The notes under the pieces are model-generated. The model did not search any database. It was not told the origin of the DNA and was given only the letters and a program-made list of their open reading frames with translations. A stretch of DNA of 64,000 bases from Agrocybe praecox (lineage: Eukaryota; Basidiomycota; Agaricomycetes; Agaricales; Agrocybaceae). The position numbers and the translations under genes were made by a program. The number at the start of each line of letters is the position of its first letter. Within the stretch, counting starts at the first letter, position 1. Below are positions 1 to 64,000 of this stretch, in pieces. Where the stretch lies: the NCBI GenBank assembly GCA_964017145.1, contig OZ024840.1:4961401-5025400 (forward strand). Reading direction: 5' to 3'.

Positions 1-873
1 AATAACATCTGGTTGCTTTGCCTGAGCAACAAAACCTCTCTGACTGCTTGAAAAGGGAGAAGGACTGGGGGCTGCTGGCTTAGGCTGAGACTTAGGAGCC
101 TCTGAGAAGGGAGAAGAGGTAGTAGAGGTAGACTTGTTAAAGGCTTCCATCTGTCTCCACTGCCTGTCCAGCTTGGTAGCCCATGAGATCCAGCCATTCA
201 GAGTCTTAGGCATATCAGGGACATTGTAAACTTTTTCCCTGAGTGATCTGTTTAACCCAGTATGAAACTTCTCAACCAAAGCAGCATCATTGTACCCAGT
301 ATCAGAGACCAATTCCCTAAAGCTAGCCACATATTCATCAGCAGTTTGACTCCCCTGCTTCAGAAGATTCATTTTATGCCTGGCTGTGCTTGCAGGGTCT
401 GGATCTCCAAAGACTTCCCTAAATTCATAGACAAAATCATCCCAAAGGCCCTCTTTGGAATAATCTCCATCCAGAATTTTAGTCTTGTCAAGTGCCCATT
501 TCCCAGCAGTACCTTCTTTCATATAGGAAAGAGCACAAACAACCTTTTGAAGGTCATCTGTGATGCCCTTTCCATAGAAATATAACTTTAGTTGGCTGAG
601 AAAGGTTTCTGCTTTCTGCATTGAACCATCAAATGGTTCAGGAGGGGAAACTTTGATTCCAGACTGTGAACCAAAGGTAAAGGGACCATGACTGGCAAGG
701 GGAGGATGGACTTCTCTAGCAGCAGAGGAGAATGGTGATTGAGTAGTTGGAGGTGTGACTGACTGTTGCTGCTGCTGCCTTAAGAGAGCCACCTCCTGGG
801 TAAGGAGAGATATTTGTTGAAGGAGCTCCTCCACAGAGGGAAGAGTAGTGGTAGAGGTAGTGGTAGTGTCCAT
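1..873 (-). CDS. Ty3/gypsy-type Gag polyprotein, partial (runs off window edge)
   Basis: Reading the minus strand from the ATG at 873-871, an open frame of about 291 codons continues off the window edge. It starts with a Thr/Ser-rich stretch and a short Leu/Gln-rich coiled coil. A Retrotrans_gag-like core follows, recognised by PFDGS, aromatic and Trp residues spaced as in capsid domains (KWALD, LWDDFVYEF), and a SQTADEYVASFREL segment. A Ser/Pro linker precedes the edge. Gag forms the virus-like particle of LTR retrotransposons. No internal stop is seen, so the copy may be young. A 5' LTR and leader lie immediately upstream (978-1443 and 874-977). Protease, reverse transcriptase and integrase would lie outside the window. 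Confidence 0.85.
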   Translation of the reverse strand, partial: MDTTTTSTTTLPSVEELLQQISLLTQEVALLRQQQQQSVTPPTTQSPFSSAAREVHPPLASHGPFTFGSQSGIKVSPPEPFDGSMQKAETFLSQLKLYFYGKGITDDLQKVVCALSYMKEGTAGKWALDKTKILDGDYSKEGLWDDFVYEFREVFGDPDPASTARHKMNLLKQGSQTADEYVASFRELVSDTGYNDAALVEKFHTGLNRSLREKVYNVPDMPKTLNGWISWATKLDRQWRQMEAFNKSTSTTSSPFSEAPKSQPKPAAPSPSPFSSSQRGFVAQAKQPDVI

Positions 874-963
874 CTTGGTGCAGATAAAGTAGAGACAAGA
901 GATGAATAGATTGGTGTAGATAAATGTGAGATGATGGATACTGAGTGGTAGGGTTGTCTGAGA

Positions 964-975
964 TAGCTTCAATCT
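964..975 (-). promoter_or_regulatory. Candidate self-primed primer-binding site
   Basis: Three nucleotides inside the LTR edge, the minus strand reads AGATTGAAGCTA. Its exact 12-nt complement, TAGCTTCAATCT, lies in the LTR at 1127-1116 (minus), about 34 nt from the start of the TATA box, where the transcript should begin. No tRNA 3'-end complement starting TGG is seen here. Tf1-like Ty3/gypsy elements prime minus-strand DNA from the first ~11 nt of their own transcript annealed to the PBS. The geometry here fits that mechanism; function is inferred. Confidence 0.55.
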
Positions 976-977
976 TC

Positions 978-1443
978 TGTCAGGGCAACACTAAGATCAG
1001 TGTAACAAGGCCACCAACAAAGACAAAGCAAGAGAGAGAGAGAGAGAGAGATGAAGAGAGAGAGAGAAACTCGATGGTTCTAAGAGATCACACCAATGAT
1101 AGTGGATATCCTAAGAGATTGAAGCTAGGGCTACAGCTACATACATGTCCAGTATATATACCCTACAGCTATTCTAGAATATTCCTACATGACATCATAG
1201 AAAAGAATGATGAGTAAAGCAATGACATCATAAAGAAAGTAAAAGAATGATGTGGAATGATGTAGAATGGATGAGGCTATGCTCATGGGAAATTAAAGTG
1301 ATAAGTATCTAATCAAATGATAATCAAGAGATAATCAAGAGATAATCAAAGATATGAAACAGATAAGATATCTACACATCTACAAAAGGGAAAAATGCGA
1401 AATAAATATAGAAAAATAAGGAAAAATAGAGGAAACCCTGACA
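978..1443 (-). repeat. 5' LTR of the Gag-bearing retrotransposon
   Basis: On the minus strand this 466-bp segment begins TGTCAGGG and ends CCCTGACA, a perfect 8-bp inverted terminal pair with TG...CA ends. It is followed by a 104-nt leader and then the gag ATG. A TATA-like box (TATATATAC on the minus strand, about 1152-1160) lies about 30 nt upstream of the probable transcript start, as expected for U3/R. A GA/CT microsatellite (1031-1067) lies in the downstream part. The opposite LTR is outside the window. Confidence 0.8.
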
Positions 1444-1686
1444 AACACCTTCTCTCTCATCGTCCTTTACCTTTTCTATATTGAAATTTTCAGGTAGCAT
1501 TCAGTACACAATTCATTGCTCGTCTATACCTTACTGCCACCGCTTTTTGGATCCCCCTTCTATCTTTTTGTTCTTTTCGCTACCCTTACATATATGTACC
1601 TGAATAATTGATAACAAAATATACATTATATTCCAACATTTCAACAGTACACTATGTTATGTACGCTTAAGTCAAAACTGAATGGG

Positions 1687-2166
1687 CTAGTCATCGTCAT
1701 CCTCAATCTCCTCGTTTGCGTCCTTATACAATGTATCATCAGCCTCGCTGTCTGGGTTAGACTCTGTGTTAATACCCTGGGTTATATCATCCAAGGGGGA
1801 CTTCCATATCGTACAAAATTGAACACCAAGTGCTAGCTGGAGATCAGATTGAAATGTCGCGTATGCAGAAAGACCCTCGCCCAACTCTTTGCTGATACCA
1901 ACCTGAGGTGCTTTCCGAGCAATCCACCAATTGCTCTTCCAAGTCAAGAACTCCAAGGTTCGTCGCATTTCCTCTCTCAACAGGAGGACTTCTTCTTTCA
2001 CCCGTGTAGCTCTTGTGCAACTCTTAGCCCCCTCAGAACACAGAATCTCATCTGATGCCTCGTGTACATCATGCGAGTCTGCGTTCATGGTCCACATCCA
2101 CGACAGCGTGCGTCTAGTTTCTCCAGTTCTGTCATGCCTGTCCCGTGGTTCATTGAACAGGGATAC
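1687..2166 (-). pseudogene. KDZ transposase, C-terminal fragment
   Basis: The fragment encodes the C-terminal KDZ helical region: FNEPRDR, a degraded GETRRTLSW motif, a degraded 'EWAKSRAR' segment (here SEGAKSCTR), EEVLLLREEMRRTLEFL and WKSNWW. It ends in an acidic tail and a stop. It is most similar to the fragment at 14586-15316. At its upstream end the frame fuses to subterminal repeat sequence (from about 2167), so it is a broken remnant and not a gene. The DDE core and Cys cluster are absent. Confidence 0.8.
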
Positions 2167-2650
2167 TTCGTTAGTCTCACAGCCTTGTCTGCTATATTCA
2201 TACATGAACCCTAGGAAACTACCCAGTCAAGGTGATACATCCACAGCGGATGTTTCCCACAGCCGGCAGTTATGTATCAGACCTTTTGAAGGGAGCCGTG
2301 CACTTTGATGCGGCCGTGCATGCCTGTAGGCAATGCTGTTGGCAAACAGATACAAACACTTCCGCTTTTGCTGATTTTGGCCGTTTTGAGACGAAATTTA
2401 AGCGCTGTGCAATCTGTGTTGGCGTTGCGGCGGCGCTTTGTGGTCAAATGTGATCTATATATATATTTATATTTTTTGGGTGGTTTTGCGTGCCTAAATT
2501 AGGGCGCTACGGGATGGATTGGCAACATATGTTTTGGATGTCGTTTTGAAAATAGACACTTTGTTCCAAAATTAGTTGCCAGTTATTTTTAGTTGATCAG
2601 TGTTTCAGTCATGCAGCTGCTGGTGATCAATGACGGCCTAGACCATCTAT
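2167..2650 (-). repeat. KDZ subterminal repeat module (left end of element A/D)
   Basis: This is a diverged copy of the module at 29438-29884, in the same orientation. It has degenerate GATACATC motifs, a cgcaaag/ggatggattgg core and a closing attatttttag segment. It lies 130 bp from the stop of the KDZ pseudogene at 2783, as the corresponding modules do next to the gene cassettes of E and F. I read it as the outer flank of element A/D. Confidence 0.6.
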
Positions 2651-2782
2651 TTTTAATGCTTGCTGTGTAGGCTTACATATGTCATCCAAATTCCATGAGA
2701 CAAAAAGATATGTTATTGACAAACAAAAGCAGCGTGTATTTATAGCATCAAAAATGTAAAATAGAAATAACATGAAGAAACT

Positions 2783-5700
2783 TTACTCTTCAAAAGGTTC
2801 CGAATCGTATGGGTCTAGGGCCTCATCGTCACAGTCTGATTTTTTGTCACTCAAGTCGTCTACACAATCCATTTGTCTACCACCTTGAGAGGTCTCTGTA
2901 TAAGGAGTGGGTTGCCCTGCTGGATCGTTTATGTCGTCGGGTGGAAATTGCAATGGCTTCTGCCATTTCCCTTTAAATTTCTCTGCGAGAACGCGCTGAA
3001 GTTCGCTTTGAGTACGGGCATATGCGTTTAATCCTTCTGCGAGCTCCTTCGAGATGTCTTCTCTTCTGTCGACCTGAGTATTCCACCAATTACTTTTCCA
3101 GCACAAAAATTCTAACACTCGACGCATCTCTTCCTTCAGCAATCGGACCTCCTCGGTTGCACGCAAAGACCTTGCCCTGCTCTTCGCCCATTCGGAGATG
3201 AGGATGTCATCGTGTTCGTCCTCAATCAATGTAGCTCCTGAACTCAACCAGATCCAAGACAACGTGCGTCGAGTTTCCCCAGTACCATCTCGTCGATCCC
3301 GGGTTTCGTTGAACAGGACCAGTTCAGGTTGTGTCGGTGGAGGGGCGTTGATCACTTGGTCATCCTCTAGTACACCTGGATGACCAGCCTTTGGGGCTAG
3401 GCGATCAGGATCCTGGTAGCCACGAACATCACCATCCTCTAATACTCGGTAGGTATTCTCCCAATCACCAGGCCCGTCCAATGCTAATTTTGAAGCCCGT
3501 GCCACTCTGTACTTCTCCACAAACGAACGCGCACATATGTGGACGGAGTCTATTAGGGCATGGGAGCAAGTTCCATCCCTCTGCCCACGGACATTTTTGT
3601 TTTTGAAAAGGATAAGTCGCTGTTTGACCTTCAGGATGCGCCTCAATGATGCAAGGGCATCGGCACACTGAGCCATGCGCATCCTTCTTTCAATCGTAGC
3701 TAATCCTGAGATACAGGTTTGTGCGCGATATGGTTTGGGAATTCGTGAGGGAAGAGGAAGAATCTGGTCTTCGGGATGGTCCGATTTTGGAAGGAATGAC
3801 TTGGCAATGAGGGGTAAGCATTCGTAATCTGCCTGCAGTGATAGCCATCCTGGCATATAAAATGGAAGGAGGACTTCCCAAGCACGAATGCGTGAGCGTA
3901 ACATGTTTCATTGCTCGGTGATAGAGCCTTCTTTCCGGATAGTTGAGTTTGCCTGAGGATCATTAGCTATGTGTCGAATTCGTCGCCTGTATATTGTGTT
4001 ATTGAAGTGGTGTCCAATAGAATTTGTTTTTCATTACTTACTGAGCATGTTAGAGTTCCAACCCTAAAATAATGAAGCTGGATGGGGTCGTCTTGGGCAG
4101 AGTAACAACACCACTGTCTAGCTGCCGTTGATCTTCTTCCGCGAATTGCTTTCGAACTGTGCTTTCAGAGATACCTGCAAACCAAATCAGGAAGGTTACA
4201 AATATTGAAAATGGTGAATTGAGCTTACATTCACCATCAGTGTGGTATGGATTAGGCTTCGTTTTCGGAAACGCGTCCTCCTCCCAATCGACGCATAGTT
4301 TTTCCCAAGTGTCTATAGTACCTTCTTGCAGGGTAGATGACAGGCTCTTGTGGCCTTCCACTTGTATATTTCTGTTGGCCATTGCTCTTTGATAACGGCG
4401 TAGGAGAGTGTCACCTTGAGAGATGTACTTCTCCCAGTTCCAAAAGCCAAAGTGATCATCTAGCACGTCATGCCGAGAACCAGGAGCTTGGCTTCTGGTC
4501 GAGTTTCCTAGAGCATTGTGCGGGCTCCACACGCACTCCGGACATTCACCATCTGTGAGGCCAACTCCTGGGATGAAATTGAGTGAATAAGCTTGATGCC
4601 CCAAAGTCTGATGCATTGGTTCATGTAGTTTAGGGATCGTAGGTGAGATTTTTGCTTGGGCTGACGGTTTGATGTTTTCGGGCCAATGAGAGTCGATTCG
4701 TTTGAAGAGATTGGTGAACCATTGGCATGCTATGTCGTAGCTGATGAGTACTAGAGGTACGAGGACGTTCTGGAGGGCAGAACCGAAAATATAGTCCATA
4801 TTCGCATATCTACAGAAAAACTCTACATTAAAGCAGGAAACTAAACATGAAAATATCACATACCTCTCTCCCTTATGAAGATTCCCAACTCCATTGGGTA
4901 GAATCATTTCCAACCTTCCGCAGACGGTCGCATTAACCCCAGTGTAACGAAGGCCTCTCAAGAACTTGGTGTTTGCTTTCGCTAATGCCTGAAAGCCGAC
5001 GCATGTACTAATCTAGAAAATAGATAAATTGCGGCGCGTTAGAGCTAATCGTGCAGGAGTCAATCCGAGTCTAGCGTATGTACATACGTCTTGGTCACCT
5101 GCTCTACTCAACATGTATTCCTCGTAAGGTAACCTCGGCATCATATATGCCCAACCTATTCCGAGCCCAGGATCTTGGGAGTAATTTGACACAAGCTGGT
5201 CCTTCAACCTAAAATTGGCATCCATACAGATAATGACCATGTAAAGGTACCTAATTGAACAAAGTGTTATAGACATATTGTGGTCAACAAATAGCGACAC
5301 TCACTTCAAACCTTTGGGAGCATTTTCCCACCCAATAGGTAGGTTTATTCTGGGTCGCGGACAAGAGGGGCACAGAACTGCCAATTCACCATTGCGTGTC
5401 CCACTGGCACCCGATGGGTCGTGACCATGACCAGCACGCTTCAACAATTTTAGATGGCACCACTGCAGAGACATGCGGGAAAGAGCACGGTATCGAGACC
5501 TTGGCGTATGAAGACCCGTGTTGTCTGATAATTTCTCTAGGCCACGATAGAAGTCGTACATGGAAGATTTGGTGGTTAAAGCATACTTGTGTAGTTGGTC
5601 TAGAAGCTCGAAAATTGCGCACATTTTCATGCTCAGTTGGGTTGTGGGATAAAAACGGCGCCGAAGAAGCTGTATGTGGAAGGGAATGGAACGCGCACAG

Positions 5701-5815
5701 CCGCAATATTGAATGTTAATCTTGTGTATGCCATTTGTATGGAGGACAAGGAGATGTGAATGACATGGTATCGGGTTTTCGCAGTACATGCTGGAGTGGT
5801 TTAACCACTTCAGCG
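2783..5815 (-). pseudogene. CxC2-class KDZ transposase, 5'-truncated (element A/D)
   Basis: KDZ transposases are DDE-type RNase H-fold enzymes that excise and insert DNA. Seven exons are alignable to the copy at 46013-49794: about 5815-5304, 5250-5090, 5012-4865, 4810-4230, 4175-4060 and 4000-2783, with short GT-AG introns. Catalytic landmarks are retained: ICMDANF (first Asp), ISYDIACQW (second Asp) and DGECPE (Glu). The C-terminal region has GETRRTLSWIW and EEMRRVLEF. The exons encoding the N-terminus and the CxC2 cysteine cluster are absent; sequence homology stops at about 5815. A TGA at 3908-3910 replaces the Trp of the conserved TEQW. It is non-functional as it stands. Confidence 0.85.
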
Positions 5816-6260
5816 AACCAGTAATCTAGTCTCTTAGGTTAATTAATCTCTGCTGCATAATAGACCCAAGAGGTCCTACAAGAATGTTTTGTAGAAACAT
5901 TCTTATCAAAACATTTCTTTCAAAACATTTCTGCCTTTTAAAAATGTTTTACATTTCAAAACATTTTCACATCTTTTAAAACATTTTCGCATATTTTAAA
6001 AACATTTTAGCATATTTCAAAACATTTTTGTACTTCTAAATATAAATCCCAAAAACATTTTTAGAAAAAGTGTGACAATGTAACCATATCTAATCTGATG
6101 TGTGGCTATGCTATGTTTTTAATATCTTATCTTGATTGTGGCTATGCTTTTATATCTAATCTAGTTGTGGCTATGCTAATGAATCTTATCTAGATAATAA
6201 TTATCTTATCATATCTTATCAAAGGTGTGGCTGTGGAATATGTCACATGATTAATTTCCT
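5816..6260. repeat. AT-rich repeat block with clustered AAAACATTT motifs
   Basis: Between about 5885 and 6065 the motif AAAACATTT (or its complement AAATGTTTT) occurs about eight times at short intervals. A run of related 'tgtggctatgct' and 'tatcttatc' units follows (6110-6240). No coding region is supported. The motif clustering is typical of subterminal regions of DNA transposons, but I could not identify ends. Confidence 0.5.
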
Positions 6261-6287
6261 AAAAGGTTACATTGTCTGATTTCTTGT

Positions 6288-6665
6288 GTTGTGGGCGCTT
6301 TTTTGCCAAGAAAAAAGGTGGATATAGGTCCTAGTGATTTATAATGAATTATAAGACCTTTAAAAATGCATAAATACAAAGGGAAAGGGTGGATGCACAA
6401 AAGTGCATCTGGATAATGTTCAAAAATAATATGACCTATTTATAAATGAGTCCAAAAAGCGAACCAAGTCTGTAATTTACTACATTCTGAGCGCTTTTTT
6501 ACCAAATAAACAGCTGATATAGATTCTAATAGATTTATCATAATTTATAAAACACAAAAAAGGCCCAAAAGTATCAGTTATGGGATGGATGCAAGAATCT
6601 GTACTTGGATAATGTTCAAAATAATCTGACCTATTTATAAACTCATCAAAAAAGCGAACCTTTTA
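6288..6665. repeat. Two similar MITE-like units bounded by GCGCTTTTTT / AAAAAGCG
   Basis: Two units of about 170 bp (6288-6462 and 6488-6660) each begin with gcgcttttttnccaa and end with a(a)aaaagcgaacc. Internally both share the 'ggataatgttcaaaa' and 'gacctatttataaa' segments. They look like tandem, diverged copies of one short inverted-repeat element. Another aaaaaagcgaa occurs near 6762. The rest of 6665-6990 is AT-rich with no recognisable feature. Confidence 0.5.
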
Positions 6666-6992
6666 TGCCTTAAAACTTCCTTATAAGGCTCTTATACCAT
6701 CTGAAGAGTCTATAAGTACCTGATATAGAAAGAATAATGGATTCAATCTCTTTAAAACATAGTAAAAAAGCGAAAACATCCCAATTGGGAAATAACTTCT
6801 ATATTTGGACATCAGCCAGAAATAATAGCTTTTAAGGCATAATTCACAGTATTTCAGAGGTTATGTTATGTATGTATATTGTATGTTATTGTATTCAAGC
6901 ACTCACTTAGTAATGTAGGCATCAATAATGAGTCTAGACAACCTTTTGCAGATCTTTTGTCAGCCATAGCTGCTAATATTATTAATGAATAG

Positions 6993-7263
6993 CAGGCAGT
7001 TGCCTAAATGGCTGATAAATGCATACAGGCAGTTACCTACCTTCCTAAAAGGGAAAGCCCTCTTATTACAGGCTTTTTCGTGCCGGGGATGCCTTATACA
7101 GGAGGGACATGCCTTTGGGTAGCGGGCATGGGTGTTTCCGAGCCCGAGGGGTGGTCCAGGGGGGTGGGATAAAGGGTAAGGACATTGTAGGGGGGCGGGG
7201 CGCTGGTAAACACGACCAAACACGCCGCCCAACGCAGGAAATGGCCTACTTGGGATGGCGCGA
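6993..7263 (+). repeat. 271-bp dispersed repeat, copy 1
   Basis: This segment matches 12825-13095 over exactly 271 bp with few differences. It begins CAGGCRGTTGCCTAAATGG and ends TTGGGATGGCGCGA. It is GC-rich in the middle (runs of G) and shows no convincing coding potential. Copy 1 abuts the 1690-bp LTR directly at 7264; copy 2 truncates the RNase H1-N-like gene of element B. The ends show no clear terminal inverted repeats. Confidence 0.7.
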
Positions 7264-8953
7264 TGTCATGCGTCATATTTGATTGAACATGAACGAACCT
7301 GAAATTGCATAAGAGATCATTCGTTTATTTTTAAATTTCAATATTTCCTTTTTTGTATTCTCCATTTTAATTTCCCATCATGGCTCTATCGCAACATTAA
7401 GGCACCAATTCTTCCGAAATCTATTCAGTCTAGGCTAAAGTCATGAAACCGTCGCCATGATCCAAGACAAATCACTCCTTCCTCTCAATGTTCATCGTCT
7501 TACGCGTTCAAATCTACCAAATGTCTTCCACTTCCCTTGTTTCCTTTGTTCAACAATCCAAGGATGTCGTCAATTCTTCCGGACCTCGAAAAATCAATAA
7601 AGCGTCGATATATCCGTTTATTCAAATTGCCGGAGTTTTTGATGCGAGCGAAAATTGCGAAAATTGGTTAGCGACACATTACACGGAGGATCATATTTTT
7701 CAAGAAGGAGATACCGTCAGTTTCACATACAGAATTCAGCCGGACGACACGCCCAAAATCATTCGCCTCGAGGAAATCGTGCATTATGAACGAGGAATTA
7801 TAGTTTTCGCAGTATCGACAACCAGAAGTTTGGCACCAGCATTATTCACAAGGCCACACATTGCTATTCCAAGATCACAAGTGTCCCTCAGCATCACACA
7901 GAAGATAAGATATGCCTACGCTTACATCATACAACGGCACAGCATATTCACCACTTATCTAAATCCGTCGCATCCCATCTACTCTATTAAAAGACTTCGA
8001 TGACATCATGCAAAGCCCAGGCCATCAAGCGGCTGTGCAACCATCATTCCAAACACATGATTCGATGTCACATGCCTATCACAAGTCACTATGAGTCACA
8101 GGAACTGATACATCAACAACGCGGCTATGCTAAGGTTACATTCGCCAAATATAGCAATCCATCAGCTGGAAATAGCTCGATTCCTTCCATCCTTCAATTT
8201 CACTAATCGTCAAGTCAACTATGATCGATTTATCATTCAAGAAGATGTGCTTGGTCATTCTTTGCTGCGCATTAGTCAATTTTTTTTATTTATTACTCAT
8301 TCTTATTCATTTCTTAGTCATTTCATTGAGCGATGGACAGTTTTCTCCTTCTTTTCCATCATTTCAACCCATTCCTTTGTCATTCCTGACTCACTCGCTC
8401 AGTCAGCCTATTCATTTAACCCCTTATTCTTTGTCATTCGTTTCAACCTTACTTGTCATTGATTACTCATGCCTTGCAGGATTTGTAGTATAAAAGCTAG
8501 TTAGATCCTGTAAAGTAGACAAGAAGTACACCCCTTTCATAGGACAATTGTACCGATTCAAGCAGTTATCTTTCAGTTCAGTATTCGTTCAGTCAATCTT
8601 CAGTCTCAGCAGTCAATTCTATAGCTTGGAAAACGTTCCAAGCTTCGATTATTCTCTTCTTTTTCGACGTTTACTCTGATTTCAAAGTGGAATACATTGA
8701 CTTTGATTTCTACTCTCTTATTTGATATCAAACTTTTGTCTAGGACAAAAGCTCATCACAAACCTTTAAAGCTATACAATCTTTACACTAACAAACCATT
8801 CCTAGGAACGAAGTAACTTTATTCCCACCCCCGAACTCACAGGGAGAGAGTCGTCTTATCTAGGTCTAGCCCACTCTTTCTCTGGATTTTGTTGTTGGTT
8901 GTGTTTTGTGTGATTGTCAAAGCATAAATCACCGACAGAAAAATCGTCTTTCA
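7264..8953 (+). repeat. 1690-bp LTR, left copy (solo/orphan)
   Basis: It starts TGTCATGCG and ends CGTCTTTCA (TG...CA) and is matched in inverted orientation by 15317-17006, which has exactly the same length. A TATA box (agtataaaag, about 8490) and a downstream pyrimidine-rich region look like U3/R/U5 organisation. The U3 part holds a 161-codon ORF (7518-8003) present in both copies. There are no flanking target duplications. Its 3' side interrupts the HMG-like gene of element B at 8957. Confidence 0.65.
7518..8003 (+). CDS. Hypothetical ORF inside the LTR U3 region
   Basis: This 161-codon frame starts MSSTSLVSFVQQ and contains a globular-looking stretch around FIQIAGVFD, GDTVSFTYRIQPDD and IVVHYERG-like residues. 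I do not recognise the family. It lies upstream of the LTR TATA box, so in an intact element it could be expressed only from the 3' LTR copy. The two LTR copies are nearly identical, so conservation between them is weak evidence that the frame is used. Confidence 0.3.
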   Translation, partial: QMSSTSLVSFVQQSKDVVNSSGPRKINKASIYPFIQIAGVFDASENCENWLATHYTEDHIFQEGDTVSFTYRIQPDDTPKIIRLEEIVHYERGIIVFAVSTTRSLAPALFTRPHIAIPRSQVSLSITQKIRYAYAYIIQRHSIFTTYLNPSHPIYSIKRLR

Positions 8954-8956
8954 GCG

Positions 8957-11524
8957 GTACGAGAAGTTACGGTGACATTTGATCCATTGGCTCACAACTG
9001 CTGGTTGGTATTTGGCTTTCAAAGAACCGTTATCTTTTGTAAAGAGGCTGTTCTCCATTTCCTTCCATTGTTCGACCATGTCCGACCATTCCTTACCAAA
9101 CTCACAAGACCTTTGCCTCTCTCGTTGGATTGAGACGGTGAAGTCTGCAACATGGACGATGGCAGTGGCACCAAACCAGGTGTAGGCGAATGTAGCGGCG
9201 TTATGACAGGCGTATTGCTGCGAGAAAATTTGTGGGACGGGGTCAGAGGCTTGGCAAGAGTATTGCTGGTGGGTGTGGGGATGCCTTCGGTAGTGAACTT
9301 GACAACATTGGCACTGAATACAGCGCCATTGGTAAGGTAGGGGCTACGAGAACCCAGCTAGCTTATGTAATCAGAAAATACCTTTACTGACGACGCCTTG
9401 GGTATTGGGCACACAGCACTTTTCATGAATATTGGAACTAGAATATATATGTATCGATTTTATCTACGTTTCCTAGCTTTTACTTCTCAAAAATATGGTT
9501 TCAAAAAAAAGATATTTCAAAAAAGAAAATTTGTCAAAAAGGTTGTAAAATGTCCTAAAAGTGAATTTAAGAAAGTAAAAAAAAAATTCGCGATTTTGAC
9601 CTATACATTTTGCCGCTTACATACACATATCACATGACAAAATCTTACCAATCATTTCCAAATTAGGTATGCAACCCAGGCAGCTCAGTTTATCAGTGCG
9701 CACGGACACAGCCTTACTGGCCCCGAGGCCGCTTGGGCAAACCAAAGATGTCATGGTCATTGTACCTTACCACCCAAGCTGGCAGAAAAACTTAAAGAAG
9801 AACACGAAAAAAAATATTCATGTTAGAAAATCATCTTAAGTACATTTTTGGTCTATCTGGGACTTTTATTTTTTTTGTTTTTCTGAACCGCACATTTTGC
9901 CGCTCTTGGCGCTTACATAATACACTTACATAAGCTAGCCGGGTTCTCATGGTCCCTATCTTAGTGGGTACAACATTGGTGGCAGGTACAGCACCATTGG
10001 TGGCAGGTACAGCATTGGTGGTGGGTACAGTGTCATTGGTGGCGGGTTCAACGTTGGTGGTGGATACAACAGGCAGGTCCTCGGCAGTACCACCTTGTGG
10101 CAACTGGTTGGATGTATTGGGAAGGCCGTTTGTTGTTATAAGGTTCGCACCAGAGCTAACAGGATCACAATTAGCGGAAGAGGTTTCGCCAGGGGAGGGT
10201 GATTTCGAGAGGAATAGGTTCAATCCAGGAGTGGGGATGGCAGTAATCAGGACCCCTTCGTTGAGTTCCAAACCGAGTGACTCCAACGTAGAGAGGGAGT
10301 TGTCATTGGATTTCAAAGCACAAGCTCAGCATTCATCAAAAGCTGCAAAATAGAACAGAATGTGAGTAAAGTATAGAAGGAATAGGAACTAAAGAGGACT
10401 TACAGAAGCATTTTTGCAAAAAGGAACCGAAAATTGGGAGAATAACATCCTTGTACCGTTGTCGTTCGACCTCTCCAAATGTCGCCTTTACGTCTCTGGT
10501 AGTAGTGCCTACATGTAGACTAATTAAAGTAAATATCATAACGAAGCAAGTTTAAGTTGAAGAAATATGCACCTGAGGACATTGAGCCTCCCGCACTGTG
10601 CTGGTTCCGGTCCACCACACATCAGAGTGAAATTCCACCCTGTGCTAGATGACACAGTTTCGAGGATGGGCTGCAGGACTTGTACCAAGCTTTGAATGGC
10701 CCTGAAAAACGATAAGAGTAAATAATGTAGTAGACGTAACTGACGTACCACTGACGATCCTCCGGGGCCGTTGAAAAGTCTCCTTCATTTTCGAGTTTCC
10801 ACTGTTCCAATTTAAGGATGAGTTCGGTCTTCACCCTAGCCTCCCAAGCCGAGTGTTCTTCGCTGCTAAGTGAATTGAACATTTGCTTCTCAATTTTGTC
10901 GTGCAGGGAAACGTATTGATGCTGATCGTACCCATTCGCCTGGACAATGACTTTGAGTCTCTCTTCAATTTCTTTCCAATGATCAACGCGCCATGCATTA
11001 ACTGCGCTCTTGCAGCGTGGACGGGCAGAATCCTTCCCTGAGAGCTTTCCGAGCAACGCCCTAACAGGATTAGCAGCCAGATCCTTCAAGTCGTCGTCGT
11101 GGTCCTTCATATATCGGTAACAAAACCAACGCTTGATTTGCTGCGAATGCCGAAGAATCAATTAGAGATCACATGACTAATCCGAAACAGGAAGTAGTAC
11201 AGGACTTACATCCTTGCGAAACTTGATCAGCGTTTGACGAGCTTCGAATGCTTCCAAAGCTTTGTCGTACTCTTGCTTGGACATTATCTCCGGGTCTGGA
11301 GGACAAACATCTGGGTCTGGTGAATCGTCATTTACAGCAGCTAGGAACTCGGCCGTCGGCTCGTCATCATGTGGTAAGTCTATTGGATATCTCTTGAAGT
11401 ACTGGTGCATAATGAGTGAGAGTGCTTCGACGACATAGTTTCCCTCAACACCCTCTGTGTAAGCCGCCTTCTCTCCTATAAGAAACTCTTTTCTTGAACC
11501 ACAAAAAGTTCCTGGGTTGACCAT
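8957..11524 (-). pseudogene. HMG-box-like KDZ accessory gene (element B), disrupted
   Basis: This is a homologue of the intact gene at 38197-40490. Exon 1 (from ATG at 11524) starts MVNPGTFCGSRKEF and contains KRYPIDLPHDDEP. Exon 2 (about 11155-10760) has QIKRWFCYRYMKDH and the basic/HMG-like region ending in WEARVKTELILKLEQW. Exons 3 and 4 encode TGWNFTLMCGGPEP and FGSFLQKCF, and exon 5 the Ser/Pro-rich region. A TGA at 10326-10328 interrupts exon 5, and a 617-bp inverted-repeat insertion splits it (9340-9956). The frame resumes at about 9335 (NTPVITPLHSP) and reaches GSLKAKYQPAVVSQWIKCH near 8980, where the LTR cuts it off. The final C-terminal part is missing. Confidence 0.8.
9340..9956. 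mobile_element. 617-bp MITE-like insertion, TA target site
   Basis: The left end GGGGCTACGAGAACCC and the inverted right end GGGACCATGAGAACCC match closely, and similarity continues through GCTAGCTTATGTAA. The dinucleotide TA flanks both sides (9338-9339, 9957-9958). The interior is AT-rich with no coding potential. The HMG-like gene frame stops at one edge and resumes at the other, which supports an insertion. Confidence 0.65.
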
Positions 11525-11922
11525 TGGCAAACAGATGTGGAAATGGATGAAGAAATGGAAACAAGGGACATAGGAATGGTGGGGTATCGGCGGTCGAAGA
11601 GGCTTAGAAATGACATGACCATCCCTCTGCAAATAAATAGAAGGTAAGTCTCGATATTGCGTACGTACATTATTTGGTCCGTGGTTTATCGTGCCGTTTA
11701 ACAGATCTGGAAACATCATGGATCTTCAAATCGTTCAAGTCGCGTATCGAAGATCAATTTTTTTTACAAGCGATTTACGTAGGTCAAACACTCAAATGTG
11801 GTTAAATAGCTGACCAAAACGATGCTTTCTGACAGGAAATCATACGCTGCCTTTGTCTCTTTCCCCCACTCAACAAGCTATCAAATCGCTCTCGTATCGT
11901 CTCACCTCCTCCTGCCTTTATT
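11525..11922. promoter_or_regulatory. Divergent intergenic region between HMG-like and RNase H1-N-like genes (element B)
   Basis: This ~400-bp non-coding stretch separates two divergently oriented genes. The equivalent interval exists in E (32413-32815), in F (40491-41153) and, reversed, in A/D (21492-22315). It presumably holds both promoters. No specific motif is assigned. Confidence 0.4.
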
Positions 11923-12790
11923 ATGCCTGAAAAGTCTAGCAATAAATGTATGTCATCGCTGCTCTATTCAAATGGATCACACTGACGAAATACACAGAAA
12001 ACAAATCTCATTCCGGTAACAGTAAGTCCTGTCTATTTTTATTATTTTATTTTCTGTTGATTACCTCCTTTATAGATGCTCGTGGGTGTGGAGATCCACC
12101 TTCCATCAACTATTCCGATTTGTTGGAGCCCAATCCAACCGACATGTGCGCTCCAGAAACAGGGGAAAACCACTACTGGGTCTTCATTGAAGGGAATGTG
12201 GTCGGCATCATCTACAGCCCTCGGTATGTTTCACTTATTTTCCCTTTTCCCGTACCTTTCACTTACTTATTAATTTTTTGCACAGACAATTAGTGCGTAT
12301 CTGCCTTGTTAGTCACACGGCGATCTCGATGTGTCGATTCGATACTTGGAGGAGCGCAAAACTGTACTACACCTGTCAATACTACCTTGGTCAAGTTCGC
12401 CTCACTCCCGCTGTCCCTGGCATGAGAAGGAAACCCATCAGCCATCCGGATACCCCCACTCGTCTTGCTCCTGTTTCCAAAGAACCGCCGACTGCAAAAT
12501 CTTCTCATCCACAGCAGAACAAAGAGCCCAAGTCTTTGGCTTGTCCCGAATCTACTCTCATCACCCGTCCATCTCCACTAACAGTTTCTGTTGGAAGTCG
12601 ATAACGCAAGGCTCGCGTTCTTGTTACTGATGCCTCCGAAATCGATGACGACATCCCTGATGACACCTACGTGATTCAATTGGGGGGTATCGGACCTAGA
12701 GGACCAAGGATTCCACAGACCCCAGACGACTCAGTCAATCGTCCCATTTCTATTACCTCAGGCAAGAAGCGCGACTGCTATTCAATCAGC
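11923..12790 (+). pseudogene. RNase H1 N-terminal/viroplasmin-like gene, 3'-truncated (element B)
   Basis: Small 5' exons (MPEKSSNK, then a short Lys/Ser-rich exon) precede an exon with HYWVFIEGNVVGIIYSP. The next exon (from about 12287) reads QLVRICLVSHTAISMCRFDTWRSAKLYY. The pattern YxVxxGxxxGI...V.G..A....F....A..Y is that of the RNase H1 N-terminal (viroplasmin/Cauli_VI-type) domain, known to bind RNA/DNA hybrids or dsRNA. A Pro-rich linker follows. A TAA at 12602-12604 interrupts the frame before VTDASEIDDDIPDDTYVI, which is conserved in E. Homology stops at about 12790, next to the 271-bp repeat. Confidence 0.7.
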
Positions 12791-12824
12791 TCCACCTGTA
12801 TATGTTAATATCATATATAATATA

Positions 12825-13095
12825 CAGGCGGTTGCCTAAATGGCTGATAAATGCATACAGGCAGTTACCTACCTTCCTAAAAGGGAAAGCCCTCTTATTA
12901 CAGGCTTTTTCGTGCCGGGGATGCCTTATACAGGCGGGACATGCCTTTGGGTAGCGGGCATGGGTGTTTCCGAGCCCGAGGGGTGGTCCAGGGGGGTGGG
13001 ATAAAGGGTAGGGACATTGTAGGGGGGCGGGGTGCTGGTAAACACGACCAAACATGCCGCCCAACGCAGGAAATGGCCTACTTGGGATGGCGCGA
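12825..13095 (+). repeat. 271-bp dispersed repeat, copy 2
   Basis: Direct-orientation copy of 6993-7263 with the same length and ends. An AT-rich stretch (12791-12824) separates it from the truncated RNase H1-N-like gene, so insertion or rearrangement here probably removed the rest of element B. Confidence 0.7.
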
Positions 13096-14585
13096 CGTCT
13101 ATTGCGATGGGTTCTGGTTGGATTGAGCACGGGAAACTTGGCAAATAGGTTTATATATATATTAGACAATTTTTGGCACCCTTTGCGCGCCTATTAGGAG
13201 GAGGGGAGGGATGGATTGACGAGGATGTAGTTGGATAACCTTCAAATATTAATAGAACTAATTATAGTACTGAGCGCTCAGCTATTTTTGGTTTTCCCAG
13301 CGCTACACTTATTTTGGAACATTAATCCCGAGCGTCTCCAGGCACATTCTGATTAGATTAGATGTCAGGCCATCTAAATATATCACTTCGCACTCGAATC
13401 TTTATTTCTATTTCTAGCCTCGAACATGTGTCACATGATGTTACATTGTTGTCAACAGTGACTGTGCCGTCTCCAACTCTTACGCCTTCCTCCCACTTTC
13501 CCATCATCCTCCTTTCTGCCTTCCTCCCTTCTCTCTCCTGTTCTCCTCTCCCTAGGGTTCACACCTTCGCACTCTCCACCCTTCATATCTGTCACCGGCT
13601 TTGCGCTCACATTCGTGGAGCGCAGCTCGAACATCTCCGTCAACCAAGTGCGTGATGGGCCAAGTTTCGCTGTTGGGCAAGGGAATCAGGACGTGTGGGG
13701 AAGTACGAAGCAGATGGAAATTCACGAAGGTGAGTCCTCCTGCAGTTTCCATCCTATCTACCTACTCGGAGTGGCCATTGTACCCCCTTCCCTCCACTCA
13801 GCGTCCACTACGCCCACCAACTACCTCCCCCCGGCATGTTTCGTGAGCTTGACCTTACATCTGGCTCCCCATTATCATCTGAAACACAACTGCCACTCAT
13901 TTACCCACATCATTTACCCACCCCCTCCTTCCGAAAGCCTGAAATGCACTACCTACATTCGTTTGTGCCTACGTCGTCACAGCCATGCCTCTGACAGCGG
14001 AACATATGTGGGTACCAAATGCCCCTTGCCCCCACCCCTTCTCGTCTATGCTCCCATCCCTTTCGCACCAGACATTATGTGGGATTTGTGGCGCTTTCTT
14101 GAGCCGATTGATCAACACATGTATGTCTCGACGTTTGAACTCTTCCCTTCATTCCCCTACGCAATTAAGGTGAGTCTTACTTTTGCCACTACACCTACGG
14201 AGATGGCATTACGTTGACAGAGCTTCCAGGCTTGTACACGTATGCCATTTCTATTCCATTTTGTGTTTCCTTCGCACAAGATAATGTGTGAGGTATTCAC
14301 CGTTTCAGCACTGAGTCTAGGGTCATGATACCGTTGCATAGCTAAGTTGTTTCATTTATTCGTGTCACCCCGCTCCCTTGGAGCACACATGTTGCCCTCC
14401 TTTTATTTCAGTTGAATGTCAGTACAACTACATATGTTTATCCCATTGTGTTAGCACGAAAGTCCTATATGTATTAGTAGTCAAAAATATATAATTCATG
14501 TTCTAATTACAAGGTGGAATGCCGAATGGGAATAGCAACGCGAAGGCTTGCATAGGAATCATGTTGAATGAAGAGCCAACTCAGG
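13096..14585. other. Non-coding, pyrimidine-rich interval; no supported gene
   Basis: A short subterminal-module fragment (gcgcgcc...gggatggattg) lies at about 13165-13250. The rest is C/T-rich and AT-rich sequence. A 200-codon frame (13615-14217, plus) is open, but its composition follows the local pyrimidine bias, and I see no recognisable domain. I do not call it a gene. Confidence 0.4.
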
Positions 14586-15316
14586 TTACTGCAAGTCCTG
14601 GGGTGTCATGTCTTCCTCCTTGTCATTCTCTGTATCAGTATCTTTTTCGAACACGTCCTCGATCTCGCTCTCAGAATCAGAATCGTCCTCCTGATCCAAT
14701 ACTTGGATTGTGTCGTCAAGGGGGGACTTCCAGATGGAGCGAAAATGGGATCCCAGAGCTTTCTGGAGATCTGATTGGGCCGTCACGTACGCAGATAGGC
14801 CTTCTGCTAAGTCCTTGCCGATGTCAGGCCGAGGTGTCATTCGTTCAATCCACCATTCACTCTTCCCGTTCAAGTATTGTAGTGTCCTCCTCATTTCCTC
14901 CCGCAATAAAAGAATTTCTTCTTTGGCCCTGGTTGCCCTTGCGCGACTCTTCGCCCATTCAGACCGCAAGATTTCGTCGGTTGGCTCATGAACTTCATGC
15001 TCCGTGGATAATCCCATCCAAATCCAAGATAGAGTTCGCCTAGTCTCTCCCGTTCCATCACGCCTCTCACGAGGTTCATTAAACAATGACACCTCTCCCA
15101 TTTCCATTGATGCATCTTCCACGGATGTCATCGTTTCTGAAACCTCATGATTTTCCGAAAGGCCGGCACGCCCACGCCGAGGGCGAAGCCGGTTCGGATC
15201 CTGGTAAGCCCTGATATCTCCATTGTCGAGTACCCGTAGGATATTTTCCCAGCTCTCAGGCCCACATAATTTCATGTAGGCAATGCGTGCGGTTCGATAC
15301 TTCTCTGCAGCCACGC
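14586..15316 (-). pseudogene. KDZ transposase, C-terminal fragment C
   Basis: From the LTR junction inward the frame reads VAAEKYRTARIAYMKL, then GPESWENILRVLDNGDIRAYQDPNRL and GETRRTLSWIW. EWAKSRARATRAKEEILLL, WKSEWW-like NGKSEWW and a Glu/Asp-rich tail follow, ending in a stop at 14586. These match the last ~230 residues of the KDZ copies elsewhere in the window. The LTR at 15317 replaces all upstream sequence, so the catalytic core is missing. It pairs best with the remnant at 1687-2166. Confidence 0.85.
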
Positions 15317-17006
15317 TGAAAGACGATTTTTGTGTCAGTGATTTATGCTTTGACAATCACACAAAACACAACCAACAACAAAATCCAGAGAAAGAGTGGG
15401 CTAGACCTAGATAAGACGACTCTCTCCCTGTGAGTTCGGGGGTGGGAATAAAGTTACTTCGTTCCTAGGAATGGTTTGTTAGTGTAAAGATTGTATAGCT
15501 TTAAAGGTTTGTGATGAGCTTTTGTCCTAGACAAAAGTTTGATATCAAATAAGAGAGTAGAAATCAAAGTCAATGTATTCCACTTTGAAATCAGAGTAAA
15601 CGTCGAAAAAGAAGAGAATAATCGAAGCTTGGAACGTTTTCCAAGCTATAGAATTGACTGCTGAGACTGAAGATTGACTGAACGAATACTGAACTGAAAG
15701 ATAACTGCTTGAATCGGTACAATTGTCCTATGAAAGGGGTGTACTTCTTGTCTACTTTACAGGATCTAACTAGCTTTTATACTACAAATCCTGCAAGGCA
15801 TGAGTAATCAATGACAAGTAAGGTTGAAACGAATGACAAAGAATAAGGGGTTAAATGAATAGGCTGACTGAGCGAGTGAGTCAGGAATGACAAAGGAATG
15901 GGTTGAAATGATGGAAAAGAAGGAGAAAACTGTCCATCGCTCGATGAAATGACTAAGAAATGAATAAGAATGAGTAATAAATAAAAAAATTGACTAATGC
16001 GCAGCAAAGAATGACCAAGCACATCTTCTTGAATGATAAATCGATCATAGTTGACTTGACGATTAGTGAAATTGACGGATGGAAGGAATCGAGCTATTTC
16101 CAGCTGATGGATTGCTATATTTGGCGAATGTAACCTTAGCATAGCCGCGTTGTTGATGTATCAGTTCCTGTGACTCATAGTGACTTGTGATAGGCATGTG
16201 ACATCGAATCATGTGTTTGGAATGATGGTTGCACAGCCGCTTGATGGCCTGGGCTTTGCATGATGTCATCGAAGTCTTTTAATAGAGTAGATGGGATGCG
16301 ACGGATTTAGATAAGTGGTGAATATGCTGTGCCGTTGTATGATGTAAGCGTAGGCATATCTTATCTTCTGTGTGATGCTGAGGGACACTTGTGATCTTGG
16401 AATAGCAATGTGTGGCCTTGTGAATAATGCTGGTGCCAAACTTCTGGTTGTCGATACTGTGAAAACTATAATTCCTCGTTCATAATGCACGATTTCCTCG
16501 AGGCAAATGATTTTTGATGTGTCGTCCGGCTGAATTCTGTGCGTAAAACTGACGGTGTCTCCTTCTTGAAAAATGTGATCCTCCGTATAATGTGTCGCTA
16601 GCCAATATTCGCAATTTTCGTTTGCATCAAAAACTCCGGCAATTTGAATAAACGGATATATCGACGCTTTGTTGATTTTCTGAGGTCCAGAAGAATTGAC
16701 GACATCCTTGGACTGTTGAACAAAGGATTGAACAGAAAGGGAAGACATTTTTCAGAGTTGAACGTGTAAGACGATGAACGTTGAGAGGAAGGAGTGATTT
16801 GTCTTGGATCATGGCGACGGTTTCATGACTTTAGCCTAGACTGAATAGATTTCGGAAGAATTGGTGCCTTAATGTTGCGATAGAGCCGTGATGGGAAATT
16901 AAAATGGAGAATACAAAAAAAGGAAATATTGAAATTTAAAAATAAATGAATGATCTCTTATGCAATTTCAGGTTCGTTCATGTTCAATCAAATATGACGC
17001 ATGACA
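15317..17006 (-). repeat. 1690-bp LTR, right copy (inverted)
   Basis: This is the inverted counterpart of 7264-8953: same length, same TG...CA ends, same TATA box and the same U3 ORF (16748-16266, minus, 160 aa). Its 3' flank is KDZ sequence, but its 5' flank is not. With no matching target duplication, it is not a simple clean solo LTR. Confidence 0.65.
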
Positions 17007-17249
17007 CCATTGATGATTATGTAATAAAAAATATTTAGCATAACTTTTGAAATTTTCTCTACGACTTTCATTTTTGGTGGCTGTGCACCAGATCACATGA
17101 CTTTCACATGACTACAGGTGGCTGTGCATTCAATCACATGAATATCACATGATATTACACATCTACATGGCATCGGACTGGCAACTGCCAAACCTGGCAA
17201 GTATCATTCTGGATACATGCTCATAGTTTGGCAGCCACCACATATGAAG
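17007..17249. repeat. Short repeats left of the truncated TET gene
   Basis: A ~40-bp unit starting ggtggctgtgca and containing TCACATGA occurs twice in tandem (about 17080-17160). The following segment (ggactggcaactgcca ... ctggatacatg) resembles 60165-60235. No coding region is seen. Confidence 0.4.
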
Positions 17250-18180
17250 ACATCAACTGACTGCTACAGGTGCTTCTTGGGTCTCCTCGCGGGGCAGCCT
17301 AGGGATGAAAGTTGGCCAGCGCTGCAAGCCGAAGCAGCAGCAGTAATGGAAGCATCAAGGCTTCGATACGTCCCTCTCAAACGCAAGCCCAACAAACCCC
17401 TCAACCGACGTGGAAACTTTGTTACCCTCTCTCGCGGCATCTCTCACGGCAGCGGCCAAGAACGTCCAGGAAATCTGCGCCCGGACGGAACAAACAAAAA
17501 TGGCCCGAACACTCAAGTGCTGTGAGAACTGCGTGAGGTTCCTATCTTCAAAAGACTGGCAGGTTTCGTGTCCGGTGAGTGTCAATTCAAGCATCTCTCT
17601 ATTCTCGTTGCTCTCTGATACTATCCTCCCTCTAGCAGCAATAGCAACATGGGCCCCCGACCTTCATGCACACTATGTAAAATCCTTGCGACGGCTGCAT
17701 GACGCACATCCAGAACTCGAGCACGTATTCGACAACAGCATTCTATCTGCGTTTACCTACAACCTTGGCCCTCGAACTGTGTGTTACAAACACAAAGATT
17801 TTGGCAACCTACCTTACGGCCTCTGTGCAATAACGTCTTTTGGAGACTACAATCCAACACGGGGTGGACACCTCATTCTGTGGGAGTGTCGCCTGGCTAT
17901 CGAATTTCCCCCTGGATCGACCATTTTGATCCCCTCCGCCACCATAACACATTCTAATACCTCCATCCAGCCGCATGAATCTCGCTACTCATTCGCTCAG
18001 TACACTGCAGGCGGAATATTTTGATGGGTGGAGCACGGCTTCAAGACATCCGAAGAATTCTACAAATCTTTGACTCCCAGTGAACTGGAAGAGGTGCTCG
18101 TTCGAGAGGGACAGCGCTGGGCCTATGGACTTTCCCTACTTCCTATTATCGCAAACAAAACCTCTAATACCTCTTGCTAG
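17250..18180 (+). pseudogene. TET/JBP-type 2OG-Fe(II) dioxygenase, 5'-truncated (element A/D)
   Basis: Fungal TET/JBP enzymes oxidise 5-methylcytosine in DNA. The first retained exon has LLAGQPRDESW, RRGNFVTLSRGISHGSGQERPGNL and IFKRLAGFVSG. After a ~55-nt intron, the double-stranded beta-helix core follows with YKHKDFGNLPYG (HxD Fe ligands), GGHLILWEC, FPPGSTILIPSATITHSN (distal His) and HESRYSFAQY (Arg expected to bind 2OG). Two TGA codons interrupt it: 17523-17525 and 18022-18024, the latter at a conserved Arg (GGIFRW in the other copies). The N-terminal exon is missing. Inactive as it stands. Confidence 0.85.
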
Positions 18181-18252
18181 TGATGCCTGCAAACCAAATC
18201 ATCGATACATATATATGTTTTAGCACTGTTTATAAATAGATCATGAATTGAT

Positions 18253-18270
18253 GCGTGGTGATTTCGTGCC
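18253..18270 (+). promoter_or_regulatory. Conserved GTGGTGATTTCGTG motif upstream of the small basic gene
   Basis: GTGGTGATTTCGTG occurs about 250 bp upstream of the small gene, in its sense orientation. The same motif lies in the TET-to-small-gene interval of F (44326-44340) and, with one change, of E (36123-36136). Conservation in otherwise diverged intergenic DNA suggests a regulatory or transposase-binding site. Confidence 0.5.
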
Positions 18271-18510
18271 CTTGAGGATATTTTATTTCTAAAAAGCGAA
18301 GTCAGATTTGGAATTAACGCTTGACCGAGTAGATATAAATATTCAGGAGCATTGTGTCTATCGAATGGTGTGGTTTACAGGGGTAGTAAGTACACACGAT
18401 ACACCTCAAATGTGTAAACATTCCAAATCGCATGAAAGTTGAAATTCCTCAACTGGAACTTTACAAAATTTCGTGTTTGAACTTGAAGGCTCACTGCACC
18501 TGTTGATACA

Positions 18511-19023
18511 ATGATTCCAATGCTCTCTGACTCTGTTCAAAATAGTCTACATAACCATAACGCCAGGCGTCGTGAGTACTATTATAAGTGAGCAAAAATA
18601 TTTTTCTTGGTCTTGATATATCATCTTGCTCTAAGTTCTAACACGGAAAATTAATCTAGTCACTTATACGAGGAACGTCAACGTGCACGACTTCGTGCAA
18701 CAAAGTAATATGCATCTATAACTTAATAGGTTCTTTCATACTCATGTTCCCACTACAGTGAAGCACGTCAACAGCACTCAGAAGAATACTTGGCTGCCAA
18801 ACGAGAACGGCACCGTCAAGTGCAGGTTAAATACCGTGAAAAAAATTGGAGCAGGCTTCGTATCAAAGGTATAGAGTACAGGTACGTCCCAATTCTGTTG
18901 TATTCATGAGATTTTCTGGCTCACTAGGATAATCGACCGGTGTGCAGAATGAAAAAAAAGAAGGAGGCCGAGATAGCAAGAGATGAGGAGGAATATCAAC
19001 GTCTTCTATCGACGGCCTGCTAG
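18511..19023 (+). CDS. Small basic coiled-coil protein of the KDZ element (A/D copy)
   Basis: Assembled from about five exons with short GT-AG introns (acceptors near 18660, 18760 and 18950), giving about 115 residues. It starts MIPMLSDSVQN and contains NARRREYYYN, EERQRARLRA and KRERHRQVQVKYREKNWSRLRIK. It ends EEYQRLLSTAC. The dense Arg/Lys helix followed by an acidic helix looks like a small DNA-binding, coiled-coil protein of broadly bZIP-like layout; the family is unknown. The copies in F and E share exon structure and the KYRE-N motif. No stop is seen, unlike the neighbouring genes. Confidence 0.65.
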
Positions 19024-19318
19024 TTTCAGCAGATATAGTCCCCGTGTCGTAGTATTTTATGAGAAGACAAAAATCACACAATATGAGGCACAAAAAAACA
19101 TTTCATTGAGAACAGAACAAAATGCACAAAAACATCGCCTCTAATGTAACTAAATAATCTCTACAGTGCTAGAGATACACATAAGGCAGCATGGCATATT
19201 AGCATAGTTAAAACATAGGGCATAATCATATAGATGCATAGGGTGGCAGAGAAATATACGAGAAATATGCGAACAAAAAGAAATAAAACCTCTGAGGTAT
19301 CCTGGAACCAGATGGCTC

Positions 19319-21491
19319 TCAGTTCAACTCAGCGATGCCATCGAAATGAGAGGGATCAATGTCGGAAAGATCGCTGAATTCACTATCTACCTCCAACATG
19401 ACACTATCCTCGCCATTGGCCAGGATAGTATAAGGAGGAGGTGGTGCGCTACCGTATGGAGGCGGTTGTGATGTAGGGACGCTAGGCGATGGCGGGGGTG
19501 GAAGAACACAAGTCGGTGGTGGTGGTGGTATTTGAAGTATAGGGGGCGATGGTGGTGATGATGTCGAAGTATGATCTGCAAGAGTTGGTAGGGCTGCATC
19601 AGGTGCAGATGAGACAGAAGCAAAGGGAGCTAATATGTGAGCGACGGATAGTGGTGCAGAAGAGGTGGAGGCAAATGGAGCGAGTGCATAGTCCGTGGAA
19701 GTACCGTGCGCAGACTCAGAACTGTGCGCAGCCGCTACTGGAGTCGCCGTTGCCTCCTCGAGCATCGTGTGGTAGTCGCCTATAGTGGGGGTTTGAGCGA
19801 AAAATCGTTTCTTCTGATTATTGAGGGGAGTGGATGGCGTCTTGCGTTTGCGAGAGACGGTGTCCTCGGTGTCCTCTTCGTCCTCAGTGGAGGCCCTGCC
19901 TTTCCCCTTGAGGTTTACTGGCTTCACGGCGTCAATGTTTTCCTTGTCGTCCTCGTCATTGTCCGTTACCTCCAGTTCCGAATAAGGTGCTGATTCGGGT
20001 AGGTCTGCGTACAAGGGGTCGTAATATTTCCGGATAATCTTCGTCTTTTTTCCAGAGGTTGTTTTCCTACGACGAGATCGAGAGGCCGTGGATGAATTGG
20101 ATGATTCAATTTGGTTGGTGGGTATGGGGGGAGCAGACACAGAGGGGGCATGGAAAGGGAAAGCTGCATCCACAGCAGCAAGGATCTGACTCCGAGTCTT
20201 CGGTTCCCGTGTAGTTGAGTTTCTTATTGCCGACACTGAGCTGCCGGGTCCATTGGTGAGGTTTCGAGCTTTTCCTTTTGGAGCTGGGTATTTGCCAGCT
20301 CCAATCGGAGGTTGAGAAGCTTGTTCTGCAGGTCTGGACTCCCCAGAAGATGTTGCCGAGTTTTGTATTGCCCGTCATCGTCCCTGACTATGTCCAGCGG
20401 GGCCTGTCCCTGCAGTTAGGAGTACTGGACCAAGCACACAACGCTTGCATAATTCACTTGACAGGAGTTCGGTTAGACCTTCCGAGTTTTCCTGCGATTC
20501 CGAATCCGAGCTTTCGATCCAAATGGGGCTGTTCTCTGGTACAGAAGAAGTGGGACGGGCGGGAGGACCTCTACGAGGACGCCGAGCTGAGAAGGAGGGC
20601 GCAGGCATTAGACGACGAGGTGCAGATTCTGAGGGAACTCGCAAAAATGGGAAGGAAGGAGTTGGCAACAAACAAAGAGGAGCCGATCCAGGCAGAGCAC
20701 GATCGACAGAATCCTGCCCAAGATTCAGGGCTTTGGCAATCTTGGATGAAGAAGCGGCGGCGGCAAAGCTGAGAAGTCGGCGACTGCGATTGTGGATGTC
20801 TCGCTGGCCGTTGCGATCAAGACGGCTGGGCGTGTCAACAGTGCACGCAAGTTCAAGGAGACGCTGATAACGAGCAGAGGGGGTCGGCCCCTTTGGAGGT
20901 GTGTCCACAACGATGGGATTTTCTTTACCGCCTGGCAAAGAGGTTGTTGCTGGTTCGGTCCTCAACCCTGCATCGCCGGATTGTTGAGGGACCTGTGCGT
21001 CGGGTGCTGTAGCTGCTGAACGGAGAGGGGCAGACGAAGGAGCTACTTTGCGAAAAAGAATGCCGTTGTAGTACGCAACGGCTTCTTCGTAGGTGTTGAA
21101 CCTGACAAGGGAGAAACACTGGTATTGTACTAGTTCGAAGCAGCGGACTTGACTAAATAATGAATAGGTAGATTATTAGTGACGAACATGATATAGTTTT
21201 CATCTTGAAGACTCCCGCTTCGTGCTGCAAGAGGGCGACGGTATTGTCAGCAACGACGACCCATGTGGTTGCACCTTGGGAGCCGTGTGGATTGACCTCC
21301 ACATCCATAGGATCATCGCCGACCGCTGAGAGAAATTTCGTAAGTCACCTGCAAAAAAGACGGATCCAGGGACCGAACTCACTTGTGTTTGAAACACCGT
21401 TCGCTTTTTTGAAATCTAGCAAGTAATAAATAATAAGAATGCAACTCAATGTTGGGAACGGAGTAGAGGACTCACCTTTTTTCTGAGTCAT
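19319..21491 (-). pseudogene. RNase H1 N-terminal/viroplasmin-like Pro-rich protein (element A/D)
   Basis: Short 5' exons begin MTQKK at 21491. Then come TTWVVVADNTVALL (about 21290-21190) and, after an intron, VRCFELVQYQCFSLVRFNTYEEAVAYYNGILF (about 21150-21045). Together these fit the RNase H1 N-terminal fold: a beta strand, a GI/AL-type turn, then 'F....EA..YYNG'. The long C-terminal part has a Ser/Glu-rich segment, a KTKIIRKYYDPLYADLP motif, a basic nuclear-localisation-like KRKTPS region and a Pro-rich tail ending FDGIAELN. One in-frame TGA (20375-20377) interrupts the last exon. The function of the C-terminal region is unknown. Confidence 0.75.
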
Positions 21492-22315
21492 GGGTATGGG
21501 TTCTGGGTGGGGAATTGGAGTTGAGTTTGTGAGGCAGTTGTAAGGAGTAAGGAGCAATAAAGAAAGAGGAACGGTGGCGAAAGAGGCCAATTGCCTGCCA
21601 TTTTATTACGGTAAGGAGTGTGAACACATGTAAAGGCATGAGACGTGAAGATCTCGATCCTTTGGCGTGTAGGGGGGGGGGTCATGAATGCAAAAATGGT
21701 CTGGCGAAAAGAGAGAATAAATTGAATTAGCTTTGTGTCTAAACCATACAGTACTTACTTTCACGATTAGCAACGCTGCAAGTTCCTTGGGCGTCGGATT
21801 ACTTCAACCGTTCGCTAGAAAGGGTGCAAGTGCCCCAAAGAATTTAAATATTACAAGAACAAAGCCATTAATTGCCAGAGAAACGAGATAAATAAATTGT
21901 ACTGTACGTACATCCTTGCCCATGTTCCGTAGGTGGCTGGCAACATGGATCAGGCAAAAAAAAAAAGAATAAAACCTAGGACGATGGCGAAATTTTCATT
22001 AGTGCATATTTACACAAGTATTGAGAGAAAAAGATATACTGTATGTACATCCTTGCCCATGTTCCGTTATACAGCTAGCACCATGGATCGGGCAAATAAT
22101 AATAATTATAATTATAAAAGTTGAAACCCTAGGACGATGGCAAAAAAATTCATTAGTATATATTTACGCGCGTATTCAGAGAAAAAGGGTAGTACTTACC
22201 CCATCTATTTGCTAACCCTCTTCGTTTGTCGTCTGTTGTGTGTTTGTTTTATTCCGCTCGTGTACGCTCCATCGCTGTTCAGTTGCATCTTCACTGTCGT
22301 CCCAATTTGTGGACG

Positions 22316-24721
22316 ATGCCAAATCCTGGAACTTTTCAAGGAGCGAGGAAGAGGTACCTAGTGGGCCAGAAGGAAATATATGCAGAGGCTGTTCAAAAAA
22401 ACTGCATAAACGAGACTCTCTCTCTAATTCAGCGGAAGTTCTTCAAATGGTTCCCAGTCGACTTACCAGATGATGAGGAGCCGAGCGAGGAATTCCTTGC
22501 TTCAGTAAACGACGAGGATCCAGATCCAGAGTGCCCCCGCCTTACTCAGACGGTCTATAGCAAGAAGAACATGATAAATCTATGCGGGAATATGAGGCCT
22601 GACAGAAACTCATCCAGCATCGTAAGTCAGTAAGTTCATAGGCGACTACTTCCCAATTCGGAACACTCACGTGATATCCTTTGTCGGATTCGGCAGCAAA
22701 TCAAACGCTGGATGTCATATCAATATATGAAGGACCACAATATCACTGCAAAGGATTCCGGGGAGAATGGTCCCTACCGAGCTCTTCTCCAGAAGATGAC
22801 AGGAAAGGATGGCTGTCGTCCTCGTCGGAAGACTGCTTCTAACGTCTGGCGTCGCTCCCACTGCGAAGAAATCGAAAACAAGGTCAAGGTTCGCGCTGTC
22901 GCCCACAATCTGGAGAAGAAACACTTTGCTGCATTACGAGACAAGTTCGCCAAGGAAATGTTTGCAAAACTCGGCGAAAATGAGCAGAAGCATTGGGTAG
23001 AACAGGCGGAATTGGAATTCACGAAGGATATGGAGACTTGGAAGAGGCAGTCTTGCGCGGCCATCTCTGATTCCCCCGTTGATCGTCAGAGGTGAGTATT
23101 TTCAGTGCCTGCTTCTTATCTTCACATGTCTTACAATTTACATCAGAGCAATACAAGGTCTCGTCCATTTTTGCCAGCCTCTCGTGGATTATATCTCGGA
23201 CGTTACTGGGTGGAAAGTGACCTTGCTTGCAGGCGGTCCCAAGCCAGCTCACGATGGGAAAATGAATATGATGAGGTGTGTTTTCTTAGTGGTTTCATTA
23301 TTTTTCTCTTACATTATTCGCAGCGTTCACTCGGGGACTACGTCCGGTGATTTTAAATTGAATTTCGGTGCAGCTGAACGCCTTCACTACAAACAGTACA
23401 TCGTTCCAATTTTTGGTTCATTCCTACAAAAGTGCTACAGTAAGTTAACTTTTACCTCTTTATAATTATCTCTTTCTGACATATCGAAGCTCCTGATGAA
23501 TGCCACTCTTGAGCGCTGAAGGGAGGGGATGAGCCAACCCTCGTATCTTTAGAATTTGATTCTACCGTCAACATTGACACCATTTCCACTGACCGCCAGG
23601 ACATACCCTCCAGTTTGACCGAGCGTCGAACGTCACCACCTCCACCTTACGCTTCTAACAGCACCCCAGACTCCTCTTCCACGCGGCAGACACCATCCCA
23701 TTCGCCCACTCACACTGATCGGCCAACGTCTTACCCCAATTCCCCGAACATCACGCCACCAGCGTCGCCGAGGTCTTCAAAGTCTAATGGCCCCTCTCCT
23801 ACCGACGCTGACATAACCACAATCCCTCTTTCACCCACCGTCAATTGTGATGCTGGCACTAATGAGTGTCAAGCAAGAATGTCAATCGAACCACCGTCGG
23901 AAACGAGCATTGGGCTATTGGAATCACCCACTCCCGAAGTCACCAACCCTGCATTGCCTGATGATCTGCAACCCGCTGGCAGGAAGCGGCCCTCGGATGA
24001 TATTATCCCAGAGGATTTGCAAGGCCTTAATCCTCTCTCAAAGCGTGCCTGAATCGAGGGCACCGAGCCTTCCAACACCACATCAGCCATCGAGCACTCT
24101 TCCAACCTCACGGTCCCTACGGTAGCTAAGAGCTCCATTCCACTCTCCCCTACAAGCCCTCTGCCTGATCCTCCTGTTCCCTTATCGACCTCATCTTCAC
24201 GTCTTTCACCCATATGGCCCCCAGCAACACAATCATCGATTCCATGGCTCAAGAAGGGCATGGAAACGTTGGAATCTGTAGACCTAGGCTCCGAATGGAA
24301 GGATTTGCTTGCTATATGGTACGTGTACGCTATCGCCAATGCCAAGGCTGCACATGGGATAGGATCCCTTCCCATCAAGAAACGCCCAGAAGAGGTCAGT
24401 ATATGGATGAAACGACATCGCGCTGCAAACTTCACTCACAACATCAACCACGTCAAGTTCGCCAATGTGTTTGTTGAGTGGTACATAACCATTCAACCCA
24501 TATGGTGTATCGTAAACAACACCGTCAATTTCTCTTGCCTCGATGGCGACTGGGACGTATTCCGCACATCTGGTCCGAATGGCACCCTCATCGTTATGAT
24601 TGCATTGTTTTACTGGGGCCTTGGAGTACAAGGAAAAGGAGAATTAGCGCTGAGTAAATGGTTGGTCTACGTAGATGACTGCCATCGTATTTTCGATTCT
24701 TTCTTGAAGACCTCGGCATGA
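22316..24721 (+). pseudogene. HMG-box-like KDZ accessory gene (element A/D)
   Basis: Exons follow the intact copy at 38197-40490: MPNPGTFQGARKRYL (22316), QIKRWMSYQYMKDH (about 22697), RPRRKTASNVWRRSH with a C-terminal HMG-like helix (LGENEQKHWVEQAELEF), TGWKVTLLAGGPKPAHDGK, FGSFLQKCY, a Ser/Pro-rich middle, and the conserved end WLKKGMETLES, KKRPEEVSIWMKRHR and GPNGTLIVMIALFYWG. Two TGA codons interrupt exon 5 (23510-23512 and 24050-24052), both where Arg codons are expected. The end of exon 1 (about 22550-22625) is frameshifted. Probably nuclear, with a nucleic-acid-binding role inferred only. Confidence 0.8.
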
Positions 24722-24959
24722 TTGTTAAATTTTTGTAGGCGTTCTAATAATATCATGTTTTTTGTCCGCGACATACAAATAATTTTATAACATAACTAAA
24801 TTAAGGTAGGGAGGGCCCAGAACATCCATTTGGACCTATGGTCTAGAACTCAGTGATGTCGTCATGGAAGCCTCTTAATATAGATTTTCAAATATATGTT
24901 TGCTATGACTCATCACATTTGACACGACCGAAATGATGCCAAACTAATTATATAGTGCA

Positions 24960-26200
24960 ACTAAATATAACGCTACGCCCATGATGTGCCTATTAAGATA
25001 TTAATAAACGTCATCCAAAGTCATCCAGTGCCATCCATCCCGTCCCGTCCGTTTTTAGGTGCGCAAAGGGCATGAAAAAATAGCAAAATATTTATAGAAC
25101 CCATTTATGCTTTTGACGCCAACAAAAACACCACCACTACGCCTGCAGCGTCTATTTACATGTGATGACCCCTCACTGACCCACAAAATAGTGTTGTTTA
25201 CTATTGTTTACCAGAAGCATCTTGTGTCCGCTCACTGATGGCCTGCGGCACACTCTGTAGGTGTGATGTATCACTGCCGGGGTGGGCAACTGCCCTATAT
25301 GATGTATACCAAAATGGCCAAATTGCCAGATTTGATACATCAGGTTGGCTTCAAAGGGTGGGCCACGAGCATGACGGCCACGTAGGCCACATACAACGAC
25401 GGTCATGAGCACAACAGATACGTACGACCATGGCACTGTAAGGCTAGAGGGAGACTGGACGAGCAGGGGGAGGCACAGGAATCCAGAAAGGATAGCACAA
25501 GGGCAAGTGTATGCACAATGAGGGCACAATGAGCGAGGTTTGCGCCCCTTGTTGCTGCCATCTGTTATCACTCCCCTTCGCTGTCGCCCACTGTAAATTA
25601 TAAAATATATGTTTTATTTACATTTTTAAATGTTTTATTTCCATGTTTTTGTTTTTGCAATGTTATTGGAAAAAAGCCGAAATCGGCAATTACTGCCAAA
25701 TGTGGACGCATGCGGTGAATCAACCGAAAAAACCCACAGCATTCATATCTAATCTAATCTAGAAGGGTCTAGATTTAAGTAAAAATTAGAATGATGGTCA
25801 CCAATGCAGAATAAAAATAGTGCAACGCCAGAAATGGTTTGTGCATCTATAAATAATACGTCATCCGGTTTTATGTTTTCTAATCCATCCCGTCCCGTCC
25901 CTTTTTAGGTGTGCAAAGGGCACCAAAAAATCATAATATATATATATAGAACATATGTCCGGAATATCACAAGGAAAAACATAACCACTATGCCTGCAAA
26001 GCTTAATTACTGTCTGAAACCCTCAAAAGCAGCATTGTTTATTAATGTTTGGCAAGACCAACTGGTCTCTGCCTGCGACATTGTGATATATCACTGCCAG
26101 GGTGGGAAACTACCCACTATGATACATCACCAAATCCACTTTTTGCCAAGATTGATACATCAATATACCAGACAAGGCTGAGGGATGTGGGCTGTGCTTA
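24960..26200 (+). repeat. Two KDZ subterminal modules in tandem (right end of A/D)
   Basis: The first module (about 24960-25400) has cgtcatccaaag, ccatcccgtcccgtcc, gcgcaaagggc, then TGATGTATCA, ggcaactgcc and TTGATACATCA in the same order as at 50135-50500. A second, partial module begins at about 25880 with the same core. Between them lie 25400-25600 (low-complexity) and AT-rich DNA. No gene is supported. Confidence 0.65.
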
Positions 26201-26460
26201 CCACAACCACCACTGCCGAGGACAACGACTGGGCCAAGAACGCCGGCTGCCGCAACGACGACAACTGCCACGTCGACCACGAACACGACGAACACGACGA
26301 CCACGACAAACGTGATGACCACAACATCCCCACAACATCCCCACAACAACAACGGCTGGTCCCAGGGCGACGACTGCCATGAGCACAACGGTTAGGGTGT
26401 TGTGCACGATGGCTGGGGCGTGCGCAATGGCTGGGCCATGGATGACCACCGATGACCACC
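26200..26460. repeat. Degenerate ACG/ACC-type microsatellite
   Basis: Runs of imperfect acgacn/ccacgacgaa triplets create long open frames on several strands, which are artefacts. Similar arrays sit beside the subterminal modules at 29090-29260, 37200-37590, 50510-50670 and 59165-59400. Confidence 0.6.
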
Positions 26461-27110
26461 AGCCTTGTCTGCTATATTCATGTATCAATTCTGGCAATTT
26501 GAACATTTCGGTATACATCATACAGGGCAGTTTCCCAACCCGGCAGTTGCCCAGCAGTGATATATCATGATGCCATAGGCAGAGAGCAGTTGGTGTTGCC
26601 AAACATTAATAAACATTGCTGTTTTTTAAGGTTTCGGAGAGTAATTATATGTTGCAGGCATAGTGGTTATGTTTTTTGTTGCAATATGTCAGATATAGGT
26701 TCTATATATATTTTATGTTTTTTGATGCCATTTGCACACCTAAAATGTGACTGGACGGGATGGATTGGAAAACATACAACTGGATGACATGTTATTTATA
26801 GACGGACACAGGAAACAGTGTCCCTGAAGTGCCTGGAGCTGTAATTGGGCTCCTGCGCTTTGTTGGGCATCGTTTGGGGCGCTAAAAAGGTGTAGATATA
26901 ATGTAGGGATATGTTTTGATTTTTGGGGGCGCTTTGCGCCATCAAAAGAGGGTGAGAGGGGATGGATTGCAAAACATAAAACCGGATGTTGTGTTATTTT
27001 TAGCATGCGTTGAACATTTCTGGCATTGCACTATTTTTATTCATGAAATTATCATTTGGCACTATATTTATTTTAGATCTCACGTGTTTTAGGCTCAGAT
27101 TAGATTAGAT
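26461..27110 (-). repeat. Subterminal modules inverted relative to 58790-59940
   Basis: 26481-26790 is the inverted counterpart of 58850-59150, including TGATATATCA, ggcagttgcc and the ggatggattgg core. 26800-27010 is the inverted counterpart of about 59700-59900 (caggaaacagtgtcc, gcgctttgcgcc). They place an outer inverted-repeat layer around element E, although their order differs between sides. Confidence 0.6.
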
Positions 27111-28060
27111 ATATATAAAAATGAACTGTCTACTTTTTGTTTTTGAGTGGCAGTTCCTTATTCAGCAATTACTACTATTTTTGTATATCTGTCACACAAC
27201 ATATAATGGGGTTTTTTTTTTTTTTTTTTTTTTTTTTCAAAAAAAACATATATTTTATTTTATTTTACTTGATTTACAATATGTCTATCTAAGATTGGAC
27301 GGAGCAAGGAGAAGCACGCAAAAACGAGAGACGATGGCTCTTGTTCTTGCACGCTGCTCGTCGTCATGCCTGGTCGTTGTTGTACCTGCCTGATCGTCGT
27401 TGTGCACGTCTGGTGGTGCTGGTGCTGGTGTGCACCTGGTGGTGGCCTGGCGGTGCTGGCCTGGCTGTCATCGTGCGTGCCTGGGCGTGCTGGGCATGCT
27501 GGCCTCATCGTGTTTGTGCTCGTGTTTGCTGGTCGTGCTTGCCTTGTCATGCTCATGCTCACTGATTGTGCTCATGCTCGGCCTGTCGTGCTTGTGCGTG
27601 CCTGGTCGTACTGGTCTGGTCATGCTGGAGCTCGTGCACGCATGATCGTGCTCCTGGTCGGGCTCGTGTTCGTCCTTGCCTGGTCGTGTAGGGCCTCTTC
27701 CTGGCACATACGCGCTCGTACTTACCCGCTGGCACATATGCCAGGTCATCCGCGTCCTCTTACTGGCACTTACACGGTCGTGCTTACCTGCTGGCACCTA
27801 CGCACTCGTGTTCAGGCATCTGGTGCCGGTCATTGTCATGGCAGACATCGATGTTGCGGTTGTCATCGTGCAAGTTGTCGTTGTTGCGGTTGTCATTACC
27901 GTCGTCACAGTCGTTGTCATTGCGGTTGTCGTCCTAGCCGTTGTCACGTTTGTTGTTGCAGTCGTTGTTGTGGGCATAAGACAAGGGGAGGTCGCCATCG
28001 TCATGTGCCCACAGCCTGCATCCGGCAAGGCGAGGTCATAGTGCAAAGTCCACATCTCTA
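27111..28060. repeat. Poly-T tract and GC-rich low-complexity block
   Basis: A run of about 27 T (27212-27237) is followed by a long degenerate repeat of tgctggtcgtg/cgtgcctgg units and then gttgtcattgcgg units (27340-27970). Open frames here have Cys/Trp/Arg or Val-biased composition caused by the repeat and are not called genes. Confidence 0.6.
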
Positions 28061-29062
28061 CAGAGAGGGGAGGGGCTGAGTGCGTTGTCGACGGCAGTGG
28101 TGATGATGGGTGATGAAGAAGAAATCAACCATTTGATGGTTGATTTCTTCCAAATTCGGTAACTTCCCATGCCAGACCGGTTCGTAACCGGTTCGAGCTC
28201 ATTGTCGTGCTCGACAATGGAGATGAAATATAAATGTTATAAGTAGATATAAGTAGGTAGACATGTGAATAATGCTTAGAATAGTTGAAATCAACACCAA
28301 AAAAAATGAATTTCAAAGTTAAACGTTCAAATACATAGGTACATATGTTTCATAAGTCATGCGTGGTGATTTCGTTCAATCTCTCCACAAAATAACATAT
28401 ATTATACTTACAGCAACATAGATATCTCATAATTAAATATGTACATTATTTGTAAGTTACATTAGGAATCTTAATGACAAGAAATTTTGTGTCTCAGCCC
28501 AATATACAAAATGGTATCGACTGGTGTCTGAATTATGCATCGAAATGAAAAGTAAGCAATACTGCTGTTCATACCGAGATGAACATAGTACTGTATTTCG
28601 TATGTTATTTTTTATTTTACTTCACAAAACTCTCCTTATTAGCTACTGCTACTTAATTTACATGTTTATATTTTTAACTACGAGATTTCTGTGGTGCTAT
28701 GAGTGTAGCGACATATTATTCTATGGAAAGCTCGCATGAAATCACCACGCACGACGTATAAAACACGCGTACCTGTATATTTGAGGCTAAACGTTTGAAA
28801 TTCTTGTTTTTTTTTGGCTCTTGACTATTTAACCTACTATTTGCATTTTTATATATACTTATATCTACGCAAAATACTTGGGTTCCACCCCCATTGTCGA
28901 GCATGACAATGAGCTCAAACCAGTTACGCACCGGCCTGGTGTGGGAAGTTACCAGATTTGGAAGAAATCAACCAAACGATGGTTGATTTCTTCCTTGTCA
29001 ACCCCCATCACCACCACCACCAATGCTGTCCCGTCGCACCTGGCCCCTCCCCCTTTGATAGG
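28060..29062. mobile_element. Foldback element with ~300-bp inverted arms
   Basis: The left arm (28060-28385) and right arm (28735-29062) are inverted copies. Shared segments include gaagaaatcaacca, ggttgatttcttcc, ggtaacttccca, gagctcattgtc, tgctcgacaatgg, aaatttcaaa/aaacgt and GTGGTGATTTCG. The ~350-bp centre is AT-rich and non-coding. Both arms carry the motif otherwise found upstream of the small basic gene. Ends are approximate and no target duplication was established. Confidence 0.6.
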
Positions 29063-29089
29063 GATGTGGGCAGTGCCTAGGAATACCAC

Positions 29090-29260
29090 AACACGGACTG
29101 ATGACTCGATGACAACGACAACGACACACGATCGATGACACGGCGACAACAACAACAACAACAACAACAACACAACAACAAGGACGACAACGCAACAATG
29201 ACAATGACAATCGATAACGCGACGACAACACGATGACGACGCTGTGTTCGTCCACACGTA
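29090..29260. repeat. ACA/ACG microsatellite
   Basis: A perfect (ACA)n core (about 29148-29172) sits within imperfect cgacaacgac repeats, left of the subterminal module of element E. Confidence 0.7.
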
Positions 29261-29437
29261 CACCCTGCCTCTCTCCTCCCACTCACCATCACCACCACAT
29301 TACCACCATGGACGACTTTTGATGGCGCAAAGCGCCCCCAAAAATCAAAACATATCCCTACATTATATCTACACCTTTTTAGCGCCCCAAACAATGCCCA
29401 ACAAAGCGCAGGAGCCCCAGCCTTGTCTGGTATATTC

Positions 29438-29884
29438 ATATATCAACCCTCGGTAACTACTCAACAAGGGTGATACATCAACCTGGGAAGTTTCCCAACA
29501 CCGGCAGTGATATATGATGTGTCAGAAAGGCTGCCGCACGGCCGCGTTTGCCTGGCGGCCCTTGCCTTTGATAAACACATGCAAACAACTCTACTTTTGA
29601 TGATTTTGGCCTTTTCGAAACAGAATATAGGCGCTGTGGGATCTGTGTTGGCATTTTGGGGGCGCCACTTGGCCCAAATATTTCTATATATATATCCTTA
29701 ATTTTTGGACACCTTTGCGCGCCTAGAGGATGACGTTGCGGGGTGGATTGACGATATATGTTTTGGATGACATTCCAAAAAAGATGACATATTCCAAAAT
29801 TAGACATGGTGCTATTTTCGATTCACCGGCATTCGGTAATCCGGAATAATTGGACCCGAGGGTCTAGGCCTCCTCTATTTCTGG
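29438..29884 (-). repeat. Left inverted subterminal module of element E
   Basis: About 445 bp, the inverted copy of 58323-58765, with the same ORF shadow on both sides. It runs from cctcggtaactactcaac through TGATACATC, ggcagtgatatatgatg and ggtggattg to ggacccgagggtctaggcc. The gene cassette starts about 180 bp inside it. Confidence 0.85.
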
Positions 29885-30067
29885 AAAATATCATGTGATT
29901 TCTAATTATTGCCCACTGTGTTTCGACAGAATATTTAATTTTGCCTTGGTAATTAGAAAACTTATAAACTTAGGTTTGAAACATAGGAGCATGGCATAAA
30001 ATTGGCATATATTGAAATCATAAAAATTATACAAGAGGACATGCATATTTCACTGAGAAAAAAAACA

Positions 30068-32412
30068 CTACAACGACATGAGCACACGGTTGACATCCTG
30101 AATGTAAACGAGCCAGTTCTTCTGCTCGTCGCTCTTCTTTTGCACCACGTCTCCCCAGTAAAACAGAGCCGCCATAACATTCAAGAGACCGTTCTTTCCT
30201 GGCATTCTCAGCTCAGAAAAATCACCGTCCACATTAGCCAAGTCAATTTCATTGTTGCAGATATGCCAGCGCGGTTGTAAGCTAGTCCACCAAACGATGA
30301 AGTCCTTAGCAAATTGACAGGAGTTGATGGGAGGGCGGTACTGAGAGCTTCGCTTGCGTTTAATCCATTGGCCCATGGTTGCTGGTCTGTACTTGGCCCT
30401 CAAAGATCCAGTTTCTGCGGTTTCCAGTCTTTTTTCCAGATCCATCCAGTCGCCAACCAATTTTGCCCATTCCCTACCTAAGTCGCAGACTAGGAAGATA
30501 CCACACACAAGAGCAAACCATTGATCCTCAGTGTCAACCTTGTTGTTGTCTTTCGCATTGACCGACTCGTCAGGTACAGGACTTGCCATCGATATTTGGT
30601 TTGTAGGCGATCCAGGGCGTAAACAAAGACGCTTGGGGGATTTGGAATGGGATGGAGAGGGTGAATCCGGGGTGGGCCTTTTACAACCGCGTTCATTGCA
30701 TGTACTATTAGGAGTAGGTGGAGCCAAATTACAATCAGCCGGGCTGTCCGTGTTCAGAGCTGAGTCTTGTGCCGTCGAGGAGGGTAGAGGCATTGAAGGT
30801 AATGATAGAGAGTGGAACGGCGTTACTACGGGTGAATTGCAAGGGGAGGGAGTTTCAGATGGGGCATGGCTGGGTTGGGTTGCAAGATGTCCAGAAACGC
30901 TCAAACTGGTGGCTTGAGGATTGGAAAAAACGCTGGCGGCGGTGGGAGAGCTGTCCATTACTGAATCCTGTAAATCGGCTGTTGTCGTAGGTTGTAGAGG
31001 AGCTGAGGAACTCGAAGTGTTTCCATTGGGAGCTGCAGAGCTGATATGACTTGCTGGGGGGGTGCTTTGACAATGCATAGGCTCAACGGAAGAGGAATGC
31101 GTGGGTGTGGATCGCAAAGAGCCTCCAGCCAAGTCCAATACTGGGTGTGAAATCGTGGTAATGTCGACGTTGTTGTTGAGCTCGAGAGACTGGAGTAAGG
31201 CCAGGGAATCATCCCCTTTGGATGCCAGAGCACGCAACCGACATTCCTCGACGGCTATACAGGGTTAGTAGATGCAGGGAATTGAAGAGAAAGAGACTTA
31301 CAAAAACACTTCTGTAAAAAAGAACCAAAAATAGGGAGAATAATGTCTTTGTACCGGTGTCGTTCAACCTCCCCAAACGTTGCCTTGATATCACCTGAAG
31401 TTGATCCCGTGTGTAAGCTAGTAAATGTCAGTACGAGACCGTATCAGAAAGTTCAGAAGTGCGCACCTTAGAATATTGAGTCTCCCACCATGCACTGGTT
31501 CAGGACCACCACCCATCAAAGTAAAATTCCATCCTGTGCTGCAGGAGATAGAGTCAAGAATAGGCTGTAAAATCTTGACGATGCACTGTATGGCTCTGAT
31601 TAAAATAAGAAAGATATAATATGATGGAAGTACACCACATACCGTTGACGATCCTCCAGAGCCTCTGAAAAATCCCCTTCATTCTTGTTCTTCCACTGCT
31701 CCAACTTGAGGATGTGCCCAGTCTTGACTCTGGCTTCCCATACTGCGCGTTCTTCATTGGGGAGTGCGTTGAACATCTGTTTTGCGACCCTATCGCGCAA
31801 GGAGATGTATTGCCGTTTATCGTATCCGTTCGTCTTCGTGATTGTCTTGACCCTCTCCTCGATTTCGTTGAGGTGATCAACGCGCCAAGTGTTTACTGCA
31901 CTCTTGCAGCGTGGGCGGTTAGAGTCTTTACCTGCAAGCTTTCCGAGCAAGAGTCGGATAGGACTCACTGCTGGATCCTTCAAGTCTTTCTCTTCGTCCT
32001 TCATGTAGTGGTAACAGAACCATCGCTTGATTTGCTGGAATAATTAATCAGTGCTAATCACATGACCTTCCCAAAATAGGCATTTGGAAGGACTTACATC
32101 TTTCCAAAACTTGATCAATGTTCAACGACTTTCGAACGCCTCCAAAGCTTGGGTTAATTCCTCCTCTGACATGGTCTCTGGATCTGGTGGAAGCCTCTCG
32201 TGATCAGGTGCATCGTCATCGACTGCTGCCAGGAACTCGGCCATTGGTTCGTCATCATGTGGTAAGTCAATTGGATATCTTTTGAAATACTGCCGCAGGA
32301 TTAATGAGAGCACTTCTGCAACACAGTTCTCTTCCACGCCTTTCGCATAGACAGGCTTTTGTGACAAGAGAAATTCTTTCCTTGATCCACAAAAGGTTCC
32401 GGGATTGACCAT
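30068..32412 (-). pseudogene. HMG-box-like KDZ accessory gene (element E)
   Basis: From ATG at 32412 the protein starts MVNPGTFCGSRKEF, with KRYPIDLPHDDEP. A TGA at 32122-32124 falls just before the end of exon 1. Exon 2 (about 32035-31645) has QIKRWFCYHYMKDE and the basic/HMG-like region. Exons 3 and 4 encode TGWNFTLMGGGPEP and FGSFLQKCF. Exon 5 (to 30068) has a long Ser/Pro-rich linker and the C-terminal domain: WAKLVGDWMDLEKRL, YRPATMGQWIKRKR, FIVWWTSLQPRW and NGLLNVMAALFYWGD. Apart from the single TGA it looks intact. Confidence 0.8.
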
Positions 32413-32815
32413 CTGGAAATTGCAGCGAAGATGCACGGAATGAGACTCGGAGAGCTAGGAGGGGGGGATAGGTCATTGAAGGAGCAGAGAAATATAACGA
32501 GTGGACTCCTGGCACCAAAATGGGGGCGTGAACGCAACAGAATGTAAGTTCACGTATGCTGTACATTATTTGGCCGACACTAACTATGCCGTTTGCAGCA
32601 AATCTCAAAACATAATGGATCTCCACATCGCTGAAGTCGCTTATCGAAGATCTCTGGTACCATACACGCTTTATGTACGTCAACCACCTCTACTTGCATA
32701 AATACCTTGCTAAAATGTCAACACACGGCAGGAAATTTTGCGCCTCTTTTCCCATTTTTACCATCTCAACTTACTGAACTGTTCTTCCCTTGCCTCATTC
32801 TACCCTACACTTATC

Positions 32816-35009
32816 ATGTCTCAAAATAACAACAAAAAAAGTAAGCTTACCACTCTATTCTGCACACTTACTCAGCTAACAATGTATCACAGAAAATAAA
32901 TCTCGATCACATGCCAACTCTAGGAATGGTAAGTCTCCAATTTTTTCCGTCAAATATACGTTGTTTATTTTTTTTTAGGCACTAATGGACAAGAAGCTCC
33001 GTCCGTTAATAATTATTCTGACATGACGGCACCGAACCCAAATGACCTGCGCGCTCCAGAGCCTGGAGCATCCCACTACTGGGTTTTCACGGAGGGTAAT
33101 GTCGTTGGCATTATTCATAACCCATGGTATGTTTTTTGTTCTTGTTTTTTTTTTTTGTTTTCTTTCTTCTTACAATTTGCAATGCCATTTTATGTAGACA
33201 ACTTGCGCGCATCTGTCTCGTCAGTCATGCCGCCATCTCGATGTGCCGCTTCGATAGCTGGTGTAGTGCCAAACTTTACTACGTCTGCAATTATCATCTG
33301 GGACATGTACGCCTTACTCCTGCCGTCCCTGGCATGAGGAGGGATCCCATCCCTGTTCCAGAGACCCCTGCTCGCTTGGCTCCTCCTTCCAACGGAATAT
33401 CGGCTGCCAACCCCCCGTCTGCTCAGCAACAAGTCGATCCGCCCACCTCTTCGGTTTGCCAGCCTTCCAACGACTCTGTACCTCTTGGACCCCTTCCTAA
33501 CAAACAATCGACGCCCAAATCGCTTGAACCAAGCCCCCGATTTCTTCTGCTTCTACCATTACGAGACGCAAGGCTTGCATCATCGTCACTGATGCCTCGG
33601 ATGTTGATTCCCACATTCCAGACGACACCTACGTTATTCGCCTAGGGGCTACAGGACCTAAACAGTGGCCAAGGACTCCAAAAACCCCCAATAACTCAAT
33701 GGATCACCTCATTTCCGTCACCTCAGCAAAGAGTCGAGACTGTTACTCAATTACCTCGCCACAAGCAAGAACCGGCACTCTGGCAAAAAATGTAACGGGC
33801 CATGGATCTAAGGACACCGCCAGTCACACGACCCTTGCAAATTCAAAACTCGCCAAAGTGCCCATTCCTGCCAGCAGCAAATTTGCCACCATGCCAAATT
33901 TGCTGGGTGTCACTCCCACAAGCGCTTCTTCGACCGTCCCCAACTTAATTCCCTCTTCGGCTCTCCCTATTCCAACATCCGAAACGGCGCCCAAGGAAGC
34001 TGCTGTGCGACAATATCGCAGCAGGGTCCTTGAGGCTCTTGACGAACTCAGTACCCTTGACCTTTCCATTTCGAAAAATCCCGCCTGTAAGACTAAGGCT
34101 ATCTGCAACCATAAGGGCGCCTTGCCATCTTCTCTCCTGAGAAACTCGGGTAAGTTTTTCTTCTATTTTTTGCATTATGTTACATGTGGCTAATGATTTA
34201 CTGGCAGCATCACCGATCGACGTGTTCTCCTCAAACTCTACTCAGGCTCAGCCCTCTCCAATCGGCACAACGTTTACATCCCCCTTCGCTCCAACACCTA
34301 CTCCCAGCTTCCGTATCAAATCCATCTACTCCCCCCTCTACATAGACGATCCTTACACTTGGAGCGAAGAAGAGATTTTCCCCATGGAATTCAACGAGAA
34401 CCTGCCTTTAAATCGAAGAAGAGACGCGCTCAGGACTGTGTCGACGTTGAAGATGAGCCTGTGGGGCAGGTGAAACGAAGAGCAACAAGCACGAGTCCGG
34501 AAGATAAAGACTCATACAACAAAGGAAAGCAGAAACTCCCCGCACATCCTGTCGAGCACAACAAGATTGATTCACCGACGCAGATCCCACCTCCGACCAC
34601 GCTACCTCCTAGGACACCCCTACCTTTCAACCCCATTTCCTCGCATGCTGCAATGTCCTACGCATTGAGTCACCCAGACTCCACCCTCGCACCCGACTAT
34701 ACCTTTGCATCCTACATCACGACCGCACCTTTTGCACCTCCGACGTACACATACTCATCCAACGAAGGGTCCATATCACTTACCGTCGGCTCTTCGTCCA
34801 CAGTCTTGGCTGCCGTTCCCTCCACAGATGTTAGCATTGGACCTTCCACTGCGACCGTTAGCAGACCTCAAGCTGCTCCAGAGATCCCAGTAGTCGAAGT
34901 CATGGATAGCGACGACGAGATGGACGAAGCACTCGCCGAGCTCGAGCGCTTGGATAAAGAATTGTTGGCGGATTTTGTCATCTTAGGTGACGGCGATATG
35001 CAGCTTTGA
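32816..35009 (+). pseudogene. RNase H1 N-terminal/viroplasmin-like Pro-rich protein (element E)
   Basis: It starts MSQNNNKK in a tiny exon, followed by short exons. HYWVFTEGNVVGIIHNPW then joins QLARICLVSHAAISMCRFDSWCSAKLYYVC across an intron, giving the RNase H1 N-terminal-type domain in the first ~130 residues. Homology then shifts frame near a C run at about 33531-33537 (before RRKACIIVTDASD) and again near 34405 (NLPLNRRR versus AFKSKKRRAQDCV). A Pro/Ser-rich region and an acidic C-terminus (DSDDEMDEALAELERLDKELL) end at 35009. The frameshifts suggest a pseudogene unless unusual splicing compensates. Confidence 0.7.
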
Positions 35010-35267
35010 TTTATGGGCACTTCCTATGCACCCTTCGCCCCTCATTGTCGTCATCTCCTTCTTTCTTTCTTGGCATGAACCATCTCACCCCCACTTATGA
35101 TTATATATGTCCTTATGTCGTACCTACTGGAGGCATAGTTTTTTACTTTGTATCTTGGCCTGAATACATTGTTTTCTCCCCCTCTCTCTATGGTATGGTG
35201 ATATTTACTGAGAAAAATAAGTTGCAAATAAAAAGTCAGATTGGAAGTGGTGCAGAGGTACATGTAT

Positions 35268-35654
35268 CTAACACCCCAGTCTTATTAGTCGCTGGTATTC
35301 CTCCTCGTCGTCTTTCATTTCCTTTTCCTTTTTCTTCTTGATACGATACTCCCAACATTTGACTTTGAGTGCCATGCGGTTCCTTTCACGATATTTTGCT
35401 TGCGCGATGCGATGTTGTTCCTTTCTTGCCTCGCTTTCTTCTGATGTTTCTGGTTTTTTTTTTACTTTGAGCGTATAGGTGAGTGCCATGTAAAGGATAA
35501 AACTCAATACTCACTTCCGAGCTCGCAGAGGAGCCGTTTCTCTCTCCTTTTCTATATTTCTAGGGGTATGATAAGCTGCATATAAATAAAATCTGAACTT
35601 CACTTACTTATAATAGTACTTCCTGCGCCTGCTCATTTTTTCACTTGGTAGCAT
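35268..35654 (-). CDS. Small basic coiled-coil protein (element E copy)
   Basis: Three exons: MLPSEKMSRRRKYYY (from 35654), a short NIEKERETAPLRAR exon, and a final exon with EQHRIAQAKYRERNRMALKVK, a WEYRIKKKKEKE helix and an acidic EEEYQRL end at 35268. It is homologous to 18511-19023 and 43567-44068. No disabling change is seen. The function is unknown; strong positive charge followed by an acidic helix suggests DNA or protein binding. An ATG further inside (35636) is also possible. Confidence 0.65.
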
Positions 35655-36122
35655 TTGTAGATAAGTTTTGTAGTAGTTTGTTAAGAAGTGTAAAGGAATG
35701 TATTTAATGTGCGAGCTTAACTTGGACATGCAGCTAGTTCCTAAAATAGAACACATCCAATTTACGACCAAGTAAAGGTAGAGGGGTTGCCAAAGTCATA
35801 CTACTGATGTTATGTCGCTGTAAGATAGACACTGGGGCTCTAAATAAATAGGCATCATCCGTACGTAATAGTATTATTCTAAAAATTTATGCTCTTATAT
35901 GTCAAATAAATGTTTGGGCCGGAAGACTGGTTAGCAGCAAGTGAAGGAGTGCGACTCACAGCAAAATTCATTCGTCGCTTTTTAAACATTGCTCTCGACA
36001 TCTTATGGCCTCAAAAATGTATGGGATATAAGACTAATAGATAGGACCTTCCTCAAGAAAAATCCCTGTTGGTATTTACTTACAACTTACAAGCATATTA
36101 ACATTTTAAATGTTGCATCGTG

Positions 36123-36136
36123 TACGAAATCACCTC
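36123..36136 (-). promoter_or_regulatory. Conserved GTGATTTCGT motif (element E)
   Basis: The minus strand reads GAGGTGATTTCGTA about 470 bp upstream of the small basic gene, in the interval after the TET stop, equivalent to the motifs at 18253 and 44326. Confidence 0.45.
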
Positions 36137-36226
36137 GCTACCATTTAGATCACGCTCAATACAAAGGGCAAAAATGACAATCATATTTGATGGAGTCCGC
36201 GACAATCTAATTACTCTACAATTATA

Positions 36227-36561
36227 TTACTTGCGTCTCTCATGAAGAATGGGTAACAAATTGAGTCCGTGAGTCCAACATTCCGTATTGCGCGCATCCT
36301 GTTGGGCCCATTCCTCAGATGAGAGCCCGGCATAGTATTCCTGAGCCCTCTGAAAGCCGTATTCAACCCAGCGAAAAAGACCGCCGGCGCTGTATTGAGC
36401 AAAGGAGTAGCGGCGCTCGTGAGGTTGGATGGTCGTATTAGAGTGGTGTATAATGGCAGAGGGGAGAAGAATGGTAGAGCCGGGGGGGAATTCAATGACA
36501 AGATGGCACTCCCAGAGTATGAGATGCCCGCCTTTGGTGTAATTGAAGTTGCCGAACGAGG
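36227..36561 (-). pseudogene. TET/JBP dioxygenase of element E, 3' part (split by F)
   Basis: Read on the minus strand, the frame starts at the F junction with SFGNFNYTKGGHLILWEC. It continues FPPGSTILLPSAIIHHSN (distal His), HERRYSFAQYSAGGLFRW (2OG-binding Arg) and LNLLPILHERRK, then a stop at 36227. The 5' part is at 51249-52390. No stop codons occur in this part. Insertion of F separates the HxD-bearing strand from the distal His and Arg, so no active enzyme can be made. Confidence 0.9.
36554..36561 (+). repeat. 8-bp target-site duplication of element F, left copy
   Basis: GAACGAGG lies immediately outside the left end and recurs at 51249-51256 outside the right end. It is coding sequence of the interrupted TET gene (Ser-Phe on the minus strand). 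Confidence 0.85.
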
Positions 36562-36830
36562 GAGGTCTTTACTCTGAGCCACATTTACCAAGCGGTACTG
36601 GTCAGACTTTTGACTTGTCTGAGCAGTTCTGAGCGGAAATTTAGGATTTCCCTCCCAGCTATTTGGCTGGAAAAGACCCCCCAAATGTCCAAGCATTTCC
36701 GATCAGAATCACTCAGACAGATCAGAACTGGTCAGACAGCTCAGCTTTCCGAGCTCCAATCCCTATCTGAAAACTGAGTGAAACCGTTCAGAACTGCTCA
36801 GACCCACAGTCAGATCACATGACCAAAGGC
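36562..36830 (+). repeat. Left terminal inverted repeat and TCAG-rich subterminal region of F
   Basis: The first 45 bp pair with the right end. Downstream, short units related to CAGTTCTGAGC, TCAGACAG and GAACTGCTCAGAC recur about eight times. The right end has equivalent TCTGCTCAGACT units. These are plausible transposase-binding sites. Confidence 0.75.
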
Positions 36831-36852
36831 TTTACAATTAAAGAAAAATGTG

Positions 36853-36940
36853 GTGGAGACACCGGGAATCGAACCCAGAGCCTTGCCAGAGGTCATGTGA
36901 TATAACTATGGACACTCATCCGACTGTACCATAGAGACTT
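36853..36940 (-). other. tRNA-like sequence (SINE head or tRNA relic)
   Basis: On the minus strand, TGGTACAGTCGG matches an A box, with G18/G19 spaced canonically from the 5' end. GGTTCGATTCC is a perfect B box in a good 5-bp T-stem, and a CCA follows the acceptor 3' strand. The 5' acceptor strand (GTCTCTA) does not pair with the 3' strand (TGTCTCC), and no anticodon arm forms. It is therefore tRNA-derived and not a working tRNA. Confidence 0.4.
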
Positions 36941-37194
36941 TGATAGTTAAATATCTAAAGGTAGCTATATACTTTGATATGTTTTATTTTATTTATTTTG
37001 TGGTTATTTTGTCATTTCTGCCAAAACCGTAACATATTACGTCACATTAAATGTTTGATAAATATATTTCGAATATTTTAGGAATTATCGTGATTTTTTC
37101 ATTATTTTAGGAGGTCCGTGTGACATACAAACGACAATTTTTGTAAAATTCCCAAAATAGATGTCCGTGCCGCTGCGGAAATTGCCGGCACAGC

Positions 37195-37590
37195 CACAAC
37201 CCTCTGCCCTTGCCGCGTCATCAATGTTTTCTTTCTTCCTGACCATTACCACCATCCACCCACCCTCTGCCACCACCACATTCCGTCGCCACCACGCCGC
37301 AACGCCAACAACGACGTCCACGACGACGATAACGCCAACAACAACAACGATGCCAGCAATGACGCCAACGCCAGTGACGACGACACAACAACAACGACAC
37401 GTCAGCGACACGGCGACGACGACACGTCAGCGCAGAGGACACCAACGACGACACAGCGACGATACCCACGTCAACGACGACACGCACGACGACGACGCAA
37501 CGACGATGATACGACGGTGACAACGACGACACGAGCGACGACGCCGCCAACGCCAACGACGACATCGAACGACACGGCGACGACCACCCT
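37195..37590. repeat. Degenerate ACG/ACC microsatellite of F, left side
   Basis: Imperfect cgacgac/ccaacaacgacg triplets between the terminal region and the subterminal module. The right-hand equivalent is 50510-50670. Long frames on both strands are composition artefacts. Confidence 0.65.
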
Positions 37591-37594
37591 TTGC

Positions 37595-37985
37595 AGCCAA
37601 CCTGATGTATCAAATCCGGCAATATGCTGTTCCATTGATACATCACGGTAGGCAACTGCCCATCTGGCAACATGTTTTCAGTGTGCCGCAGGCCATCAAT
37701 ACTCCGAAAGCAGATGCCCTTGGTAAACATAGACAAACAACACTGATTTCGAGGCGAGCAGCATGTAATTAAGCTCTGTAGGCGTAGTAGTGGTTAGCAT
37801 GGGCGTCAAATGGCCCATTTGTGTTCTATGAATATTTTTCAAATATTTGGCGCCCTTTGCGCCCTTAAAATAGGACGGGACGGGATGGATGGCAAATGAT
37901 TACTTTGGATGACGTTTAAAAATATTCCATTGCAGGCGTTGCACTATATTTAGTTGACGCATATAATTAGGTCCCTGTACCTTTT
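37595..37985 (-). repeat. Left inverted subterminal module of F
   Basis: An inverted, near-identical copy of 50134-50510. In order it carries TGATGTATCA-type sites, ggcaactgccc, gtgccgcaggccatc, gcgccctttgcgcc, gggacgggatggat and a closing 'ttagttgacgcatataattagg' region. Confidence 0.85.
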
Positions 37986-38196
37986 AGAATGCAAACTAAT
38001 GATAGATTAGCAATGATATCATCATACCCAAAATAGGTCGCGTCCAATTATAGTACAGCATTCTAGACCTCTCCGCTGGCTAATTCCCTCGGGGATCATC
38101 TAGTACCTTACTATGGCGGAAAAAAGCCATGTTATTTTAGACAAAAAAAACACACACACATGCTGTATGCAGCTAGGAGGTATAAAAATCATATAT

Positions 38197-40490
38197 TCAA
38201 ATCGAGGCCTCCATGAATGAAGTGAATATGAGACGACAATCTTGTACATACACCAACCAATCCTTCTTCGCCACTTCTCCCTCTTTCTGTGCCGCGAGCC
38301 CAAAAAAAAACAACGCTACCATCACAACGAGAGTGCCATTGGGTCCAATTTTGCGGAAAGAGCTCCAGTCTCCATCGAACAGCAAGAAATCAATACTACC
38401 GTCTTTGATACGCCACTCCGGTTGAATAAGAGTGTACCATTCGATAAATGAGGCGGAAAGCTTGCTGTACGTGACCAGGGGAACATAATTCGAATTACGA
38501 TGACGTTTCATCCACAAACCAACGTCAGCAGGTCGGTTCTTAGTGGGCAGGGAGCCTATCTTGTCAGGACCATCAGTAGTCACGTGTGTGAACCACAGAT
38601 CCAGCAATTCCTTCCATTCGGGTCCTAGGTCCTGTGATTCCAATGTTTCCAAACCTTTTTGCACCCATGGGATCGATGATTTCCTGATGACGGGTACAAG
38701 GAAATCAATAGGTGGCAGAGAAGGCGCAGAACCAACAGGAGAGGCAGATGAGGAGTACGGAGCAATGGGCGCTGGAGAATCCTGGACGGGGGAAAGAGAC
38801 TGATTGTCGATAGGTTCGAGTCTTGGGCGTTTCGGGGGGAGGGAGTCGCGTAGTAGTTCCGGTGAAATAGAATCTACAGATCTTTTTTTCCCAGCACAAG
38901 CCGGCGCAGGTGTATCATCGTCAGAAAATCGTTGAATGTCGGTACTGGAAGAGGAATCCGGGGTTGAGGGCTGCAGAGCCTGTGACTCCATGGGCAGATC
39001 AGCTGCAACAACTTTGGGCGAGGGACACGGGGTGATATCCGGGGAGTTAGGAGACGATGTCAGATGGGGGGGAGTAATGGACGAAGACATGGAAAGGTTG
39101 GCCGCATGAAGAGAGACGTCCACTCCGTTGAGCATGTAAGGTGGAGGTGGGGAAGCGCGACTCGGACCAGGATTCAAGTTGCCAGCTGCATCGTTACTTT
39201 CCTGCTGGATGGCGTCGATATGAACATTTGCTTCCAATTCCAAAGAAGAAAGGGTGAGCTCTTCTTCGCCTGTGTCTAAAGATCGCGAACGGCATTCTTT
39301 GGGACCTATATACCTAGTTAGATTTAAATAGAGCTGGAAGAGAATAAATGGAAACTTACTGTAGCATTTTTGCAAGAAAGAACCAAAGACGGGTACGATG
39401 AATCGTTTGAAACGCGCACGTTCAGCCGTCCCAAAGTTCATCTTCACGTCCCCGGGTATTGTTCCAGAATGTATACTGTAGAGGCCTTCAGTCGATTATT
39501 AGCGAGAGAAAGAATAAAATATGTACCTAATCATATTGAGTTTGCCGCCATGGGCAGGCTCTGGACCTCCTGCGATCAAAGTGACTTTCCATCCCGTAAC
39601 CTCTGATATCAAATCCAGAATTGGTTGCAAAAAGTTGGCGAGGCCTTGAATAGCCCTAAATCAAAATATGAGAAATTTTGAAAATGAAAGGAAGTATGTC
39701 TATGTACTGCTGACGATCCGAGGGAGCACTGGACACAGGAACACTGGTCTCTGACCTCCATTTCTCCATATCTCTTTCGTACTCGGCCTCTGCCACATTA
39801 ACCCAGTGGCTTTGATCTTCGGCAGGCAAGTTGGAGAACATTTCTTTGGCGAATTTATCTCGTAGAGCAGCATAGTGTTTCTTCTCTAGACCTTGGGCGA
39901 CGGCGTGGACTTTGACTCGGCTTTCGATGGTTTCACGATGGTTCCGGCGCCAGACATTTGAAGCGGTCTTTCGACGAGGGCGACCGTGACCGGATTCCGA
40001 TTTCCCAGAGAGCTTTTGAAGCAGAGCGCGGTAGGGGTTATACGCCCCCGAATCTGTGGAGTTGTGATTGTGGTCCTTCATGTATTGATAGACCATCCAT
40101 CGTTTGATTTGCTACGTACATGGTTATGTGAGTCACATGATTTTCCGGTATTGGTCAGCCGAGGCCCGAACTTACAGACTTTCGCCACTGTATGAGTTGT
40201 TGTCGAGACTCATACTCCTGCATTTTGGTAGCAAGTTCTTCATCTGAGAGACCATCGGCATAGGGTGGCGGGCGATCAGGATCAGGATCGTCGTCGTTGA
40301 TAGAAGCAAGGAACTCAGGCGTTGGCTCCTGCTCGTGAGGTAAGTCTATCGGAAATCTTTTGAAGTATTTTCGCTGAATTAAAGATAGGGCCTCCGCGGC
40401 GTAATTATCTCTAACAGCTGTAGTGTACGCCTCCTTCTGGCTCATGAGAAAGTCCTTTCTTGAGCCACGAAACGATCCTGGGTTGGGCAT
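38197..40490 (-). CDS. HMG-box-like KDZ accessory protein (element F, intact)
   Basis: This is the only copy without stops. It has five exons with short GT-AG introns and encodes about 730 residues. Exon 1 has MPNPGSFRGSRKDFL and KRFPIDLPHEQEP. Exon 2 has QIKRWMVYQYMKDH, the basic RPRRKTASNVWRRNH and KEMFSNLPAEDQSHWVNVAE, which resembles the last helix of an HMG box. Exon 3 has TGWKVTLIAGGPEPAHGGK and exon 4 FGSFLQKCY. Exon 5 has a Ser/Pro-rich linker with a KKRS/PKRPR basic signal and a Trp-rich C-terminal domain (LWMKRHR, FIEWYTLIQPEW, GPNGTLVVMVALFFFG). It probably acts in the nucleus on DNA or chromatin; the HMG assignment is by pattern only. A diverged homologue sits beside KDZ in relic G. 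Confidence 0.8.
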
Positions 40491-41153
40491 CGTATGAAAA
40501 ACGAACGGGACTGACGGAAGGACAACGATAGCACGGAAATGAATAAATGTCGAGGAAGAAGCACCCACGAGCAAATCATACCAGCATGGCGAAGGCGGTA
40601 TAACAGGAGATCGGGGGGCTTATCTGGGATCCTGGGATCAACACCGGCGTACGTACCCTCCCTATATCTCAAGCGTTCAAACCGAAACCTTACTAACTGT
40701 TTTGTTTTGGGGTTGCGGTTTTACAGGAATTTATTGAATTCACGTGATAACGACACACGACGGACAAGGCGTAACAACTCATTGGCAAACCTATATGAAC
40801 GTACATCAACCCCCCTTTTTTTCCCCATGAAATAAAATTTTCGACCACATTACGTCCGTGCTTTTAGATGTTTTTTGACACATACACACCTGTTCAGGCA
40901 AGGTTTCGAATAACGCAAGGCGCGCTAATGAATCCTGACACCGCCTATTGTGTATGTAAACCTGAAATCCAGTGTTTCTTCTCGGAGCAAGAGTGAAATC
41001 GAGATTGACGGTGTAATTATTTTTACGTATGTTTCCCTCTTGATTTCTTTTTAAGAACGTAGCTAATCGATCTCTTTCGACAGCATTTTATTCCACAACT
41101 CCTGCTCTTACATCGTATCACCACATACCCTACATAAATCAACACGTAAATTT
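40491..41153. promoter_or_regulatory. Divergent promoter region between HMG-like and RNase H1-N-like genes (F)
   Basis: 660 bp of non-coding DNA between divergent start codons. No repeat or clear box could be assigned. The equivalent intervals in B and E are about 400 bp. Confidence 0.4.
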
Positions 41154-42980
41154 ATGACTCAAAAAAAAGGTATGTTGCCAAAGTTTTAAGCCTCCAACGA
41201 CGATTCTAACATCTTATTATGTTCTAGATCCAAAGCAATCAGGCAAGTTAGGCCGCCGCGAGAGTAAGTTCCGTCCTAGGTCGTTATTTCTTCCTCACTC
41301 AATGACATCATTTCATACAGCCAACGAAGACGAAGCTATGGACGTAGAAGTATTGTTCACCAACGGCCCTCAGGCATTTACGTGGGTCGTCATTGCCGAC
41401 GACACCGTTGCCATCGTTGACAACGAAGGGTAACATTTTTTTTCAAAAGCTCAATTGATTTATTATTTACTTTTTTTGGTCATGTAGTGATGTTCGCTGC
41501 TTCGACGCGCCCTCATTCCAACGCTTTTCTGTCGTTAGGTTTGATACCCGTGAAGAGGCTGTGGCCTATCACAACGGCGTTCTATTTCGTGGTATAGCGC
41601 CCTTGTCTGCCGCTCCTATTGCACCAATTGCACCTCCTGTCCCTCAGACCTCGCAACAACCTCTCCCTGTCCAGCATCAGCATCAGTTTCAGAAAGCAAA
41701 AGCTGAATCTGGGGCTAAAGGGAATCCAATTGTCATTAACAATACCCCTCCCAAGGTTCCCTCTGCTTCCACTCGGATTCGCCGAATTCGTCGTATGTTG
41801 GCCATCGCACAAACTGTGGACACTCCCACGCCAGCTCCTCGTCGCAATGCAGACACTGACCGCCCACGCCGTAGCTAGCGACTCGTCAACTACACAGCCG
41901 CTGCAACTTCATCAAAGGTTGCTGCAGCGCTGAATCTTGGAACACCTATGCTTCCCCGCTCTGATCTAGGCCCATTGCTCCCTGCTCCTTCCATTTCCGC
42001 CGCTGGGCAGAATCCATCTCGTCCTGCTCATCACGTACTTCCAACCGTCTGGATTGATAGCGACTCTGACAGCGATAACGAAATCGAAACGGATGAAGAA
42101 CGCGGAGCTCCGGGCAAAGGTCTTTGCAAGCGCTGTAAATTACCCGTTGCGCGTTCAAATGCAGGGATGCGTTGCACTAGTACTGCTCAGGGTTGCATTA
42201 CGAAACCGGCAACGACAAGGTTGGCAACATCTTCTGGGGTGGGCAATATTTCTTCGGCACCAGAAACTCGGACCATTGGGGGACCTCCCAGGAAGCCAGC
42301 TCCTAATGGGAAAGGCTCTAACAACACCGCTACCCCTGCCCTCCTTTCTGCTCCAGCAGGCCCAGTACGTTGGCGCCCGAAGAAGTACGCAAGTCGGATC
42401 CTGGACGCGGTCGATGCAGCATTTCCACTGGACTCTGAGCCTGCGTCTGCCCCCCTTACGTTCGTCAACAACGACAGGTCACGCAAGCGTGGCCCTTCCT
42501 CCTCTCGACAGTCGACAAAGGCAACATCAGGCAAGAAGATGAAGATCATCAGGAAGTATTACCCACCTCTCTACGAAGACATGCCCGATACGATGCCCTA
42601 TTCGGAGATTGAAGTAACGGCCACCGAGCAAGAGGACAGCGATGAAGAAATCCGCGACAATAGCCTCAAGAAAAAAGGCAATGGAAAAGGAAAAGGAAAA
42701 GGAAAGGTATCTACCGAGGATGACACCAGCGACACCGACACCGATATCATTCCTCGCAAACGCAAGATACCGCCCTCAACCCCTTCCAATAAACAGAAGA
42801 AGCGTGTCGCCGCCTCCCCTGATGTTTTGGACTATGAACTCATGCTCGAGCAGGCGACTGCCACACCCAAACCTATGCCCACAGCTGTGGGCTCCGACTA
42901 CGCCTATGCACCATTTGCTTCGACCTCCGCTGCCCCTTTATCTGTAGCTCACATCCTCGCTCCTTTCGCCGCCGTCTCGT

Positions 42981-43014
<34 letters not shown>

Positions 43015-43285
43015 ACCTGCACACATCCCGGAACACTACGCACATATTCCACCACCACCACCGCTGCAGACACTGTTGAACATTCCCCCGCCTCCTGCAC
43101 TTCCACCTCTCCCTGTAACCATCGGCTCCGGCTCTCAGCCTCCCGCCTACACCGGCATTTCCCCTCCTCCTTACACCATCGTTGCCAATCAAGAAGACAG
43201 CACCATGCTCGATGCAGATAGCGACTATGGGGACCTTCTAGGAATCGACCCCGCCCACTTTGACGACATTAGTGAATTGAATTAA
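41154..43285 (+). CDS. RNase H1 N-terminal/viroplasmin-like Pro-rich protein (element F)
   Basis: Five exons: MTQKK, a short DPKQSGKLGRRE exon, an exon with FTWVVIADDTVAIVDNEG, then the exon starting DVRCFDAPSFQRFSVVRFDTREEAVAYHNGVLF. The latter two make the RNase H1 N-terminal-like domain, which in other proteins binds RNA/DNA hybrids. The remainder has Ser/Asp clusters (SDSDSDNE), a Cys pair region (CKRCK), KKMKIIRKYYPPLYEDMP, a KGKGKGK stretch, basic RKRKIP and a Pro-rich tail ending FDDISELN. A TAG at 41876-41878 interrupts the frame, so the copy is broken or yields two pieces. The domain call is by residue pattern. Confidence 0.7.
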
Positions 43286-43566
43286 GTGGGTAGTTTTGCC
43301 ATATGTTTTATTTTATTTCGATCTTTTCGTACATCCTTCTCGACACATGTTTTATGAATTCCTATGTTCCTATGCCCGCTATGCCCCTATGCTAGTTAAT
43401 GTTTCATGATTCTACTATGCTGTACTAGTCGTACTTATTTCGTTCACCTGAGGCGATGTTTTTGCATTTCTTTAGTTCTCAATGCGATGTTTTTTGTGCC
43501 TCACTACGTGTGTTCTGGGTTGTAAAAGAGAGAGTAGTGCTATTATAATAGACGAAGGTATGTACA
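43286..43566. terminator. Convergent 3' region between RNase H1-N-like and small basic genes (F)
   Basis: 280 bp of AT-rich DNA between two convergent stops. It must hold both polyadenylation regions; no unambiguous signal is assigned. Confidence 0.3.
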
Positions 43567-44068
43567 CTATTCTAACGCCATGGCCATGAGGCGTTGATAC
43601 TCCTCCTCGTCCTTTCCAATCTCGGCCTCCCTCTTGGCCTTCATTCTATATGATAAGTTGAATGAAAATCTGTGAGTCGATATGCAGTCACCAATTTATA
43701 TAACAATATGTACCGCTGACCTGTACTCTACACTTTTAATCCGTAGCTTGCTCCGATTCGCCTCACGATATTTCGCCTGAGCTTGACGATGGCGTTCTCG
43801 TTTGGCAACCATATCTTCTTCACTATGGTGCAGAGGCACTTGTCTGTAGGGATTATTAATATCATGTAAATTTGCTGGCTAAATTATACTGCTTACTTTG
43901 CTCTAATTTGTGACCGTCTACGTTCCTCATGCAAGTTACTAGAATGTAATTCAGTGCCGAAAATAGGTCAAAAAATACAGAAGTTACTCACTCGTAATAA
44001 TATTTACGACGTCTCGCATTGTGTTGGACTTTAGGAGTATTATTTTGATCTGGATCCGAGAATTTCAT
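43567..44068 (-). CDS. Small basic coiled-coil protein (element F copy)
   Basis: Four exons joined by ~50-75-nt GT-AG introns give about 118 residues. It starts MKFSDPDQNN, followed by NARRRKYYYD, LHEERRRSQIRAK and KRERHRQAQAKYREANRSKLRIK. VEYRMKAKREAEIGKDEEEYQRL follows, and it ends AMALE. It has the same architecture as the copies at 18511 and 35268, with no disabling change. It lies downstream of TET in the same orientation. Family unknown; a small DNA-binding or adaptor role is a guess. Confidence 0.7.
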
Positions 44069-44325
44069 GTGACGAGAGGCAGAGTGGTGTAGAAGGTTGA
44101 GCGTAGGTACGGAATGAATGAGTGTTCAAGTCAAGTGCCTATTGAGGAAATCGAACTTCGGCGCGCTTCCGAATTAGAAACAAATTTACGGCTCACTGCA
44201 TCGATACGATATTCTTTAAATTGCACGGACAGAGAGATACAGTGTATACAATTTGATATATCACATTTTTTCAAGGAGAGATGGACTGTGGTGAAGAGAA
44301 ATAAAATAAAATCGAGTTGACGCGC

Positions 44326-44340
44326 GCACGAAATCACCAC
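44326..44340 (-). promoter_or_regulatory. Conserved GTGGTGATTTCGTGC motif (element F)
   Basis: Located 70 bp downstream of the TET stop and about 260 bp upstream of the small-gene start, in sense orientation for the latter. It matches 18253-18270 exactly over 15 nt. Confidence 0.5.
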
Positions 44341-44409
44341 GGAAGAAAAGGGCTATATTTATCCGGCTAACTACCAAGGTACGTGCTCATGCATACAAAA
44401 TTTATATTG

Positions 44410-45729
44410 TTAAGAGAGCCCTGAAGATTTAAGTGGGATAATGGGGAGGAGAGAAAGTCCGTGCACCCAACGCTGCGCCTCCTTTTCCTGCACATCTTGT
44501 AAGAGCTCGGGAGTGAATTGGCTATAGTATTCGAGAGCTGTCTTGCAGTCGTGTTCGACCCATCTGAAGATGCCTCCGGCTGTGTATTGAGCGAACGAGT
44601 GTCGTGTTTCGTGTGGGGGAATTGAGGCGTTGGAATGCGTTACAACAGAAGACGTGATCAAAATGGTTGAGCCGGGAGGAAATTCGATGGTGAGGCGACA
44701 CTCCCACAAGATGAGGTGGCCACCCCGTGATGGGTCGTAGTTTCCGAGAGCTGTGATGGCACACAATCCGTATGGCAAATCTCCGAAGTCTTTGTGTTTG
44801 AAACATATGGTTTGAGGGCCGAAATTGTAGGTGAAGGCGGACATAATGCTGTTATCAAAGATTCGCTCGAGTTCTGGGTGCGCATCGTGTAGTTTACGCG
44901 AGGTTTGTACATAGTGGGTGTGGAGTTTGGGGGTCCATGTTGCTACTGTTGCTGTTAAATTAAAGGGAGGAAATTAATTAGCAAAGAAAATTTATAATCC
45001 AGATAAACACATACCTGAAACGAAACCTGCCAGTCTCTTGAAAATAGGCATTTCCTTTAGAACCACAAAACCCGGTTTTTCTTTTATCTCCTCAATGGCG
45101 TATGTTGCCTTCGTGCGGGGGCCATCGTCCTTACCGATGAACGCTGTGTTGGTGACTTGGCTAGTGTTGAAGTCAAGTGGGCAGGGGATCGGTTTAGCGT
45201 TGTTGACAAAACGCATGAGTACGTCTTCTTGAGCCATGTATTCGCCTATTTTTTCTTCTGCTTTCTTGCCCTGCTTTCTTCTCTTCCGGGCAGCGCGGCT
45301 ATGCTCCTTGGTTTTTTGCTTCCGTTTTGCGCTTTTATTACTAGATTGGGTCGGGTTTTCTCCATGTGTGGTAAGTGGCGTAATAATTGGTGACTGACGG
45401 CGCGTTGGATGAACCTCGTTTACAGAGGTTGTTGGCAAAGGTGGTGGGAGACAAACACTATCCATGCCGTCCTGGGGGTCTTCGCCGATAGACGACATGG
45501 GTGATAAACTGAAGTAAATGGGGTCAAGTTCCTCATCGATGGTAGCCAGGGTTGGGAGGGGCGGTGGGAGATGAAGTGTGTCGACACCATCTTCATCTTC
45601 ATCGATAGAGGAAACAGGTGACAAGCTAAAGAGTATGGGGTCGAGTTCGTTATTATCTTTGAGTAAACTGGCAGCGGTGAGTAAAGAAGTGAAATAAAAT
45701 TTGGGGTCGAACGATGTTTGGATTTCCAT
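44410..45729 (-). CDS. TET/JBP-type 2OG-Fe(II) dioxygenase (element F, internally shortened)
   Basis: Exon 1 (ATG 45729, or in-frame 45816) encodes MEIQTSFDPKFYF, acidic Ser/Pro repeats, a basic RKRRKQGKK cluster and DDGPRTKATYAIEEI. It ends FKRLAGFVSG at about 45015. Exon 2 (about 44954-44410) has the catalytic core FKHKDFGDLPYG (HxD), GGHLILWEC, FPPGSTILITSSVVTHSN (distal His), HETRHSFAQYTAGGIFRW (Arg) and a stop at 44410. All metal and 2OG ligands are present. However, about 90 residues present in the E and A/D copies (LLAG...RRG...SHGxGQxRPxNL) are missing between AIEEI and FKRLAGF. Activity is therefore uncertain. Expected role: nuclear 5-methylcytosine oxidation. Confidence 0.85.
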
Positions 45730-46012
45730 ATCAAAAAGATGGACGAGGAAGGAATTGGGTGAGCCAAGAGATTTGAGACTAGTAGCAGAAGAGGGAGTTC
45801 CCGGGCTTGAGCGCACCAGTCTCCTGCGTCGAGTTCAACAGTAAGTTTAAGAACAAGAATCAAATCTGACGAATTGGAAATCCTTACTCTATCTGGAATT
45901 ACTAATTCCAGACATCATGTGATCGTTCCCCATTATCTATTTATAATTTATATGTACAAATATGGTAGTATGTGTTTCCTTTGTATTTCCCCTCTGCGTT
46001 ATATTCACGAAA
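45730..46012. promoter_or_regulatory. Divergent TET/KDZ promoter region (element F)
   Basis: The dioxygenase (-) and transposase (+) start codons face away from each other across about 280 bp. The same arrangement exists in E (52391-52868). It probably co-regulates the two genes. No specific box is assigned. Confidence 0.5.
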
Positions 46013-49000
46013 ATGTCCACACGAGCAAGAAAGAAAGCTAAAAAAGCAACCAGCCAGGCATATCACGATGAAATCCCGGTATTCGGGTCCTACAATGTTA
46101 TTCACGCAAGTGAAGGAAAGCTACGGCGTGTAGGGAGCACTTTGCTGACAGCTCCAATGGAGCGCGAGCCCGCCTTACCTCCCGATCTTTGGGAAACAAC
46201 CGTCTCTTGGGAGCCACCTGATGATGATACTTTTGCACTCGATCCCACAACGGACCTATACGAAACGACTCTAGGAGGTGAAATAATGGTTGACGCGCCC
46301 GCGGATCTCGGCAAGCTAAAGAAAAAGAGGAAGAGGACTGAAGTCTCGGTTAGTCCATGGTAACTTTTCTTCTTGTCCCAGCTTCTCAACTTACGCTCCT
46401 TTTTAGAAACGCCCGCATGTTGTGTGGAAGAAGCAGTATCGTCAAACATATTTGGACGAACTTCTGCGTTGGTCTGGTCGAGGCGACTTCGCCACTGCGC
46501 AACACTGTCCCGACTGTGTTTCTCGGCAAAAAAATCCCCCAGGTTCACCCATCTATCGTTGCGAAGATTGCTTTATTCCCGACATGTGCTGTGCTGCATG
46601 CTGTCTGAAGCGTCATAGACAGCTTCCTTTCCATCGTATCAAGGTACTGTTTTACTAAATTTCTATGCTAGACTGACTTACATGTTCCATTTTCACCTAG
46701 AAATGGAATGGGACTCACTTCGAAGTTGTAACGCTCAAAGCCCTTGGTTTGAAAATCCAACTTAATCACTCTGGATTGAGTTGCGAGAATCCCATTCCAT
46801 GTCACTCAAAGCTTCTCATTTTACACACGAACGGAATACACGAGGTTTCTATCCAATATTGCGCATGTACTCGATATATACCATACCACTTACAACTACT
46901 TCGCCGACGCATCTATCCCGCAACGCAACTCAATCCGAAAGCGTGTGCGACATTTGAATTACTAGATCAGCTCCACAAATATGTGCTTACCACTAAGGCG
47001 TCAACGTATGACTTCTATCGCGGTCTGGAGAAGATGACCGACAGCACTGGTCTCCACCCCCAACGCTCACGATACCGAGCTCTATTTCGCATGATAATGC
47101 AGTGGCGCCATTTGAAGATGTTGAAATGGGCGGGTTGCGCTCATGATCCTTCTGGGGTTGATGGAACCAAACCCGGCGAGCTAGCTGTCAGGTGCCCTTC
47201 ATGCCCTTATCCTGGCATTAACCTGGTAGAAGGATGGGATAGCGTACCCGATGGCATGAAGTAAGTTCTAAATTTTGGGGTTATTCTTATGTCCGTTACT
47301 CATTATTATGGGCAGGTTTCTTTATATGGTTATCATTTGCATGGATGCGAACTTTCGTTTGAAAAACCAATTCGTTTCAAATTACTCGCAAGATCCTGGC
47401 CTGGGTATTGGGTGGGCGTATATGGTGCCACGCCAGCCGTATGAAGACTATGTTTTAAGTAGGGCAGACGATGAAGACGTACGTACATATCAATTTTATC
47501 AGATTTTTTATTGACATTGCCAACAGATAAGTACCTGTGTCGGGTTTCAAGCACTCGCAAAAGCGAATACTAAATTTTCAAGGGGTCTACGATACACCGG
47601 TGTCAATATGACCGTGTGTGGTCGCTCGGAAATGATACTTCCAGTCGGCGTGGGGAACTTGCATAAGGGAGAAAGGTATGTCGCGTTCTGCACCTTATCA
47701 CTAAATATCATTCATTTTTATATAGATACGCTAATATGGACTACATATTCGGTTCGGCCTTACAAGGAGTTCTGGTTTCCCTCGTCTTGATCAGCTATGA
47801 CGTGGCCTGCCAATGGTTTACGAATCTATTCAAACGAATCGAACAACATTGGCCCGAGGAAATCAAGCCCCGACCAGATATCGTGGTTACGCCAGCTATA
47901 CCGAAACTTCACGAGCCCATGCATCAACGAACAGGGCATCAGGTTTATTCGCTCAACTACATAAACGGCGTTGGGCTTGCTGATTGCGAATGCCCTGAAC
48001 ATGTATGGAGTCCTCATAACGCCTTGGGAAACTCGACAAAGACACAAGCTCCTGGCTCAAGACATGACGTCTTGGATGACCACTTTGGATTTTGGAACTG
48101 GCAGAAGTATATTGGGCAGGGACGAACGCTAGCACGTCGTTATCGAGCAGCAGTGGCGGATAGGAACCTACTTACTGAAAGTCATCGAGGCTTGACTTCA
48201 ACTCTGCGACAAGAAACCGTACTTGAGTGGAAGAAAAAATGTGTACAGTGAGAATCTGCCCCTTTCCCCAAGAACACGTTCAACCCTTGTCACACGGATG
48301 GCGAATGTAAGTCACTTTTCTTTTCTTGTTATGACCAATTTGACATATTCTCTATCTAGGCATGTCTGAAACCTCTGTGAGGAAGGAGCTTGCCGACGAA
48401 GAGAAACACATCGTCGACTCGGGGGCACCACAAGTTCACCGGACGTCTGCACCTGCCTTTATACTCATGGCCCTTGATCTCGAAAACTCACAGTAAGTTC
48501 TGATTTACTTTATTCTACTCTGTTCCAAAAGTTTGTACTGATAAATACGTTAAGACGTCGCCTCCATCGAATCATCAAGGACCCTCTCTCCTCCTCCACA
48601 TTGCGAAAGGAAGGTTCGATCACCGAGCAATGGAATACGCTACGAAACCGTATTCGGGCTTGGGAACAACTCCTGCTAATCTACATGCCCGGGTTACTTC
48701 AATATCAAAATGACTGCTCTCGCTCTACAACTGCGAACATATTCGTCCCGAAATCCGACAACGCAGAGGATGCAATCGTCATCCTTCCTTCTCATATCCC
48801 CATGTCCGTGAGAGCATCAATTTGCCACCCTTCGTTGCCAGCAATAGAGGCCAAAATGCGCACTGCTCAGTGCAGCGACGCATTGGATGAGTTGCGAAGA
48901 ACGCTTAGACTGAAGCAGCATATGATCTTATTCAAGAACCGCAATGTACGGGGACAGTGCGAGGGCACCCGATCTAGGGCTTTAATAGATGCTGTGCACC

Positions 49001-49794
49001 TTCGAGCCCGTCGAGCCGTCGACAAATACCGCGTTGCAAGGGAGGCAAAGATGAACCTCGAAGGACCTGGCGACTGGGAGAAAGTTTATCGACCCCTTCT
49101 TGATGGCGATATTCGAAGCTACGAAGACCCTACAAAGCTTCCAAAGAAGGTTGGCCGCCCAGGAACGCTTGAGGATGGACAAGTCGAGAGTTCTGTCACA
49201 AATGAAGAAGAAAATGAATTCACACTCTTTGATGAGCCTCGATCTCGTCGGGACGGCACAGGCGAAACCAGGAGAACAATTTCGTGGATTTGGATGACAC
49301 CCGGGGCGATAGATGCTGAGGAGGAGAAGGACGACATCGTACTTTCTGAATGGGCAAAGAGTAGGGCTCGTGCGTGCAGAGCGAAAGACGAGGTTTTACT
49401 GCTGAAAGAAGAAATGCGCCGAGTTCTTGCCTATCTTCGTTGGAAGGCCCAATGGTGGAGAAACAAGATAAAAAACAACACTGGGCTATTGTCACGACAG
49501 TTGGAAGGTCTCAATGCGTACGCGGAAAGGCAAGCCAAGATTCAAGAGTCTCTCGCAGAGACTTTCCTTGCCCAATGGAAGAAGTCACTCGAAACCTCAC
49601 AGGACGATCGCGATACAGCCGGTCCATCACAAACTCATACGACACCAGAAGACGACGAGGAGGAGGATGACGACGACGAGAACGACGACGAGCTCGGAGA
49701 GGGAGATTACGACGATGAATGCACCTCCGCTCGCCTAGAGCAACAATCCCTGGGTATCGATGACTATGATATGGACAACACCCCCCTTGAGTAG
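46013..49794 (+). pseudogene. CxC2-class KDZ transposase (element F, near-intact, one nonsense codon)
   Basis: Eight exons: 46013-46349, about 46409-46643, 46702-47262, 47317-47478, 47525-47676, 47727-48308, 48360-48494 and 48554-49794, for about 1,130 residues. Exon 2 holds the CxC2 zinc cluster (CPDC...CEDC...CCAACC..RH). The RNase H-fold DDE triad is visible: ICMDANF, ISYDVACQW and DCECPEHVW. The third motif has Cys where other copies have Gly, but Glu is kept. The C-terminal half is helical (TEQWNTLRNRIRAWE, GETRRTISWIW, EEMRRVLAYL, WWRNK) with an acidic tail. A TGA at 48249-48251 replaces Trp in the CVEWEE-type segment. Otherwise it is full length. Confidence 0.9.
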
Positions 49795-50133
49795 ATACCT
49801 CGCCTGTTCCTTTTCTCTTCTCGTTTATATTTGCATAGTTTCTCAGTGGCTTAGTGTTGATTTTGCATATCAGAAAATTTTCTTGATTCCCCCTTTTTGA
49901 GTCCTTATTTGTTGCTATATTTTGAAGCGCAGAAAATAGTACATATACATAAACGTACAAAACATAATTATAGCGCTGTTGTTATTCTACGTCATAGGAA
50001 AGAGAATAAATTTAGGTACCATCCGCAATGTCATAGGGGTGATGTCATTAATGGGCGTGTTCTAGACCCAGCTAAACTTGGAGTAATGACTAATTCTTAT
50101 GACGTGAGAAATGTAGGCCACCTAATTATATGC

Positions 50134-50510
50134 GTCAACTAAATATAGTGCAACGCCTGCAACGGAATATTTTTAAACGTCATCCAAAGTAATCATTTGC
50201 CATCCATCCCGTCCCGTCCTATTTTAAGGGCGCAAAGGGCGCCAAATATTTGGAAAATATTCATAGAACACAAATGGGCCATTTGACGCCCATGCTAACC
50301 ACTACTACGCCTACAGAGCTTAATTACATGCTGCTCGCCTCGAAATCAGTGTTGTTTGTCTATGTTTACCAAGGGCATCTGCTTTCGGAGTATTGATGGC
50401 CTGCGGCACACTGAAAACATGTTGCCAGATGGGCAGTTGCCTACCGTGATGTATCAATGGAACAGCATATTGCTGGATTTGATACATGAATTTGCCAGAC
50501 AAGGCTGCGA
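50134..50510 (+). repeat. Right inverted subterminal module of F
   Basis: Inverted copy of 37595-37985, with the ccatcccgtcccgtcc and gcgcaaagggcgcc core, gtgatgtatcaatgg and ttgatacatg sites. It starts 340 bp after the KDZ stop. Confidence 0.85.
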
Positions 50511-51060
50511 CGACACGCACGTCAGCGACAACGACGACGACGGCACGGCGACGGTGACGACGACGACACGAGCGACGACGACGACACGAGCGATGACGAC
50601 GACATGAGCGACGGGGCAACGACACGAGCGACGGGGCAACGACGGTGACGACAACGCCAACGACGAACGCCAGCAAACGAGGCGGCGGCCTTGGGGGCAA
50701 GGGCGTGACGTGGCGAGGTGAGGGGCGGGGCATTTAGGACGATGACCAGGTGAGTACCCCTCAGTTTTCTTGCTCCCCGCCCCTGTCCATAGGCTAGGCC
50801 TCTATCCCTCCTCTCCCATCCCCTTCCTCCTCCCCACCCACTTCCCTTCTCTTCCCTATCCCCTCCCATCTCCTCTTCCCTCTATCCTCCCCTTTCCATA
50901 CTCCCTTCCCCCCTTTTTCTCCAATTAAAAATAAGTATATAAGTATATAAACATCATGTATATTATGCATTTTCTTAATTAATTGATTTTCGCTTTTTTA
51001 TATGTTTTTTTGTGTGATTCCTATGTTTTTGGTGAATGTTATGTTTTTTTAAACATAAGT
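50511..51060. repeat. Microsatellite, C-rich and AT-rich spacer of F, right side
   Basis: ACG-type degenerate repeats (50510-50670) give way to a C/T-rich block (50750-50930) and then AT-rich sequence. No gene is supported. Confidence 0.55.
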
Positions 51061-51089
51061 AACATTGCATAAAACATGCAAACAGCAAG

Positions 51090-51248
51090 TTTCCACTAAG
51101 TTGCACAGGATTCTGGATGGAGTCCAGGTCAGAAACACTTGGTAATGGTCAGTTCTGCTCAGACTCAGTCAGTTCTGCTCAGACTCAGTCAGACCCACTT
51201 GTTTCTGACCAGTACCACTTGGTAGGCGTGGGGCAGAGTAAAGTACTG
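51090..51248 (-). repeat. Right terminal inverted repeat and subterminal repeats of F
   Basis: The outer 45 bp (51204-51248) pair with the left end. Inside them a 20-bp unit containing TCTGCTCAGACT occurs twice in tandem (51150-51189). Related CAGAAACA.TTGGTA copies flank it. Confidence 0.75.
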
Positions 51249-52390
51249 GAACGAGGTGATGGCGCACCAACCATAGGGAAGGTTACCGAAGTCTTTATGC
51301 TTAAAACAAACAGTCTGGGGACCAAAGTTGTAGGTGTAGGCAGAGAACAAGGCGCCGTCAAATAAGCATTCTAAATCAGGGGAGTTGGCGTGCAATTTAC
51401 CCAGCTTCTCTGCATAGTGTTGATGCAGGAGTGGGGCCCAGGTTGCAACGGCAGCTAGAAGGTGATGGATGAGGTAGATATTGCGCGGGTGCACAAATTG
51501 CGCACCTGTGACAAACCCTGCCAATCGTCTAAACACCCGCATCCCATTCAACTCCTTCAAGACCTCCTCGTTGGATCCTGTATGGTGTAGGTTAGAAGGC
51601 CGCCCCTGTCCACCTCCATGAGATACCCCGCAACTCAAAGCCACAAAATCGCCGCGTCGGGGTACCTTTGCATTCACCTTGGGTTTTGGAACATGGCAGC
51701 GGTGACACTTTTGCTCTAACGCATCCGCAGCCTCATTCTGCATTTGAATCCAAGTTGGATCATCCGGCCGGCCTGCAAGTAGTGCTATCATACGGTGTGT
51801 TTTGTCAACGATAGGCTTCGCTTTTCTAGTAGAGAAAAATTAGATAGGAATTGATCGTAGGGGGACATGGACAATTACATGCTGTCCCATTTCTGGAGAG
51901 TAAAATGCAACGTCTCAACGACGTGCTCTAGCGTAAGCTTCTGGGTTGACCTGGGTTCATCGTCTTTACCCAGAAAGCCCGTGCTTGCCACTTTGACGCC
52001 CCCCAGGTCCATTTCGCAAGGTACCAGTTCGGCTGGGCGAACATAGCGGTTCATCGTCTCCTCCCTGACTTCGTAGTGGACGTAGGGTGCGTTTTGTCTC
52101 TCCTCTATTCTTCTCCTCTTCCTATTAGCCTTGCTACACTCCCTATTGCGTTGGCGCTTTCTACTTTTGCCTGGATTTTTGAGGTCTGAAGGCGATGTCA
52201 TAACCAATGGAGGCGGCGGTGGGAGTTCAAGTTCAGGGGGGTCGTTGTCGTCTGCACTGGATGTGGCTGAGGAAAGAGGGAAGAGACTGAAGAGGTCGGG
52301 TTGACGTTCATTGTGATCCTGGAGGGACGCTGCGTCGGCAAGAAGGTGAAAAAAGCTGAAATCGGGGTTGGCAGGCATGATTTTAGCCAT
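51249..52390 (-). pseudogene. TET/JBP dioxygenase of element E, 5' part (split by F)
   Basis: From ATG 52390, exon 1 has MAKIMPANPDFSFF, acidic Ser/Pro regions, basic RKRQRNR and RKRRRIEER, and LPCEM-like VPCEMDL. Exon 2 (about 51837-51505) carries KPIVDKTHRMIALLAGRPDDP, RRGDFVALSCGVSHGGGQGRPSNL and FRRLAGFVTG. Exon 3 (about 51453 onward) reaches FKHKDFGNLPYGWCAITSF (HxD) and stops at the F junction. No in-frame stop precedes the junction, so E apparently had an intact TET when F inserted. The 3' part is at 36227-36561. Confidence 0.9.
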
Positions 52391-52414
52391 AGTGAAGTAA
52401 GATGGAGGTCGTCG

Positions 52415-52690
52415 GTGTCCAAGGGGGTATTCCGCGTCGGACAGCAGCTATGAGAGGTTGCCGGGCTCGATCACCATGCTCGAAACCTCTTTGGACGCAT
52501 GATACTTGAGAGAAAAGGATGCACAAAAGAGAGAGGAATGAAAAGCGGAGGATGTGAGTCGTTCAGGTGTCCAAGGGGATATCCCGCATCGGACAACAGC
52601 TATAAGAGGTTACCGGGCTCGATCACCGTGCTCAAAACCCCTTTGGATGCGTGATACTTGGAGGAAAAGGATGAACAAAAGAAAGAAAAA
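52415..52690 (+). repeat. 152-bp tandem duplication in the TET/KDZ divergent region of E
   Basis: gtgtccaaggggg at 52415 and again at 52567 begin two units that share ccgcrtcgga, agctat.agaggtt, ccgggctcgatcacc and gatactt.gagaaaaggatg. The second unit is slightly shorter at its end. It lies upstream of the TET start, and the rest of 52391-52868 is non-coding. Confidence 0.75.
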
Positions 52691-52868
52691 AGAAAAGCAG
52701 GGAGGTGTATTACCAGAATTGCGAATCATAGATATTGAGTGTTAAAATGTTAACCTTTTTAGGCAGAGTTCAGAATCATGTGACCTACCGAAGTACTCTG
52801 ACGTCTTCCGTGTTAGCTATGTTAACCTTGGCCTTGCCATTCACTTTCTCCAACTCATTTAAAATTCC

Positions 52869-55800
52869 ATGTCCAATACAAGACCAAAGAAAAAACAATG
52901 ACCCAACAGCGTTTATCGCGACCCCGCACCCATTTTTGACGAGTACACTATCATCCATGCAAGCGAAGGTCGCTTAAGAAGAGTAGGAAACAAAAATACC
53001 TTCCTCACTGCTCCAAAAATATGGGTGCAGCAAATAGCTTCAGGTCAGTGGGAATCGACCGCTTTATGGGTGCCTCAAGATGATGAACAATACACATTGG
53101 ATCCGTCGGGTGAATTGTACGAAGAAGCTTTGGAACAGGACGTCACGACACCGCTTCCTGCAGTGGCCGAAAAGGAGAAAAAGCCCAGGAAACGAAGTCA
53201 GGTGGAGGTAAGATTTATAGAAGCTATTAATCAAATGTAATGCTTACTTATGAGCCTCTGAATTTCTCCCTCACAGATAAGACCTCATGTTGCCTGGACA
53301 AATCAATATTGTCAGACCTATTTGGATGAACTTGTCCGATGGGATGGCCGAGGCGATTTCACTCTGGGCAAGTGCTGCCCCGATTGCATTGCCCGCAAAG
53401 TGGAAGTTCCAGGACCTTGTGAATACCGCTGTGATTCATGCACAGTACCTGATCTTACTTGTGCCTCGTGCTGCATAAGGCGACACCGAAATTCTCCCTT
53501 TCATACCATCAAGGTACGCAGTGCAGCTGTTGCTTCAACTAAATCCCTCTAACACAGCGCAGAAATGGGCAGATAACCGCTTTGTCAATGTTATGCTAGG
53601 GTCGCTCGGGCTCAAGATACAATTAAACCACTCCGGCATGCATTGTGACAACCCAACTCCATGCCATTCCCGCCTCCTTGTCCTCCACACCAACGGCATT
53701 CACAAAATCAATATTCAATATTGTGGATGTACTTGATCCATTCCCTTATATCTTCAACTCCTTCGACGTCGATTTTATCCCGCAACTCAACTCAATATGA
53801 AAACATGTGCTACATTCGAGCTTTTAGACCAACTTCACAAGTATTCCCTTACCACCAAATCATTGACCTACGACTTCTATCGTGGCCTGGAGATCATGAC
53901 TGACAGCACAGGTCTGAATAGACCAAGATCTCGATACCGTCCCCTGCTCTGTATGGCGCCACCTCAAAATGTTGAAGCGAGCGGGACGTGCTTACGACCC
54001 ATCTGGTGCTACCGGGACGTGAGAGGGTGAGCTCGCCGTCTTATGCCCATCTTGTCCACGACCTGGGGTGAACTTACCCATTGGGTGGGAGAACGCTCCC
54101 GATAGTTTAAAGTGAGTTCCTTTTGATTCTGTACAGAAAGGTACCCTACAATGTTTTCATCTCAGGTACCTCTACACGGCTATCCTCTGCATGGACGCAA
54201 ATTTTAGGCTGAAGAATCAACTCGTATCAAACTATTCGCAGGACCTGGGTCTCGGAATTGGGTGGGGGTATATGGTCCCTAGATTACCATACGAAGCCTA
54301 CGTTTTGAGTCGAGCAGATGACAAAGATGTATGTTATGACCTGTCCCTTCTACTTGTGCGTACTTAATCCTGACCTTCAAATTTCTGGTAGATCAGTACG
54401 TGCATCGGCTTCCAGGAGTTAGCCAAAGCAAACACCAAGTTCTCCCAAGGCCTTCGGTACACAGGAGTGAATATGACTGTCTGCGGATGATCAGAGATGA
54501 TCATGCCTGTTGGGGTGAGGAATCTTCATAAAGGAGAAAGGTGCATAAATTCTATGTTTGAATTCCTTTATAGTACCAGTACATATTGAAACTTGCTTCA
54601 GATACACGAACATGGACTACATATTTGGCTCTGCATTGCAGAACATCCTCGTTCCTCTAGTGCTCATTAGCTACGACATAGCATGCCAGTGGTTTATCAA
54701 TCTGTTCAAGAGGATTGATTCCCACTGGCCCGATCACATCAAACCGACGGTCCAGACGAATATTAAACCAGCAATCCCCAAGCTCCACAAACCAATGCAC
54801 CGCACCTCAAACCATCAAATGTACTCACTCAACTTCATTCCGGGGGTTGGTCTCACAGATGGAGAATGCCCGGAGCGTGTTTGGAGCCCACACAACGCTC
54901 TTGGAAACTTGACAAAGAACCAAAGCCCTGGCTCTCGGCACGACGTGCTCGACGACCACTTTGGGTTCTGGAATTGGCAGAAGTACATTGGTCAAGGCGA
55001 TACGCTTCTGCGCCGCTATCGTCGTGCGGTGGCCGAACGGAACACACAGGTTGAGGGCCATAGAAGCCTTACATCAACTCTTCGAGACGGCACTGCAAAA
55101 GTTTGGGAGAAACTGTGTGTCGAGTGGGAGGAGGATATGTTCCCAAAAACCAAGCCCAATCCGTACCATACCGAATGCGAATGTAAGCTATTACCCCCTT
55201 GACTGAACGACCATTTGATGACATATTTTATAGGTATATCGGAGGCATCGGTTCAAAAAGAATTTGCTGAAGAAGATAAACGCCAGCTGGATGCTGGTTT
55301 TGTTTCATTACACCAGACGACCGCATCTGGCTTTATCATTTTGGCATTAGACCTTGAGCATGCTCAGTAAGTTTCCACAAACATTATAATTTCGAGTCAC
55401 CCGTAGCTAATTTACAATTGAATACATAGACGACGAGTGCAACATCTATCCAAGGATCCTCAAGCCAATTCGACTGCCCGCAAAGAGGGTTCCATAACCG
55501 AGCAGAAAAACACGCTACGCTCTCGCATTCGTGCATGGGAGCCTCTACTTCCTCTCTATATGCCAGGGTGGTTGCAGTTTCAAACAGATTGCAAAAGCTT
55601 GCCCAGCATGGCCAAGTTGTTCGCTCCAACGTCTGGTAATCCGGAGGACTATGTGCTTCCCCTTCCATCAAGAATTCCTGAACCATATCGCACGCGAATC
55701 TGCGCCCCTGGTCTGGCCACAATAGAGGGGAAAATGTGTATAGCCCAGTGCACCGATGCCCTCGATTCTTTAAGGCGAATCCTCAAAGTCAAACAGCGAC

Positions 55801-58230
55801 TCATCAGCTTCAAGAACAAGAATATTCGCGGGCAAATGGAGGGTACTCGATCCCGTGCGCTGATAGATTCTGTTCATCTGCGTGCACGGACGTATGCCGA
55901 GTATGGAAACCAGGACTATCACGCTCACTTTTCAAATGATGCCATCAATTCGGAAGATTGTGCCGATGATTTGGCATGGTAGGACCTCGAATACTGTAGA
56001 AAGTCGCTCCCTTTTATATATTTCTCTGTCCACTGCTTCAGTTGACTCAGTTATTTGACTACAGAAGTGATAGGTGTAGCTTTAAAATGTATATGCCTTT
56101 CTGGACAGTTTAACACCTAGTCATTAATACACCTGTACAAATTCGTAGAAATACATTGACCTGCAACCTAAGTATTCCCAATTTCCCACGCCTATAAATA
56201 GGCGAACTGAAGTGCACAAACACTTTCATACGAAACAATGTACACATATGCCTATCTTCAAAATATTAAATGCAAAGCAAATTATTTATTAGGAAGAACA
56301 ATACCAAAACCGAGTGCAATTGTGGTCAACTTATTCCTTCCTCGGCGATATGTACGAACACATTCCCGTGCCTATAGAGCGGACTGAGTGAAGTGCCCAT
56401 AGAATCCATGGAGCCAACTTCATGGAGCTCGCGGTTGCATGCACAAAATTCTACGCTACAGTTCTATCGTATTTACCAAGTATTTATGGAGGTAGTAAGT
56501 ACTATTTATAAACCCCAAGGTCGCAGTAACAGTTTAATTTATTATAGCCTAAGACTCGCATGGTATTTTACATGTAATCTTGTGTTGCTCGCTTACTGTG
56601 CTTCGAGATCTCGTCTTTTTAACATTTTTATTGTTGTATAACGTAGCAAAATGTCTTGAGAGTCCAAATGTCAACTTAATATTTTTTACTGCAGCTTTAT
56701 TGTGCGTAGTGAAGATTTCTCTACGAAGAGTCCAAAATCTGGGTTTATACCGAAGCCGGCAGGATGTGAGTCTTACATCCTCAGTGAGAACGTGACGGCA
56801 CAGGCGTCTTGTTCATTATCGGTTTGCTACTATGCATTCAAGTGTATTATAGAGAAGTTATTCTCCATGTTGTAGAGCTACGGAGACCATATCTACTTTC
56901 TTAAATGGAGTGGCAGCGTTTAGGCATAAGCCCATTTTAACCTTTATTTATAATTTGTAAAGTTGTAAAGTACTAATAAGGGTGGAAAAAAGTACTTTGA
57001 GACACAATTTATGCTTAAGGCTTACTAACTATATTCAATACACACATCCATGGGGTGCCAATTGACAAAAAATGTGAATAAGGCAGGAAACCGTGAAGCG
57101 GCCGTAGCGAAATCATCTTATCTAATCACGGCATCCACAGCCAAATATCACTCGTTGCAAGGATTTCACGAGTAATTCTGCATTATCATCCCAGAAAAAA
57201 ACTGCTCTATCCATGTGTCTATATTCTATCTACGTGATGAGCCAAAAAATCGATTTATTTCACGGTTTATTTTCCAAAATATGAGAGATACCGGTTACCT
57301 GGGTTTGGCGGTTTTAGGGTCGTCAACAGAAATGTGGGTTTGTTCATATCAATTTATTCCTCGTTCGTCCCCTGAGGCCTGAGGGGGTATCCAAGGTCCT
57401 ACCTTACGCACGCGAGCGGCACACCTGCCGAAGTTGATACCATCATGTCAAAATGAGCGTGATAGTCCTGCTTTCCATAGCCGAGAAGTATCGAGTTGCA
57501 CGCAGTGCAAAATTGGCATTGGATGGACCTGGAGATTGGGAAAAAAATGTACCGAGTATTGGAAGATCGAGACATACGCGGATATCAAGACCCTGATCGC
57601 CTACGCCCCAAGGTTGGTCGCCCAGGTATATGGGAAGATGGCCAAGTGGTTGACACCTCTGTGCATGAAGAGCCAGAGTTTGTTCTCTTCAACGAAACTC
57701 GCGATCGTCATGATGGAACCAGCAAAACTCGGCGAACATTATCTTGGATATGGTTGACTCCTGGCACTGCGTCGACTGAGGATGAAGGCGACGATATTTT
57801 GTTATCCAAATGGGCCAAAAGTCGGGCAAGATCGTTGCATGCGAGTGAGGAGGTTTTGCTGTTAAAAGAAGAGATGCGCAGAATGTTGGAGTTCTTGAAT
57901 TGGAAAGCAAAGTGGTGGATGCAACTCAACAGAAGAGACGATGTATCGGCAGAGCTTGCGTAGGGACTTCAAGCGTATGCAATTACTCAAAGAGAACTCC
58001 AGAAAGATCTTTCAGATCAATTCAGGTCGCAATGGAAGAAACCGTTGGAGGTCTTACCTGACCATCCTCCCAAGTCCTCAACGCACCAATCGCAGGCTAC
58101 TGAGCAAAAACATTCCGGAGGTACTAGAGAAATACACGCTGCAGCCGACGACTTCACCGACGATGAATCTGAAAACGAATTTGAAGACGAAAATTTTGAC
58201 GATTATGATTCTGAAGGTTTGGGGGATTGA
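52869..58230 (+). pseudogene. CxC2-class KDZ transposase (element E), multiply disrupted
   Basis: It starts MSNTRPKKKQ, with TGA at 52899. The N-terminal DEYTIIHASEGRLRRV and the CxC2 cluster (CPDC...CDSC...CASCCIRRH) are present. So are LCMDANF, ISYDIACQW and DGECPERVW, meaning all three catalytic acids. Further TGA codons lie at 53734, 54020 and 54488, and a frameshift near 53945. After LRARTYAE (55895) a 1578-bp insertion intervenes. The frame resumes at 57480 with AEKYRVARSAKLAL, an extra A near 57545, GYQDPDRLRPKVGRPG, KTRRTLSWIW, EEMRRMLEFL and a TAG at 57961-57963. The acidic end is at 58230. Clearly dead. Confidence 0.9.
55902..57479. mobile_element. 1578-bp inverted-repeat insertion in KDZ of element E
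   Basis: The left end TATGGAAACCAGGACTATCA and the inverted right end TATGGAAAGCAGGACTATCA differ at one position. Similarity continues through CGCTCA, ATGATG and, further in, ggtaggacct. The 6-bp GCCGAG (55896-55901 and 57480-57485) is duplicated at both sides, and KDZ coding sequence is continuous across it when one copy is removed. The interior is AT-rich with no coding potential, so it is non-autonomous. The superfamily is not assigned. Confidence 0.85.
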
Positions 58231-58322
58231 AACATATATTTCAGTCTTGTAAATTACCCATCACGTAGCTCAAATGTAATTTTAGATATGTTTTCTTGTT
58301 TCAATGAATGTGATATTTCCAA

Positions 58323-58765
58323 AAATAGAGAGGCCTAGACCCTCGGGTCCAATTATGCTGGATTACCGAATGCCGGTGAATCGAAAATAGCACCATGTCT
58401 AATTTTGGAATATGTCATCTTTTTTGGAATGTCATCCAAAACATATATCGTCAATCCACCCCGCAACGTCATCCTTTAGGCGTGCAAAGGTGTCCAAAAA
58501 TTAAGGATATATATATAGAAATATTTGGGCCAAGTAGCGCCCCCAAAATGCCAACACAGATCCCACAGCGCCTATATTCTGTCTCGAAAAGGCCAAAATC
58601 ATCAAAAGTAGAGTTGTTTGCATGTGTTTACCAAAGGCAAGGGCCACCAGGCAAACGTGGCCGCGCGGCAGCCTTTCTGACACATCATATATCACTGCCG
58701 GTGTTGGGAAACTTCCCAGGTTGATGTATCACCCTTGTTGAGTAGTTACCGAGGGTTGATGTATG
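58323..58765 (+). repeat. Right inverted subterminal module of element E
   Basis: Inverted copy of 29438-29884, beginning 93 bp after the KDZ stop, with the same landmarks in reverse order. Confidence 0.85.
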
Positions 58766-60225
58766 AGATGACCATCAAAGGGTGGGAGCCCAATTACAGC
58801 TCCAGGCACTTCAGGGACACTGTTTCCTGTGTCCATCTATAAATAACATGTCATCCAGTTGTATGTTTTCCAATCCATCCCGTCCAGTCACATTTTAGGT
58901 GCGCAAATGGCATCAAAAAACATAAAATATATATAGAACCTATATCTGACATATTGCAACAAAAAACATAACCACTATGCCTGCAACATATAATTACTCT
59001 CCGAAACCTTAAAAAACAGCAATGTTTATTAATGTTTGGCAACACCAACTGCTCTCTGCCTATGGCATCATGATATATCACTGCTGGGCAACTGCCGGGT
59101 TGGGAAACTGCCCTGTATGATGTATACCGAAATGCTCAAATTGCCAGGATTGATACATCAAGTTAGCTGCAAAGGATGCGACCACGACAAACGCGATGAC
59201 CACAAAGAACAAAGCACAACAGCTGGGCCAAGGACGACAATGATGACAACTGGCCTAAGAACGACGGTTAGGGGGTGGATGGTGGCTAGGTCGTGCACAA
59301 TGGCTGGGTCAGAGACAACGACGACTAGGGCATCCACGATGGCCAGGTGGTGCGTGATGGCTAGGGCATGGACGACGGCTACGGCGTGCGAGAGCAAGAG
59401 GACCACCTTCTCGTTGTCCTCGCTCTCCTTTCCCCTCGCTCTGTCTATCTGTAGATACATGTTTTGTAAAACAAATTAATAGTGAATATATATGTTTTTA
59501 AAAATTACATGTTGTAAGAAGAACATCCGAAAGTGGCATTAATTGCCGAATTGGGAACTGTCATCTAAAACACATGTTTGTGGGTCTCTTTTTGGATATC
59601 TAATTTAATCTAGCCCTATTACAAATGATATTTAAATTAAATATAGTACCAAAAAATGATGATATTATAAATAAAAATAGCGCAATGCCCGAAATGATCA
59701 AAACATGCTAAAAATAACACGTCATCTGGTTTTATGTTTTGCAATCCATCCCCTCCTGCCCTCTTTTGATGGCGCAAAGCGCCCCAAAAAATCCAAACAT
59801 ATCACTACATTATATCTACGCTTTTTTAGCGCCCTGAACGATGCCCACTGCAGCACAGGAGCCCAATTACAGCTTCGGGCACTTTGGGGACACTGTTTCC
59901 TGTGTCCGTATATAAATAACACATCATCCAAAAACATTGGTTGCAATCCATCCTTTTCCCTCAACATATGGAAGGGCAAACATGTGGGATATGTCAAAAA
60001 ATATTTTTAGAACCCAAATGACCTGCTTTTGACAACCGAAAACGACCGCAAACTTTTAAACATTCCGAAAACATATTTTGATGCCTCAAACTGCAGTATT
60101 TGTCTATGTATGGCTACAGCATTGACCAATTTCGCTAGCATGGCCTGCAAAATCATATATAGGTGGGACTGGCAGTTGCCAGGCTTGGTAGTTACCAGTC
60201 TGGATGTATACCATGGACCTGGCAA
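58766..60225 (+). repeat. Series of subterminal modules and microsatellites right of E
   Basis: Modules at about 58790-59165 and 59690-59950 mirror those at 26461-27010. A third partial one (59940-60225) has ggcagttgccagg and ggatgtatacc. An imperfect ACG/TGG low-complexity stretch lies at 59165-59400, and AT-rich sequence fills the rest. No gene is supported. Confidence 0.6.
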
Positions 60226-60249
60226 CTACCAGTTTTTCATATATAAATG

Positions 60250-61010
60250 TGAATGACATGGCTGTAACCGTACAGAAAACTCACAGAAACATTTTTCCAC
60301 ATGCTCAATGAAGAAATCCAGAACATCCTCATAGAATCTCAGATGGCTTTGACTGAAGTCAGCGTCACCCTCAACCATCTTTGGACCGTAATGAAAGCTA
60401 TTATATGAGGTAAGTATTGGATTTATCAAAATTTATTCAAGACTTATTCACTGTTCGACATAAGGTTCACCATTTTGCGAGGGCATCAGTCCACCGGCAA
60501 GGACAGAAAACGTCCATCCCGATGCCTGGGCCAGATATTCTATGCACGTACGAAGGAAATTTTCCACTTCATCAATCGACCTATTCCACTGTATCAGCTG
60601 GCAAGCATCGACGAGAAGACATTATACGTACTCCTGACACTCTTCAGGAGTTCTCCCTTCCTCCAATACCTCCTTCATCTTTATCGTGCCTTTTTCTTTG
60701 CGCTCTCTAACCTCCTCTTGAATTTGCGCCTTGATGTCCTGTGGTGCGTCTTCATACAATTTTTTGGCAATTGCTAACTTCATGTTGCATTTGTCGATAG
60801 AAGCTGGCAACTCATCGCCTTTCTGCAAGGTGAATACTTCCTCGACTTCCTCAGGGTACCACTCGAGGTAAATAACCTTTTCCTGGGTGGCCCTTTTCTT
60901 CTTGTTCCCTCTCTCGTTAAACCACTTTAACAGCTTCATTATTGTACCTGTTTGCCGTGCAGAGTTACCATGCCTTGCACGATATTGGTACCAGTTAACA
61001 ATTTGCTGTC
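60250..61010 (-). pseudogene. Diverged HMG-like accessory gene (relic G)
   Basis: Read on the minus strand: QIVNWYQYRARHGNSARQ, then KKKRATQEKVIYLEWYPEEVEE, MKLAIAKKLYEDAPQDIKAQIQEE, an exon with IEYLAQASGWTFSVLAGGLMPSQNG, and VEGDADFSQSHLRFYEDVLDFF..HVEKCF. These segments follow the order of the HMG-like genes above (KxTxxxVW, K.MF..LP, TGWxxTLxAGGPxP, FGSFLQKC) with low identity. An in-frame TAA lies near 60620 unless a short intron is used. The Ser/Pro linker and C-terminal domain are missing. It sits head-to-head with KDZ remnant G. Confidence 0.55.
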
Positions 61011-61129
61011 AGTTGGCTGCATGGGAACAGGATCATAGTGCACCCAATCTGCTCGTGGTGAGGTTCAAAGGTATGTTCCATCTATTGTGGTATGGTGAAG
61101 ATTCAATATTCTAATACATTGATTTGTAG

Positions 61130-62497
61130 TGTTGTCGTTGGAAGCTGTACGCAGACAGCTGGCGGAAAAAGAAGCAAAGAAATTAGGATCGTCAAATGCT
61201 TGGGTGATGCATGAGGAGGTTTCAGCCAGCCAACTCGTCATGATGGGCATAGAATTGGAGATAGAGCAGTGAGTATTATCTAGTAATACTGCGACTGTAA
61301 ACTAACACCTTTCTTCACAGGCGTCGGTTAGTCAATGATCAAAATAACGAGACAGTGCATGTAACTGACAACCAGAAGGTAAAATCGATGCTACGAGCAA
61401 ATACGTTACGGCGGAAAATTGACAGTTGGATTGATATCCAGCATATGTATATTCCGGGGCTTTGCGTCTACCGTCAACGCAAGGCGGAATTGTTGAAAGA
61501 TAGAGAAGAAATTCCATCTTCGGCCATCCCTTTAATCCTACCTTCCGACCTTCCGACCTTCCAGCCCTTGTACCATGCGATCACCGGCTTTTCCATATCG
61601 AATTTCAACTTTGATACGCTCAATGCACCGACTCTTTAGATGAGCTGTGGGATGCGCTTTGCTTGAGGGCATATGTGTGCATCGATCGGACATGCTTTCA
61701 AAGAGGTCAAGGGGCCTTAACAAGGTCCCAGAATCTCATCAAGCGCATTCAGTACAAGGTCGTTTTCGCCTCTGAAAATACCGGAGGGCTCGTGCAGCAT
61801 TAATGCGATTATCTAGAAAGCTGAGGAAAAGAGGATAGGAGGGTCATTTGCTCAAACTACGTCCAGAAGACGTACGATCACTCACCAACAAAGAAGCCAT
61901 CAAAGAACGAGAAACACACAAAAAAAAGAAGGCAACGTCAACCTCCCATGCTCAGCCAACGCCATTTGACCCAGTGGCTGCAGTATCCGAGAGAAATCGA
62001 ACAATATTGTGGATCTGGAGGCAAATGGGTGGCGATATTGAAATGGATAATATGGAACGTCTGCATGAAGGTAAGTATATCACATTTACACGTTCTGATG
62101 GATGTTATTAATGTCTATTTCTCAAGGTTTGCGTATTGAATGGTGTAAGAGCAAGGCGCATGCCGATCGCTGGCAAGAAGAAGTCGAATTCCTACAAGAA
62201 GAACGACGACACATTCTTGCTTTCTTCGAATACCGTGCAGGAGAGTGGAATAACAGAGAATTGGTGGATGCAGAAACTGAACCTTGGATGCTACCTGGAG
62301 TGCGAGTCGATCCCGTTGCTATTGCGGGCAGGGGGGCCTATGCCCGAGAACAAGCTCACCAATTCACGGCGAGGCATGCATATTTTCAGAGGGTTTGGGC
62401 CAAAGCTGATGCTTACATAGCCTCTAACGGTATAGGTTTGAGTTTATATTCATCCATAACTACAGTAGATGGCAATGACGACGAACCTGACGAATAA
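61130..62497 (+). pseudogene. KDZ transposase C-terminal remnant of another lineage (relic G)
   Basis: Segments in order: VRRQLAEKEAKKL, MHEEVSASQLVMMGIELE, RRKIDSWIDIQHMYIPG, IPLILPSDLP (to a stop at 61637), then a degraded stretch. SERNRTILWIWRQMG, an intron at about 62070-62125, LRIEWCKSKAHADRWQEEVEFLQEERRHILAFFEYRAGEW and a Gly/acidic tail ending DDEPDE at 62497 follow. This matches the KDZ C-terminal helical region (compare SWIW and EWAKSRA..EEV.LL.EEMRR) but is far more diverged than the A-F copies. The DDE core is absent. A TAG, frameshifts and missing segments make it a relic. Confidence 0.65.
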
Positions 62498-64000
62498 AGT
62501 GTCTTTCACCACTGAGGTGTTCATTCCGGTGCGCTGAGTAAGCAGAGCGCATGTGCTTTCCTGATTAGATGTACTAAGATGGGATGGGCGGGCTGAGTAA
62601 GCAAAGAACGGCGCATCAGCGACTTTCATGGCGGGTTTACTCGCTTGGAGGATGGTTCGGAGAGAGGATGCCATTTGGGGAACACCTATTAAATGTATGT
62701 CTTGTAAGACAGCCACCATTTACTAAGGCTGACCTTACAAAATGGCTACATGCTTATAACCGTATATCTTATAAAACTGGTCCAACATGTGGTGGTGATT
62801 CAAATGACTCTGGAATGCCAAATGCTTGTTTCACATGGGCGGCAAAGAATTCAAATTTGCTGGGATTATTGGTACCAGAATATATATATCTTGTTGATGG
62901 CATCTGACACTGGTGCATTGAAGACAAAATGTGTGCAAGTAATCTGTCTAGGTTGAGCAGCACCTGGCAAGCTCGACAGAGAATGAGGTTGAATGGCTTG
63001 TACAAGCACATGTTCAGGTCCTCCAGACTCCAGAGCGAAGCATGAATTGTCTAGTTCGTCATGGAGGGGTTCCTCTGTGCGACCCGACCAGCCAAAAATT
63101 TTCCATGATCCAGGGTCAGAATGCTTGCATGGAACACCCTCCCTTTTGTAGTTCCCATTAGGTTGTGCAGTTATAGTGCCAGAGTAATAAGCCTCTAATA
63201 CAACTCATATGTGGCCTTTGGACAGGTGTGGGTGCAGAAATTATAGGTGTCGTGCTTGCCTTTGTTGCACTTGAGGAGGCAGGATTATAACCACCAAATG
63301 AATACCTTTTGGACCTGGAACCAATGACACCATAGACGGGATGGTATCATTCGGCATCAGCCATGCCAAGCAACCAATTCCTTAGGAGGGTGCACCAGCC
63401 TCATGACCGCCAATGACGTCCATCGCAGCTGTGTGCAACCACAATTTGAAGAAGAAATGATGATAAAAAGATTGCAAGTCCCATTACATAGATCTTTTAA
63501 CTGCAGAATTGGTGAGTCATGCATTCAGCACTGTTCACATAAACGAACAAAGTGGAAAGGAATCTTGCTTACCATGTCGGAAATGTTGAAATCACCTGAT
63601 CAGGCCGTTCATTCAAATTACAGATCAATTTCTTTTTTTGAAATGATTAATGCACTCCTTTCCTCTTCAAAATTGTGTCAAAATTTAACCCAGGGTCAGG
63701 CAAAGATGACCTGAGCAGCCCTGCCTTGCCTTGGATGCAAGTCGTGTATGGTGTCCCTGCACGTCCAATGTCAGGCATCTGGATATTGTTGGAGCTGCCG
63801 TTGGCATGTCAGTACGAGAAGTCGGGACTGGGGTAGGAAGCTGGTGGATGAGGGACAGTGTTATAGAGTGTATTAATGACCGTATCGTTCATGTTTTTTT
63901 GCTAGTTCAGAGTTTGGTTGAGTTTGGCCAATATACCGAGTCCATCAGCAAACTGAATACTTAGTGAGTAATAAAAGTACACATCGGACACCCATGGATG
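62498..64000. other. No recognisable feature
   Basis: AT/GC-balanced sequence with several short frames (up to 107 codons) lacking any motif I recognise. A ctgagtaagca.ag unit appears twice (about 62535 and 62592). It may be decayed transposon DNA. Confidence 0.3.

Follow-up and report, generated by a model that had tools for sequence, protein, structure and literature searches.

We report that three transposons are, as judged from their ends and flanks, stacked inside one another in the window, the 64,000-nucleotide stretch of Agrocybe praecox DNA analysed here: a five-gene element lies inside a gene-free element of ~1.76 kb, which in turn lies inside a Kyakuja-like copy (Table 1). The nesting, the ends and target site duplications (TSDs), the recurrence of the gene set, the identity of the inverted arms within each element and the presence of the gene block in both orientations in the assembly can be read directly from the sequence. 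The account that best explains them as a whole, namely stacked transpositions together with recombination between the arms that flips the cargo, appears to us quite probable. The Kyakuja-like copy would have arrived first, the gene-free element would then have inserted into the TET gene of that copy, creating an 8-bp TSD, the five-gene Kyakuja-type element would have jumped into the small element, creating a 7-bp TSD, and a later duplication would have left the whole stack at the ends of two large contigs. This order of events replaces the single insertion of all five genes into the TET gene that had been suggested by the first-pass annotation.

Table 1. Features of the stacked transposons (window positions)
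Feature	Position	Strand	Remarks
Host Kyakuja-like copy	29418..58784	+	29,367 bp including inserts; tips and TSD
Outer element	36562..51248	+	~1.76 kb (36562-37584 + 50508-51248), split by inner element
Left TIR, outer element	36562..36606	+	
Right TIR, outer element	51204..51248	-	
Inner Kyakuja-type KDZ transposon	37585..50507	+	12,923 bp, CA..TG ends (CACCC...GGCTG)
Left TSD CGACGAC, inner element	37578..37584	.	
Right TSD CGACGAC, inner element	50508..50514	.	
Tip A CACCCTTTGCAGCCAACCTG	37585..37604	+	
Tip B CAGCCTTGTCTGGCAAATTC, inward reading	50488..50507	-	
Left inverted arm	37605..37972	+	368 bp, 99.2% identical to right arm
Right inverted arm	50120..50487	-	
Gene 1 (earlier HMG-like)	38197..40490	-	five exons, hand-modelled, 690 aa; HMG label unproven
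Gene 2 (earlier RNase-H1-N-like)	41302..43285	+	modelled without upstream exons; RNase-H1-N label unproven
Small basic gene region	43560..44080	-	similar protein in 3/6 relatives
TET/JBP-like dioxygenase gene	44410..45729	-	two exons, 418 aa
KDZ transposase gene	46013..49794	+	CxC2 and KDZ domains; 3' part left unspliced

The ~45-bp inverted termini noticed earlier (36567-36606 and 51204-51243, 85% identical over 40 nt) are present, as is the 8-bp duplication GAACGAGG on both sides of them (36554-36561 and 51249-51256). A search of the genome bore out that these termini recur: the left end has 40 matches, 24 of which are nearly full-length at an identity of at least 93% (the window and its duplicate at C4:24199-38888, alike in ends and content, being counted), and the right end has 35. 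Identical 8-bp flanks were observed at 12 of the 22 loci examined, at one of these only upon a one-base shift; since the window and the C4 duplicate have both their flanks and the 8-bp duplication in common, they represent one duplicated insertion, leaving 11 independent loci. The span between the ends is 1.58-1.87 kb in 13 of the 22, and the gene region found no match in any of the 20 loci that were aligned, ten of which (L017-L026) align to positions 36562-37584 plus 50507-51248 of the window. A joint with a single CGACGAC was matched at 54 or more of 60 positions in 8/19 small copies, as against 0/19 at each of 16 shifted joints, and the overlap is exactly 8 bases in 6/20 copies, comprising CGACGAC and a G that is also the last base of the inner element. 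The small copies thus represent the empty site, and the stretch 37585-50507 is a separate insertion. Hence, the complete 14.7-kb element proposed in the first-pass annotation gives way to this shorter unit, whose TSD is CGACGAC, while the TIRs and the 8-bp duplication belong to a gene-free family; copies sharing the termini and lacking most of the genes, which had been named beforehand as evidence that would tell against the proposed ends, do exist. One 5,987-bp locus with outer-family ends and an 8-bp TSD, the longest gene-bearing locus of this kind, encodes CxC5/CxC6, and a comparison of coordinates placed none of the other CxC6 rows between such ends. The mover of the outer element is perhaps, going by this locus, a CxC5/CxC6 transposase.

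When tested against the published description, the inner element fits Kyakuja in three sequence features, having a 7-bp TSD, CA..TG ends and a KDZ domain. Its 20-bp tips are unlike beyond CAnCCTT, and the KDZ transposase would treat them as a left/right pair, cutting with a 7-bp stagger. An 8-bp TSD, GCGACGAC, was also considered for this element and rejected, as the added G is already present as the final base of the element and a length of 7 bp suits the other loci. Perfect 7-bp TSDs flank 12 of 14 large tip pairs, or 13 of 14 with the diverged tip A of the host copy at 58784, which the tip pattern had overlooked, and 8 of 10 small ones; all 21 are different from one another. These counts are exclusive of the tip pairs C6:1224868/1231439, C62 and C334. 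The small copy on C8 has 8 identical flanking bases, and C2b has no TSD (0/7). The host copy is itself bounded by GGAGCCC (29411-29417 and 58785-58791) and has inverted arms 97.7% identical over 388 bp; its recognised genes are gene 1, TET and KDZ, in a block that points to tip A.

Across the six relatives compared, genes 1, 2 and KDZ kept their order in every case; TET was found in five. Because the set recurs in the same order and with the same tip pair at loci with their own 7-bp TSDs, the five genes can be regarded as one mobile unit, much as had been claimed, with different ends and with TET or the small gene not found at some of the loci. Neighbourhoods were counted for the strongest 79 of 149 KDZ rows, together with 61/61 TET, 19/22 gene-2, 37/40 Cauli_VI and 87/99 gene-1 rows. 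A TET gene lay within 5 kb in divergent orientation at 39/79 KDZ loci and in the same orientation at 0/79. As a side observation, only 12/37 Cauli_VI rows were near a KDZ row. Taken together, this sequence-level recurrence shows TET to be a part of an ordered gene set, although not every locus with the set yielded it.

The earlier reading of the cassette as HMG-like, RNase H1-N-like, small basic, TET/JBP and KDZ genes holds for five conserved coding regions and, in its labels, firmly for the last. The transposase matched the Pfam CxC2 profile PF18803 at 1.5e-37 and the KDZ profile PF18758 at 7.6e-32 in one exon and 5.9e-6 in another, and the KDZ and CxC2 labels are firm by these profile matches. 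The TET label is weaker: the window gene matched PF12851 at 0.0069, below the curated cut-off, and 6/17 TET homologues matched it at ≤0.01 (best 2.2e-6), with the HxD...H residues invariant across all 17. Searches of the PDB with the single TET sequence gave no match at E≤1, and with the TET profile no TET entry at E≤10. For gene 1, neither Pfam nor a PDB sequence profile nor fold comparison returned an HMG domain; the predicted model of its homologue P0014 has helices at 152-228, and no HMG fold is among those that Foldseek and VIA-align listed for it. Similarly, the RNase H1 N-terminal profile PF01693 had no match in gene 2 of the window; weak matches to it precede KDZ on its 5' side at 12/79 KDZ loci, always on the strand of the transposase gene and never on the other one, and 0 of 7993 scored candidates from the protein database matched gene 2 at E≤0.01. 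The window copy is decayed, with a single in-frame stop in the transposase (48249-48251) and a single one in gene 2 (41876-41878); given that stops are seen in 6/22 gene-2 relative rows, such decay is not special to the window. We posit that TET would counter DNA methylation of the element, and that the remaining three genes (1, 2 and the small one) would assist it as accessory factors instead of merely travelling along.

The ~390-bp inverted modules of the first-pass annotation (37585-37972 and 50120-50507, 97% identical over 388 nt) correspond to the tips together with the arms. Inside each of 14 elements the arms, of 368-556 bp, are 95.8-100% identical, and the arms of six other elements are 68-75% identical to that of the window. 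In a tree of the arms, the two arms of one element are nearest each other in 10/14 elements, the other four being two recent twin pairs. Among TSD-bearing copies, as typed exclusive of C8a (TSD intact, no KDZ row), the block points toward tip B in eight and toward tip A in four. The KDZ tree of 15 rows requires four switches of orientation, three of them forced by supported branches, and that of the 12 TSD-bearing rows requires three, two of them forced; C3 and the host form long branches. The scatter of orientations is no greater than that of shuffled labels, 257 of 500 shuffles being as low (15 rows). Our best reading is homologous recombination between the long inverted arms, which would keep the two alike and at times invert everything between them, flipping the cargo. 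It is about an even bet that Kyakuja elements are invertible transposons in the full sense, with non-interchangeable left and right tips and concertedly evolving arms that flip a multi-gene block, whereby one insertion could take two isomeric forms.

DNA transposons commonly give rise to internally deleted derivatives, and one might accordingly see in the window a single autonomous element of 14.7 kb that ends in the 45-bp TIRs, with the ~1.76-kb copies as its deleted forms. We consider this exceedingly improbable: the C4 copy, which resembles a second instance of such an element, is the same insertion duplicated, the junction in the small copies falls precisely where the inner element begins and ends, across a single CGACGAC, the tips of the inner element are found at other loci flanked by 7-bp TSDs of their own, and the 20 aligned loci gave no match to the gene region.

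With respect to the orientations, since the analysis covered the assembly alone, wrong joining of near-identical inverted arms could mimic a flip, and arms this long (368-556 bp) and this similar (96-100%) can mislead short-read assembly. That both the orientations and the identical arms are artefacts of this kind is nevertheless unlikely, as the contigs reach 5 Mb, suggestive of long reads, the arm identities are spread over 95.8-100% rather than uniformly collapsed, and the tips and TSDs are intact; against chance assembly error, only the twins C11 and C12b speak, by agreeing in orientation. A somewhat stronger contender, though still the less probable, is that the orientations are real and arose by transposition or repair, for instance by template switching between arms during gap copying, rather than by recombination in resident elements. 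Both C11/C12b and C2a/C8b have kept their orientation without homogenisation since they split, the arms of the latter pair differing by 4%; the events therefore seem infrequent and could be linked to transposition. Set against this is that the closest lineages of differing orientation (C24 and C159 versus C11 and C12b) are at different insertion sites.

The present analysis redraws the ends of a transposon that carries TET. Moreover, the tip patterns and TSD lengths permit autonomous and gene-free copies to be annotated cleanly and told apart from the 8-bp elements nested with them. If the flipping is true, this would be a DNA transposon with cargo orientation as a natural polymorphism, offering a testable link of recombination, promoter placement and methylation escape in mushrooms; the two isomers of an insertion may differ in expression or silencing.

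The founding paper is said to be that of Iyer et al. 2014. A comparable arrangement, in which single-copy DNA occurs in either orientation between inverted repeats that are kept alike, is known from chloroplast genomes and the yeast 2-micron plasmid; those are replicons, whereas the element considered here would be a chromosomal DNA transposon. Zisupton and Dileera share the KDZ transposase superfamily, but have TSDs of 8 bp in the available text of PMC12730594, as against 7 bp in the inner element and its relatives. The 'insert' fragments of Pleurotus ostreatus are similar in having CxC5/CxC6 genes in many dispersed copies; in the available portions of that account (PMC7641404) they have no KDZ domain nearby and a Copia element is suspected, whereas one CxC5/CxC6 gene in the present genome is enclosed by inverted ends that an 8-bp TSD flanks. 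None of the titles and abstracts among the literature matches listed mentions that Kyakuja elements have inverted arms or an interior that is flipped, and 'HMG', 'RNase H' and 'subterminal' do not occur in the main text of PMC12730594. That text gives Kyakuja a 7-bp TSD and CA..TG ends, with, in the TET-bearing families, a TET/JBP gene of the AG type and no TIRs (Kojima 2025, PMC12730594). The closest counterparts it describes, Kyakuja-1_LB and Kyakuja-2_LB, likewise come from Agaricomycetes and combine a 7-bp TSD, CA..TG ends and a KDZ transposase with a TET/JBP gene, of which the TET/JBP-like gene would be the equivalent here; relative to their description there, the present elements differ in the long near-identical inverted arms directly inside unlike tips (368 bp, 99.2%), in the further conserved genes and in the occurrence of the gene block in both orientations.

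The 14.7-kb KDZ element with five cargo genes (36554..51256) proposed by the first-pass annotation resolves into two nested transposons. Its terminal repeats, inverted modules and flanking GAACGAGG duplication are all present in the window sequence as that annotation had them, and the genome that contains it (G000, 59.2 Mb in 347 contigs, with the window at C1:4961401-5025400), when searched with both termini, returned 40 left-end and 35 right-end matches. Among the former, 24 are nearly full-length at 93-100%; 22 of these start no more than five bases from query base 9, where the element itself begins after the 8-bp duplication, the other two being the window copy and its duplicate on contig C4. 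Flanks are identical at 8/8 bases at 12 of the 22 loci examined, one needing a one-base shift and two representing one and the same insertion. The recurrence of these ends, at 12 loci with identical 8-bp flanks, marks 36562 and 51248 as genuine termini of a transposon.

The outer element they delimit is small: the span is 1.58-1.87 kb at 13 of 22 loci with such ends, and the gene region is unmatched in all 20 loci aligned, so the termini occur without their supposed cargo. In ten loci (L017-L026) the alignment covers window 36562-37584 and window 50507-51248, as two pieces that overlap by exactly 8 bases in six of them (L017, L019, L020, L021, L023, L025). The 60-base empty-site joint (37555-37584 joined to 50515-50544) is matched at 54/60 or better in 8/19 copies, whereas each of 16 shifted control joints scores 0/19. 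From these alignments and the joint, the insertion is 37585-50507, with CGACGAC at 37578-37584 and 50508-50514. We rejected C4:24199-38888 as a second insertion, because it duplicates the window locus (99.44% identity over 15,112 columns, 21 mismatches, same GAACGAGG); the duplicated locus lies near the end of C1 (5,036,957 bases) and near the start of C4. A host Kyakuja-like copy (29418-58784) was present first, the 1.76-kb element entered its TET gene, the five-gene element entered the 1.76-kb element, and duplication between C1 and C4 followed. When the flanks of the outer element are joined, they give a single uninterrupted alignment to TET residues 223-410 (54%).

The best candidate for the transposase source of the outer family is a single locus, C9:3640105-3646091 (5,987 bp), which is bounded by ends of this type and an 8-bp TSD and encodes CxC5 (9.1e-22) and CxC6 (4e-18); by coordinates, no other CxC6 row in the genome was seen inside such ends. 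Another locus with outer-family ends, the 6.8-kb L034 (G000:C1:1354510-1361673), contains long ORFs of retroelement-like appearance, as judged by eye.

Genes of the inner element (window coordinates) and the candidate source locus of the outer family
Feature	Coordinates	Strand	Remark
Gene 1	38197-40490	minus	leftmost gene; hand-made model
Gene 2	41302-43285	plus	
Small basic protein gene	within 43560-44080	minus	
Putative TET-like dioxygenase gene	44410-45729	minus	hand-made model
KDZ transposase gene	46013-49794	plus	5' part modelled by hand
L031	G000:C9:3639905-3646291		CxC5/CxC6 gene between inverted ends, 8-bp TSD

The KDZ and CxC2 domain labels are firm, the former as first annotated; the TET/JBP label is suggested by low Pfam scores, by matches in 6/17 homologues and by invariant HxD...H residues, and the HMG (gene 1) and RNase-H1-N (gene 2) labels are unproven. 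All 44 homologues listed for gene 1 belong, by row name, to mushroom-forming genera. The TET family near window 44410-44970 retains HxD...H; residues 5 and 11 past the first His seem to differ from the Gly and Asp given for the AG type in PMC12730594. The window copy is probably not autonomous: stops interrupt its KDZ frame at 48249-48251 (open in the four relatives displayed, C5, C6b, C12 and C159) and its gene 2 at 41876-41878 (open in the five displayed, C5, C7, C11, C159 and C6b). Both stops are common to the C4 duplicate, and stops also occur in 6/22 gene-2 rows elsewhere in the genome.

Genes 1, 2 and KDZ keep the same order in all six relatives compared (C5, C7, C11, C12, C159, C6b). 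Around the best 79 of 149 KDZ rows in the genome, TET lies within 5 kb 5' of KDZ divergently at 39 loci and in the same orientation at none; gene 1, within 14 kb, is opposite at 49 and same at 4; for gene 2, over a range of 9 kb, the figures are 14 same and 2 opposite; mostly weak Cauli_VI matches are same at 12 and opposite at 0; and 16 loci have none of the four. In Gymnopilus dilepis the homologues of gene 1 (CVT26_006140) and TET (CVT26_006141) bear adjacent tags and are both listed on a contig of 13,032 bases. Given this conserved order, orientation bias and neighbourhood, the gene set is a recurrent architecture in which TET is not always found. The proposed five-gene unit stands as a set recurring in order, with TET not found in C159 among the six relatives and the small gene found in three (C5, C11, C6b). 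Another Kyakuja-like gene set occupies window 5304-25360: KDZ 5304-5807 (-), TET 17635-18168 (+), gene 2 19322-20614 (-), gene 1 23795-24715 (+) and tip A 25333-25360, with a stop in each of the rows for TET, gene 2 and gene 1; the tip pattern did not find its second tip.

The two ends of the inner element are unlike, tip A being CACCCTTTGCAGCCAACCTG and tip B CAGCCTTGTCTGGCAAATTC. Run genome-wide with at most 2 mismatches, the patterns gave 57 tip A and 54 tip B matches, and none when read backwards. Identical 7-bp flanks border 12/14 large A-B pairs, or 13/14 with the host's diverged tip A read at 58784 (TSD GGAGCCC, window strand); C2b has no TSD. Small tip pairs show perfect TSDs in 8/10, with 8 identical flank bases by eye at C8. 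No two of the 21 perfect duplications are alike. The remaining one of the ten, the C339 pair (G000:C339:7416-11148), has two inward-facing B tips and flanks matching at 6/7; if mobile, it would argue against strictly left/right tips. Stray Kyakuja tips without identified partner lie at window 59151-59178, 26153-26180 and 26460-26487 (one A, two B). The flanks of a small A-B element (G000:C2:1122428-1127599, TSD TTTGACA) resemble the conserved part of gene 2, and a gene 2 row (C2:1127960) lies just beyond it. Insertion of one Kyakuja element into another seems to be frequent.

Inverted arms of 368-556 bp, 95.8-100% identical within an element, occur in 14/14 large elements and begin within 20 bases of the tips, save in the host, whose arm starts 413 bases from the A tip that the pattern matched, the true A tip lying further in. 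The window arm shares 67.7-75.1% identity with the arms of six other elements, and both arms of one element are nearest neighbours in the arms tree in 10/14, the exceptions being two near-identical twin pairs (C2a/C8b and C11/C12b). Assembly artefacts could mimic both such identical arms and the two orientations described next, an explanation we consider improbable. In eight copies (window copy, C2a, C3, C8b, C6a, C24, C5, C7) the gene block points to tip B, and in four (host, C11, C12b, C6b) to tip A; all 12 have intact TSDs and gene 1 at the opposite tip, and C2b, without TSD, has the A-type orientation.

As the preferred cause, we posit that recombination between an element's two inverted arms would invert the gene block between unchanged tips, since inversion keeps tips and TSD whole, as observed, and an end swap between loci would break the TSD. 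The main rival, doubtful yet likelier than artefact, is that both orientations arise from copying during transposition or repair. The KDZ-exon tree of 15 rows needs four orientation switches, three forced by supported branches, and that of the 12 TSD-bearing rows three, two of them forced, with long branches for C3 and the host; orientation shows no clustering beyond that of shuffled labels, since 257 (15 rows) and 178 (12 rows) of 500 shuffles scored equally low.

TET-bearing Kyakuja elements are already known. Unlike paired tips with homogenised inverted arms, both gene-block orientations and the recurrent gene set are new against the literature searched, where we found nothing on them; priority is uncertain. 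The L031 structure might explain the CxC5/CxC6 inserts of Pleurotus ostreatus, which have no KDZ domain nearby in the available part of PMC7641404. The inner element itself is like the TET-bearing Kyakuja families of Kojima 2025 (PMC12730594), which, in the available text, share with it a 7-bp TSD and CA..TG ends.
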